From the IMG/VR virus record IMGVR_UViG_3300013103_000017, positions 1 through 42,854 of that record: a stretch of 42,854 nt of DNA; one strand, 5' to 3'. Below, in pieces: positions 1 to 42,854 of the stretch; the first letter of the stretch is position 1, and each line of letters opens with the position of its first letter. The translations under genes were made by a program, and so were the position numbers. This DNA is from a virus. Below the pieces are notes generated by a model. That model was not told the DNA's origin, did not search any database, and saw only the letters and a program-made list of their open reading frames with translations.

Positions 1-965
1 AATATATAATTCATCTTATCCGTCGCTTTCTCTATTATATTATATCCTGGAAATCCTGGCCACAACCCAGCCTTTTGTAATGGTGTCGCTTTACTTTTCC
101 TCTTTCCCACTACCAATCCTTTCATTCTTCTCTCTGGCTCAATTTTATTCTTCACTATATCTTTCAATACCCATCTTGTTATCCTTTTTCCATACCAATA
201 ATATCCTCCCAACTTACCTCCAATATTCAATTTATCTACTAACTCCTTCGCTTCTTTTGGCTTATATCCCGCTTTAATAAATGAATTTTTCAAAGCTTCT
301 CTTTCAAACTTACTCATTTTCATTGGTCCAACTCTTTCCAATCCTGCAATTGGTCTACCTCCAACTACAATCGGCTTTCCTTTCACCTTCTTCACCTTTC
401 CTCCTTTCACCGCACCAACTTTTCTAGACATCTCTGCTCTTTCATAATGTTTCGCCAAGCCAAATGGTATAAATCTATAAAACTTCCAATTTTTACTTGG
501 ACCCCACAATCCTGTCCCAGTATCCACTGCATTAAAATACGGAGCATCCCACCTTACACTCACTTTATAAGTTATAGTGTCTCTCTCCACTAGTCTCGTT
601 CTAATATCATTCCACTCTTGTTTTCTCACTCTTACCTTTACAGGTCCTTCTTCATAATCACCCTTTATTCTTAAACTCTCAATAAGTCTTCCTGTTCTCT
701 TCGGCATTATTCCTCCTTCACTATATGGTTTATTAACATACTCTCTGAATAGATACTCAAACCTATGCATAAAGCTGTCATTCATCCATGCCTTACTCTC
801 TTCAAAATCACTTAAAGCATGAGCAAAATAACCCAATAACCAATTTACTTCTCTATCATCTATCTCCATATCCACTGCAAACTGAATTCTAAATGGTCTC
901 TCTCTTAAAGCTCTTCTTGTTCTCCAGGCTGGATATACCTCTGGTCTTCTTCTCACCATCTTCAT
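1..965 (-). CDS. HK97 gp10-like neck/tail-completion protein (open at window edge)
   Basis: The minus-strand frame starts at ATG 965, a few bases after the upstream connector gene, and stays open to base 1 (about 321 codons seen). It contains the gp10-type pattern of a TGRLIESL helix followed by a beta strand and APYFNAVDTGTG, as in neck proteins that join the connector to the tail. It is long for the family; the basic C-terminal half (lysine and arginine rich) is an extension. If the window is circular, the frame ends two codons past the junction at TGA, giving about 323 residues. ATG 959 is an alternative start. The family call rests on motif and position between connector and tail terminator. 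Confidence 0.6.
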   Translation of the reverse strand, partial: MKMVRRRPEVYPAWRTRRALRERPFRIQFAVDMEIDDREVNWLLGYFAHALSDFEESKAWMNDSFMHRFEYLFREYVNKPYSEGGIMPKRTGRLIESLRIKGDYEEGPVKVRVRKQEWNDIRTRLVERDTITYKVSVRWDAPYFNAVDTGTGLWGPSKNWKFYRFIPFGLAKHYERAEMSRKVGAVKGGKVKKVKGKPIVVGGRPIAGLERVGPMKMSKFEREALKNSFIKAGYKPKEAKELVDKLNIGGKLGGYYWYGKRITRWVLKDIVKNKIEPERRMKGLVVGKRKSKATPLQKAGLWPGFPGYNIIEKATDKMNYI

Positions 966-970
966 CACTC

Positions 971-1336
971 TCAGTCATAATATAAATCCTCAGTTAAACT
1001 TTTTAGAGTACTCGTTACGACTAATGAACTCGTCTGTCCCGTTATTCTTTTCACCAAATCCTCATATCTTGTCTTCAGCTCTGATGCTTGTGTCAAAGCA
1101 GATGCTAATGCTCCTCCACCAACTCTTTCTACACTAGTTGAATATGAAAGTAGAGTATTATAAGCTGCTCCATATAATTTCGCCTGCTCTACCAAACTAC
1201 TATCAGCATCACTATCCTTTATCGCATCTATATACTCACTCACCAAATCAATATTTTTCTGTATCACTGCATCACTCACTAAATCACTTGTAATATTATT
1301 TAATATTGTCCTAACATCATTTATTGTAACAGTCAT
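971..1336 (-). CDS. Head-tail connector (adaptor) protein
   Basis: A protein of 121 residues, mostly alpha-helical, with an N-terminal pattern (VRTILNNITSDLVSDAVIQK) typical of gp6/gp15-type adaptors that bind under the portal ring. The start ATG overlaps the stop of the upstream coiled-coil gene by one base and has a GGTGGTGAA ribosome site. Its place between the capsid genes and the gp10-like neck gene fits the conserved siphovirus order. The function is inferred from size, helical pattern and position. Confidence 0.6.
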   Translation of the reverse strand: MTVTINDVRTILNNITSDLVSDAVIQKNIDLVSEYIDAIKDSDADSSLVEQAKLYGAAYNTLLSYSTSVERVGGGALASALTQASELKTRYEDLVKRITGQTSSLVVTSTLKSLTEDLYYD

Positions 1337-1629
1337 TATTCACCACCATTCATCTCGCCTATAATATCTTCTAACTCATCAATAAGTGCTCTTAACTCCA
1401 CTATAATTCTCTCAGCTTCCTCCACCGTTAACATATCATCTTCAAGTGCTTTCTTAATTTCCCTCATCAAACTTTCGGCTTTATTCAACACTTCTATCGC
1501 TTTATCCAAATTAGTCAACACCAGTTGTAATCCTTTCAATATCTTATTCTTCCCTCTATAATGTCCTAACAAATATGTTAACAGAGCAGGTATAATCACC
1601 ATCAACAATTGGATTAATTCTTCATCCAT
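1336..1629 (-). CDS. Small membrane-anchored coiled-coil protein
   Basis: A 97-residue protein with one N-terminal membrane segment (about residues 5-22, LIQLLMVIIPALLTYLLG) followed by a basic GHYRGKNK stretch and a long acidic coiled coil to the end. The ribosome site is CAGGAGGCG. A TATA-like TTTATAAA lies at 1655-1666 but is too close to the ribosome site to be a convincing promoter. It is unusual for a membrane protein to sit between capsid and connector genes. It could be a holin-like lysis protein or a virion protein contacting the membrane; neither can be shown here. Confidence 0.65.
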   Translation of the reverse strand: MDEELIQLLMVIIPALLTYLLGHYRGKNKILKGLQLVLTNLDKAIEVLNKAESLMREIKKALEDDMLTVEEAERIIVELRALIDELEDIIGEMNGGE

Positions 1630-1698
1630 ACTAATTCGCCTCCTGAATATTAAACTTTATAAATATTCTCCATATTGTATTTTTAATAATATAAAAAA

Positions 1699-1914
1699 CT
1701 AAGATAATATTAGAACTAAGAGCTGAACAAAGATAGCTAATTCAATTGTAAGCAATAGTTTCATTGAGCCCTCTAACTTCGATACTCTTTCACTTACTTC
1801 CACAGACCCTTGTCTAAGTTCATTTATCATATCATAATTATTCTTTAAGTCGCTCCTTACTTCACTAAGTGCAACCTCTATCTTAGCGATTCGTTCTCTG
1901 TAGTCAGTGTTCAA
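1699..1914 (-). CDS. XhlA-like coiled-coil protein with C-terminal membrane anchor
   Basis: About 71 residues: an amphipathic coiled coil (YRERIAKIEVALSEVRSDLK onward) and a single hydrophobic C-terminal segment (LLLTIELAIFVQLLVLILS). This architecture and length resemble the haemolysin XhlA family that accompanies holins in phages. A frame-compatible TTG at 1929 lies inside the ribosome site, so TTG at 1914, five bases after GGAGGTGAAC, is preferred. It directly follows the major capsid gene. The lysis role is inference; a structural role in the virion is the alternative. Confidence 0.55.
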   Translation of the reverse strand: MNTDYRERIAKIEVALSEVRSDLKNNYDMINELRQGSVEVSERVSKLEGSMKLLLTIELAIFVQLLVLILS

Positions 1915-1929
1915 GAAGTTCACCTCCAA

Positions 1930-2808
1930 TCACAGTATGGAGGTTATCTTGTAAATTCTCTTGCTAGTTGTAACAGAAGAACTCTCTGGTACTACTACAG
2001 TATTAAAGTATTGTCTGATACGATACTCTGTCATACCTGGATGTCTAAACTCTTCTGAGAGTGGCACATCTTTTCCATTATATACTCCATGTATAGCGGT
2101 TCCTTCTCCCTTTATCAAAACTACCGCATAAGTATCATACCACTTTGTTGGATAGAACTCTATCCCATAGCTTTCCTTGAACCAATTTATCAAGTTTGTT
2201 CTAACATTTTCTATATCCTGTGTTTTCATTAAGTAACCCCATGCTTGGACTGGAACAACCACTGCTACATTTCTAATATCACTATCATTTACACCAGAAG
2301 CTTGCAGAATTCCTTCTAACGCCTTCGCTATATCTCCTGCAGGGTCACCACTAGAAGTATTCCACTTAGCCGATGCCGCATGAGTATTACTTGAATAGTT
2401 TCCAGATGCTAAAGTTGTCAATATATTTTGGTCTTTAGCTTTTGCTAAAGCTTCGCCAGCTCGTCTTAGAACCATAGCCCATTGATTGTCAAATTGTCGT
2501 ATCTTAGCTTCATCTGTCAAAAACAATGGTACTTCAGCTTTCTTAAGTGAGAGAACAAAATCTGTCCATGTTATGCTATTATCAACATTTGCTACTGCTC
2601 CTTCAGCAACAGGATATTCTGCACTTAACTCACTTGGTATATGATATTTTAGCTCTAATGTATCAGTATTAACCACACCCACTATCTTTGTTCCCACAGA
2701 GATAAAGTCTGCAGCTCTGTATATAATCTTCCTTACAATATCAGCTCTTAATTCATTATCGCTTGTTATTGCTAATTTAGCGATTAATTCTCTAAACGCA
2801 TTCTCCAT
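1930..2808 (-). CDS. Major capsid protein (HK97 fold)
   Basis: A 292-residue protein placed directly after protease and decoration genes. The sequence alternates an N-terminal helix (ENAFRELIAKLAITSDNELR), a beta-rich E-loop/P-domain region and a C-terminal strand with VVPVQAWGYLMKTQ and AVVLIKGEGTAIHG, in line with HK97-type coat proteins. An AGGAGGTGTG ribosome site precedes the ATG. No internal delta-domain is obvious, as expected when scaffold is fused to the protease. It should be the most abundant virion protein. Confidence 0.8.
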   Translation of the reverse strand: MENAFRELIAKLAITSDNELRADIVRKIIYRAADFISVGTKIVGVVNTDTLELKYHIPSELSAEYPVAEGAVANVDNSITWTDFVLSLKKAEVPLFLTDEAKIRQFDNQWAMVLRRAGEALAKAKDQNILTTLASGNYSSNTHAASAKWNTSSGDPAGDIAKALEGILQASGVNDSDIRNVAVVVPVQAWGYLMKTQDIENVRTNLINWFKESYGIEFYPTKWYDTYAVVLIKGEGTAIHGVYNGKDVPLSEEFRHPGMTEYRIRQYFNTVVVPESSSVTTSKRIYKITSIL

Positions 2809-2825
2809 CTTTTACACACCTCCTA

Positions 2826-3287
2826 TCATAATGGCCTTAAAAGCACTTTTGCAGTGCCTCCAGCATTTACCGCTTTAGATTCTAAAGCAACACCCACAAT
2901 AGTTGTAAGCTTCTTAAATTGTGCTTCTACCTCGGTATCACTGAAAGATGAATTTAAGTCATCCCATTCAAATTTATCTATCTTTCCAGACCCTTTAACA
3001 TATACTAAGTCTCCTTGTTCAAATGCTTTATTACTTGCATCTACCTGTACTTCAGCAATTCCATCAACTTGTACTGCAATATAACCACTTGTTAAATAAG
3101 TTCCTGGATTAGCGGGGTCTTCTGTCGAGGTTAAATTAACACCGATTACTACTTTACCAGCAGTTCCATCATGTACTTTTACATAGTTGTTCGAAGCATC
3201 CCACATTAAAACATATCCACTATCTTGAATTGATGCTCCACCAAATGGTAGAGTAATTATCGAACCAGGCTTATTCACCAAAGACAT
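2826..3287 (-). CDS. Capsid decoration/stabilising protein (DUF2190-like)
   Basis: A 153-residue, beta-rich protein with the layout of capsid-cementing proteins: an N-terminal IITLPFGGASIQDSGYVLMW strand pair, KVVIGVNLTSTED, then VQVDGIAEVQVDASNKAFEQ and GDLVYVKGSGKI, and a C-terminal VGVALESKAVNAGGTAKVLL. The pattern of initial value, effect on permeate-like strand and final KVLLRPL is typical of DUF2190 proteins found beside capsid genes. The start overlaps the stop of the protease gene. It probably binds the outside of the mature shell. Confidence 0.7.
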   Translation of the reverse strand: MSLVNKPGSIITLPFGGASIQDSGYVLMWDASNNYVKVHDGTAGKVVIGVNLTSTEDPANPGTYLTSGYIAVQVDGIAEVQVDASNKAFEQGDLVYVKGSGKIDKFEWDDLNSSFSDTEVEAQFKKLTTIVGVALESKAVNAGGTAKVLLRPL

Positions 3288-4219
3288 TACTCAACCCTCC
3301 ATATCTCTTTTATCGCTTTATCTATTAAACTATTGACTTCATCTTCACTCAGCTCCTTCTTTTCAGGAGCCTCTAACTTTGTTTCCTTCTTCTCCACTAA
3401 ACTCTTCTTTATTCTTCTCAACACTTCTATCTTTTCTTGAAGTGTCTTAATTGGCTCAAGTATCATCTTCACATCAATGAATTTACTCTTCCCAGAAATC
3501 TCTTCCATCAATGCATTGAGTGTTTCCGTATCTCTTTTCTCTAACTCCGCCTCTAATCCTTTCACCTTTTCTTCTAACTCCTTAATCTTTGCATCCTTCT
3601 CCTTTAACTTCGCTTTCAATGCATTCAACTTACTCTCATATTCTTCATTTTTCGCTTTCGTCTCTGGATATGGATATGGATACCCTGCTTCCTTCAACTT
3701 CTTTTTACACTCCTCTGATATCTTATTAAAATCTCCTTTCTCTTTCAACTCCTTAATACAATCTTCTACACTCACCATCTTCTTTTCCTCCAACTTTGTC
3801 TCTCTAATATTTTTAATCCGAGCCGTTGGACAGGCTGGATTCTCCACTATTGCAATACTTTCAAATTCTAAATTATTAGCTATATAAACATCTCCAGCTA
3901 GTTCACCCAAAACTCTTGTCTCTACAGAAAAAGCTTTAAACTTACCATTCTTTATTAACTCTACTACATTCTTATCAAATATCTTAGCCTGAACTAAAAT
4001 CTTACCAGCGTCTGGTCTAACTGCACTGACATACCCAATAACTGCATCATCTGTATCTTGATGTCTCAACTTCACTCTTTTATTCACTAAACTCTTAGCC
4101 GCCTTTATTAAAACATCTGCAGGATAAAACACTTTATGACCATCGATTCCTTGATAAGTTCCTTCCTCTATTGCAACACCCTCTACTACCAATCCTTCTG
4201 CAGTTTCTTTCCACTTCAT
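3287..4219 (-). CDS. Prohead protease fused to scaffold domain
   Basis: A 310-residue protein in two parts. Residues 1-140 form a prohead protease domain with the expected histidine (LRHQD, H53) and serine (FKAFSVET, S98). Residues 145-310 are a highly charged scaffold-like region with a strong coiled coil (about 190-225) and a helical C-terminus. Protease-scaffold fusion is common when the coat protein lacks a delta-domain. It would assemble inside the procapsid, cut coat and itself, and leave before DNA packaging. GAGAGGTGTT lies upstream of the ATG. Confidence 0.8.
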   Translation of the reverse strand: MKWKETAEGLVVEGVAIEEGTYQGIDGHKVFYPADVLIKAAKSLVNKRVKLRHQDTDDAVIGYVSAVRPDAGKILVQAKIFDKNVVELIKNGKFKAFSVETRVLGELAGDVYIANNLEFESIAIVENPACPTARIKNIRETKLEEKKMVSVEDCIKELKEKGDFNKISEECKKKLKEAGYPYPYPETKAKNEEYESKLNALKAKLKEKDAKIKELEEKVKGLEAELEKRDTETLNALMEEISGKSKFIDVKMILEPIKTLQEKIEVLRRIKKSLVEKKETKLEAPEKKELSEDEVNSLIDKAIKEIWRVE

Positions 4220-4268
4220 AACTTAACACCTCTCATCACTATCAATATTGTATCACTATTGCCAATCA

Positions 4269-7058
4269 TCATTTCATTCGTCCCTCTGCAGAACTTTGAA
4301 CAGGTTTAAGAACCCAGATATCCGAATTCAAGTCTTCTCTTTTCGCCGCTATATAAATCTTTCCTACTCTCGCTTTAAACCACATTGGATTATCCTGTAG
4401 TATAAATGCATCACCTTTCTCAATAATAATATCCCAACCTTCTAAACTCTTATACGGATTATCTTTTTCACCCACTTTTATCTTACCCTGTCTATCAATC
4501 GCCTCTGAAGTATCTCTAATCGCCGTAGCTGTACCTTCTAAAGGATTACTATCACAAATAAACCTGATATTATTAATATATAAGTCCCAATATGCTTTCG
4601 ATGGTCCCTCTCTTATATGTTTTGGTCCTTTGAAAATCCTGTAATGAAGAGCGAATCTAGCTTTCTCAAGTTTCACTTGTTTAACATACTCATCTCTTAT
4701 CTTCCTTCTTTCACTTTCACTATCTTTCAACCAGTATTTAAACTGATTTGGGACTTGTCTTTTGAACTCAGGAGGCAAAGCGGAGACTCCTTTAGGAGGT
4801 ATCCAACCTTCTTCAACAGCTCTTTTCGTCAACACATATGGTATTTGGTCTTTAGTTTTCCAGAAGTTTAAGTATAGTGGTTCACCTGGCTTTTCTGGTC
4901 TTGCAATCTTCCTCACTACATATCTTCCTTTCAACTTTTCACCATAAAACCATATTTCATAAAAATACGGTTTAGCTACTGTAACCACACACTCTCCTTT
5001 ATCAACAATACTAAACACACCATACTCATATTTAGTTGCGCCAACTTCACCTGGCGGTACTACTCCCTCAACTGTTAACCATTCTAAACTCTCTGTCGCC
5101 TTTCTCACACACTGCACTTTATTATGGTCTTTAAATAACTTCGTGCATTTATTATCCCACTTCTTCGCTTTTTCAAGACTATCAACATCTTCTTTTATAC
5201 ATCCCTTGACTAACTCGAATAGTGTAAAGCCTTCAAGACTCTCATTAGTCATTTGTATTCTCAAATCACCATGTCTACTTCTTCCTCTATAATGGAACTG
5301 TAAAACAAACTTTCTCTTCTCATCACTCGCAACTATCTTACCCAATTTTATATCTCTAATCTCCTTTGGTAAATTTGGAGCTTCTTTATCCTTTACCGCC
5401 AATAAGTTAGCTTCATCTGCTATCTCTAAAGCATCATCAACAGTATCTGGTATTTTTTGGTCTGGTCTAATCTCATAAATTCTTGGCTCATATACTCTCA
5501 CTCCATTATCATATCTAAACAAAGTGTGAAAATTCACTGTTACTATAGTTCCTTTGGGTATATCCCTATTAGTCGAAAATGTTTTACCCGCAAACACATA
5601 CTTCTTACCATTTAATTCGATATTAGCCCACTCTGGATGAGAGCCTGGCATCAACCCTATGAAATAATTCCACACACCTTTAGTTTTTGTTTCCTTTCTT
5701 CCCACTATTACAGCGTGTATATCAGCCATATTCTTGAATTTCACCCAATATTTCGTTAACCCTGTCAAAGGATAAGTACTCTTTAAACTCTTAATCATAG
5801 CACCTTCACTCGCAGGCGCACTCGCCATTCTCTTTATGGCTTTCCTCAACTCTTCAGGACTATCAACCTTCACCGACACTACTCTATTCAATCCAGGCTT
5901 AGGTATCTCATAAGTACTCTGTTCAAACGGCAACACATCTAAATATTTCTGTCTAATCTCCAATGGCTCTCCCGTCAAATCACCCACTCTCGGATTAATA
6001 TCATGCTTACTCCACTTCTCATCATAAAAGTATAATATATCAAATACATTAAATACAAACATACTATCATCAAAGTTCTCTTCTTGATTGATATGTCCAT
6101 TTACTTCTTCTCTTCCCAAATGCTTCTTACCAATCCAACCTTCAGTTTCTGTATCCAATATAATCTTCTCTGGAAACCCTTTCAACTTCTCTTTCAAACT
6201 AGGGAAATGTCTAGAAACTTCTTTACCTCCATCTGTAAACACCCATATCTTACTTCCATCCTTATGTATCTGCAACCTTCCTCCATCATATTTCTTCTCC
6301 ACCACTAACGGATAATCCTCTTCATCAAAAAACTCCTCCACATTCTTAATACTATACTCCTCATTTGTATGATATCCTTTTACACCTTTCAGTGGAGTTA
6401 TAAATACTCCTGGTCTTACCTTTCCCTCCATCATTATTTTATACACTGGCTTTTTAGGTATTAATACCAAATCGTAGAGGGGTATGAAAGAAGTGAAAGG
6501 CCCATGATACATATCAAGCATTATACTTAGTCTACTTGACAACTCTTTTGGTAAAGCTCTTCCCAACCTAAACTCGACTGGCTTTAATATATTACTAGGT
6601 GTATTAGGAGGCCACTTTACCAGAATATCGATATCACCTTGTGTCTCTTCATGAACAGCTAGTCCTCCCACTAATGAAATAAAGTTATCAGATAACATTA
6701 TTGGCTTCTTAAAATGCTCCATCACTTCACTTAACTTTATCCTCTTTCTCTTTTCACTCTCCTCTCTAAACGAATTCACTTCAGTATAATCTTCACCAAT
6801 TACAGCTGATACTAGCAAATCCAACTCTCTTCCATATTTCTTCATTGAAACATGTCTTCTCATTCCTCTCTTTCGCATCTCCTCCGCTATTTCAATAGCT
6901 TTCTTTACTATCAACTGGATAGGCCACTTACTCTTTCCCTCTCTAGCATCATTATAGAATTTATGTATGAGGGCATTATCAAATACCAACTCTCTGTCAC
7001 TACTCTTTCTTGGGTCATAATTCCTCAAATCCTTAATATATCTAGCTTCTATCTCCAT
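4269..7058 (-). CDS. Nucleotidyltransferase + ATP-dependent DNA ligase + LigD-type phosphoesterase-like fusion
   Basis: A 929-residue multidomain enzyme (numbers below count from the upstream GTG at 7067; subtract 3). An N-terminal polymerase-beta-type nucleotidyltransferase motif is seen at 133-149 (VGG then GDIDIL). A ligase adenylation domain follows: motif I KYDG at 259-262 (K259 nucleophile), DTETEG at 305-310, motif III FNVFDILYF near 339-347, motif IV SEGAMIKS at 420-427 and motif V WVKFKN at 441-446. An OB-like part runs to about 536. Residues 586-606 match the LigD 3'-phosphoesterase signature (FVLQFHYRGR, then HGDLRIQ). A second, diverged copy lies near 804-830 (FALHYRIF, then WDLYI). 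It sits between portal and protease genes, an odd place for a repair enzyme. The start is ATG 7058 after GAGAGGTGAT. Confidence 0.8.
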   Translation of the reverse strand: MEIEARYIKDLRNYDPRKSSDRELVFDNALIHKFYNDAREGKSKWPIQLIVKKAIEIAEEMRKRGMRRHVSMKKYGRELDLLVSAVIGEDYTEVNSFREESEKRKRIKLSEVMEHFKKPIMLSDNFISLVGGLAVHEETQGDIDILVKWPPNTPSNILKPVEFRLGRALPKELSSRLSIMLDMYHGPFTSFIPLYDLVLIPKKPVYKIMMEGKVRPGVFITPLKGVKGYHTNEEYSIKNVEEFFDEEDYPLVVEKKYDGGRLQIHKDGSKIWVFTDGGKEVSRHFPSLKEKLKGFPEKIILDTETEGWIGKKHLGREEVNGHINQEENFDDSMFVFNVFDILYFYDEKWSKHDINPRVGDLTGEPLEIRQKYLDVLPFEQSTYEIPKPGLNRVVSVKVDSPEELRKAIKRMASAPASEGAMIKSLKSTYPLTGLTKYWVKFKNMADIHAVIVGRKETKTKGVWNYFIGLMPGSHPEWANIELNGKKYVFAGKTFSTNRDIPKGTIVTVNFHTLFRYDNGVRVYEPRIYEIRPDQKIPDTVDDALEIADEANLLAVKDKEAPNLPKEIRDIKLGKIVASDEKRKFVLQFHYRGRSRHGDLRIQMTNESLEGFTLFELVKGCIKEDVDSLEKAKKWDNKCTKLFKDHNKVQCVRKATESLEWLTVEGVVPPGEVGATKYEYGVFSIVDKGECVVTVAKPYFYEIWFYGEKLKGRYVVRKIARPEKPGEPLYLNFWKTKDQIPYVLTKRAVEEGWIPPKGVSALPPEFKRQVPNQFKYWLKDSESERRKIRDEYVKQVKLEKARFALHYRIFKGPKHIREGPSKAYWDLYINNIRFICDSNPLEGTATAIRDTSEAIDRQGKIKVGEKDNPYKSLEGWDIIIEKGDAFILQDNPMWFKARVGKIYIAAKREDLNSDIWVLKPVQSSAEGRMK

Positions 7059-7081
7059 TTCTATCACCTCTCAAAATTTTA

Positions 7082-8446
7082 TCAAGTAATTTGTTTATCT
7101 CTCCTACTCTCTGGTGTAATATTATATTGTGGCTCCTTACTCTTCACTGGTCTTGATGCTATCTCTCTTGGCGTCTCTGTTCTTTTGTGAACAGTAGCTT
7201 CTGGTAGCTTCTCTGGACTAATGGTTGGAGCACCCCATAAAGCTCGTAATTCATCAAAGGTAAATAAGCCACTCTCTCGTAGAATCGCAATTTGTCTCGC
7301 TATATCTATCTTATCTTTTTCCAACACTAAATCAAACACTATATCAAGCTTATTACTCAGCGGCTTCAACTTATCAGGTAATCTTGACATCAACCATTTG
7401 AATAATTCTGGCTTCATTAAACTCACTAAATATCTGGCTCTCGCAATCACCAATGAAATCAATGCCAAAAACGAAGAATAGCTTCCTTTACTCTGTCCTG
7501 TAAAAATCGCCATAGGCATACCAACAGCTGCCGCTATATTACCATTTAACTGGTCTATAAACTCATTCGGCGAACTATAACTACTCTTCGGCTCCAATAT
7601 ACTAATTTCAACATTATCAAGAGTGATGTAACTTTCATCCGCCTTTACCTTTCTTATCTTCTCCTTATAATCACTTATAGCTTGATTTGCCGCACTAATT
7701 GCATTTTGTATCTTCTCCTCCGCATTCTTTCCCGCATAATACTCTGGTTTAAATGCCTCTGAACTCAATCTATGATGCTCTCGCGGTATTAATCTATATC
7801 TCCAAAGCATATCATTCTCAATTAAACTCATCTTCCATAAGACCGTTGAAATTATAGGCTTTATAGGCGAAACACTCCACACTCCATATGTCAATCTACC
7901 TTTATTATCATAGACATAAACCTCTGGATTCAACGAAAAATGTATCACTTCTTCTGGTTTTAAAATCTCCTGACTCTCACTCCCTTCATTCAGTACATAT
8001 AATCCTCTCTTTGTTATTACTTCACTTGAGAAATTATTAAGGTAGCTCCTATCTGGAATAATGGTAAGGTTCGCCAATGGTAAGAACTCCAAACTATCTT
8101 TTCTCAACACTACATCTCCATCTCTCAACAATCCAAAAGCAATTCTATAAATCAACCCTTTCAAATCATACTCTTTAATTATTCTATTCGCTTGTATCAC
8201 TAACTCACGCTCTTCCTCTTCAATTACTTCACCAAATCTCACACTAATTCCTTTAAAGGCATCACTGATTAGTGCCGCTAAAGTATGGATTGAACCATAT
8301 AATACAGGGTCTATCTCCGTCAACTTTTGATACTTTAAATACTGATTATCAGGCAAATTGAAACTTCTTCTCATCACCTTCAACGCATATATTATACTAG
8401 GTGGGTATGATAATCTCCCACTAAACACTTCTTTATTCCAACTCAT
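7082..8446 (-). CDS. Portal protein
   Basis: A protein of 454 residues with portal-like composition: helical N-terminus, a beta-rich wing (DGDVVLRKDSLEFLPLANLT) and the conserved helical stretch containing FIDQLNGNIAAAVGMPMAIF followed by SFLALISLVIARA. The block 'LNGNIAAAVGMP' is typical of the portal crown/stem boundary. It lies directly after the large terminase. ATG 8446 is chosen because GGTGAGTG precedes it; ATG 8458 overlaps that ribosome site. The 12-mer portal is the DNA entry channel and the site of head nucleation. Confidence 0.8.
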   Translation of the reverse strand: MSWNKEVFSGRLSYPPSIIYALKVMRRSFNLPDNQYLKYQKLTEIDPVLYGSIHTLAALISDAFKGISVRFGEVIEEEERELVIQANRIIKEYDLKGLIYRIAFGLLRDGDVVLRKDSLEFLPLANLTIIPDRSYLNNFSSEVITKRGLYVLNEGSESQEILKPEEVIHFSLNPEVYVYDNKGRLTYGVWSVSPIKPIISTVLWKMSLIENDMLWRYRLIPREHHRLSSEAFKPEYYAGKNAEEKIQNAISAANQAISDYKEKIRKVKADESYITLDNVEISILEPKSSYSSPNEFIDQLNGNIAAAVGMPMAIFTGQSKGSYSSFLALISLVIARARYLVSLMKPELFKWLMSRLPDKLKPLSNKLDIVFDLVLEKDKIDIARQIAILRESGLFTFDELRALWGAPTISPEKLPEATVHKRTETPREIASRPVKSKEPQYNITPESRRDKQIT

Positions 8447-8507
8447 TACACTCACCATTTTATCTTATTTATATTCTATATATTGTATTAACTATTTCAT
8501 ATTTATA

Positions 8508-9905
8508 TTAAGTGAAACTCTCAACCATAAATGGCAGAAATGGCTTTCTAAACTTATCCAAAAACTGCACTATATTCGCCACTGTATCAGCTACATCTTT
8601 TGAACCTTTTCTTGGATGGTCAACTTTTCCATTCATCTTCACTTGTAACTCTATCAACTCTCTAAACAATACCTGATAATTCGGCAATACTATCTTCTTC
8701 TCAAAAATCATCTCTCTCAACTTATTATAATCATCCGCATTAACTCTATGAAACTCTATATTAACACCCTTCTCTTTCATCTTCTCCAATAAATGAGGAA
8801 AGTGCCATAAATCTAAAATCAAAGTTGTAATATTAAACCTCTTACACAATCTCAAGAAAAACTCTTCTACTTCAGAGGGTGAAATAAATCCACTCTCAGG
8901 CTGAAATCTGTAACTTCCATCAATAATAATCTTTCCATTTCTCTCCAAATGTCCAATACTTACTCCAAAAGCATCATTTTTAAGTGAAGGGTCAATTGCC
9001 ACTATATACTCTTTCTCGAAATCTTTACACTCTTCTATTTTTAACAAAACATTATCACCCACCATCACTTCTTTCACCACTTCTGGTTTACTAAAGAAAG
9101 CATACTGAGAGGCGAAGGGTTTACATCCAAAATCTCTCCAGAAACTCAGTGGGTCTATTCTTCTAGCTTCCTGTAACTCTTCACAATCGAACGGTAGATT
9201 AGGATTTAACTCCCATGTTGGTATTATCATTCTCATTGTATGCTTTGAACCCTCTGCTTGAGCATATAACTGCATGATTGCATCTTGAGGGTGAACAGGA
9301 CTAGAAATAGCGATTGATTTGCCTTCAAAACCAAATGTAGCCGTAGACTTTGCAAGAGTATTAAATATATTCACTCCATTTATCTTTTCTGTCTCCTCAA
9401 ATCTACTCACCTCATCAAGAACAAAAGCTTTAAGAGTTCTTCCAACATTACTAGCTAACGCAGATGTTGATGCCAACACCTTAATATACTTCTCTGGAAA
9501 CTCAATACTCAAACTCCTCACCTTATATTCAAATTCATTGAAGAAAGGTGATGCCACTAACTTTGGCTTAATCTGTGCCAACACCGTATCTATCGCCTGT
9601 TCTTCTTTCTTCGCCACCAATAAAATCGCTATAGGTGACCCATGAGCCAAACCATAAACTTCTTGAGGATTACTCAACGCTAACAACTTGAACAACTCAT
9701 ATAAAGCTATAACACTAGACAAAAATGTTTTGCCAGACCTCATCCCCGCAATCAAAATCAACCTATTATACTTCTTCTTCTCATCATAAAACTCTCTCAA
9801 TATTTCTCTCTGTCTAGGCCACAACTTCAAACCCAAGAAATATTTACTCTCTGCAAAATACACTGGGTCATTTCTCGCCTTCAACACTTCCACTACATCA
9901 TACAT
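8508..9905 (-). CDS. terL: Terminase large subunit (packaging ATPase-nuclease)
   Basis: A 465-residue packaging motor protein. The ATPase domain has Walker A GMRSGKT (about residues 54-60) and Walker B AFVLDEVSRFE, followed by SIAISSP as the coupling motif. The RNase H-like nuclease domain has VAIDPSLKNDAFG, LILDLWHF and the C-terminal KGSKDVADTVAN acidic motif. ATG 9905 follows GGGTGAT and overlaps the small-subunit stop by eight bases. The enzyme docks on the portal, translocates DNA and cuts it at the end of packaging. Confidence 0.92.
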   Translation of the reverse strand: MYDVVEVLKARNDPVYFAESKYFLGLKLWPRQREILREFYDEKKKYNRLILIAGMRSGKTFLSSVIALYELFKLLALSNPQEVYGLAHGSPIAILLVAKKEEQAIDTVLAQIKPKLVASPFFNEFEYKVRSLSIEFPEKYIKVLASTSALASNVGRTLKAFVLDEVSRFEETEKINGVNIFNTLAKSTATFGFEGKSIAISSPVHPQDAIMQLYAQAEGSKHTMRMIIPTWELNPNLPFDCEELQEARRIDPLSFWRDFGCKPFASQYAFFSKPEVVKEVMVGDNVLLKIEECKDFEKEYIVAIDPSLKNDAFGVSIGHLERNGKIIIDGSYRFQPESGFISPSEVEEFFLRLCKRFNITTLILDLWHFPHLLEKMKEKGVNIEFHRVNADDYNKLREMIFEKKIVLPNYQVLFRELIELQVKMNGKVDHPRKGSKDVADTVANIVQFLDKFRKPFLPFMVESFT

Positions 9906-10380
9906 TATAATCACCCTGCCACTTACTTTCTTCAAGTATTTTAATAACCTTCTCTCTTAACTCTTTCGGCGCCTCTTTCAACAACAAATCAGTTATCTTA
10001 TTCAAAACCATAACATTAACTGTGACTTGTGGTGCCGTCTGTATCTCACCTTTTATCTTCGCAAACAACTCTATCGCTCCTCTCAACTCCTTCACAATCT
10101 TCGCGATAGCCCCTTCACTCACCTCACCAATCGGCTCACTCACCAAAATCATAACTCTCTCATTCAACACATCTATAATATTCTCAAGCATCTCCACATA
10201 ATCATCAATAGTCTTTTGTTTCTTCTTCACTTTCTTAATATGAGGCACATGTCTCGCAAACTCTTCTAATGACACTCCCAATATTTTCGCCGCTTTACTC
10301 ACACCAATTTCACCCTTCAAAAATCTTTCTTCCACTACTTTCCTCAAACCACTTTCCATCTCACAAATCCGACACATCAT
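9898..10380 (-). CDS. terS: Terminase small subunit-like HTH protein
   Basis: A 160-residue protein with an N-terminal helix-turn-helix (KGEIGVSKAAKILGVSLEEF), a basic linker (KKVKKKQK) and a long helical oligomerisation region. Size, HTH and position just before terL fit a small terminase that recognises the packaging site. An N-terminal CRIC pair might bind metal but lacks a clear partner. GAGGTG lies close to two adjacent ATGs (10380, 10377). It is the first gene of the late minus-strand operon and faces the divergent control region. Confidence 0.75.
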   Translation of the reverse strand: MMCRICEMESGLRKVVEERFLKGEIGVSKAAKILGVSLEEFARHVPHIKKVKKKQKTIDDYVEMLENIIDVLNERVMILVSEPIGEVSEGAIAKIVKELRGAIELFAKIKGEIQTAPQVTVNVMVLNKITDLLLKEAPKELREKVIKILEESKWQGDYNV

Positions 10381-10638
10381 AACACCTCACACTAATAGTG
10401 AATATTCATGAAATTGAAAATAAGTTCTAAGGTATTCTATGCAACTCTTCTATTTAAATATTGTGTGGGATTGTAAGTTAATTATGTCTAAAGTTATAAA
10501 AAGTTGATTATATGGTTCTCCTCTCTTTTGTTAATGTGGATTTAATTAAAGAAGGTGGGTAGAGGAGTTTGGGGAGAGAAAATGTGGGGAAGGGCTTTAT
10601 TCTGTTTTTATGAAAAATCGCGTGTGAATTTTTCGTGT

Positions 10639-10668
10639 AATTTTCATTTATATAAACGGGTCTCTATT
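10639..10668 (+). promoter_or_regulatory. Promoter-like repeat element, copy 1
   Basis: AATTTTCATTTATATAAACG followed by GGTCTCTATT. This is one of five copies in the region of a motif resembling GATTTTYATTTATATAAAC plus a CTAT box. The TTTATATAAA core reads as an archaeal TATA box. Confidence 0.5.
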
Positions 10669-10677
10669 TAATTAATT

Positions 10678-10707
10678 GAATTTTTATTTATATAATCGGT
10701 CTATTAT
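10678..10707 (+). promoter_or_regulatory. Promoter-like repeat element, copy 2
   Basis: GAATTTTTATTTATATAATC followed by GGTCTATTAT, exactly 39 bases after copy 1. It lies upstream of the gene at 10786 and is the likelier of the two to drive it. Confidence 0.5.
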
Positions 10708-10785
10708 CGTATTCGTAATACGCGTAACATTTATTAATCACGTAAACAATATAAATCATAACAAAAAATGGAGTGTGATGTTAAA

Positions 10786-11121
10786 ATGTTTGATATCGAG
10801 TTGTTGAAATTCATGAAGGATGTAAGACCGAGTGAGTATAATACAATACAATTATGTGAACACGTCTTGAATGCGTATAAAATAATAAAATATGCGTTAA
10901 GACATCCAGAAACATTAACAGAATTGTATGCGATTTTGAAATTACGAATGCGTTCTCATTTCGTTGAGGACGCATTCAAAATTGCGCTAAATGTGTTGTG
11001 GGCGCGAAATGAAATTGTTTTTTTGCATGAAGACGGGCACATTATTGTTGTTTTGAAAAAAATGTATGTGAAGCATTACGAACACTTTAAACAATATGAG
11101 CGTGTTGAGCTCGAGCTCTAA
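10786..11121 (+). CDS. Small winged-helix-like protein, unknown
   Basis: About 111 residues. The helical N-terminal part and the C-terminal pattern DAFKIALNVLWARNEIVFLH followed by EDGHIIVVLKK look like helix-helix-wing, suggesting a DNA-binding regulator. ATG 10786 follows GGAGTGTGATG; ATG 10768 lies before that site and is an alternative. Codon use is unlike the rest of the plus strand: CGA, CGT, GCG and CAC codons are common, whereas most neighbours use AGA almost only. That suggests separate ancestry. The gene ends inside a strong terminator hairpin. Confidence 0.6.
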   Translation: MFDIELLKFMKDVRPSEYNTIQLCEHVLNAYKIIKYALRHPETLTELYAILKLRMRSHFVEDAFKIALNVLWARNEIVFLHEDGHIIVVLKKMYVKHYEHFKQYERVELEL

Positions 11122-11144
11122 CACGCTCACACATTATTTTTTTT
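11097..11144 (+). terminator. Hairpin terminator overlapping the gene end
   Basis: A perfect 10-bp stem TGAGCGTGTT/AACACGCTCA (11097-11106 with 11120-11129) encloses the palindrome GAGCTCGAGCTC and is followed by a T-rich run ending TTTTTTTT. The stop codon of the upstream gene lies inside the loop-proximal part. Confidence 0.7.
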
Positions 11145-11264
11145 CGATTTTTGTTGTTTCTATACTAATATATGATTTTGTTATATTGATATTGTTCATT
11201 ATTTAATATTATAATAATATAATGCGTATATGTAAGTGTTTATTATTTTACAGTTTCGATAAGT

Positions 11265-11293
11265 GGATTTTTATTTATCCAATGGGTTATTTA
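11265..11293 (+). promoter_or_regulatory. Promoter-like repeat element, copy 3
   Basis: GGATTTTTATTTATCCAATG followed by GGTTATTTA. The TATA core is degenerate compared with the other copies. It lies about 100 bases upstream of the gene at 11391. Confidence 0.4.
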
Positions 11294-11390
11294 TTTGTAT
11301 AATTAGCTTTCTATAGTATAATCGCGAAACGATAGCTTTTTATATTTTGAAAATGAATGTATTATTGAAAAAAATTGTGAGGTGGTCGTT

Positions 11391-11756
11391 ATGTGTCCAA
11401 ATGTTAAAAGACTGATAAAAAAGGCCGAACAAAAAAAATCATTCGGAATTGAGCCCGAGAATATTTTAAACATTCTGAATGATTTTAAAACACGCTCAGA
11501 AATCGCAAAACAATTGAATCTTGACATAAAGGATAGGTCCACAAATTGGAAATTGTGGGCCACATTAAAAGAACTAATGTATCAAAACAAAATCATAAAA
11601 TTGAAACTTAAACAAAGACGTGATGTCTTTTTTTTAAGGAAAGACGAGTGGGAAAACATGTCAAAAACAGATAAACAAAATATTTTGAGACATTATGAAT
11701 TAATGGGTGTTAAAAATGAAAATATCAAAAAAGAAATTGTTACGAAAAATAAATAA
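11391..11756 (+). CDS. Small basic HTH-like protein, unknown
   Basis: A 121-residue basic protein. Residues about 25-60 (ILNILNDFKTRSEIAKQLNL) look like the start of a helix-turn-helix, and the following helical and beta stretch (LKELMYQNKIIKLKLKQRRD) could be the wing. ATG 11391 follows GTGAGGTGG. Codons favour AAA, ACA and CGC, unlike most plus-strand genes. It ends directly before three tandem hairpins. A transcription regulator acting on the control region is the best guess. Confidence 0.6.
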   Translation: MCPNVKRLIKKAEQKKSFGIEPENILNILNDFKTRSEIAKQLNLDIKDRSTNWKLWATLKELMYQNKIIKLKLKQRRDVFFLRKDEWENMSKTDKQNILRHYELMGVKNENIKKEIVTKNK

Positions 11757-11757
11757 A

Positions 11758-11875
11758 ATGAGACACCCCCGATTTCGGGGGCGTCTCATATTCGATGATG
11801 TGTTCAAATTCGATGAACACATTATCAAGATGATGTTCGACTTCTGAGAACATCATCAATTTTTATTTTTTTCGA
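11758..11875 (+). terminator. Three tandem stem-loops with final T-run
   Basis: Hairpin 1 (11758-11789): ATGAGAC and CCCCCG pair with CGGGGG and GTCTCAT around an ATTT loop, with one A-C mismatch. Hairpin 2 (11794-11826): a 12-bp stem with one G-T pair, core ATGTGTTC/GAACACAT. Hairpin 3 (11829-11857): GATGATGTTC/GAACATCATC, then a long T-rich tract. Hairpin 3 with the T-tract reads as a terminator; the other two may stabilise the RNA end or be signals of their own. Confidence 0.7.
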
Positions 11876-11886
11876 ACTTTTGTATA

Positions 11887-11917
11887 GATTTTTATTTATA
11901 TAAACAGTCGTCTATAC
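11887..11917 (+). promoter_or_regulatory. Promoter-like repeat element, copy 4
   Basis: GATTTTTATTTATATAAACA followed by GTCGTCTATAC. It has the best TATA core of the set, immediately after the triple hairpin, and no open reading frame follows for almost 1 kb. Confidence 0.5.
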
Positions 11918-12062
11918 TCATTTTTGGCGGAAAGGTATATTATAATAATAAATTCGAATATAAACAAATCATTTTATTTAAATCTTTCATTTCGCATTTT
12001 TCGGTCACGATATATATCACTTTTCGATATATGTTTTCGGTCGTGTGAATATATACAATATT

Positions 12063-12094
12063 AGATTTTCATTTAACTAAACCAACATCTATAG
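12063..12094 (+). promoter_or_regulatory. Promoter-like repeat element, copy 5
   Basis: AGATTTTCATTTAACTAAAC followed by CAACATCTATAG. It ends about 30 bases before the tandem repeat array, so any transcript from it would run through the repeats. Confidence 0.45.
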
Positions 12095-12122
12095 GATTAG
12101 ACCAGAAATTGCAAGATAGACC

Positions 12123-12249
12123 AGGAGAGTGTAATCGCATTTCCAATATATAGAGTAATTAGGAGAGTGTAATCGCTTCAAATATATCAGAATTACCAGG
12201 AGAGTATAATCACATACTTCAATCAGAAATGTTAGGAGAATGTAATCGC
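12123..12249. repeat. ~37-bp tandem repeats (iteron-like)
   Basis: Four copies of a 16-base core AGGAGAGTGTAATCGC start at 12123, 12161, 12198 and 12234 (periods 38, 37, 36). Copy 3 reads AGGAGAGTATAATCAC and copy 4 AGGAGAATGTAATCGC. The sequences between cores are also partly alike (on the other strand CTGGTAATTCTGATATATT and relatives), so these are diverged tandem repeats, not CRISPR spacers. A partial match ATATAATCACATAC occurs at 12305-12318. Iterons near a gene-free AT-rich stretch suggest a replication origin or a regulator-binding array. Confidence 0.7.
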
Positions 12250-12870
12250 TCAAATATTGAATCACAACTTCTAGAAATCTAATATACACTGAGATAATAA
12301 ACCCATATAATCACATACCCACAAAATTATACCACGCCTCGATAGTACTACCTTTTTTGGGAAAAATATATTTTAGAAATGGGGAAAACTTTGCTATTTC
12401 AACAACTTTTCTCTTCACTTTTCACCATTTTCTTTCTTTTCACTCGCATATTTTAACATTTTATCATATATCTAAATAAAAAAATTGCTATTCTAGCATC
12501 CCTATCGCTTATTCAATTCTAGCAAAATCTCACTCTCTTTTTATCACTTTTCACAAAATAAAATCACATCTCTGGCAATCTATCAAAAAATCGCACAAAA
12601 ATTGTCAATAATAGCAACCCATCTATCCTATTGGTGGTATGTGAAAAAGTCCTTCTTTGTTATTCCTCATAATAATATATAATTTTATTTTATTTAATAC
12701 TCTTTCTTAAGGCATTCTTTTAATTATATAGAAGAGTTTCTAATATATATTGTATATACATCACATTTTTATATCATTGAAAATAATGTAATCATGTAAC
12801 GCATTGATTTTGTGTAGGAAACACGAGCTTATGAGATTTATCCAGAAAAAAAATAGTGAGGTGGTTTGTT
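12250..12870. other. Gene-free AT-rich region, candidate origin
   Basis: No convincing gene on either strand. From about 12360 to 12640 the plus strand is pyrimidine-rich, the reverse of the coding bias elsewhere, and carries repeated boxes: TTTGCTATTTC (12391), ATTGCTATTCTAGCA (near 12486), ATTCTAGCAAAA (near 12521) and the inverse AATAGCAAC (near 12606). TTTTCACTT/TCACTTTTCAC repeats also occur. From 12650 it is a T- and A-rich stretch leading to the ribosome site of the next gene. An origin or a leftward non-coding transcript would fit. Confidence 0.4.
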
Positions 12871-13140
12871 ATGCAGGAAATAAAAATAGTTAAAAAGGAA
12901 GAAATGGAAGTATATTCATACGGCGCCAGACAGCCAGAATTTGAGTGGTTGTCTGGTCATGGAAAGATAAGATTCAAAAGAGTTTTAGGCGAGTTTCGTT
13001 ATTGGTGTGTTGAGCCAATAACAGATTTTGCAGTTTTAAGAGTTGTGAGATTTGATGAATTGAAAAACAAAAAAGATGTTTTAATTTTCGTTTTTATCGA
13101 CACCTCAGTTTATGAGACTGAGGTGGATTTGGAATGGTGA
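12871..13140 (+). CDS. Unknown small protein, beta-rich paralogue family
   Basis: An 89-residue protein with the core ITDFAVLRVVRFDELKNKKD then VLIFVFID, which resembles a recurring beta-strand pattern in several nearby proteins (16359, 15971, 14943, 19650). ATG 12871 follows GTGAGGTGG. Two hairpins lie in the coding sequence: CCAGACA/TGTCTGG (12926-12956) and CACCTCAGT/ACTGAGGTG (13101-13125). First gene of the long rightward small-gene array. No function can be assigned. Confidence 0.6.
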   Translation: MQEIKIVKKEEMEVYSYGARQPEFEWLSGHGKIRFKRVLGEFRYWCVEPITDFAVLRVVRFDELKNKKDVLIFVFIDTSVYETEVDLEW

Positions 13141-13145
13141 TTGTC

Positions 13146-13382
13146 ATGACAAGTATAATAAATATTATATCTAGTGAGGAATACCTCACTGGCGGTGAAT
13201 TAGAAATTGTATACGGTAGTGGCGAAGTCAAGAAAGTAATAAAGCATGACGATGTGTGGAAGATTACGAGGAAGTCAAAAGTTTTAATTGTTGTCAGAAA
13301 ATATAATACATTGGATGGTAGAAAAGTAGAAGATTTTTATATATTGAAAGATAAAAATACAAATGTATGGATATCTGGATAA
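13146..13382 (+). CDS. Unknown small beta-rich protein
   Basis: A 78-residue protein, mostly alternating strands (ELEIVYGSGEVKKVIKHDDV, KSKVLIVVRKYN). It may belong to the same beta-rich group as its neighbours. ATG 13146 follows GGTGAT. A perfect short hairpin AGTGAGG-AATA-CCTCACT sits at 13173-13190 within the codons. It is followed closely by the large unknown gene at 13399. Confidence 0.55.
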   Translation: MTSIINIISSEEYLTGGELEIVYGSGEVKKVIKHDDVWKITRKSKVLIVVRKYNTLDGRKVEDFYILKDKNTNVWISG

Positions 13383-13398
13383 ATTGGAGGTGATTATT

Positions 13399-14574
13399 AT
13401 GACAAGATATGAGAAAATTAAAGAAATATATGATGAGATAAATTTGAATACACCAAAACAGAGCTTAATGAGAATCCTGTGGGAGCATTATCCTAGATAT
13501 GCTCCCAGGATTCATAAAGCTATTTTTGATAAAAAACCACTCCCGAGCGCGGGAGTGGAAGAAGAAATACTAGATGATTTATTGAGTTTGTTTTTATTGA
13601 AACTACACGAAGCAGTGATTAAAAACATCCAGCCCCAGGACTGGGCTTGGATATGGGAACGATATAAAGAGATTACAGGGATGTTCGAGTGTAAAAGAAC
13701 AGTGCATTTCGAGGAATGGCATGAGTACTTTATGAGACTGGAAAAACTAGTGAGGAAAGTGATTGGCAAGAAAATATACAAAGACAGGCTGTGGAAGTAT
13801 TATGATAGAAGAAGAAGTGTTTATGAGGATTTAGTGAGTTTGTCAAAGATAGGACGTTTTGAAGAGATGTTAAAGCGCTGGGAATGTCATTGGATTACAA
13901 AGAATGTTTCAATTGAAAGAAGTTACGGTGAAAAAGTATGGCGGATAGTGACATATGAAGTAAACAGTGATGGGGTGGTTGACATGAACACGGGTATAAA
14001 AAGTGAGGATTATATTTACAATGGATTCTTAAAGATACAAAGAATTGAGAAACTACCAGTGATTGACAGCGACAATAAGTTGTGGTTCAGAGTACATTGG
14101 CCTAACCAAAGTTGGGAAATTTATAGTGCGATACTAGTGCAGGAAGGCGATGAGCAGTGGTATGACAGGATATGGTATCAGGAAAACGCGAAGACGATAT
14201 GCCCAGGACAGTATTATATTGGGTTTCCAAAGTATATTCAGGGCGACCTAGCGCTAGTGCAGTGGTCTGAAGTGCCATATAGGAAGAAAGATATCAAGAA
14301 CTTCAGTTTCGAGAAGTGGCAGGGAAACATTTACATATACAAGTACAGTGACTGGGTGCCGAAGGTGAACATAGTGGAAAAGGTATTTCCGAGGCATAGA
14401 TTCGAGGGAACATTCGATTTACTCATAGACTTTCAAAAAGTGGTGTTGAATGCAAGGAAGAAAATGACGATAACACATAGTGAACATGGGGTATTAACAA
14501 TACCGAAAGGCGAGTATGTGATAGGAAAGGTGGAAGGACATCCAGTGAGACCAAGTCAAAGTGTTGAAGATTAG
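13399..14574 (+). CDS. Unknown 391-residue protein, largest of the small-gene array
   Basis: The N-terminal 190 residues are helical and rich in tryptophan and arginine; the C-terminal 200 are beta-rich. The latter include GDLALVQWSEVPYRKKD, like the ELALVQLVTMDYGRQN core of the protein at 15971, so the C-terminal half may be a fused member of the beta-rich family. ATG 13399 follows TTGGAGGTGAT. Several strong GC-rich hairpins lie within the first 300 bases of the gene. Codon use is mixed (CGG, CGC, GAC, CCG present). No catalytic motif is recognised. Confidence 0.65.
   Translation: MTRYEKIKEIYDEINLNTPKQSLMRILWEHYPRYAPRIHKAIFDKKPLPSAGVEEEILDDLLSLFLLKLHEAVIKNIQPQDWAWIWERYKEITGMFECKRTVHFEEWHEYFMRLEKLVRKVIGKKIYKDRLWKYYDRRRSVYEDLVSLSKIGRFEEMLKRWECHWITKNVSIERSYGEKVWRIVTYEVNSDGVVDMNTGIKSEDYIYNGFLKIQRIEKLPVIDSDNKLWFRVHWPNQSWEIYSAILVQEGDEQWYDRIWYQENAKTICPGQYYIGFPKYIQGDLALVQWSEVPYRKKDIKNFSFEKWQGNIYIYKYSDWVPKVNIVEKVFPRHRFEGTFDLLIDFQKVVLNARKKMTITHSEHGVLTIPKGEYVIGKVEGHPVRPSQSVED
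13472..13513 (+). repeat. Intragenic inverted repeat (15-bp stem)
   Basis: GAATCCT plus GGGAGCAT pair with ATGCTCCC plus AGGATTC, with a two-base bulge and a 10-base loop. It lies wholly within codons of the gene at 13399. Confidence 0.7.
13537..13558 (+). repeat. Intragenic GC-rich hairpin (9-bp stem)
   Basis: CCACTCCCG pairs perfectly with CGGGAGTGG around an AGCG loop. It is strikingly GC-rich for this AT-rich genome and lies within the coding region. Confidence 0.7.
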
Positions 14575-14610
14575 TCTCATTTTTTATTTTTTTATTTTTA
14601 GATGTATTAA

Positions 14611-14716
14611 GCCGCGGCTGGAGAAGGTAATCGGTTTGGTGCAATCCTGGCTAGATGTGGTCTAGCCAGGGCACCAGTAGTTGGTGTTCGAAATAATGAA
14701 ATGGAGGTCGATTGAA
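14611..14716 (+). ncRNA. Structured leader / candidate RNA element
   Basis: After a T-rich tract (14578-14600, likely terminator of the previous gene) comes GCCGCGGC and a strong bulged hairpin: GGTGC (14638-14642) and CCTGGCTAGA (14646-14655) pair with TCTAGCCAGG (14661-14670) and GCACC (14671-14675). A competing stem CACCA/TGGTG at 14672-14686 would break the base of the first. Mutually exclusive stems just upstream of the ribosome site GGAGGTCGAT (14703-14712) suggest a regulatory leader. It does not fold as a tRNA. Confidence 0.45.
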
Positions 14717-14941
14717 ATGGAAGAAGAAGCAAATGTGGATATAACTTTCCATGTATATAATGATAAGCTGAAGAATTTAGAGATAAGAAGGTTAGAAGCA
14801 GAAAAAGAACTACCGAAAGTGTTAAAAATAGAGTTTGATTGGTCTCATGAACTAACAGTGTTTTTCAATAATATGGATGCTTTCAGAGATTTTATAAAGA
14901 GGATGGAAAGAGAATTAGAGAAAGTTAAGAAAGGTGAGTGA
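14717..14941 (+). CDS. Unknown small acidic/helical protein
   Basis: A 74-residue protein: a beta strand pair (NVDITFHVYNDKLKNLEIRR), then FDWSHELTVFFNNM and a charged C-terminal helix (RDFIKRMERELEKVKKGE). ATG 14717 is placed four to five bases after GGAGGTCGAT; ATG 14696 lies before that site. The upstream structured leader may control it. No family recognised. Confidence 0.6.
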   Translation: MEEEANVDITFHVYNDKLKNLEIRRLEAEKELPKVLKIEFDWSHELTVFFNNMDAFRDFIKRMERELEKVKKGE

Positions 14942-14942
14942 A

Positions 14943-15350
14943 ATGACTTGGCAACTTTTCTCAATTGAAGAGAATGAAAAATGGTATAGAATGGTTTTAG
15001 ATGAAAATGGAGAGCTAAAGTGGAATGGTAAAGTTGAAGCACAATTGAATACAAGTATAGCTATGGTAGACTATGCAACAGTGAAGACGAAACAGTTTTA
15101 TTATGTCTTGATTGAGATAGTGAACAAGTTCAGTGAAATGAGGCAATTCATAATAAGGATAAATAGAGCTACAAAAGAATTCGAAGAAATAGTTGAGACA
15201 AGATTACTTAATGGATATAGAAGGATTACATTGAGATGGGTTAATGAAATTGAAATAGACAGACACGATTATCTTAGGATTAACAATAAACGTGTTGAAG
15301 TTGAGTTATGGAAAGATGAAGACGGATATGATGAGTATTTCTTCATATGA
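14943..15350 (+). CDS. Unknown beta-rich paralogue family member
   Basis: A 135-residue protein with the repeating strand pattern QFYYVLIEIVNKFSEMRQFI, similar in outline to NAVVLQVINEFGEVYQWLIQ in the protein at 19650. Its N-terminus (MTWQLFSIEENEKWYRMVLD) also parallels 19650. ATG 14943 follows AAAGGTGAGTG. Probably a diverged duplicate; function unknown. Confidence 0.65.
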   Translation: MTWQLFSIEENEKWYRMVLDENGELKWNGKVEAQLNTSIAMVDYATVKTKQFYYVLIEIVNKFSEMRQFIIRINRATKEFEEIVETRLLNGYRRITLRWVNEIEIDRHDYLRINNKRVEVELWKDEDGYDEYFFI

Positions 15351-15364
15351 CAGAGGTGAGATAA

Positions 15365-15763
15365 ATGCAAGATACAACAAGAGAGGAAAAGATAGAACAA
15401 TGTATTGAGAAGTATAGTGAAGGTATAAAGATGAAGAGAAAGCCAGAAGATGAAAGATTGGCAGTGCCGAAGCAACTGAGATGGAGTGATTTAGAAATTG
15501 ATGGATTCACGCCACAGGGAAAACCATTCGGATGTTCAGCGATGTTTTGTAGATATTATGTAGCAGTGATTAGCTTTGATAAGACACCACCAGACAGTTT
15601 TCACAAGGACTTCAATAAAGAAGCAAAACAGTTATTAAAAGAATTTGCGTGTGCAGTAGAAAAGGCAGGGTGGCATGTTAGAATAAGAATGCCACCTTGG
15701 TGCGATTGCATATACAACGATGGAAGGTGTAGAGTGGTTATGTATAATAAGAAACCATTTTAG
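15365..15763 (+). CDS. Unknown cysteine-containing protein
   Basis: A 132-residue protein with several cysteines (FGCSAMFCRYY, FACAVEKAG, PPWCDCIYNDGRC), enough for a metal site. Strand-helix-strand order (YVAVISFDKTPP, helix KEAKQLLKEFACAVEKAGWH, VRIRMPPW) suggests a small alpha/beta fold. GAGGTGAGATAA precedes the ATG. An 11-bp hairpin with core GGTGGCAT/ATGCCACC lies at 15666-15699. A T-rich stretch follows the stop and may end a transcript. Confidence 0.65.
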   Translation: MQDTTREEKIEQCIEKYSEGIKMKRKPEDERLAVPKQLRWSDLEIDGFTPQGKPFGCSAMFCRYYVAVISFDKTPPDSFHKDFNKEAKQLLKEFACAVEKAGWHVRIRMPPWCDCIYNDGRCRVVMYNKKPF

Positions 15764-15839
15764 TTTCATTCTTTATATTTTTTAAAAGAGTAGTTAGAAA
15801 TGATGTGAAAAAAAATATTAATCGCGGAGGTGTATGATA

Positions 15840-15977
15840 ATGAAGGAGTTAATGAGAGTTAAGATAAGAGATTTTGAAGATGTTATAAATAGAGTGAAAG
15901 ACGAGGTAAACGCAATATTTGTTGATAAGGGACATTCATTCAGTTTTAGTATTGTGGAAGGTGATGAAGAATGGTAA
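15840..15977 (+). CDS. Unknown 45-residue protein
   Basis: A short frame beginning MKELMRVKIRDFEDVINRV after the strong ribosome site GCGGAGGTGTATGATA. It ends ...GDEEW and overlaps the ATG of the next gene (ATGGTAA), a coupling pattern seen throughout this array. A helical segment is followed by a short strand pair. No function is visible. Confidence 0.6.
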   Translation: MKELMRVKIRDFEDVINRVKDEVNAIFVDKGHSFSFSIVEGDEEW

Positions 15978-16351
15978 GAGTTGATATTAAAAGAAATGTG
16001 ATTTTACATAATGAGGAAGAGATATTTAAAGTGGATAAGAGTCTTGATTTGTGGAATTGGCATGTTGTGGAAAACAAGGAACTGGCGCTAGTACAGTTAG
16101 TGACAATGGATTACGGAAGACAGAATCTGTTGATAGTGAAGGGAGATAGTTATATAAAATGGTATGTGGATATTACAGACTATGATAATGAAACGATTAA
16201 GTATGATATTAGAGATATAAAGGAGATAGTGAGAGTGAATGACTGGGATTATGATATATATGGTGATGGAAGAGATGCAGTTGACATGACAGTGAAGATG
16301 AAGAGTGGAAGTGAAGTGAGGGTTTTAGTATGGTTGATAGATGGGTGGTGA
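15971..16351 (+). CDS. Beta-rich paralogue A
   Basis: A 126-residue protein that is clearly related to the next gene: both have an N-terminal pattern of short strands, a core (ELALVQLVTMDYGRQNLLIV here; DFAVVEIYTENYGVVQYIVI there), then YDIRDIKEIVRV versus YFVKDIKKIVRV, and end with VLVWLIDGW versus ILIWVLDD. Tandem duplication is the simple explanation. GAAGGTGATGAAGA is the ribosome site. Function unknown. Confidence 0.7.
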   Translation: MVRVDIKRNVILHNEEEIFKVDKSLDLWNWHVVENKELALVQLVTMDYGRQNLLIVKGDSYIKWYVDITDYDNETIKYDIRDIKEIVRVNDWDYDIYGDGRDAVDMTVKMKSGSEVRVLVWLIDGW

Positions 16352-16358
16352 AAGAAAG

Positions 16359-16736
16359 ATGGAATTTCTTGTGGATAAAGATATTGTAACAATGGATTTG
16401 AAGAAAGGAGAAATAAGAGTAAATGGAGAGTTGAAAGAACTAGTGCCGAGAGATGATAAGTTAAAAGATGTAAAGGTATTAAAAGGTGATGATTTTGCGG
16501 TAGTAGAGATTTATACAGAAAATTATGGAGTGGTGCAGTATATAGTGATTGGTGGAATGGTTTGGCATTCAGAGATGTGTGACAGAAAAGCGGAAGAGAT
16601 TAAATATTTTGTGAAGGATATTAAGAAAATAGTGAGAGTGAAATGGGATGAATCTGGTAGTTATGCAATAATGACGGAAGTAGAGATGAGAAATGGTAAT
16701 AGAAAAGAAATATTGATTTGGGTATTAGATGATTAA
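16359..16736 (+). CDS. Beta-rich paralogue B
   Basis: A 125-residue protein, tandem paralogue of the preceding gene with the shared DIKKIVRVKWD and ILIWVLDD segments. ATG 16359 follows GGTGGTGAAAG and overlaps nothing, whereas an upstream ATG at 16341 would place the ribosome site inside the gene. The HSEMCDRKAE loop is an insertion relative to paralogue A. Function unknown. Confidence 0.7.
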   Translation: MEFLVDKDIVTMDLKKGEIRVNGELKELVPRDDKLKDVKVLKGDDFAVVEIYTENYGVVQYIVIGGMVWHSEMCDRKAEEIKYFVKDIKKIVRVKWDESGSYAIMTEVEMRNGNRKEILIWVLDD

Positions 16737-16750
16737 TGGAGGTGGATAAT

Positions 16751-17083
16751 ATGAATTTGAAAGAAGTGTTGGGTATAAAAGAAGAGGATATTTTGAAGTT
16801 TAGAAGAGTGCTGTTTGAAGTAGCGAGTGATGAAGAGTGGGTGCAGAGGTTGGAGAGTGATGAGAATTTGATGAGATGTCTGGTGTTGATGCCGTTTATA
16901 GTAGATAAAGAGGTGAAAATGCCAGGAGAGTATAAGACAAATGCATTGTTAGCATTGGCATTATTTGGAGGAGTGAAAGGAGCAGTGGAAGCGATACTAA
17001 AGAAAAGTTATAGAGCTGATGTAAAGATTTTGGTGTTGTATAGCATTGGAAAAGTGATAAAGGAAGGAGAGTGGTGTGAATGA
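16751..17083 (+). CDS. Unknown helical protein
   Basis: A 110-residue all-helical protein with a repeat-like texture (LLALALFGGVKGAVEAILKK, ADVKILVLYSIGKVIKEGEW). It resembles a small helical bundle or HEAT-like fragment. The ATG at 16751 follows TGGAGGTGGATAAT. The stop overlaps the ATG of the next gene. No family recognised. Confidence 0.65.
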   Translation: MNLKEVLGIKEEDILKFRRVLFEVASDEEWVQRLESDENLMRCLVLMPFIVDKEVKMPGEYKTNALLALALFGGVKGAVEAILKKSYRADVKILVLYSIGKVIKEGEWCE

Positions 17084-17316
17084 AGGTTTATGTATATTTC
17101 TTTGAGGTTGAGAATAAAGAGAGAAAGAGGTATAAATGGAGAACATACTTAGATTTAAGTTTAGCGGAGATAGAGAGGGTGATAAAGACAGCGTTCAAGG
17201 GATATATACTAAGATATGTGATTAGGTCAGATATATTCAGTGTACCATATGGGATGTACCAGGATATTGAACTGGATAAAGTGTGGAAGAAATTGTATGG
17301 AGTGGAAGTGAAATGA
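17080..17316 (+). CDS. Unknown small aromatic-rich protein
   Basis: A 78-residue protein starting MKVYVYFFEVENKERKRYKW with many tyrosines and a helix (DLSLAEIERVIKTAFKG). It starts at an ATGA overlap with the previous stop and its own stop overlaps the following ATG. Probably translationally coupled. Function unknown. Confidence 0.6.
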   Translation: MKVYVYFFEVENKERKRYKWRTYLDLSLAEIERVIKTAFKGYILRYVIRSDIFSVPYGMYQDIELDKVWKKLYGVEVK

Positions 17317-17447
17317 AGTGGAAGTATAGTGTTGGAGGATATGAAATTGTAATAGAGAGGAAGTATGGATATGGAACGAAAGATGATATTAGAATAGTTT
17401 TGATAGCATTAGCGGAGATTTTAAGAGAAGGAAAGGTGAGAAAATGA
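17313..17447 (+). CDS. Unknown 44-residue protein
   Basis: A tiny frame in a chain of ATGA-type overlaps: MKWKYSVGGYEIVIERKYGY, then a helix ending GKVRK. Both ends overlap neighbours by four bases, which supports real translation. Function unknown. Confidence 0.5.
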   Translation: MKWKYSVGGYEIVIERKYGYGTKDDIRIVLIALAEILREGKVRK

Positions 17448-17599
17448 CAGTTAAGTATGTATGCCCAAAATGTGGTGGAGTACTGGAAGTCTTGGTACTT
17501 CCAACAAATCCACCACAGATAGAATATTATTGCCCGAAATGTGGGTGGATAAAAATAGAAAGGAAGAAGATAATCAAGTTGGTGATTGAAGATGAATGA
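17444..17599 (+). CDS. Zinc-ribbon protein, 51 residues
   Basis: Two CxxCG knuckles (CPKCGGVLEV and CPKCGWIKIE) separated by about 20 residues define a minimal zinc ribbon, probably nucleic-acid or protein binding. It is coupled to its neighbours by ATGA overlaps. A nested hairpin occupies the middle of the gene: TGTGGTGGA/TCCACCACA outside and GGAAGT/ACTTCC inside (17471-17517). Confidence 0.65.
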   Translation: MTVKYVCPKCGGVLEVLVLPTNPPQIEYYCPKCGWIKIERKKIIKLVIEDE

Positions 17600-17753
17600 A
17601 TGGTATAAGTATGACGATGGAACTAATAGTGAAATATGGTATAATTGTAAAAATGGGACTGATAGTAAGATTATATGGTATAAGCATAGTGATGGAACTA
17701 GTGATAATAGTATTGTGTGGTATAAATATTATAATGGAACTAGAGGAGATTAA
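17592..17753 (+). CDS. 53-residue peptide of four WY..(D/N)GT repeats
   Basis: After MNE the whole product is four imperfect 12-14-residue repeats: WYKYDDGTNSEI, WYNCKNGTDSKII, WYKHSDGTSDNSIV and WYKYYNGTRGD. Repeats are visible in the DNA as TGGTATAA...GATGGAACT units of about 36-42 bases. The start overlaps the previous stop and the stop overlaps the next ATG (TAATG). The repeats suggest a beta-structured, possibly sugar- or surface-binding peptide. Nothing like it is recognised. Confidence 0.6.
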   Translation: MNEWYKYDDGTNSEIWYNCKNGTDSKIIWYKHSDGTSDNSIVWYKYYNGTRGD

Positions 17754-17920
17754 TGATGGATGAAGAGTTTATAGTTCTCATTGTAGTTCATTTAGAGTGG
17801 TTAGTCATAGTGGGAATTTTGTATTATTTGATAGGAGATTGGTTTGTAATAGTGCCGTGGATAGTGTCTTTATTAATTTTATATGCTATGATAAGTATAG
17901 CGTGGAGGTTTGATGAATGA
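17753..17920 (+). CDS. Small protein with two membrane segments
   Basis: A 55-residue protein with two hydrophobic stretches (about residues 6-27, LIVVHLEWLVIVGILYYLIG, and 31-50, FVIVPWIVSLLILYAMISIA) separated by a GDW turn. It is coupled to both neighbours by stop/start overlap. It could act at the host membrane, for instance as a holin or superinfection factor; that is inference only. Confidence 0.6.
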   Translation: MMDEEFIVLIVVHLEWLVIVGILYYLIGDWFVIVPWIVSLLILYAMISIAWRFDE

Positions 17921-18054
17921 AGTGTGATAGATGTGGAAGTGAAATGGTGTTTAGAGGTGTAAAGTGGATAGGTAAAGTGAAGGTATATAAGTATAAGTGT
18001 AATAGCTGTGGAAATGTAGTATTATGTTTGAATAAGGAAAGTGGAGGTGATTGA
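17917..18054 (+). CDS. Zinc-ribbon protein, 45 residues
   Basis: MKCDRCGSEMVFRG and CNSCGNVVLC give two CxxCG knuckles with a basic spacer (KWIGKVKVYKYK), a minimal zinc ribbon. It overlaps the previous stop (ATGA). Likely nucleic-acid binding; distinct from the ribbon at 17444 in spacing and sequence. Confidence 0.65.
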   Translation: MKCDRCGSEMVFRGVKWIGKVKVYKYKCNSCGNVVLCLNKESGGD

Positions 18055-18055
18055 A

Positions 18056-18535
18056 ATGAAGTATGTAATGAAGGGATTAAGTTGGATAGATGAAAATGGG
18101 AAAGAATTAGAAGATATGAAATTAAAGAAGAAATTGGATATTGAAGCAGAGAAGTTGTTGATTTATCCAGGAATGAAAAAGAGAGTGGAATGTGAATTTG
18201 ATGAAGAGGATATGACTGTAGAATATTTTACAGTGGATGATATTATAGTGGACAGAGATTTTACATTAATTCCCGTATATGAAGGAACATTTGCGGGAGT
18301 TTTATTCAGTTTGGAAGAACTTAGATTGGGTGGGAAGACCGTACTGTGGTGTGCAAAGATAATTGATGCAGATAGAATTCTATGGCATTCAGAAGCAGTT
18401 GAGGTGAAGAAAATACTGATGGAGTTGTTAGAGGAACTTTATATAAGGTTCGAGCATGATTTAACAGAGTTAGAAATTGGATTGGATATAATGGTGAAAA
18501 TGATGAGGAAGTTGATAGAGAGAGGTGATTTATAA
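18056..18535 (+). CDS. Unknown protein, paralogue of the gene at 20759
   Basis: A 159-residue protein. It shares with 20759 an N-terminal (W/F)IDENG segment, a central GGK-V-LSW/LW strand, an LHW/ILWHSE motif and a helical C-terminus. Both begin with the same ribosome site type; here GGAGGTGATTGAA precedes ATG 18056, while GTG 18041 lies inside it. Mixed alpha/beta; function unknown. A T-rich run with TTTATATA after the stop may end one transcript or start another. Confidence 0.65.
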   Translation: MKYVMKGLSWIDENGKELEDMKLKKKLDIEAEKLLIYPGMKKRVECEFDEEDMTVEYFTVDDIIVDRDFTLIPVYEGTFAGVLFSLEELRLGGKTVLWCAKIIDADRILWHSEAVEVKKILMELLEELYIRFEHDLTELEIGLDIMVKMMRKLIERGDL

Positions 18536-18572
18536 TATCTTTCTCTTTATTTATATAGAGAGGTGAGTGAAA

Positions 18573-18767
18573 GTGTATGATTTAAGATTAGAAGACGATG
18601 AATGGAGATTATATGAGGATGATAGAGAGATATGCAGGTTGGAGTATAATACGCCGAGTGAGTTGGCGGAGCTTCTAGAGATTATAATTGGAAGAAAGTT
18701 CAAGAGAGTGAAGTTTGTATTATTGGAGAATAAATTATTTAGTATTGTGAGAATATATTGGAGGTGA
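18573..18767 (+). CDS. Unknown small acidic protein
   Basis: About 64 residues starting VYDLRLEDDEWRLYEDDREI, followed by a helix (PSELAELLEIIIGRKFKR) and a strand. GTG 18573 gives the usual spacing from GAGAGGTGAG; GTG 18567 is too close. The next gene's ribosome site contains this gene's stop. Function unknown. Confidence 0.55.
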   Translation: MYDLRLEDDEWRLYEDDREICRLEYNTPSELAELLEIIIGRKFKRVKFVLLENKLFSIVRIYWR

Positions 18768-18773
18768 GTGATT

Positions 18774-18995
18774 ATGATTTTGGAGTTTATTAAGATGCCA
18801 GTGGTAGGATGGATATTATTAGATAATCGCGGAAAACATATTGATGGAGTGTATGATGATAGTGGTAAGTTAAAGATGGCGAGAGAGATATTGGTAGAGT
18901 GTCTTGATAAGTTGAAGGATAAGGTGAATTTGGAAGTGATATATAAGATTAAGATAGATGTAAGTGATAATGTAAGAATATTAGAAGTGAGGTGA
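18774..18995 (+). CDS. Unknown small protein
   Basis: A 73-residue protein: MILEFIKMPVVGWILLDNRG, an amphipathic helix (KMAREILVECLDKLKDKV) and a C-terminal strand pair. ATG 18774 follows GGAGGTGAG. Its strand-helix-strand layout is a simple alpha/beta unit. No family recognised. Confidence 0.6.
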   Translation: MILEFIKMPVVGWILLDNRGKHIDGVYDDSGKLKMAREILVECLDKLKDKVNLEVIYKIKIDVSDNVRILEVR

Positions 18996-19000
18996 TGTAT

Positions 19001-19258
19001 ATGTATCATGATGTTATAGAAGCGCAAAGTATTCATATACTACAGCATGAAGATGGAAAGAAGCAGGTGTTTTATTGGAATAGAGATATGAAGGAGAGAG
19101 AATGCGTGGGAAGAGTGATAACAGTGGTGTTGGAAGCGAAACATAAGTATTGGACAGTGATGAGTGGTAATTGGGTCGATTTCAATTTCGCGAGAACATA
19201 TAAGTTCTTTTTGGAGGTTGAAAGAGAGTATATGAGGATAAAGGAGATGAAGATATGA
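19001..19258 (+). CDS. Unknown small protein
   Basis: An 85-residue protein with HILQHEDGKKQVFYWNRDMK and a strand-rich middle (VGRVITVVLEAKHKYWTVMS) and charged C-terminal helix. ATG 19001 follows GAGGTGATG. The stop overlaps the next ATG (ATGA). Function unknown. Confidence 0.6.
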   Translation: MYHDVIEAQSIHILQHEDGKKQVFYWNRDMKERECVGRVITVVLEAKHKYWTVMSGNWVDFNFARTYKFFLEVEREYMRIKEMKI

Positions 19259-19647
19259 GTTGGCTGATATTCGATAAACATGGATTTGCGATAGAAATCT
19301 GGGAAAATGGAACTGTAATAATGAGAGATGAAAATAAGAGAAGAGTTGAGTATTTACCAGGAATTACATTAATAAAAGAACTAAAGTGGATGCATACAGG
19401 ATGTGGAATTATAATAGAAGTGAATGTAATACATTATTTCTTCTTGGAGTTTCAAAGATTGGAGATAATGGATATAGAGCTATTTGCCAAAAGAGACCAT
19501 GTGAGATTAGATGAAATTGAGTTGAAAGATGATGAGTTATACTATGGAAAGGATAAGGTTGAAATGCAATTGGTTGAATATGAAAGAAATATTGGTGTAG
19601 AAGTAGTATATGATTTTAAGAATTGTAAAGAAGTGTGGAGGTGTTAG
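19255..19647 (+). CDS. Unknown beta-rich protein
   Basis: A 130-residue protein starting MSWLIFDKHGFAIEIWENGT, with short strands typical of the paralogue family in this array, including the GCGIIIEVNVIHYFFLEFQR core. ATGA overlap with the previous gene. It may be a remote relative of 19650 and 14943. Function unknown. Confidence 0.6.
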   Translation: MSWLIFDKHGFAIEIWENGTVIMRDENKRRVEYLPGITLIKELKWMHTGCGIIIEVNVIHYFFLEFQRLEIMDIELFAKRDHVRLDEIELKDDELYYGKDKVEMQLVEYERNIGVEVVYDFKNCKEVWRC

Positions 19648-19649
19648 AT

Positions 19650-20099
19650 ATGAGAAGCTGGTTGTTGAAAAGTGAAGTGTATAAGAGAAATGGAAAAGTT
19701 GAAGCGTTTATGTTAGAGTTGTTAAGTAATGGAAAAGTAGCGAGAATGAGATTGGTGAATGATGAGTGGAAGGTAGAAGAGAAGGAATTGTTTGAAAATA
19801 TGGAGGTAAGAAGTGTTGTGGTGAAGAATATAGTGAATGCGGTAGTGTTACAGGTAATAAATGAGTTTGGAGAGGTGTATCAGTGGTTGATACAAATTGA
19901 ACCATTTGAAGTATATGAGATTGAAGTGAGAAGTGCTAAGAAGCCGGTAGTATTAAATGATGAGATGAGAATAGAGGTATTTGGTGAGATATACTTGTAT
20001 GTTAAAGTATTCTGGAGATTTATTGAGTTTAAAGGTGAAAATGGAGTGTTGAGGTGGAATGAGAGAGAAGCGAGGTGGTATGAATGTGGGAAACAATGA
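19650..20099 (+). CDS. Unknown beta-rich paralogue family member
   Basis: A 149-residue protein with NAVVLQVINEFGEVYQWLIQ as the shared core, plus an extra C-terminal unit (FIEFKGENGVLRWNEREARW). It resembles 14943 in order of elements. ATG 19650 follows GTGGAGGTGTTAGAT; the GTG at 19635 is inside the ribosome site. Function unknown. Confidence 0.65.
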   Translation: MRSWLLKSEVYKRNGKVEAFMLELLSNGKVARMRLVNDEWKVEEKELFENMEVRSVVVKNIVNAVVLQVINEFGEVYQWLIQIEPFEVYEIEVRSAKKPVVLNDEMRIEVFGEIYLYVKVFWRFIEFKGENGVLRWNEREARWYECGKQ

Positions 20100-20326
20100 T
20101 GAAATTGAAGGGATTATTGATAAATACTTTTGATGAGGCGATAGTGTATTATAGAAATAATGAGACTGGAGAAAAGTATGAGTTTTTGGCGCAAGTTGAT
20201 GCAGTGGAGTTGAGAACCAATAAATGGAGAAAGATGAGATACTGTGGACATAATATATTTATTGAGTTTAAAAGGAATATGGAATTCAAGATAAGAGTGA
20301 AGGATGGATGTATGTATGTGTGGTGA
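20084..20326 (+). CDS. Unknown small protein
   Basis: An 80-residue protein (MWETMMKLKGLLINTFDEAI start), mostly strands with NETGEKYEFLAQVDAVELRT. It overlaps the previous gene by 16 bases; GAGGTGG gives suitable spacing for ATG 20084, and ATG 20096 or 20099 are alternatives. Function unknown. Confidence 0.55.
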   Translation: MWETMMKLKGLLINTFDEAIVYYRNNETGEKYEFLAQVDAVELRTNKWRKMRYCGHNIFIEFKRNMEFKIRVKDGCMYVW

Positions 20327-20329
20327 GAA

Positions 20330-20488
20330 ATGATGAGGTATAGAAGATTCGCGAAAGGAGATGAGAAGTGTGATGTATGTGGAAGGAGAATTAGAAGAGG
20401 AGAATTTAAATATGTGGAGGTGATGAGTAATAGAGTATATTGTGAGGAGTGTATGAAAAAGAAGATGAGAGGTGATAGAAATGAATGA
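20330..20488 (+). CDS. Small treble-clef/zinc-finger-like protein
   Basis: A 52-residue basic protein with CDVCGRRIRRGEF and VYCEECMKKK, a CxxC pair on each side of a strand, as in small zinc fingers of treble-clef or HNH-fragment type. Catalytic His/Asn of HNH nucleases is not seen. It overlaps the start of the next gene. Confidence 0.6.
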   Translation: MMRYRRFAKGDEKCDVCGRRIRRGEFKYVEVMSNRVYCEECMKKKMRGDRNE

Positions 20489-20744
20489 GTATATTGTGGT
20501 GTTCAATACTATAATGCATCCAGCGGGTTTGGATGCAGTGATTTTTATAACAAAGAAGAAATATGAATTACAAGTGATTGAAAATGTCGTGAAAATGATG
20601 TATGGAAGAGAAGCACCAGTGGTGTTATATATTGGAAAAGTGGAATACTCAAAAAGAGTAACAAAAATTGGAAGTTTTGGTTTAGTAGTACCTCTTTCGG
20701 TATATGAGAATGCAGATGATTTAATTGAGAAGTGGATAGAATAA
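20481..20744 (+). CDS. Unknown small protein
   Basis: An 87-residue alpha/beta protein (MNEYIVVFNTIMHPAGLDAV). ATG 20481 follows GAGAGGTGATAG. A perfect 8-bp hairpin TGCATCCA/TGGATGCA with a GCGGGTT loop lies at 20515-20537 in codons 12-19. Function unknown. Confidence 0.6.
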   Translation: MNEYIVVFNTIMHPAGLDAVIFITKKKYELQVIENVVKMMYGREAPVVLYIGKVEYSKRVTKIGSFGLVVPLSVYENADDLIEKWIE

Positions 20745-20758
20745 GTGGAGGTGATATT

Positions 20759-21235
20759 ATGATAGTTGAGGTAAATGAAGATGTATTTATAGATGAGAAT
20801 GGAAATGCAGTGGATGAAGATATAGTGGAGAAGGTGAAAGAGTATGCAGAGAGATATTGGATTGATTTGAAGAAGAAAGTGAAGTTTTATGTGAATGAGG
20901 ATAGGAGAGTGGTGTTTGCAAAGATGCATGATGTAGAAGTGGCGACAGGAGTAGATTTGGTGTTGCTAGTGGAAGTGAGTTATGGGATGAAATTTATACA
21001 GGTGTGGAGATTAACATTTGGAGGCAAAGTGTTGTCTTGGATAATTGCATTGAAGGATACGGAGAGACTTCACTGGGTAACAGTTAGTGAGAGACTAGAG
21101 GTTGCTATTGGTGATTTATTGTATTATTTGGTGATGAAGTATAGAGGAAGAGGTGAAGAGATTGGAAGTGTATTTAGAGAATTGTTCTGGGAAATTAGTA
21201 AAGTAATGGAAGGTGATAAAGAATGGGAAGTATAA
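20759..21235 (+). CDS. Unknown protein, paralogue of the gene at 18056
   Basis: A 158-residue protein with FIDENGNAVDEDIVEKV, the GGKVLSWIIALKDTERLHW centre and a helical end, lining up with 18056. ATG 20759 follows GTGGAGGTGAT. The pair is about 2.2 kb apart with unrelated genes between, so duplication was followed by shuffling. Function unknown. Confidence 0.65.
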   Translation: MIVEVNEDVFIDENGNAVDEDIVEKVKEYAERYWIDLKKKVKFYVNEDRRVVFAKMHDVEVATGVDLVLLVEVSYGMKFIQVWRLTFGGKVLSWIIALKDTERLHWVTVSERLEVAIGDLLYYLVMKYRGRGEEIGSVFRELFWEISKVMEGDKEWEV

Positions 21236-21489
21236 CAATACCGAGGAGTATATCAAGGTGGATTAATAATGTATTGAAGTATGTAGAGGCCGATGTGTGG
21301 CATGTTAAGAAGATTGGAAAGAAAACCATAGTGATGGTGAATTACAGGATACAAAAGAATGTGGTGAAGGTGATGGTAGAGGATAATGGATTTGGATGTT
21401 CAGTGAAGGTGTTAAGTGTGTTTGATATTAGAAGTGGAGAAAGAAAATTGTTTAGAGAGAGTGAGGAGGTGTTTCTATATGAAGTTTAA
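21223..21489 (+). CDS. Unknown small basic protein
   Basis: An 88-residue protein starting MGSITIPRSISRWINNVLKY, then strand-rich (KKTIVMVNYRIQKNVVKVMV). It overlaps the previous gene by 13 bases and the next by 11. Basic N-terminal half, acidic end. Function unknown. Confidence 0.6.
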   Translation: MGSITIPRSISRWINNVLKYVEADVWHVKKIGKKTIVMVNYRIQKNVVKVMVEDNGFGCSVKVLSVFDIRSGERKLFRESEEVFLYEV

Positions 21490-21751
21490 GTGTGAGAAGA
21501 AATACATATTTGAGGTGCTGGGATTAGATGCAACGAGAGCGACGGAGATTAGTGAGAAAATACAAGAGTTAATGAAGACAGAAAGAAATATTGGAGCAAT
21601 ATTGAATGAGATATGGAATAAGAAGAGTATTACGAAAAAGATGAATGAGAGAGTGTTTTTGACATTAATACTGGGTGTAGAGATAGGTAAGATTGAAGTG
21701 GTGAAGTTGGTGACAGAGAGTCAGAAAGATGAACCTATGATGTTTGGATGA
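21479..21751 (+). CDS. Unknown helical protein
   Basis: A 90-residue protein, helical (TEISEKIQELMKTERNIGAI, ERVFLTLILGVEIGKIEVVK). ATG 21479 follows GAGGAGGTG; it overlaps the previous gene's end. Function unknown. Confidence 0.6.
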   Translation: MKFKCEKKYIFEVLGLDATRATEISEKIQELMKTERNIGAILNEIWNKKSITKKMNERVFLTLILGVEIGKIEVVKLVTESQKDEPMMFG

Positions 21752-21763
21752 AGGTGATGAGTA

Positions 21764-21982
21764 ATGAGATATGAGAATGAAATGAAATGTAAGGAGATAA
21801 GAGAGAAGTTGAAGGAGTTCAATGTGGAAGTGAATTTTGATAAGGTTGGAAGTGAAATAGAAGTGTGGACGGAAAGAGGAATGATGATTTTCAAGAATTA
21901 TGCAGAGTTGAGAAGAGCACTAGAGTTAGCATTAGATTTATTTCTTTCTTTTTATTATAAAGGAAGATGGAGAGTTGATTGA
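21764..21982 (+). CDS. Unknown small protein
   Basis: A 72-residue protein (MRYENEMKCKEIREKLKEFN), helix, two strands, helix (ELRRALELALDLFLSFYYKG). GAAGGTGATGAGTA precedes the ATG. Function unknown. Confidence 0.6.
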   Translation: MRYENEMKCKEIREKLKEFNVEVNFDKVGSEIEVWTERGMMIFKNYAELRRALELALDLFLSFYYKGRWRVD

Positions 21983-21983
21983 T

Positions 21984-22262
21984 ATGATGTTGTGGAATTC
22001 AAAAAGACATGATTTGATGGAGAAGTGGCAAATGGAATTCAGTGCCAGTATAAAGAAGGTGAAGAATAGGTATGTGGTGGAGATAAAGGTGTATGATGGG
22101 ATAGTGATGAAGAAGGAGGTGGAGAAGTATAGAGATGCGTTGGATACTGTGAAAGAGGAAGCGAAGATGATAAGAGAAAGGTGTAAAGATAAGAATATTG
22201 AGTTTTTAGAATATTTGGATAGGATTATTAGAAGTATAGAAGTGGGTGAAGAAAATGAGTAA
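21984..22262 (+). CDS. Unknown small charged protein
   Basis: A 92-residue protein with strand-strand-helix order: FSASIKKVKNRYVVEIKVYD, then a long charged helix. Ribosome site is weak (GGAGAGTTGATTG); ATG 21984 or 21987. Function unknown. Confidence 0.55.
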   Translation: MMLWNSKRHDLMEKWQMEFSASIKKVKNRYVVEIKVYDGIVMKKEVEKYRDALDTVKEEAKMIRERCKDKNIEFLEYLDRIIRSIEVGEENE

Positions 22263-22274
22263 GGAGGTGATAAT

Positions 22275-22841
22275 ATGGGTAAATGGCAGTTAATTGAAGA
22301 AGTGTTGAAGAAATATGGGTATAATGATTTAGCGGAAAAGGCGAGAGAGATTAAAGAATTATTGATAAAAATATATGGAGATGAGAATACGAAGTATTGG
22401 GAAAGATATGGTGTGAAGTGGAGTAGTTTTTTATTAAGTGAGCCGAAAAGTGTGGTGAAACTAGCTACAATGATGGAACTAGTGAGTAGTCAGTATCCAT
22501 GTAAGGCATGTGAAGTAACGATGGAGGAGACAGGGAAGCCGATAGGGACATATATGGAGTTCTGTGGAGCATGTAGATTCGCAAAAGAAGCTGGTATCTG
22601 TTGGAATAAGAATAGTCTTTGGTATAATTTTTGGCATGAGTTGATAGATATTAAGGAGGTGAAAGGAGTAGAAAGATTTTTTATGGAAGAGATTGAAGAT
22701 ATGGGATACTTTGAGGAGTATAAAGGATGGGTGATAATAGAGGATTATGGAATGGGTGTTTATATAGCAATAAAAGGGAATGTGAAAATGAGAGCAAGGG
22801 AATATAATATTATTAGGAGAAAGATAGATGGAGGTGATTAA
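22275..22841 (+). CDS. Zinc-binding paralogue 1 of 3
   Basis: A 188-residue protein beginning MGKWQLIEEVLKKYGYNDLA. A helical N-terminus is followed by CKACEVTMEETGKPIG, then FCGACRFAKEAGICWNKNSL. Four cysteines in two CxxC pairs plus a GxC make a metal-binding module shared with the next two genes. A C-terminal extension (YKGWVIIEDYGMGVYIAIKG) is unique to this copy. AAGGAGGTGATAAT precedes the ATG. Function unknown; nucleic-acid or protein binding is plausible. Confidence 0.7.
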   Translation: MGKWQLIEEVLKKYGYNDLAEKAREIKELLIKIYGDENTKYWERYGVKWSSFLLSEPKSVVKLATMMELVSSQYPCKACEVTMEETGKPIGTYMEFCGACRFAKEAGICWNKNSLWYNFWHELIDIKEVKGVERFFMEEIEDMGYFEEYKGWVIIEDYGMGVYIAIKGNVKMRAREYNIIRRKIDGGD

Positions 22842-22842
22842 T

Positions 22843-23295
22843 ATGGGTAAGTGGCAATTTATAATGGATGTTCGTGAGATGAATGGTTTGAAGAAGAGTT
22901 ATGAGTTGGCGAGAGAGATAAGAGATGCATTGATAGAATTATATGAGGATGAAGAAGTGGAAGTGTGGAGTCAGGTGGAGAAATATTGGAGAGAGGTGAT
23001 GAGTGAGGTGAAGTGGAGAAAGAGAGTGGCGATTTTACTATTAAATGAAGTGATTACGATAGGAACATACTGTAAAGGGTGTGTGGTAACGGATGGACCA
23101 TGTGAAAAATGTGAGTTTGGGAAGAAATATGGAATATGTGAAACAAAAGATAGTTTGTATAGGAAGTTTTATCTTATGTGGAAAGAGGAAAATGGAATTA
23201 GAGCAGGAGAACACTGGGAGATGGAATTTTGGACAAGAGAAATCGCGGATTTAATTGAAAGTGGAAGTAAAGAGTGGAGAAGTCATTTGAGGTAA
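22843..23295 (+). CDS. Zinc-binding paralogue 2 of 3
   Basis: A 150-residue protein with the same start (MGKWQFIMDVREMNG) and the cysteine module CKGCVVTDGPCEKCEFGKKY followed by GICETKDSLYRKF. ATG 22843 follows GGAGGTGATTAAT; the ATG at 22828 lies in the ribosome site. Tandem duplication from 22275 is clear in the module and in the N-terminal helix. Confidence 0.7.
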   Translation: MGKWQFIMDVREMNGLKKSYELAREIRDALIELYEDEEVEVWSQVEKYWREVMSEVKWRKRVAILLLNEVITIGTYCKGCVVTDGPCEKCEFGKKYGICETKDSLYRKFYLMWKEENGIRAGEHWEMEFWTREIADLIESGSKEWRSHLR

Positions 23296-23308
23296 TGGAG
23301 GTGATATT

Positions 23309-23767
23309 ATGGAAGATAAGTGGATATTTATTAGTAGAGTGTTAGAGGATATGAATTATAAGGCTAGTGCAGCTATGGCAAGAGTAATACATTATGTGTT
23401 GAAGAAGATGTATGGAAAGACTGAGACAAAAGTGTGGAAGGAGTATAGGAGTGAGTTGGAGAAAGTGTTATATATAAGTATGAAGAAGGAGAAGAAGTTG
23501 AATTTAGTGAGAGAAGTGGCGGATAATGCTGGATTCTGTATTGCTTGTGAGGAGTCATTTTTCAATTGTAAAGATTGTGAGTTTGGAAAACTATTTGGGT
23601 ATTGTAATGAGAAGAAGAGTTTGTATAGAATGTTCTTTAGAGTATTAGAGTTAGAGCATGGAAATAAAGTGGAAGATGAACGCATTGATTTCAATAATTT
23701 CAATGAGTGGATAGAAGAGAATAAAGAAGAGGATGATGGATATATAATGTATAAGTATGGTGTGTAA
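23309..23767 (+). CDS. Zinc-binding paralogue 3 of 3
   Basis: A 152-residue protein (MEDKWIFISRVLEDMNYKAS) with CIACEESFFNCKDCEFGKLF followed by GYCNEKKSLYRMF, matching copy 2 closely in the module. The C-terminus is acidic. GGAGGTGATATT precedes the ATG. The third tandem copy. Confidence 0.7.
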   Translation: MEDKWIFISRVLEDMNYKASAAMARVIHYVLKKMYGKTETKVWKEYRSELEKVLYISMKKEKKLNLVREVADNAGFCIACEESFFNCKDCEFGKLFGYCNEKKSLYRMFFRVLELEHGNKVEDERIDFNNFNEWIEENKEEDDGYIMYKYGV

Positions 23768-23798
23768 TATAATGATGTATTTAATAGGAGGTGATAAT

Positions 23799-24008
23799 AT
23801 GGAAGTAATAGTGAGAGGTTTGAAAGATGTGATTGGGTTTATAATGGCTTTGATAGATAAGTTTCCAAATATAATTGATGGAATGGAGTGGAGTGAAGAT
23901 GGTGAATATTATAAGATGATAGTGAGATTTGAAAGAGTGTTGACAAATGGTGAACAAGAGATGCTTGAGGAAATAATAGAAAGATTTGATGGTTATATCG
24001 ATGGATAA
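23799..24008 (+). CDS. Unknown small protein
   Basis: A 69-residue protein (MEVIVRGLKDVIGFIMALID), strand, helix, then strand and helix (EQEMLEEIIERFDGYIDG). ATG 23799 follows AATAGGAGGTGATAAT. Simple alpha/beta unit; function unknown. Confidence 0.6.
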   Translation: MEVIVRGLKDVIGFIMALIDKFPNIIDGMEWSEDGEYYKMIVRFERVLTNGEQEMLEEIIERFDGYIDG

Positions 24009-24027
24009 TAATGTGGAGGTTGTAGTA

Positions 24028-24198
24028 ATGGATGAAGCTGATGGATATTTTATAGGTCTCTGGATTGGTTTCGTTACAGGAGCTGTGGCATTGTATGAAG
24101 GAATGAATAATGAGTGGCATATGTCAGCGTTAATGTATGGAATAGCTATAATAGTGTTTTTAATATTGTGTTTTAGAGTTAAGATGAGAAAGGAATAG
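24028..24198 (+). CDS. Small protein with two membrane segments
   Basis: A 56-residue protein with hydrophobic stretches at about 7-24 (YFIGLWIGFVTGAVALYE) and 33-50 (ALMYGIAIIVFLILCF) and a basic tail (RVKMRKE). ATG 24028 follows GTGGAGGTTG. A second small membrane protein of the array besides 17753, with no sequence similarity. Role unknown. Confidence 0.6.
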   Translation: MDEADGYFIGLWIGFVTGAVALYEGMNNEWHMSALMYGIAIIVFLILCFRVKMRKE

Positions 24199-24215
24199 TA
24201 ATGGAGGTGTGTAAT

Positions 24216-24692
24216 ATGACAATTGATGTAATATTTAGAGGAACAGTGAAAGCATATATTGATAAGAGATTATTGAGAAAGATAAATATTTTGAATGAGT
24301 TGAATAATAAAGTAGTGAGATTGATATTTGGTGGAAAGAAGAAGGAAGAAAAGTTTTATATATATGATAAGAGACCAGTAACAGTGTGGAGTGGAGTGAA
24401 GTATTTGCAGGGAGAAGAGTTTAATCCAGATTTAAGTGGTGTGTGTAATTTGGATTTGAGGAAAAAAGAAGATATGCCAGTATATGCAGTGTTATTTCAG
24501 ACAATGGAACAGGAGATAAAAGGATGGTTTTTGTTGGTAAAAGGCATAGTATATACGGAGAAGAAAGAAGATGAAATTTGGAGAAAGGTGATAGGGAAGA
24601 AGGATAATTTGTTTACAGTTCTTTTAACGAGTAGTTCAGTGGTAGTAGTAGATGAAAAGAGGATTGATATAAGTAAAGGAGTGTGGTTTTGA
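24216..24692 (+). CDS. Unknown beta-rich protein
   Basis: A 158-residue protein (MTIDVIFRGTVKAYIDKRLL) with several strands (YAVLFQTMEQEIKGWFLLVK) that recall the paralogue family core, but similarity is weak. ATG 24216 follows GGAGGTGTGTAAT. The last base of its stop overlaps the ATG of the next gene. Function unknown. Confidence 0.6.
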   Translation: MTIDVIFRGTVKAYIDKRLLRKINILNELNNKVVRLIFGGKKKEEKFYIYDKRPVTVWSGVKYLQGEEFNPDLSGVCNLDLRKKEDMPVYAVLFQTMEQEIKGWFLLVKGIVYTEKKEDEIWRKVIGKKDNLFTVLLTSSSVVVVDEKRIDISKGVWF

Positions 24693-24925
24693 TGCCATTG
24701 AGTTTAGAGGAGTTTAGAAGTTTAAAGCCAATGAAGAAGATAGATTGGAGTGAAGTGAGAGAGAAGGTTAAAGGTAAGGCATGGACAGTAAAGGAGTTAC
24801 ATAAATATATTACAGAAGAACTTGGTTATAAGATTAGTCAAGGAAGAGTGAGACAAGTGTTAGAAGAGTGGAAGTGTCCGAAAGCTTTCGATGAGAAAAG
24901 AAGACTATTCTATTTAGTGAAATAA
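24692..24925 (+). CDS. Small winged-helix DNA-binding protein
   Basis: A 77-residue protein with a helix-turn-helix (AWTVKELHKYITEELGYKIS then GRVRQVLEEW) and a short wing (FDEKRRLFYLVK). ATG 24692 is preferred over the upstream GTG 24683. It is the last gene before the structured leader of the next unit. Likely a transcription regulator. Confidence 0.65.
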   Translation: MPLSLEEFRSLKPMKKIDWSEVREKVKGKAWTVKELHKYITEELGYKISQGRVRQVLEEWKCPKAFDEKRRLFYLVK

Positions 24926-25113
24926 TGCGCCCAATAACCCAAATGCCGATTAAACAATATTTAAATATATGTTTAACAATAATAGATTTGATGCCGTCTC
25001 TTAAAGGCGTATGTGGAGACACTGAGTAGCTCTGAAGGCCTTTAAGAGATGGTTAAAATATTTTAAGCCACTCTTAAAGGGTGGTGTAAAAAAAGAATGA
25101 GAGGTGAAGGCAT
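24926..25113 (+). promoter_or_regulatory. Structured leader with three CTCTTAAAGG boxes
   Basis: A TATA-like near-palindrome (TTAAACAATATTTAAATATA, then TGTTTAA) near 24950-24976 is followed by a 15-bp stem CCGTCTCTTAAAGGC/GCCTTTAAGAGATGG (24994-25008 with 25038-25052, one G-T pair), the palindrome TTAAAATATTTTAA (25053-25066) and a hairpin CCACTC-TTAAA-GGGTGG (25068-25084). The box CTCTTAAAGG occurs at 24998 and 25071, and inverted at 25039. It could be an operator array for the winged-helix proteins or an RNA regulator. Confidence 0.5.
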
Positions 25114-25338
25114 ATGCCAATATCAAGAGAAGAGTTTGAAAATCTACCAGAAGTAACATCTAAGAGAGATGAAATATTAGAAGTTTTGAGAAAGCAAGCT
25201 TATACACAAAAAGAGCTTGCAGAAATGTTCGGAGTAAAGAGAAGCACAATTTGGAATCAATTGAATAGACTGATGAAGGCGGGATTGGTAGCGAAAAAGA
25301 GAACTCCAAATGGAGTATATTATATAGCGACTGAGTAA
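25114..25338 (+). CDS. Winged-helix transcription regulator
   Basis: A 74-residue MarR/ArsR-like wHTH: EILEVLRKQAYTQKELAEMF as helix 1-2, GVKRSTIWNQLNRLMKAGLV as recognition helix, and KKRTPNGVYYIATE as the wing. GAGAGGTGAAGGC precedes the ATG. It sits just downstream of a repeat-rich leader that it may bind. Confidence 0.8.
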   Translation: MPISREEFENLPEVTSKRDEILEVLRKQAYTQKELAEMFGVKRSTIWNQLNRLMKAGLVAKKRTPNGVYYIATE

Positions 25339-25348
25339 GGCGATTTTT

Positions 25349-25540
25349 ATGAAGATTGAGGAAGCCAAAGAGCTATTGAGAAGAGTGTTACAGGATAAAG
25401 CGATGACATCAAGAGAAATTAGTATTGTTTTAAATTTGGATATTCTAAGAACAAGAGTGATTTTGAGAAGACTGGTAGCAGAAGGCTTCCTCGTAAAGAG
25501 AAAGAAGGGTAAAATCAATTATTTTTCTCTTTTTTTGTGA
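25349..25540 (+). CDS. Winged-helix transcription regulator
   Basis: A 63-residue wHTH (EAKELLRRVLQDKAMTSREI, LDILRTRVILRRLVAEGFLV, KRKKGKINYFSLFL). Tandem to and probably a diverged copy of the preceding regulator. No ribosome site is evident; translation is likely coupled. The stop lies in a T-rich run that may terminate the transcript. Confidence 0.75.
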   Translation: MKIEEAKELLRRVLQDKAMTSREISIVLNLDILRTRVILRRLVAEGFLVKRKKGKINYFSLFL

Positions 25541-25632
25541 GGAATTAATTTAAATATTGGTTTAAATAGTATAGGTATCCTTATGTAGAGGAGAATATTA
25601 TAATATTATAGAAAAGAGTTGAGGTGATATTT
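25541..25632 (+). promoter_or_regulatory. Promoter region of the replication module
   Basis: A T-rich end of the preceding gene is followed by two TATA-like sites, TTTAAATAT (25549) and TTTAAATAG (25561), about 70-85 bases upstream of the SSB-like gene, and a GAGGTGAT ribosome site at 25621. Confidence 0.5.
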
Positions 25633-26583
25633 ATGAGTGTTGAGCAGAAAATAAATAATTGGGCGGCTAAAACAGGTAAGAGTGTTGAAGAGTTGAATGC
25701 AGAGATTAATGAAATAGTGAAAGAGTTGTTGGAGAAGAATCCTGGTATGGATTTAAATAAGGCAAGAAGTAGAGCGATGTTAGTGTGGTATGCAAGGTAT
25801 AAGAGTTCATTGAGGACTACGGCTGTTATGGTTGAATTTATAGCGCTAGGGTTGGATGTGAAAAGAGATGTTACGGTGAATTTGAGGAAAGAAGCTGAGA
25901 AGATGAAGAGTGAAAATTGGGAGTTAGCATTACAGAAAGGATATATTGATGAACAGGGTAATATTCTTGACTTTAGAAAGACTTTGAAGTTCGGAGATAA
26001 AGAAGTGGAGAACAAACAATATGGACAGAAGTTGGAGCCAGTATATATGAGGACAGTGTATGGAGTAGCGAAAAAGGTAGGAGAGGAGACGATAAAGACT
26101 GCGGTTTTGAGTTTAAGAGGAGATGCTTGTGAGAATCCGCCTTTAGTTGGTGTGAAATGTAAAGTGCCTGTATATGTGAGAAAAGAATCGGATGATTTGA
26201 TAGAGTTATCTAGTGCTAGAAATTGGAAAATACATGAGACTGTGCAGTTACCAAAAGAGACAATAATGGAGATGTTAAGTGGAGCGCCATTATTGAAGCC
26301 ATTAGAGAAAGTAGCAGATACAGATGACCCATATTCAATAAGTAAGGTGTTGGTAATCGGCAAAACAAGAACGAAAGATGGAAAGTATATGGTGTTTGTA
26401 GAAGACCCAGATAATGAAGATATCGAAGCTGAACCAATAACATGTTTCATGCCAGAGAGTGCAGGAGCATTTTTGGTAGATGTTGAAGAGGGTGATATTG
26501 CTTATTTAGTGTGTAAAGGATATTGGCGTGAAAGAGAAGAAGGGAAACAATTGGTTTTGAATGGGTTTGGTATCTTTAAGTAA
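25633..26583 (+). CDS. SSB/RPA-like OB-fold protein (probable)
   Basis: A 316-residue protein with a helical N-terminus (about 1-110) and a beta-rich C-terminal part (about 160-316) with PVYVRKESDDLIELSSAR, KVLVIGKTRTKDGKYMVFVE and GDIAYLVCKGYWREREEGKQ. The strand order and the gap between the regulators and the Sak4-like gene suggest a single-stranded DNA-binding protein for replication or recombination. Motif evidence is modest; a replication initiator is an alternative. Confidence 0.55.
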   Translation: MSVEQKINNWAAKTGKSVEELNAEINEIVKELLEKNPGMDLNKARSRAMLVWYARYKSSLRTTAVMVEFIALGLDVKRDVTVNLRKEAEKMKSENWELALQKGYIDEQGNILDFRKTLKFGDKEVENKQYGQKLEPVYMRTVYGVAKKVGEETIKTAVLSLRGDACENPPLVGVKCKVPVYVRKESDDLIELSSARNWKIHETVQLPKETIMEMLSGAPLLKPLEKVADTDDPYSISKVLVIGKTRTKDGKYMVFVEDPDNEDIEAEPITCFMPESAGAFLVDVEEGDIAYLVCKGYWREREEGKQLVLNGFGIFK

Positions 26584-26623
26584 TATTCTCTTTTTTTATA
26601 TTGTTAGGAAGGAGGTGAAAGTA

Positions 26624-26779
26624 GTGAAGAAGGAGGATTTTGAAGAGTTGAAAAGGTTGTTAGAAAGAATTTTATGGAAATATTCATTAGGAGCATTGGG
26701 AATACAGATTAAAGAGTATATAGATAAAATAGATGAGCATTTGAGAAGGTATTATAAGGAAGTGGAAAAGAATGAGTGA
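26624..26779 (+). CDS. Unknown small helical protein
   Basis: A 51-residue helical protein starting VKKEDFEELKRLLERI from GTG 26624 after the strong AAGGAGGTGA. The upstream stretch to 26561 lacks a ribosome site. Its end overlaps the next ATG. Function unknown. Confidence 0.6.
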   Translation: MKKEDFEELKRLLERILWKYSLGALGIQIKEYIDKIDEHLRRYYKEVEKNE

Positions 26780-27059
26780 GTTGTTTTTTCTGGTAGAGGA
26801 TATTTTAAGACCGATATATAATAGTAAAAAGTTTGCAAGTGTAGTGGAATTTATATTAAAGAACTATTGGTTTGAGCCGGTGAAAGAGGAAGAACTTAGA
26901 GATGCAATATTGAGGTTTTATTCAATACATACCATGCATAATATTAAAAGATTATTATTAGATTTTAATATAATTAATTATTATTTTGATGAGGAAGGAA
27001 GGAAATATAAGATTACGGAACATTTTAGAGAAAAGTTAAATGAGAGGAGGAATGTGTAA
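26772..27059 (+). CDS. Small winged-helix-like protein
   Basis: A 95-residue protein with FILKNYWFEPVKEEELRDAI, then NIKRLLLDFNIINYYFDEEG and RKYKITEHFREKL; this helix-helix-wing order matches a winged helix. The stop overlaps the start of the Sak4-like gene (TAATG). Possibly a regulator or replication accessory protein. Confidence 0.6.
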   Translation: MSELFFLVEDILRPIYNSKKFASVVEFILKNYWFEPVKEEELRDAILRFYSIHTMHNIKRLLLDFNIINYYFDEEGRKYKITEHFREKLNERRNV

Positions 27060-27862
27060 TGGCGTGGAATAAACCAAAGGAGAATGGAGAAGTGTTGAAT
27101 GTAGATGCTTTCTTTAAAAGAGTTGAGAGTGAAGAGGTAAAGATGAAATATTTGAAAGTTGGAATATGGGGACCAGAAGGATGTGGAAAAACATATTTCA
27201 GTATGACAGCACCAGAGCCTATTTTAATAATTGATACAGATGGAGGAGCGGAAGGAGTTAGAACACATCATTTTGAGGATAAAGATATTAGAATTTTCTT
27301 TGTGGACCCCGTTGATTATGATACTGGAAAGATTGATGTGGAGAGAGCTTTAAATGATGTTGAGGATGCAGTGAAGGCAATAGCTAAGGCGGTAAAACAA
27401 GGAGGAATAAAGACAGTGGTGTTAGATTCGGGAACAGATATTTGGAATTGGATGTATACTTGGTTAGAAGGAATTGCACATCTAACAAAAATAGGGACTA
27501 TACCACAGTTTGAGTGGGGTAAGGCAAATGAAAGGTGGAGGAAGATATTTCATACTTTGAAGTGGTTACCAGTGAATTTCATTTTGACGGGTCAAGAGAA
27601 GGTAATAAGTGAGAAGAAGGAGGAAGTGGTGAAAAGAGCTGCATGGCAAAAACAAACAAGATATTGGGTGGATATAAAGATAAAAGTGTTTAAGAAGACG
27701 ATAGAGGGAAGTAATAAGTGGCAGTTTTGTGGTTTGTTGGAGAAGATAAGATTTATGCAGATTGAACAAGCAACACTATGTAATTTGAGTTGGAATAAGC
27801 TAATAGATTATTTAAAGAAAATAGGTGTGAAAGTTGATGATAGTTTATATGCAAAGAGATGA
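27059..27862 (+). CDS. Sak4/RecA-like ATPase (AAA_24 type)
   Basis: A 267-residue P-loop ATPase. Walker A WGPEGCGKTYFS (about 39-50), strand PILIIDTDGGAEGV, and Walker B with TVVLDSGTDIWNWM. This layout fits the AAA_24/Sak4 family, RecA-like single-strand annealing or exchange proteins of tailed viruses. C-terminal strands and helix complete the core. It stands directly before a Cas4-like nuclease, as annealing proteins often do. Confidence 0.8.
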   Translation: MAWNKPKENGEVLNVDAFFKRVESEEVKMKYLKVGIWGPEGCGKTYFSMTAPEPILIIDTDGGAEGVRTHHFEDKDIRIFFVDPVDYDTGKIDVERALNDVEDAVKAIAKAVKQGGIKTVVLDSGTDIWNWMYTWLEGIAHLTKIGTIPQFEWGKANERWRKIFHTLKWLPVNFILTGQEKVISEKKEEVVKRAAWQKQTRYWVDIKIKVFKKTIEGSNKWQFCGLLEKIRFMQIEQATLCNLSWNKLIDYLKKIGVKVDDSLYAKR

Positions 27863-27868
27863 ATGTAG

Positions 27869-28627
27869 ATGTATGAAGATTATATACATAAAAGTGGAAT
27901 GTTGGTATACTTGGCCTGTCCAAGAAGATATTATTATGAGTTTATTGAGAAAAGGCAGTATGAAAGAAGTATATCGGCTCAGCTTGGCGCAAGATTCCAT
28001 GACTTTGCGGAGAAATTCTTCGATTTCGTGGAAAGAAGTAAATTGGAGAGGTTAGTGACATTTAAGGAGACAAGAGAATATTTTAATAGTTTGGTTGAGG
28101 AAGATAAGAGTATAAGTGGCATGCAGTATAATTTTGTTTCGTTTGAGGCGAAGAGATGGGTACAGTTAAGAAATTGGTGGTTATGGTTTCCAGTAGCAAG
28201 AGAGTTGAGAGTAATTAATGATGAAATGAAGATGATTGGTAAAATTGATAGGATTGATAGAACAAATGATGAGATGTTGGTGATAGTGGAGTATAAAACG
28301 GGAAAAAGGAGGCAGTTAAGTAAGATTAGGAAGGAATTGGCGTTTTATTGGTTATTGTTACAGGGAGCGAGAGGACTGCCACCAGAGATTAATCCGAAGA
28401 GAGTAAAGTATATAGCGATGTATAATCCAAGTTTAAATAGTGTATGGTATGAGGAGTTAAAGAAGAGAACAGTGACTGCATTAAAGAAGAGTATAAAGAA
28501 GTTTAGAGAGGGATTGAATAGAGAGGATTTTGAAACGAATCCAGGTGAGCAGTGTATGTGGTGTCCATTTTGGGAGTTATGTGAAGAGGAAGTAAGAAAG
28601 AGTGGAGTGGAGGTGAAGAAGAGATGA
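27869..28627 (+). CDS. Cas4-like PD-(D/E)XK exonuclease with Fe-S cluster cysteines
   Basis: A 252-residue nuclease. C17 (LACPRR) and C229, C232 and C238 (CMWCPFWELC) give the four cysteines of the Cas4/AddB-type 4Fe-4S site. H44 (GARFHDFAEK), D127 (GKIDRID) and E142-Y-K144 (VIVEYKTG) are the RecB-motif residues. Cas4-type proteins resect DNA ends; there is no CRISPR module nearby, so this is the viral recombination nuclease. It is likely the partner of the Sak4-like ATPase. Confidence 0.85.
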   Translation: MYEDYIHKSGMLVYLACPRRYYYEFIEKRQYERSISAQLGARFHDFAEKFFDFVERSKLERLVTFKETREYFNSLVEEDKSISGMQYNFVSFEAKRWVQLRNWWLWFPVARELRVINDEMKMIGKIDRIDRTNDEMLVIVEYKTGKRRQLSKIRKELAFYWLLLQGARGLPPEINPKRVKYIAMYNPSLNSVWYEELKKRTVTALKKSIKKFREGLNREDFETNPGEQCMWCPFWELCEEEVRKSGVEVKKR

Positions 28628-29037
28628 AGTTAAGACATTTGAAGGTGAAAAATGCATGTGAGAGGTGTAGGGTGAGTGATTTGATTAGATGTGGTGAGGA
28701 CGATTTTATTTTTGAGTGGACTTATGGAGTAATTAGACCTGAAGATGAAATAGAAGCGATACCATCTTGGTTTGTAGTGGAGAAGAATATACCAATTTGG
28801 TATGTATATGGGAGAAGAATGCCAGTGCAAGTAAGTGTAAGACAGTGGATGTATGTGAAGAGAAGTTTAAGAATTTTTTTAAGTAGAATGGCGAGACCAG
28901 GACTGAAAATAATCGATGACGGAGATGTAACTTGGTTGGGTATTCTTTATGAGGCATCTGGTTTGGATTTATATGATTGGAGTAATATTGTTGAAGAGGC
29001 GAGAAAAACATTGTTCTATTTGTTGGAGGTAGAGTGA
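28624..29037 (+). CDS. Unknown protein of the recombination operon
   Basis: A 137-residue protein with an N-terminal CERCRVSDLIRC cysteine group and a basic, tryptophan-rich middle (VSVRQWMYVKRSLRIFLSRM). Coupled at both ends (ATGA and stop overlap). Position between two nucleases suggests a DNA-processing role; no family recognised. Confidence 0.6.
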   Translation: MKLRHLKVKNACERCRVSDLIRCGEDDFIFEWTYGVIRPEDEIEAIPSWFVVEKNIPIWYVYGRRMPVQVSVRQWMYVKRSLRIFLSRMARPGLKIIDDGDVTWLGILYEASGLDLYDWSNIVEEARKTLFYLLEVE

Positions 29038-29669
29038 TGAGTGTTATAGTGGATAGTAGAGAACCAAAATGGGTGAGTAAGGCGTTGAGAAGATATGGAT
29101 TAAGTGTAAAGATTGAGGCATTAGATTTTGGTGATATAATGAACAGGAGAGTTATAATTGAGAGAAAGACGATGAGTGATTTGTGGAATTCAATAAGTGA
29201 TGGAAGATTGACGAAACAAAGTAAGTTTATGGTGAAGTTGGCGGAGAGTGAAGGTAAGATACCATATTTTGTTATTCATGGGTATCTTGAGAGAGAACCT
29301 CATATTGATTTCAATAGAGTGATGAGTATGGTTTATGGGACAATAGCGAGTTTGAGTTATAGAAGCGGAGCACAAGTGATATATACAGAAGATGAAGATA
29401 TGGCGGTGTATATAATGGTGAAAATATTGAAGGGAGTGAGTGAAGGAAAGGTGGCAATGCCGTGGATAATACGAAATTCGGATAAGAGAGTGCAAGCATT
29501 AGTGAATTTATTTGGAATAGCACCAAGTTTAGCGAAAGCATTATTGTTTCATTTTAAGAGTGTTAAAAGGGTGTTGGAGGCGGGTAAAGAAGAATTAATG
29601 ATGGTGAATGGTATAGGTGAGCATAAGGCAAAGAGAATATGGAATATATTGAATAAAGAGTGGAGGTAA
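29037..29669 (+). CDS. XPF/Hef-type structure-specific endonuclease
   Basis: A 210-residue protein. The ERCC4 nuclease domain carries the IVDSREPKW motif and IIERKTMSDLW (V-ERK-x3-D signature, complete). The C-terminal tandem helix-hairpin-helix (LFGIAPSLAKALLFHF, ELMMVNGIGEHKAKRIWNIL) binds branched DNA. No helicase domain is present, so it is a compact form like crenarchaeal XPF. It would cut flaps, forks or recombination junctions. ATG 29037 follows TTGGAGGTAG. Confidence 0.9.
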   Translation: MSVIVDSREPKWVSKALRRYGLSVKIEALDFGDIMNRRVIIERKTMSDLWNSISDGRLTKQSKFMVKLAESEGKIPYFVIHGYLEREPHIDFNRVMSMVYGTIASLSYRSGAQVIYTEDEDMAVYIMVKILKGVSEGKVAMPWIIRNSDKRVQALVNLFGIAPSLAKALLFHFKSVKRVLEAGKEELMMVNGIGEHKAKRIWNILNKEWR

Positions 29670-29674
29670 ATAGA

Positions 29675-30802
29675 TTGAATTTATGGGACTTGATGACAGA
29701 GGAACTTGAAAGCAGGGATTTAGCATATGTTAGAGATTATGGGTGGTTTTATATGGCATCACTTGGAGCCCATATTCTCAATAATCGCCAAAGAGTCTCA
29801 CCAGTCTTATTTCTTCAGGGTTTGCCATTTGATATACGCCTCCACATATTAATGGTAGCACCATCAGGGTTTGGTAAATCTATTTGGTTATATCACTTTT
29901 TGGATGAAAGGTTTGGTCTATCTTGGGTTCAATCTTTTAATGTGTCCTTTCAGCAGACTATGTCGAGTGCGGGGTTTGTAGGTACTATTAAGTTTAGTGA
30001 TGGAGAAGTGGTGAAAGTGCCAGGAGTAGCAAAGAGGTATGAAAGTGGGATTATTGGAGTAGAAGAGTTTAGTGGTATTACAAAAATGTTTCTAACTTCT
30101 CATGGAGGACAATTGGATAATCAGTTATTAACAGCATTGGATAAAGGAATGGTGGTGAAAAGTTTGGGACCAGGTGAATTGAAATATAAGACTGGCGTGA
30201 CATTGTGGGCTGGAACACAACCATCAAGATTTGATTTAAGTAGTGGAATGGGGAGAAGGTTTTGTTTTTTGGTATTTCTTCCAACAGATAAGGATATAGA
30301 GTTGTTTGTAGAGAAAAGAGAAAGAGGAATGAATAAAGTGTGGAATAAGGAGAGGACGAAAGAGATTAGGAAAAGAATTGATGAATTGATGAGAGAGGTG
30401 TATAAGATAGAAAAGATTATACCAAGTGAAAGATTATATGAGATTCTTAGACGATATAAGACAATACATTATGAGTATGATTTGTATGAGAGATTGGCAT
30501 TAGGGTATACATTATTGAAGTATGGAGTGAAGAAAGAGATGAAAGTGATAGTGGATAATGATTTGATAGATATGATAAGAAAAGAGTATGTGTGGAGAGA
30601 GCAGGTGAAAAGAGGACCAGAAGTAAGTCAAATTATCAATGTAATAAGGAGTGAAGAGAAAAATGAAATTGATATTGTGAAGTTGAAGAGTAAGTTAGTG
30701 TTGTTGGGTTTGGATTGGAAACAGTCAAGTGAATTAATTAGAGATGCGGAAAGACTTGGTTTGATAAAAATAAATGGAAGAAAGGTAAGGTTGGGGTGGT
30801 AA
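29675..30802 (+). CDS. MCM-like AAA+ ATPase with C-terminal winged helix
   Basis: Roughly 375 residues (numbers from GTG 29660). Walker A APSGFGKS (67-74), Walker B IIGVEEF (132-138), a sensor-like LWAGTQPSRF (182-191) and an arginine finger in GMGRRF (about 196-201). The C-terminal 60 residues form a winged helix (IDIVKLKSKLVLLGLDWKQS, LIRDAERLGLIKINGRKV). Such a core plus wHTH matches a minimal MCM-like helicase without the N-terminal domain; a helicase loader is an alternative. TTG 29675 follows TGGAGGTAA; ATG 29693 is the other choice. The first 100 codons have atypical base use. Confidence 0.7.
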   Translation: MNLWDLMTEELESRDLAYVRDYGWFYMASLGAHILNNRQRVSPVLFLQGLPFDIRLHILMVAPSGFGKSIWLYHFLDERFGLSWVQSFNVSFQQTMSSAGFVGTIKFSDGEVVKVPGVAKRYESGIIGVEEFSGITKMFLTSHGGQLDNQLLTALDKGMVVKSLGPGELKYKTGVTLWAGTQPSRFDLSSGMGRRFCFLVFLPTDKDIELFVEKRERGMNKVWNKERTKEIRKRIDELMREVYKIEKIIPSERLYEILRRYKTIHYEYDLYERLALGYTLLKYGVKKEMKVIVDNDLIDMIRKEYVWREQVKRGPEVSQIINVIRSEEKNEIDIVKLKSKLVLLGLDWKQSSELIRDAERLGLIKINGRKVRLGW

Positions 30803-30804
30803 TC

Positions 30805-31344
30805 ATGAAGAGAGTTGTAATTAGTATAGAGGATGGAATTTATGAGAAATTGAAAGGTGTTAATGTGAGTGAGATATGTAAAAGAGTTTTGAGAGATTAT
30901 GCTAAGTATATGGATAAAGATATGGTGAAGTTGATGAATTTGAAGAGGGTGGAAGAGTTATATTTAAGATGGTTAGCAAAAGCGGATAAGAGTGGTGAGA
31001 GAGTAAAAACATCAGTTTCGATTCCTATAGGTATTCTTGAGGTGTTGAAGAAGAGGAATATCAATGTATCGAGATTAGTATCTGAGTTATTGTATATATA
31101 TTTACAAGATGAGTTTGATGAAGCAGTGGAAAAGAAGTATAAGGAGGTGAAAAGAAAAAGAGAAGAGTTTGAAAAGGATATAAGAATAGATATGTTGTTT
31201 AATGAGTTAAGAGGATTGGTGAAAAATAGTGAGAGTGAAGATGAGTTTATGGAGAAATGTGTGAGTATTGTAGAGGAGTTGAAAAGATTGGATGTGGAGT
31301 TAGATGAAGAATATTTGAGGAAGTTTTATAGGATGATGAAATAG
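30805..31344 (+). CDS. Double ribbon-helix-helix regulator
   Basis: A 179-residue protein with two RHH units: KRVVISIEDGIYEKLKGVNV/SEICKRVLRDYAKY near the start, and VKTSVSIPIGILEVLKKRNI/NVSRLVSELLYIYLQDE at about 70-107. A charged helical tail follows. Two RHH domains in one chain would act as an internal dimer and could bind repeats in DNA such as the iteron-like array. Start is ATG 30805 after a weak GGTGGTAATC. Confidence 0.7.
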   Translation: MKRVVISIEDGIYEKLKGVNVSEICKRVLRDYAKYMDKDMVKLMNLKRVEELYLRWLAKADKSGERVKTSVSIPIGILEVLKKRNINVSRLVSELLYIYLQDEFDEAVEKKYKEVKRKREEFEKDIRIDMLFNELRGLVKNSESEDEFMEKCVSIVEELKRLDVELDEEYLRKFYRMMK

Positions 31345-31377
31345 TGTTGAGATGAATAAGAGTTGAGGTGATGAGAA

Positions 31378-32226
31378 ATGGTGAAGTTATATTATGAAGA
31401 TGAGAAAGTGAAGATTTTCCATGGAGACTTTTTAGAGTTAAAATTAGATGATGAAGACTTACCTAATGTGATAATAACAAGTCCGCCTTATAATGTAGAT
31501 ATGCCTTATGATGAGTATAATGATTTTATGCCTTATCCAGTATACTTGAATAAGGTGAGAAGGTGGATGGTGAAAATGAGAAGATTGTTGAAAACAGATG
31601 GAAGGTTGATAATTAATATACCGTTTGCGATATATAAAGGAGAGAGGATACCAGTAGTAGCGGATTATTGTAGGATAGGTAAGGAAGTGGGTTTGAAGTT
31701 TCACACAATAATAGTATGGGATAAAGGTGCGGTGTTGAAAAATAATTTTGGAAGTATGGATGCCCAGAACCCATTTTGTGTGCAGAGAACTGAAGCTATA
31801 TTGGTGTTTTATAAGAATAGTTGGAAGAGAGAAGGGAAGAGTTTTATAAGGAAGGATAGATATTTAAAGTTGACGGAAGGATATTGGCAAATACCAGGAC
31901 CAAAGCAAAATCTTGGACATCCCGCACCGTTTAGTGAGAAGTTAGTAGAAGCTATAATAGAGTTGTTTGTATTGGAAGGTGATGTAGTGATGGACCCATT
32001 TATGGGGACAGGAACAACATTAGTGGTGGCGAAGAGATATGGGTTGAAAGCGATTGGTATTGATATTAGTGAGAGATATTGTTGGACGGCGAAAAGAAGG
32101 TGTGAGAGAGTGCAAGGAGTTCAACAAAAGTTACCAGATATATTTGCGAGTAGTGAGAGTAGGATAGAAGGCGATGTAAAGAATGAGAAAAAGAAGGAGG
32201 TTAAAGGATGGTGGATAAGCATTTAG
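31378..32226 (+). CDS. DNA methyltransferase (TSPPY, class beta)
   Basis: A 282-residue enzyme with TSPPYNVDMPYDEYND near residues 35-50 and the SAM-binding DPFMGTGTTLVVAKRYGLKA near 203-222. Catalytic motif before the FxGxG motif gives class beta; SPPY suggests N4-cytosine (or N6-adenine) methylation. There is no nuclease beside it, so it probably protects viral DNA from host restriction. GAGGTGATGAGAA precedes the ATG. Confidence 0.85.
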   Translation: MVKLYYEDEKVKIFHGDFLELKLDDEDLPNVIITSPPYNVDMPYDEYNDFMPYPVYLNKVRRWMVKMRRLLKTDGRLIINIPFAIYKGERIPVVADYCRIGKEVGLKFHTIIVWDKGAVLKNNFGSMDAQNPFCVQRTEAILVFYKNSWKREGKSFIRKDRYLKLTEGYWQIPGPKQNLGHPAPFSEKLVEAIIELFVLEGDVVMDPFMGTGTTLVVAKRYGLKAIGIDISERYCWTAKRRCERVQGVQQKLPDIFASSESRIEGDVKNEKKKEVKGWWISI

Positions 32227-32414
32227 TGAAGAGTTGTCCATTTCTTCAGAGAATAGTGGTGGGACCAGGATTAGTGATTACAACATGTGTGAATGATAGG
32301 AAAGATTTACCAGAATGTAAGTATTGTATAATGAATGAGAAGGTATATATTGAGAATTATGAAGAGGTGAAGAAGAGTGATAGTCATAGGAAAACACGAA
32401 GGAAACATTATTAA
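32208..32414 (+). CDS. Small cysteine-rich protein
   Basis: A 68-residue protein with cysteines at SCPFLQ, TTCVNDR and ECKYCIMNEK, enough for a zinc site. Overlaps the methyltransferase end and has AAGGAGGTTAAAGG. Function unknown; could modulate the methyltransferase. Confidence 0.6.
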   Translation: MVDKHLVKSCPFLQRIVVGPGLVITTCVNDRKDLPECKYCIMNEKVYIENYEEVKKSDSHRKTRRKHY

Positions 32415-32604
32415 GTTTGAGTATAAGAATAAGAAATGGGTTGTTGGAGTAGCTGGAAGTGTTATTGATGATTTAGCGTGGAGATGTAATGATATGTGGA
32501 AGTTAGTAGGAGATGAAATATTGTATGTAAGATTTAGAGGATATTGTAATAGTGGAGTGAAGATAGAGGTGTTGAAAGAGGTGATTTTAGATGAAGAGGT
32601 ATAG
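32377..32604 (+). CDS. Unknown small beta-rich protein
   Basis: A 75-residue protein from GTG 32377 (VIVIGKHEGNIIKFEYKNKK), overlapping the previous gene by 38 bases. GAGGTGA lies upstream at the usual distance. Strand-rich; function unknown. Confidence 0.5.
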   Translation: MIVIGKHEGNIIKFEYKNKKWVVGVAGSVIDDLAWRCNDMWKLVGDEILYVRFRGYCNSGVKIEVLKEVILDEEV

Positions 32605-32869
32605 ATGTCCAATTTGTAGAAGGAGATTAGAAGTAAATAGAATGAAAGGAATATGTATTGAGTTAGTGGAGAAGATGATTTATAGTGTGGAGATAAAGTG
32701 TAAGAAATGTGGGTATAGATTGGGAGCGAGACTAGAAGGTGACCCGAAAAAGACGACAGGAAAAGATGAAGAGATTTTTGATATGTTGGTGAAGAGATTG
32801 AAGAGAGCAGTGAAAGAGGATTATGAATATATGTGGAGGCCTGAAGATGTTAAAGTGGAAGATGGTTAG
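32591..32869 (+). CDS. Zinc-ribbon protein
   Basis: A 92-residue protein with CPICRRRLEVN and CKKCGYRLGA, two CxxC knuckles about 32 residues apart, then a helical tail. Typical small zinc ribbon, nucleic-acid or protein binding. GAGGTGATTTTAG precedes the ATG. Confidence 0.65.
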   Translation: MKRYRCPICRRRLEVNRMKGICIELVEKMIYSVEIKCKKCGYRLGARLEGDPKKTTGKDEEIFDMLVKRLKRAVKEDYEYMWRPEDVKVEDG

Positions 32870-33047
32870 AACAGTTTTGCTTACAGATGTATATGGGAGA
32901 ACAGTGGAAAAGAAAGTAGAAGAAGTTGGATTGTTCAAAACACAGAAAGAAGCGTTAAAGTATGTGGTGGAGAATGATTTGTTTATACTTGATTTGGATG
33001 TGATGAGAAAGATAATATTTTTGAATGTAGAGATTAGAAGGAAATGA
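32847..33047 (+). CDS. Unknown small basic protein
   Basis: A 66-residue protein (MLKWKMVRTVLLTDVYGRTV). ATG 32847 follows GTGGAGGCC; an upstream ATG at 32823 precedes that site. Strand-helix-strand layout. Function unknown. Confidence 0.55.
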   Translation: MLKWKMVRTVLLTDVYGRTVEKKVEEVGLFKTQKEALKYVVENDLFILDLDVMRKIIFLNVEIRRK

Positions 33048-33057
33048 GGTGATGGAA

Positions 33058-33303
33058 ATGTATGATTATGCAACATTGAAGAAAGTAGTGGAATATTTTG
33101 GACCAATAAAGGCGAAGCTAATAGATGATGAGGTGAAGGAAGGAGAAAGAGTGGTGGATGAAGAGACGAAGAAGTTTTATGAGTTTATAGTATGGGACCA
33201 GTTTGAAGAAAAGATGGATTGGAGGAAGTATAATTTGGAAGTAGATGTAGAGGATGGAATACTAGTGATAAAGTTGGTGAAGAAAGTGGTGGAGTATTGG
33301 TGA
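33058..33303 (+). CDS. Unknown small acidic protein
   Basis: An 81-residue protein (MYDYATLKKVVEYFGPIKAK), with a C-terminal strand pair (VEDGILVIKLVKKVVEYW). ATG 33058 follows TGAGGTGA. Function unknown; upstream of the PCNA gene. Confidence 0.55.
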   Translation: MYDYATLKKVVEYFGPIKAKLIDDEVKEGERVVDEETKKFYEFIVWDQFEEKMDWRKYNLEVDVEDGILVIKLVKKVVEYW

Positions 33304-33309
33304 TGTGTT

Positions 33310-33555
33310 ATGAATGTTGTGCAGGATTGGAGAAGATATAAAGGAGATAGATTGATTGTAAGTGTAGAAGTTATTGATGATGGAAAGAGAGTAGATGAGT
33401 TACAATATTGGAGATTAAGAGTGAAGTGGAGAGATAGAGTGATGTTTGAAACAGAAGAATGTATGGTGAAGGTGTTGCAATATTTCACATATTGGGTTTC
33501 ATTTTTGAATGAGATGATAGAAATAGGAAGAGAACATGGAGGTGTAATGAAATGA
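33310..33555 (+). CDS. Unknown small protein upstream of PCNA
   Basis: An 81-residue protein (MNVVQDWRRYKGDRLIVSVE). Strands then helix. The stop overlaps the PCNA start (ATGA), so it is co-translated with it; a PCNA-interacting partner is possible but no PIP box is seen. Confidence 0.6.
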   Translation: MNVVQDWRRYKGDRLIVSVEVIDDGKRVDELQYWRLRVKWRDRVMFETEECMVKVLQYFTYWVSFLNEMIEIGREHGGVMK

Positions 33556-34292
33556 GAATAAGGATGTTGGGTGATATATTTAGAGAAATGATAGCAATAG
33601 TAGAAATACTTGGTGAAGCAACCTTCAAGTTCACGAGAGAGGGTATAGAGGTAAATCAGTTATTAAATGCGAAAACTTGTATGTTGAGATGGAATGTGAA
33701 GGAAGAGATGCTGGAGAGGTATGAGATAGGTGAGAATGATGAGATATTGTTTGCATTGGATAGTAGATTTGTGAAGGGAATGAAAAGAGAGAAGACGGAT
33801 TATGTAGAGCTAGAGTTTAAAAACAATGAATTGAAGATTACGATGATAAATGAAAAGAGTGGAGTGAAGAGAAGAGTGAGAGGACAAGTGATTGAACCAG
33901 GAGAGATAAATGAGGGTGTAGCGAAAGTACCAGAGGTGGTGAAGTTCATGATTTATCCAAGTGAGATGTATAAGATATTAAATGCGTTGAAGAGAAAGGA
34001 TGCATCGTTTAGAATAAGAGCGAATAAGAGTAGAATTATATTTGAATTAGTAGACCCAAATGTTTTTAAAGAAGTAGAGTTGAGTGCGAGCAGTGATATA
34101 ATTGGAATGTATGAGGTGGATAGTGATGAGGAAGTGGTGAGTAAATATAGATTGGAAGCAGTGATGAAATTCTGTGAAGCTACAAAAGATTTTGATGCAT
34201 ATACAATATCGTTTGGAGAATATACACCATTAAAAATAGTAGCGAGAAAGTACAGTAGTTTGGAGTATCTGATAGCCCATGTTGTTGAGTAG
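33552..34292 (+). CDS. pcn: Sliding clamp (PCNA)
   Basis: A 246-residue protein, the usual length for archaeal PCNA. Pattern: two alpha/beta halves joined by a linker, with FKFTREGIEVNQLL, ALDSRFVKGM and a C-terminal half with SFRIRANKSRIIFELVDPNV and VVSKYRLEAVMKFCEATKDF, ending in PLKIVARKYSSLEYLIAHVVE minus the last residues. It would recruit host polymerase B, ligase and the XPF nuclease to viral DNA. GGAGGTGTAATGAA precedes the ATG. Last gene of the rightward unit. Confidence 0.85.
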   Translation: MRIRMLGDIFREMIAIVEILGEATFKFTREGIEVNQLLNAKTCMLRWNVKEEMLERYEIGENDEILFALDSRFVKGMKREKTDYVELEFKNNELKITMINEKSGVKRRVRGQVIEPGEINEGVAKVPEVVKFMIYPSEMYKILNALKRKDASFRIRANKSRIIFELVDPNVFKEVELSASSDIIGMYEVDSDEEVVSKYRLEAVMKFCEATKDFDAYTISFGEYTPLKIVARKYSSLEYLIAHVVE

Positions 34293-34354
34293 TATCTTTA
34301 TAAAAAATGAGAAAGTGGAATATTTAGTAGTTTTGAATAGTAAGATTGAAAATA

Positions 34355-34531
34355 TTATTGAGGAGAGTCTTCTTGAGGAGACTCTCTCAATTTTTCCAAT
34401 AAATCATATTGTCCTTTCAAATACGCTATTCTCTCTTTAATATTATCTAATTGTTTTTCAAGCTGTATCATCATATTCGTAAGCTGACTTATATCATTTC
34501 TGATTTTACTCATCTCTTTTTCATAATCCAC
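34355..34531 (-). CDS. Small coiled-coil protein
   Basis: About 58 residues of heptad-rich helix (MSKIRNDISQLTNMMIQLEK, LDNIKERIAYLKGQYDLLEK) ending RESPQEDSPQ. GTG 34531 follows AAGAAGGTGATT. Last gene of the late operon, after tail fibre and a second coiled-coil gene; a trimeric fibre chaperone or tail-tip component is plausible. Confidence 0.55.
   Translation of the reverse strand: MDYEKEMSKIRNDISQLTNMMIQLEKQLDNIKERIAYLKGQYDLLEKLRESPQEDSPQ
34358..34395 (+). terminator. Convergent hairpin terminator
   Basis: TTGAGGAGAGTCT pairs with AGACTCTCTCAA (one bulged G) around an 8-base loop and is followed by TTTTT. It lies at the meeting point of the two transcription units and can serve the rightward one; the leftward gene ends inside it. 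Confidence 0.75.
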
Positions 34532-34570
34532 TATAATCACCTTCTTTTTTTTCAAATGTTTTCCATATAA

Positions 34571-34864
34571 TCAAATTGTTTTCTTCATTACCATACTAAA
34601 CTTATCTACTAAATCAAGATACTTTTCTTTTAACTTACTCAACTCAGTTCTTAACCCATTCAACTCTTCATCTATTTCATTAATCTCACTCTGATACATA
34701 CTAGCTATCTCTGGCAACTCATCTTTTACTAAATTAATCTTCTCTTCCAAATTCGTTTTCTTTGTTTCTAAATCACCAATTCTATACTCTCTATCTTTTA
34801 TCTCACTTCTTACTCTATCTACTCTTTCTGCCAAATCATCTCTTATTTCTTCATAACTCGCCAT
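34571..34864 (-). CDS. Coiled-coil protein downstream of tail fibre
   Basis: A 97-residue, highly charged coiled coil (MASYEEIRDDLAERVDRVRS onward, heptads through most of the length). ATG 34864 follows TTGGAGGTG. Together with the next small gene it forms a pair that may be a fibre chaperone or tail accessory protein. Function inferred from place only. Confidence 0.6.
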   Translation of the reverse strand: MASYEEIRDDLAERVDRVRSEIKDREYRIGDLETKKTNLEEKINLVKDELPEIASMYQSEINEIDEELNGLRTELSKLKEKYLDLVDKFSMVMKKTI

Positions 34865-34899
34865 ATTAAACACCTCCAATCATTTTTCAAGACTTAATA

Positions 34900-37800
34900 T
34901 TAACCCCATCTTGTTATTAATTGCGAACCAGCTCGATAATTTATATAGCTTCCCGAGCTATTCCAAATAACAATTCTCTTTAACATTGCCGAACTACTGG
35001 TTGGATATGCCACCACCTTTATTATTAATGATACTCTACAAGAAAAATCTGTAAAGTCACAATCAAAGTATCGATAGTTACCGCTAGAACTAGACCCATT
35101 CGCATTACCTGTATATGACCCCATTTGTGAAATACTATCACCACTCGTTTGTGTTGAATACACATAGATATCAATCCCATCCGCATTAAATCCATTATAG
35201 CTAGTATAAAACCTTACCTTAGTCCAATTATAGCCACTTTCAAACCCTGGTATAATAAACCACAATGTATATGTTCCCGACCCTCTAAAATGCACTGTCA
35301 TTCCATCATCAATATAATAATATCTACTCATGAAACTTCTAGCCCAAATCTCATCCACATACTTCAAATCGTTATCATGACAGTCTAAAACACTTCCTAT
35401 CGTGAATCTTATATTTCCATCACTATCTTTTATATCTCCTCCATTAATCTGTAAGTCTCCACCCACTTCGAAATCATCTACAGTTCTAATTTTATCACTC
35501 ATAATCTGCATTTTAGTGGTTCCTGCTCTCTGCAAATACAAATCTTGATTATAACTTCCAACTGCTCCAGTATCAACAGTAAGACCTTTATTAAAATAAA
35601 ATCTACTTCTATCTGTATAAAAATGACACCAACTAGTATTCTTTGGTCCTAAATCAAGCCAACCATATCCCGTAGAAACTCTTATAGCTCCTCCCGATGA
35701 ACCTTTCAAGCTAGCATGAAATACAACTGGGTCTCCTAAAGTTATCCTTGAAGTACCTCCAGAATCAAGAATATCATTTCCTCCAATCTTAAAATCGTAT
35801 CCTGTCTCCACTAATCCACTATCATGATATATCTTCAAACAGAATCCTTTTGTATCACTATATACTCCCCAATATGTTCCAGTATAACTTCCTGGTCTCA
35901 TATCGAAGCTCCAATTTTGGTTGTTTCCAGTTGCTTCCAATCTCATATTTTGATTTCCCATCCACTTAATAAAATCACTCTCATTTGATGTAAATTGTCC
36001 TTTTATCCATAAGTTACCATTAGTGTCCAACTCCATCAGTTTTGTATCACTTCCACTTTCTCTTCCATACCATCTAAAGTAATGAGCTGAATCCGATGGC
36101 ACTATAAAGGCTAAAGTCGAAGATTTAATCGCCAATCCATGAAAGTTATCTGCATCTTTCTCACCAAACAATGCAATCTTATCATTAGCCTCATCCTGGA
36201 ACTTTATATACTTCCCTGAATCCATTTCTAGATTAGAAGTTATCTTTCCACCCAAAGAAAAATCATGAGCAACCCACAGATTATTACCGATATCAATATC
36301 TCCTCCAAATGTCTGGTTATCATATCTTCCATATCCTGTCCATCTCGGCGAATTATATACATATAATTCATGGCTACCTGTATCCACTTTAATTGTAGAA
36401 TCATCAACTTTATCACTAAGATACCCAGCTGTTGAGTCACCAGAATCTGCTTTTACTTTCTCATCAACACTACTACCACCACTTGAAGTCCACTCAAACT
36501 TACCACTAGAAGCATCATAACTCAAGACATATCCATCAGATGGCGAATTAGTCGCTTTAATTGATACAGGCCATACTGATTCTGTTGCAATCTTTCCGCT
36601 ACTATCAATCTTAAACTTCTCACTACTACCATCATAAATACTTAATAAATCACTTCCACCCAAAGAATTAATCCTCAAAAATGAATCCGACTGAATAATC
36701 GATGGCGAATATAAATCAGTTTCACTCCCCACCGAAACACTATAACTACTTGGTTCTTTCTTATACCACCCTGGCACCACTACATCATCAATAGCACAGC
36801 TTTTCGTTGAATCTGTAGTTCTATCAATCCAAACAAAATCTAACTGCTTATCTCTATTACAATCCATACTGAAATATGTCCAATCTTCCTTTTGATTTTC
36901 CAAACTATCACTTGTTTCTGTTCCATCCTTATACTTTACATGAACATCTACATTATCAGCCGCATGAGGTAATTTATACCATAACGATATACTTTCCGCA
37001 TATGATTCTACACTTCTTTCTTGCTTTATATCAGCCGCATAATAAGTTCCACCACTATAACTATCCAATTCACAACCATACATTCCTGAGTGATTATACC
37101 ATACAGTACTTTTTACACTAGCCGAGTTAGATTCATTATAAGGTGAAGTCCATGGTGACAAACTTCCACTTTCAAATCCTCCATTACTTATCATATTACC
37201 AGAATAAACTAATGTATCAAACTTACTACTCTTGCCACTTACAGAGCTATTGCCATACCACAAATAAATTGTCGTATCTCCATTCGGTAAATCTGGTACT
37301 CTCACATAAATCTTTGTACTACTAGTATTAATACCAGATTTAATCCAATAATTCAACTCATTCTTCATAGCTGTATCCGTACTGAATCTAATATCATCTC
37401 CATCACTTTGCATCTTTCCTGCACTTATCAAACTTTGCGTATCTAATGTTATCTCCACCACTACATCACTTTCATCACTTCCACTATTCGTAATAGTAAT
37501 CGGCACTCTGTATCTCCAAGCACTAGAACTACCCGCCATGTCAATCTCAGTCGGCTTCTCAATCACACCAGTAATATGAACATCATCCCACTTATGTTCT
37601 TCACTTCCCAAATCCAATCCAGTATCTCTCGGAAGTAACGAACCTGGTACTGCATCTAAATCCCAAACTTTTGTCAATAACAATCTATGTTCATTCACTA
37701 CTTCTGTTGTCTCTTCTAATGCTCCCGTTAAAGTCGGTTTTATACTTTCCAAATCCAATCTCACTTCATATCTCTCACTTAAAATAAACTTCTTAACTCT

Positions 37801-38664
37801 ATAATCACTACCACCAATCGTTATAGTGTCTCCTTCCACCACTTGTAAATCTTCAATTTGTTTTAGAGTAGTTCTGACATCTAAAATCGTCTTTGGGTCT
37901 TTATACATATCCAATAACTTTTGAGCTTCTGAAATTGCCGTATCATCATCTGCACTAGTATCCGCTACATACACGGCACTTCTTAACTTATAATTACTTT
38001 GACTCGTCGTATCCTCCACATAATCTTTCCCAAGTCCTGTTGTAATTACTCCACCATTCATTCTTCTCAAATAAATCCTATTAATAATTCCTTCATAATC
38101 ATACTCCTTCTTAATTATTCTATATGAAGACAAAGTACCTTTAGAAGAACCCTTTTCACCAATATAAACCTTATCATTAACAACCCACCAATCTTTACCT
38201 AAAATTCTCGCCAACTTCTTAATACAACTTAATCTTGTTAGTCCTCTAAACTCAACACTAATCGTATCACTTGGACAGCTTCCTCTTGAAAAAGAACTAC
38301 CCTCCAACACTCTATCTAATATAACATCTGCAGTATCATTGAAGAATACATCTGTTTTATCTGTTTGTCCTTGGTCATATCTAAATATTTCATCGTCTAG
38401 TAAATATCCAATCTCAAACCCATACACTTCTACAAGTTCATTATCCAAAATAATAATCTTAGTGATAACACCCTTTGTAATACTCCAGCTCCCAAGCTTC
38501 AAATCAAAGCTCTTGAATTTCGCTACAGTTCCATCATCATAATATGACTTGGTAGTCAAGAAATAAATCTTATTGATATCATTTAGCTTAAACTCTACAT
38601 TCACTCTAATAGGCGCAATATCTGTACTTTCAATCGTGATAGTCCATTTTGGTATGTATACCAT
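34900..38664 (-). CDS. Tail hub fused to receptor-binding fibre (DUF2341 domain)
   Basis: A 1254-residue protein. Residues about 1-330 look like a tail hub: ILDNELVEVYGFEIGYLLDD, ILDRVLEGSSFSRG and DWWVVNDKVYIGEKG recall gpD/gp27-like hub domains. A linker (GSLLPRDTGLDLGSEEHKWD) is followed by DUF2341 (WRYRVPITITNSGSDESDVV, DLPNGDTTIYLWYGNSS), then a carbohydrate-binding-module-like part (SNGGFESGSLSPW, DWTYFSMDC), a KVDDSTIKVDTGSHELYVY-type tail repeat and a long beta-rich fibre to the C-terminus. It probably binds a surface glycan or S-layer. ATG 38664 follows GGGGTTGAT. Confidence 0.7.
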   Translation of the reverse strand: MVYIPKWTITIESTDIAPIRVNVEFKLNDINKIYFLTTKSYYDDGTVAKFKSFDLKLGSWSITKGVITKIIILDNELVEVYGFEIGYLLDDEIFRYDQGQTDKTDVFFNDTADVILDRVLEGSSFSRGSCPSDTISVEFRGLTRLSCIKKLARILGKDWWVVNDKVYIGEKGSSKGTLSSYRIIKKEYDYEGIINRIYLRRMNGGVITTGLGKDYVEDTTSQSNYKLRSAVYVADTSADDDTAISEAQKLLDMYKDPKTILDVRTTLKQIEDLQVVEGDTITIGGSDYRVKKFILSERYEVRLDLESIKPTLTGALEETTEVVNEHRLLLTKVWDLDAVPGSLLPRDTGLDLGSEEHKWDDVHITGVIEKPTEIDMAGSSSAWRYRVPITITNSGSDESDVVVEITLDTQSLISAGKMQSDGDDIRFSTDTAMKNELNYWIKSGINTSSTKIYVRVPDLPNGDTTIYLWYGNSSVSGKSSKFDTLVYSGNMISNGGFESGSLSPWTSPYNESNSASVKSTVWYNHSGMYGCELDSYSGGTYYAADIKQERSVESYAESISLWYKLPHAADNVDVHVKYKDGTETSDSLENQKEDWTYFSMDCNRDKQLDFVWIDRTTDSTKSCAIDDVVVPGWYKKEPSSYSVSVGSETDLYSPSIIQSDSFLRINSLGGSDLLSIYDGSSEKFKIDSSGKIATESVWPVSIKATNSPSDGYVLSYDASSGKFEWTSSGGSSVDEKVKADSGDSTAGYLSDKVDDSTIKVDTGSHELYVYNSPRWTGYGRYDNQTFGGDIDIGNNLWVAHDFSLGGKITSNLEMDSGKYIKFQDEANDKIALFGEKDADNFHGLAIKSSTLAFIVPSDSAHYFRWYGRESGSDTKLMELDTNGNLWIKGQFTSNESDFIKWMGNQNMRLEATGNNQNWSFDMRPGSYTGTYWGVYSDTKGFCLKIYHDSGLVETGYDFKIGGNDILDSGGTSRITLGDPVVFHASLKGSSGGAIRVSTGYGWLDLGPKNTSWCHFYTDRSRFYFNKGLTVDTGAVGSYNQDLYLQRAGTTKMQIMSDKIRTVDDFEVGGDLQINGGDIKDSDGNIRFTIGSVLDCHDNDLKYVDEIWARSFMSRYYYIDDGMTVHFRGSGTYTLWFIIPGFESGYNWTKVRFYTSYNGFNADGIDIYVYSTQTSGDSISQMGSYTGNANGSSSSGNYRYFDCDFTDFSCRVSLIIKVVAYPTSSSAMLKRIVIWNSSGSYINYRAGSQLITRWG

Positions 38665-38669
38665 TTCTA

Positions 38670-39026
38670 TCAACCCCACATACTTATCGAATAAACAATA
38701 CTTTTATTCTTCCATTGAGTCGTAAAGTTCACAACTACAACCTCATGTTTATTCCAGTATAGATTACTATCCACATCTACTAAACTTACTTTAAGCGGAT
38801 GTTTATCATAATCCTTATATAAGCTGTCAAAATCATCTCTCTGACTCTTCGTCATATATCCAGTAATTGTAACTTTCATAGCTCCTATTCCCAACTCAAC
38901 TAATACTGGGTCAGAATACGGCACTTCTTTCACCATTACTTTATTCGCTCTATCAGCTTTCACACTTTTAGGGTCATCCAATACCACACTTGTACTTTCA
39001 TCATGAGAATAAAAAGTAACAGCCAT
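38670..39026 (-). CDS. Small tail protein (distal tail/tail-tip candidate)
   Basis: A 118-residue, beta-rich protein (MAVTFYSHDESTSVVLDDPK, KVTITGYMTKSQRDDFDSLY, KNKSIVYSISMWG). Placed between the tape measure and the hub-fibre gene, it is in the position of a distal tail or tip-adaptor protein. GAGGTGATGAGTT precedes the ATG. Confidence 0.5.
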   Translation of the reverse strand: MAVTFYSHDESTSVVLDDPKSVKADRANKVMVKEVPYSDPVLVELGIGAMKVTITGYMTKSQRDDFDSLYKDYDKHPLKVSLVDVDSNLYWNKHEVVVVNFTTQWKNKSIVYSISMWG

Positions 39027-39032
39027 AACTCA

Positions 39033-40913
39033 TCACCTCACCAACACTCCTTTCACTCTAGGAAATGTTTTACCCGCTATTCTTCTACCTACTTCATCCA
39101 AGAAATAATCTATATCCTCTACACTACTAAACTGAAATGGTCCCGATATAAATACAGTAGCTGTTGCACTCTGACTAACTTTTGGTGTCTCAATTACAGT
39201 TGTTAATCCTTCCATTCCTCTTTCCATTCCTTTCACATAAGCTTCACCAACTTTCATACCCCATTTATCAATATAATGAAGCGGTCCTTTCTTTGGTGGT
39301 GACTCTCCTTTCAATATCTCTTCTATCTTCTTTAAAGCTTCCACTGCATTTGGAAATCCATCTTCTATTCCCTGTATAAATGAACTCATTAGATTCTGAC
39401 CCCACTCATATGCTTCTTCACCCCATCTTTCAAATATCGTTTTTACTCTTCCAGACAATGGTCCATATATTACTTCAAGTAAACTATCAATATCTCCTCT
39501 CAATGCTCTAATCACCGCTATTGTTGCTTCTGCTTGCCATGCAACTCTTTCTGTTAAAACATTACCTAACCAACTCAAAGACTCTCCGAGAGATATACTA
39601 GCTGAGTTTAAAACATTAGTAAGACCTATGGCTTGAGAAAATAATGAGAGCTGACGACCCCATACTCCGAATGTTTTCATTAACTCTGCACCAACTGCAT
39701 TCACTGCATCTCTAAATCCAAACCAATTAAAAGTATAAGCCGCTAACAATGCCAATAAAGCTGCCAAAACAACTAAAAGTGGTCCTGATGCACCAGCCAG
39801 TAATCCCAATCCCACCGCACCTCCTTCTGCTCCAGCTGCAAATAACTGTAGTAATGGTCCTATCATCATCATAGCAGAAGCAATTCCCATTAAAGCAGGA
39901 GCTATTGTTACTATAGTTGGCATCCAGAAATGTAATGCTTCTCCTACAGCCTTAATCACTGGCATCCATGTAAGTAGTGCAGTCTTAAATGCGGGTATAA
40001 AGTCTATCGCCAATTGAAGTATTAGATTACCTATCTCTATCAATGCATTAATAAACTCTCTATCTCTGGCATGAGTAGCTAAAACATCCAATAACTCCTC
40101 AAACTTTGGTATTAAACCTGTTGCCACTTGAACTGTTATCACTCTCATCAAAGCTTCATATGCCCACCACATTTTCATAACTTCTACACCATGTTCTTTT
40201 AATTCTCCCATTCCTAAATCTAGTGTCTCCATAACATTACCAGCTTCGGTGCCTCTAGATGAAGCATAAGCAATACCCATTGCTACAATCTGGAAGGTAC
40301 TTCCCAAATTCGCAGTACTCTTTATCATATTCGTGAACATATTATAGATATTGACACCCCATTGCCACATTCTCATTAAAGCAGTTTGCATAACAAAACC
40401 TGCGAAACCAGTCAACCATGCAGCTCTTGACAATCTCTTACTCTCTTTATCAAGAGACGCACCTAACTTTCCAGCCTTCTCTCTAAAGAAATCCATTACT
40501 TCACCCGTTGAATAAGTTTCTTCACCTAAAAGTAACATCCCTTGAATATTTGGGTCCAACACCTCATACGAAGTCTTAAGATATTTAAAACCTTCTTTCC
40601 ACTGCGGTCCCCATATCTGCTTTGAAACCACCATAAGTCTATTCATAAGTTCATTAGCTGTTTTCGCTCCCTTTATCGCTCCCTTTATATAAGGTATATG
40701 CTCTCTCTTTAATTGAACAAAAGGTGATGTTGTAGGTAGAGTCTTCGCATATTTATAGAATGCTTTCTCAAATTGCCATCTTTCCATAGTCTTTGGAATA
40801 GGAGTTCTAAATGTACCAGTAGCTAAGCTTCTAAGCGCACTTCTCACTCTATTCAATGACTCTAATCCTATCGTTTTTACTCTAAAAACAATATTACTAT
40901 TTATATCAGGCAT
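39033..40913 (-). CDS. Tape measure protein
   Basis: A 626-residue protein with helical ends and a hydrophobic middle (SGPLLVVLAALLALLAAYTF and IVTIAPALMGIASAMMMIGP), the standard tape-measure profile. At about 1.5 Angstrom per residue it predicts a tail near 90-95 nm (inference). It follows the tail assembly chaperones in transcription order. ATG 40913 follows GAGAGTGAAG. Confidence 0.85.
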   Translation of the reverse strand: MPDINSNIVFRVKTIGLESLNRVRSALRSLATGTFRTPIPKTMERWQFEKAFYKYAKTLPTTSPFVQLKREHIPYIKGAIKGAKTANELMNRLMVVSKQIWGPQWKEGFKYLKTSYEVLDPNIQGMLLLGEETYSTGEVMDFFREKAGKLGASLDKESKRLSRAAWLTGFAGFVMQTALMRMWQWGVNIYNMFTNMIKSTANLGSTFQIVAMGIAYASSRGTEAGNVMETLDLGMGELKEHGVEVMKMWWAYEALMRVITVQVATGLIPKFEELLDVLATHARDREFINALIEIGNLILQLAIDFIPAFKTALLTWMPVIKAVGEALHFWMPTIVTIAPALMGIASAMMMIGPLLQLFAAGAEGGAVGLGLLAGASGPLLVVLAALLALLAAYTFNWFGFRDAVNAVGAELMKTFGVWGRQLSLFSQAIGLTNVLNSASISLGESLSWLGNVLTERVAWQAEATIAVIRALRGDIDSLLEVIYGPLSGRVKTIFERWGEEAYEWGQNLMSSFIQGIEDGFPNAVEALKKIEEILKGESPPKKGPLHYIDKWGMKVGEAYVKGMERGMEGLTTVIETPKVSQSATATVFISGPFQFSSVEDIDYFLDEVGRRIAGKTFPRVKGVLVR

Positions 40914-40968
40914 TATCTTCACTCTCTCATTTTAATCCTATTCATTATATTGAGTTTATTATACTTTC

Positions 40969-41163
40969 TCAAGTTATACTATTATACCTCATAAACCATC
41001 TTTTCCTTTTTATTTCCTCTTTCAAGCTTTCAGGCTCTCTTAACATCGACATTATAGCTAAATCTAAAACAAAGTCATCCATATTCCACTGTAAAATCTC
41101 ATGAGGAGGAATTCCAAGTTGAGCCGCCAGACTTGCTACCGATATCATGAACGGTGTCTCCAC
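40969..41163 (-). CDS. Tail assembly chaperone, T-part (shifted frame)
   Basis: A 64-residue frame (VETPFMISVASLAAQLGIPP, EILQWNMDDFVLDLAIMSML) with the typical LGIPPHEI pattern of T-type chaperones. It overlaps the end of the preceding gene in the +1 frame and is open upstream to a TAG near 41190. Phage chaperones are usually made as a G-T fusion by ribosomal frameshift. It has only a GTG or ATG without a clear ribosome site, so fusion by frameshift is likely. Confidence 0.65.
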   Translation of the reverse strand: METPFMISVASLAAQLGIPPHEILQWNMDDFVLDLAIMSMLREPESLKEEIKRKRWFMRYNSIT

Positions 41164-41512
41164 GAAATTTATTTCCAGTCTCTTCAGCTTCTACTATCCC
41201 TGTAAACTTAAATACTTCATAAACTACAAACGCACCAGTTTCAGTATCTATCTCATCTACACCCAAATAATTCTCATCACCAACATCCTTGAACTTTGGC
41301 TCCACCACACATCTCTTTAAGATTATGGGTATAACCACTGGCATCCACCTATACGGCTCCCTCTCTAACTTTTCCTGAAAGTCAGACAGAGATTTAAAAT
41401 GTTGCAATATTTCAGCCATAGCCATCACTGATAACTTCCTTATTCTCCACTTATCACCCATAACTTCAATCTCTTTCGTGTTCTTTTCTCTAAACTTTTT
41501 AATATCCACCAT
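41099..41512 (-). CDS. Tail assembly chaperone, G-part
   Basis: A 137-residue helical protein (MVDIKKFREKNTKEIEVMGD, KLSVMAMAEILQHFKSLSDF) with the G-chaperone position between tail tube and tape measure. ATG 41512 follows AAGGTGAGTGAG. The C-terminus (NKFRGDTVHDIGSKSGGSTW) overlaps the T-part in another frame; the stop TGA is at 41099-41101. It would coat the tape measure during tail assembly. Confidence 0.7.
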   Translation of the reverse strand: MVDIKKFREKNTKEIEVMGDKWRIRKLSVMAMAEILQHFKSLSDFQEKLEREPYRWMPVVIPIILKRCVVEPKFKDVGDENYLGVDEIDTETGAFVVYEVFKFTGIVEAEETGNKFRGDTVHDIGSKSGGSTWNSSS

Positions 41513-41523
41513 CTCACTCACCT

Positions 41524-42492
41524 TCATGGACTACTTTCCGTATTTATTAATGTAGCTTTCACGGCATATCCAGCTGATGTATTATACACTCCAGTAAACT
41601 CTAACTTCTGCACTATTCTATCTCTTCCACTTATATCAATATCATCTTTACTGAGATAAATTTCAGGTATCTCTATCTTGAGTAACTTATACTCATAGCC
41701 AGTATCGCTTGAGCCTGTAGCTTCTCCTGTAAAGGTTAACTCTAATGAAAGCGAGCCTAGTGTGTCTTGTGGTTCTGTTGCCGATGCAGAGCCTAAAAAC
41801 TTTTGATAAAAGTCCCAGTTATCGAAACTTATATCCATAGTACCAGTAATATCGAATCCTTGTGGCTTTATCGCACCAAGTGTTCTACTCCCAATATAAA
41901 ACACATCAGCATCAATATTATTCGATAATGTCAATCTAATAGCTTCTACATTTGCAACTGTAGAGCCATCTATCTTAACTTCTCCATCATGAAATACGAA
42001 AGGTCTTCCAGTTATAACTGTAGGCGTAGACAAAGATTCTAATTTAGCCGTCTTCCCAATTACACTTATTCTAGCAGTAACAAACTCTTTAGCAGGAGCT
42101 TCTAAAGATAACTCATTAAAACCTGCACCTGGAATTTGAATAGCATAGCTTCCAACATCATAGCCTATCTCTATAGTATAGCTAGGTAAAGTGTTATTCA
42201 CTTCAAACTCATGTTTATATGCATCAGAGCTTGGTGAAGCTGTAGTTGTAACTTTTCCAAATATACCCTCCAAGAACTTACCTATATTATCAGGTATCAC
42301 CACTACTTCAACATCACCACTCACTCTAAACGGTCCTGCTCCTATCTTACTTAACTCTCTTCTAATAAAAGCTTCTTGTCTTAATAATACATTTTCACCT
42401 TTCAAGCTTTCATTTAATGGGTCGATATAAACTGATGGCACTACCGCCACTCCATAACTAGATTCTTTTCCTATACCAAAATACTTCGCCAT
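41524..42492 (-). CDS. Major tail tube protein
   Basis: A 322-residue beta-rich protein with IGKESSYGVAVVPSVYIDPL, a central RPFVFHDGEVKIDGSTVANV and RLTLSNNIDADVFYIG. The SxNxIDAD-type pattern with N-terminal GKESSYG is common in long-tail tube proteins. AAAGGAGGCATAAAA precedes the ATG. Length over 300 suggests an added Ig-like or surface domain. It polymerises into the tail tube. Confidence 0.75.
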   Translation of the reverse strand: MAKYFGIGKESSYGVAVVPSVYIDPLNESLKGENVLLRQEAFIRRELSKIGAGPFRVSGDVEVVVIPDNIGKFLEGIFGKVTTTASPSSDAYKHEFEVNNTLPSYTIEIGYDVGSYAIQIPGAGFNELSLEAPAKEFVTARISVIGKTAKLESLSTPTVITGRPFVFHDGEVKIDGSTVANVEAIRLTLSNNIDADVFYIGSRTLGAIKPQGFDITGTMDISFDNWDFYQKFLGSASATEPQDTLGSLSLELTFTGEATGSSDTGYEYKLLKIEIPEIYLSKDDIDISGRDRIVQKLEFTGVYNTSAGYAVKATLINTESSP

Positions 42493-42494
42493 TT

Positions 42495-42851
42495 TTATGC
42501 CTCCTTTATTAATCTTCTTCCTATTAAACGAAGAGCGGCACCAGACCTCTCTTCCAAACCTTCTATTGTAACTCTATCATAAGTGACAGTATCAATTGTA
42601 CCATTAACACTCAGATCAGCTTCAATCATCTTAATAATCTTATCTATTCCTTCTAATGCACCCCATAAATCACTACCCTGTTTGAACACATAAACAGAAA
42701 CATAAAATCTCCACACAATATGATATGGAGAGTTATGTTCTGCTATTGCCTGGTCTGGAATAATTAGACATATATAAGCCTTATCAACAGCTGGTTTTAT
42801 ACCAATCACCACATCATCAAACTCATTAAGTCCTTCAATCTGTTCTTTCAA
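42495..42851 (-). CDS. Tail terminator protein (starts at window edge)
   Basis: About 118 residues with strand-helix order (AYICLIIPDQAIAEHNSPYH, VWRFYVSVYVFKQGSDLWGA, LEGIDKIIKMIEADLSV) typical of gpU-like tail terminators. TTG at 42851 is the first start in the window; if the ends join, it overlaps the stop of the gp10-like gene (TTGA). It caps the tail and binds the head neck. Confidence 0.65.
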   Translation of the reverse strand: MKEQIEGLNEFDDVVIGIKPAVDKAYICLIIPDQAIAEHNSPYHIVWRFYVSVYVFKQGSDLWGALEGIDKIIKMIEADLSVNGTIDTVTYDRVTIEGLEERSGAALRLIGRRLIKEA

Positions 42852-42854
42852 TTC

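Follow-up and report, generated by a model that had tools for sequence, protein, structure and literature searches.

Known virion-borne phage enzymes mostly target the host or host defences. Among the described systems, polyvalent proteins are large multi-enzyme chains that are encoded in the head operon of portal-terminase viruses and are predicted to be packaged and injected (PMC5512222). Iyer et al. (2017) also described zincin-like processing peptidases and a paucity of polyvalent proteins in archaea, and the text of that article mentions neither LigD nor XkdF (PMC5512222). A further related system is found in ANMV-1, a virus of uncultured methane-oxidising archaea from a methane seep (KP703175.1), which encodes a protein annotated just as 'ATP-dependent DNA ligase' (AJP62006.1), its gene being located directly downstream of the portal gene.

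The present work concerns a head-operon gene of an IMG/VR virus record (IMGVR_UViG_3300013103_000017; the whole stretch of 42,854 nucleotides that was analysed is called the window) which encodes a nucleotidyltransferase (NTase), an ATP-dependent DNA ligase and two phosphoesterase (PE) domains in one chain. AJP62006.1 is a full-length homologue of this protein (30% identity over 89%), and ANMV-1 was its only match among 50,697 named phage records; when four divergent queries were compared with these records, ANMV-1 was again the only one to hold the whole module. A literature search, with subscription journals mostly outside its reach, found no paper describing an NTase-ligase-PE head module.

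Domain architecture of the polyprotein

The forward-strand translation of 4269-7058 contains stops throughout, while the reverse strand is a single open frame (Table 1); the chance of 930 stop-free codons, computed at this base composition, is ~4e-28. The 929-residue protein of the original prediction corresponds to the ATG start, and the open frame extends to an upstream GTG. The chain consists of a small helical domain, a minimal NTase, an ATP-dependent DNA ligase core, PE1 and a degenerate PE2. The ligase is the sole domain recognised from the single sequence (Pfam DNA_ligase_A_M, residues 240-445, E 9e-20; the PHROG annotation is likewise ATP-dependent DNA ligase), so that the NTase and PE domains were identified only via family profiles and structure models. 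The full-length model of the polyprotein has a pLDDT of 84, and the predicted viral structure A0A516LT18 aligns with it over nearly its full length. The motifs read beforehand from the letters of the sequence are all in place, namely GG134-135 and GDIDIL144-149 in the NTase, KYDG259-262, SEGA420-423 and YWVKFK440-445 in the ligase, and H592 followed by H599-G-D601-L-R603 in the intact one of the two PE parts, the second one being diverged as had been claimed. These domains are present in the structure models and their catalytic residues are kept in homologues.

Table 1. Position of the polyprotein gene, its domains and the adjoining head genes in the window. Residue numbering follows the 932-residue frame (P0001).
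Feature	Position	Strand	Residues and evidence
Polyprotein gene	4269..7067	(-)	932 codons from GTG at 7067; 929 from ATG at 7058
N-terminal helical domain	6819..7046	(-)	Residues 8-83; found in 26 ORFs
Minimal Pol-beta-type NTase	6447..6743	(-)	Residues 109-207; G134, D145-x-D147, D199
Ligase adenylation domain	5691..6419	(-)	Residues ~217-459; K259, D261, E421, K443
Ligase OB domain	5391..5693	(-)	Residues 459-559; family profiles, conservation, structure
PE1, LigD-type 3'-phosphoesterase	4803..5354	(-)	Residues 572-755; Q590, H592, H599, D601, R603
PE2, degenerate phosphoesterase	4302..4679	(-)	Residues 797-922
Portal protein	7082..8458	(-)	PHROG portal E 0.001; joins ANMV-1 portal in iterated profile
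Terminase large subunit (TerL)	8508..9935	(-)	PHROG E 1.3e-33
Head maturation protease (XkdF/S78-like)	3287..4219	(-)	PHROG E 2.7e-6; conserved His and Ser
Head decoration/cement protein	2826..3287	(-)	Pfam Phage_cement_2 E 1.7e-5
Major capsid protein (MCP)	1930..2808	(-)	Pfam Phage_capsid_4 E 7e-7

The ligase core has the features of the ATP-dependent DNA ligase superfamily, that is, the KxDG lysine, motifs IIIa-V and an OB domain. Residues K259, D261, G262, R372, E421, G422, K426 and K443 show no or almost no variation among 48-50 relatives. The model matches human LIG1 (DNA ligase I) with a Z of 25.7 over 306 residues, and Foldseek also matches DNA ligase.

In PE1, the residues Q590 (42/46), H592 (44/46), H599 and D601 (46/46 each) and R603 (45/46) are conserved and are the equivalents of Gln40, His42, His48, Asp50 and Arg52 of Pseudomonas aeruginosa LigD (PMC8656161), and the metal site of LigD-type PEs (the Mn site His42-His48-Asp50 plus Arg52, P. 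aeruginosa numbering) is retained. When the PE1 family profile was compared with all PDB chains, the LigD-type PEs 3P43, 3P4H, 5DMP, 3N9B and 2LJ6 were found with E values of 2e-5 to 0.03, together with one weak unrelated row (3jwi, E 0.22); with a profile of PE1 plus PE2 the best E value was 3e-9 and LigD-type PEs were the only rows. LigD_N (PF13298) remained below the cut-off in a six-frame search of the records and just passes in one locus searched as protein (L045), hence the assignment rests on family profiles and residues. The phosphate-site residues His84 and Tyr88, essential in P. aeruginosa LigD (PMC8656161), are replaced in the PE1 family by E (23) or Q (20) and by W (45) at the equivalent columns, and a nearly invariant lysine, K656, is located near the altered site. 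As these phosphate-binding residues are replaced, the reaction of PE1 may differ from that of LigD; the family is a separate PE branch. PE1 and PE2 profiles find each other across the family, which identifies them as homologous domains; the metal ligands of PE2 are mostly lost in most members and retained in a few (L004, L005, L007 and L009).

The NTase shows the attributes of the Pol-beta superfamily: the hG[GS]...DxD motif, a third acidic residue and a minimal alpha/beta fold. G134, D145 and D147 are present in 39/39 relatives and D199 in 30/39. This domain was modelled separately, the structure search with the full model being swamped by ligases; the model has a pLDDT of 88 and its best structural rows are minimal nucleotidyltransferases (Z 5.0-5.6), whereas the sequence-only PDB match is weak. 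The fold match given by the predicted structure is thus good without being conclusive. The N-terminal helical domain aligns with the N-terminus of L006 (hhalign E 5e-6), which itself matches Pfam Pyr_excise just over the cut-off, and weak PF03013 matches occur at the position of this domain in four records. The direct comparison of T4 DenV with this domain was not significant and a PDB profile search with it returned nothing usable; from the profile matches, it is tentatively assigned as a diverged Pyr_excise (T4 endonuclease V)-like domain.

Relatives of the module and their head genes

The alignment of the window protein with AJP62006.1 retrieved 48 IMG/VR loci, and five further loci were found in archaeal MAGs (Methanosarcinales, Methanophagales and another euryarchaeote); one locus, L051, seems to be a plain ligase and was left out of the member count. 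The domain order had at first seemed unfamiliar, and it proved not to be unique: ANMV-1 and ~45 uncultured viral contigs have the core in identical order with the catalytic residues kept. By domain profiles, the order in relatives is NTase, ligase, OB, PE1 and PE2, at times followed by a third PE and often preceded by the N-terminal domain, and this order persists in chains divided over two or three genes; a minority of relatives (e.g., L027, L029 and L033) have a single PE. Single-sequence search found no close relatives in viral contigs, and the portal and capsid proteins of the window, used as queries, gave no near kin, so that dN/dS could be measured only among related, more distant members, where values of ~0.05-0.18 indicate purifying selection.

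Additional domains occur in several of these chains. A uracil-DNA glycosylase (UDG) is located between ligase and PE in six records, and other chains carry D12 or C5 DNA methylases, a metallo-beta-lactamase, a 2H phosphoesterase, DUF6884 or a T4-endonuclease-V-like domain. Judged by their families, most of the added domains are of kinds that act on DNA, in lesion removal, end healing, sealing or methylation, and the window carries the minimal core.

The relatives also differ in their inserts and neighbouring segments. The ligase frame of L047 (7778-12985) contains an intein-like insert of 344 aa in the ligase domain, with LAGLIDADG_2 (E 6e-22) and Intein_splicing matches; L031 (3814-5100) has a LAGLIDADG_3 insert ahead of PE1 and L023 (12794-13618) a Hint/LAGLIDADG insert inside PE1. 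In L040 (6411-11803) the ligase domain is distributed over two ORFs; the ~2.1 kb that separate them contain three ORFs and may be an intron or other mobile element. L004 carries a separate metal-dependent hydrolase gene (phrog_392; 3609-4700, +) between portal and module, and at this place relatives such as L005, L041 and L045 have the module fused to a metallo-beta-lactamase domain. A subgroup (L026, 8855-12931; L036, 4739-9286; L031, 1006-6354) has large segments between the N-terminal domain and the NTase, and that of L036 (440 aa) gave no Pfam match.

In the window, the gene is indeed placed between portal and protease, as had been proposed, with TerL and portal upstream and the protease, decoration protein and MCP downstream. 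L004, L005, L014, L039 and L040 likewise have the order TerL, portal, module, protease and MCP, of which many other loci show a subset. Among loci with identifiable neighbours, the portal usually precedes the module, and the protease and MCP follow it. ANMV-1 is a partial exception, the portal being followed by the module and the recognised protease being 21 kb off in the linear record. The portals beside the module fall into four or more families (phrog_12, 113, 10963 and the window type) and the terminases into separate groups; thus, the module stays in place among the head genes although these gene sets are unrelated.

In many relatives the head protease is part of the same chain, although polyprotein and protease are unfused in the window itself. 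The Pfam XkdF protease (PF14550) shares an open frame with the ligase in 17/46 relative records, two scans giving concordant frame lengths, and ligase, PE and head protease are found in one open frame in 19/46. With a clean profile seeded from the window's own protease, the window-type protease domain was located at the C-terminus of the chain in L006/L007 and L009, and fused to the following PE gene in L023, L039 and L048. The conserved His and Ser positions of the protease are kept in the fused copies. Such fusions imply a stoichiometric link to the protease that matures the prohead; no other argument for counting the repair enzymes among the head components is as strong, and gene order and fusions together support that the repair module is tied to the head.

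One further gene of the window bears on the host. It encodes, at 33552-34292 (+), a divergent archaeal-type sliding clamp (PCNA), which matches archaeal DNA polymerase sliding clamps (E 1.5e-9) and suggests an archaeal host; the window probably represents a tailed virus of archaea. An opposite-strand block at 27059-32226 (+) includes an AAA_24 ATPase (27059-27862), a PD-(D/E)XK nuclease (27869-28627) and an N6/N4 DNA methylase (31378-32226), and a tail-region protein of 1259 aa with DUF2341 and a carbohydrate-binding-module-like domain is encoded at 34900-38679 (-).

Possible role of the module and alternative explanations

The original prediction of a virion- or packaging-associated end-repair enzyme is borne out in part: the domain content and the head-operon site hold, and the link to virion or packaging is strongly and independently supported by the protease fusion in relatives and the placement beside unrelated portals, from which we infer presence in the virion. 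We consider it somewhat probable that the window encodes a DNA-repair polyprotein associated with the capsid, which is loaded together with the head protease or by it and is probably delivered along with the genome. This polyprotein would be made late, together with the head proteins, and would enter the prohead alongside the head protease or as a fusion with it, to be freed by that protease afterwards; it would remain in the capsid and act on the packaged or newly injected genome. The PE would restore a 3'-OH by trimming 3' ends that are damaged or blocked (3'-phosphates, ribonucleotides), and the ligase core would then seal the nick or end. The NTase may either attach a nucleotide or modify a partner by nucleotidylation, and PE2 would most likely serve as a DNA-binding or scaffold part. 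A wider claim, made with less assurance, is that a widespread and largely uncultured class of tailed viruses, archaeal ones included, may carry a base-excision and end-joining kit in the capsid; this kit would be synthesised in a single chain with the head protease, cut free at maturation and delivered with the genome for repair on arrival.

The proximity of the module to portal and terminase in the window and its relatives would also suit an enzyme of packaging-stage quality control, which would act at the portal or terminase, seal nicks and gaps of the concatemer before or during DNA entry and be absent from the mature virion. The late-operon site agrees with such a role, as does a ligase combined with 3'-end healing, which suits nicked replicating DNA; it is nevertheless unlikely, as fusion with the head protease suggests a location inside the prohead and the glycosylase and methylase domains suit a newly arrived genome equally or better. 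That same fusion, the constant position beside several portal families and the fact that neither clamp nor replication gene adjoins the module in the window make it quite improbable that this is an ordinary viral replication ligase merely co-transcribed with the head genes, even though no record holds an ATP-dependent ligase other than the module's own and the window encodes its own sliding clamp. Portal-adjacent genes often encode minor head proteins, and this, along with the degenerate PE2 of most members, could suggest a minor structural head protein with vestigial catalytic domains; the almost complete conservation of the catalytic residues of ligase and PE1 leaves this explanation with very little probability.

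The module could, in addition, be an injected counter-defence kit in which NTase, 2H and PE domains act not on viral DNA but on RNA (tRNA ends) or on signalling or cyclic nucleotides. Minimal NTases resemble MNT antitoxin enzymes, 2H phosphoesterases and DUF6884 are present in some relatives, and roles of this kind have been proposed for the 2H domains that polyvalent proteins contain (Iyer et al., 2017; PMC5512222). The ligase, however, is of the DNA ligase I/IV type, and the UDG, T4-endonuclease-V-like and DNA methylase domains act on DNA, so counter-defence appears improbable.

If the capsid-borne repair polyprotein is real, a kit loaded into the capsid to mend the viral genome would represent a strategy different from that of host-directed virion enzymes, it would explain how old virions are kept infective in damaging or nutrient-poor settings, and fusion of the cargo to the head protease would constitute a simple packaging rule. 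Polyvalent-type proteins would, moreover, be extended to archaeal viruses, where they have been reported as scarce. The module also makes a compact ligase and 3'-healing enzyme available for testing.

Comparison with known systems

The ANMV-1 protein shares with that of the window the order NTase, ligase, PE, PE and the site behind the portal, and differs from it in that the profile scan gave no clear N-terminal domain, the PE1 arginine is replaced by Met and the protease gene is distant. Archaeal LigD-type 3'-phosphoesterases (3P43, 3P4H and 5DMP) resemble PE1 in family and metal-site signature and are the best PDB matches of its family profile; unlike the module, they are cellular, lie outside viral head operons and are not chained to NTase and ligase. 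Bacterial LigD, which acts in NHEJ and combines POL, PE and LIG domains, likewise has a LigD-type PE and an ATP-dependent ligase core in one protein, while the module differs by its Pol-beta-type NTase, by the altered phosphate pocket of the PE (His84 to E/Q, Tyr88 to W) and by its head-operon site. The window protein gave no Pfam match to an AEP-type polymerase domain, although not all LigD proteins have every domain, and no Ku was found in 47 viral records, a host Ku being possible. On account of the altered pocket and of the lack of Ku in these 47 records, the identification of the module as LigD was rejected.

Phage fusions of an XkdF-type protease to a DNA methyltransferase (PHROG 1530) resemble the relatives of the module in that a head protease is joined to a nucleic-acid enzyme, a single methylase in that case as opposed to an end-healing and sealing module. 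As in polyvalent proteins, several disparate enzymatic domains are combined in one chain encoded among virion genes. Signature domains of that group (zincin-like peptidase, ArdC-N and others) gave no Pfam match in the window protein or the scanned segments, although a protein of the published set need not have them; unlike the published members, the relatives of the module have the head protease itself fused. The module is a new form of the virion-borne multidomain ("polyvalent") protein theme and not a LigD, its predicted packaging being deduced from the head genes with which it is encoded and, in relatives, fused.
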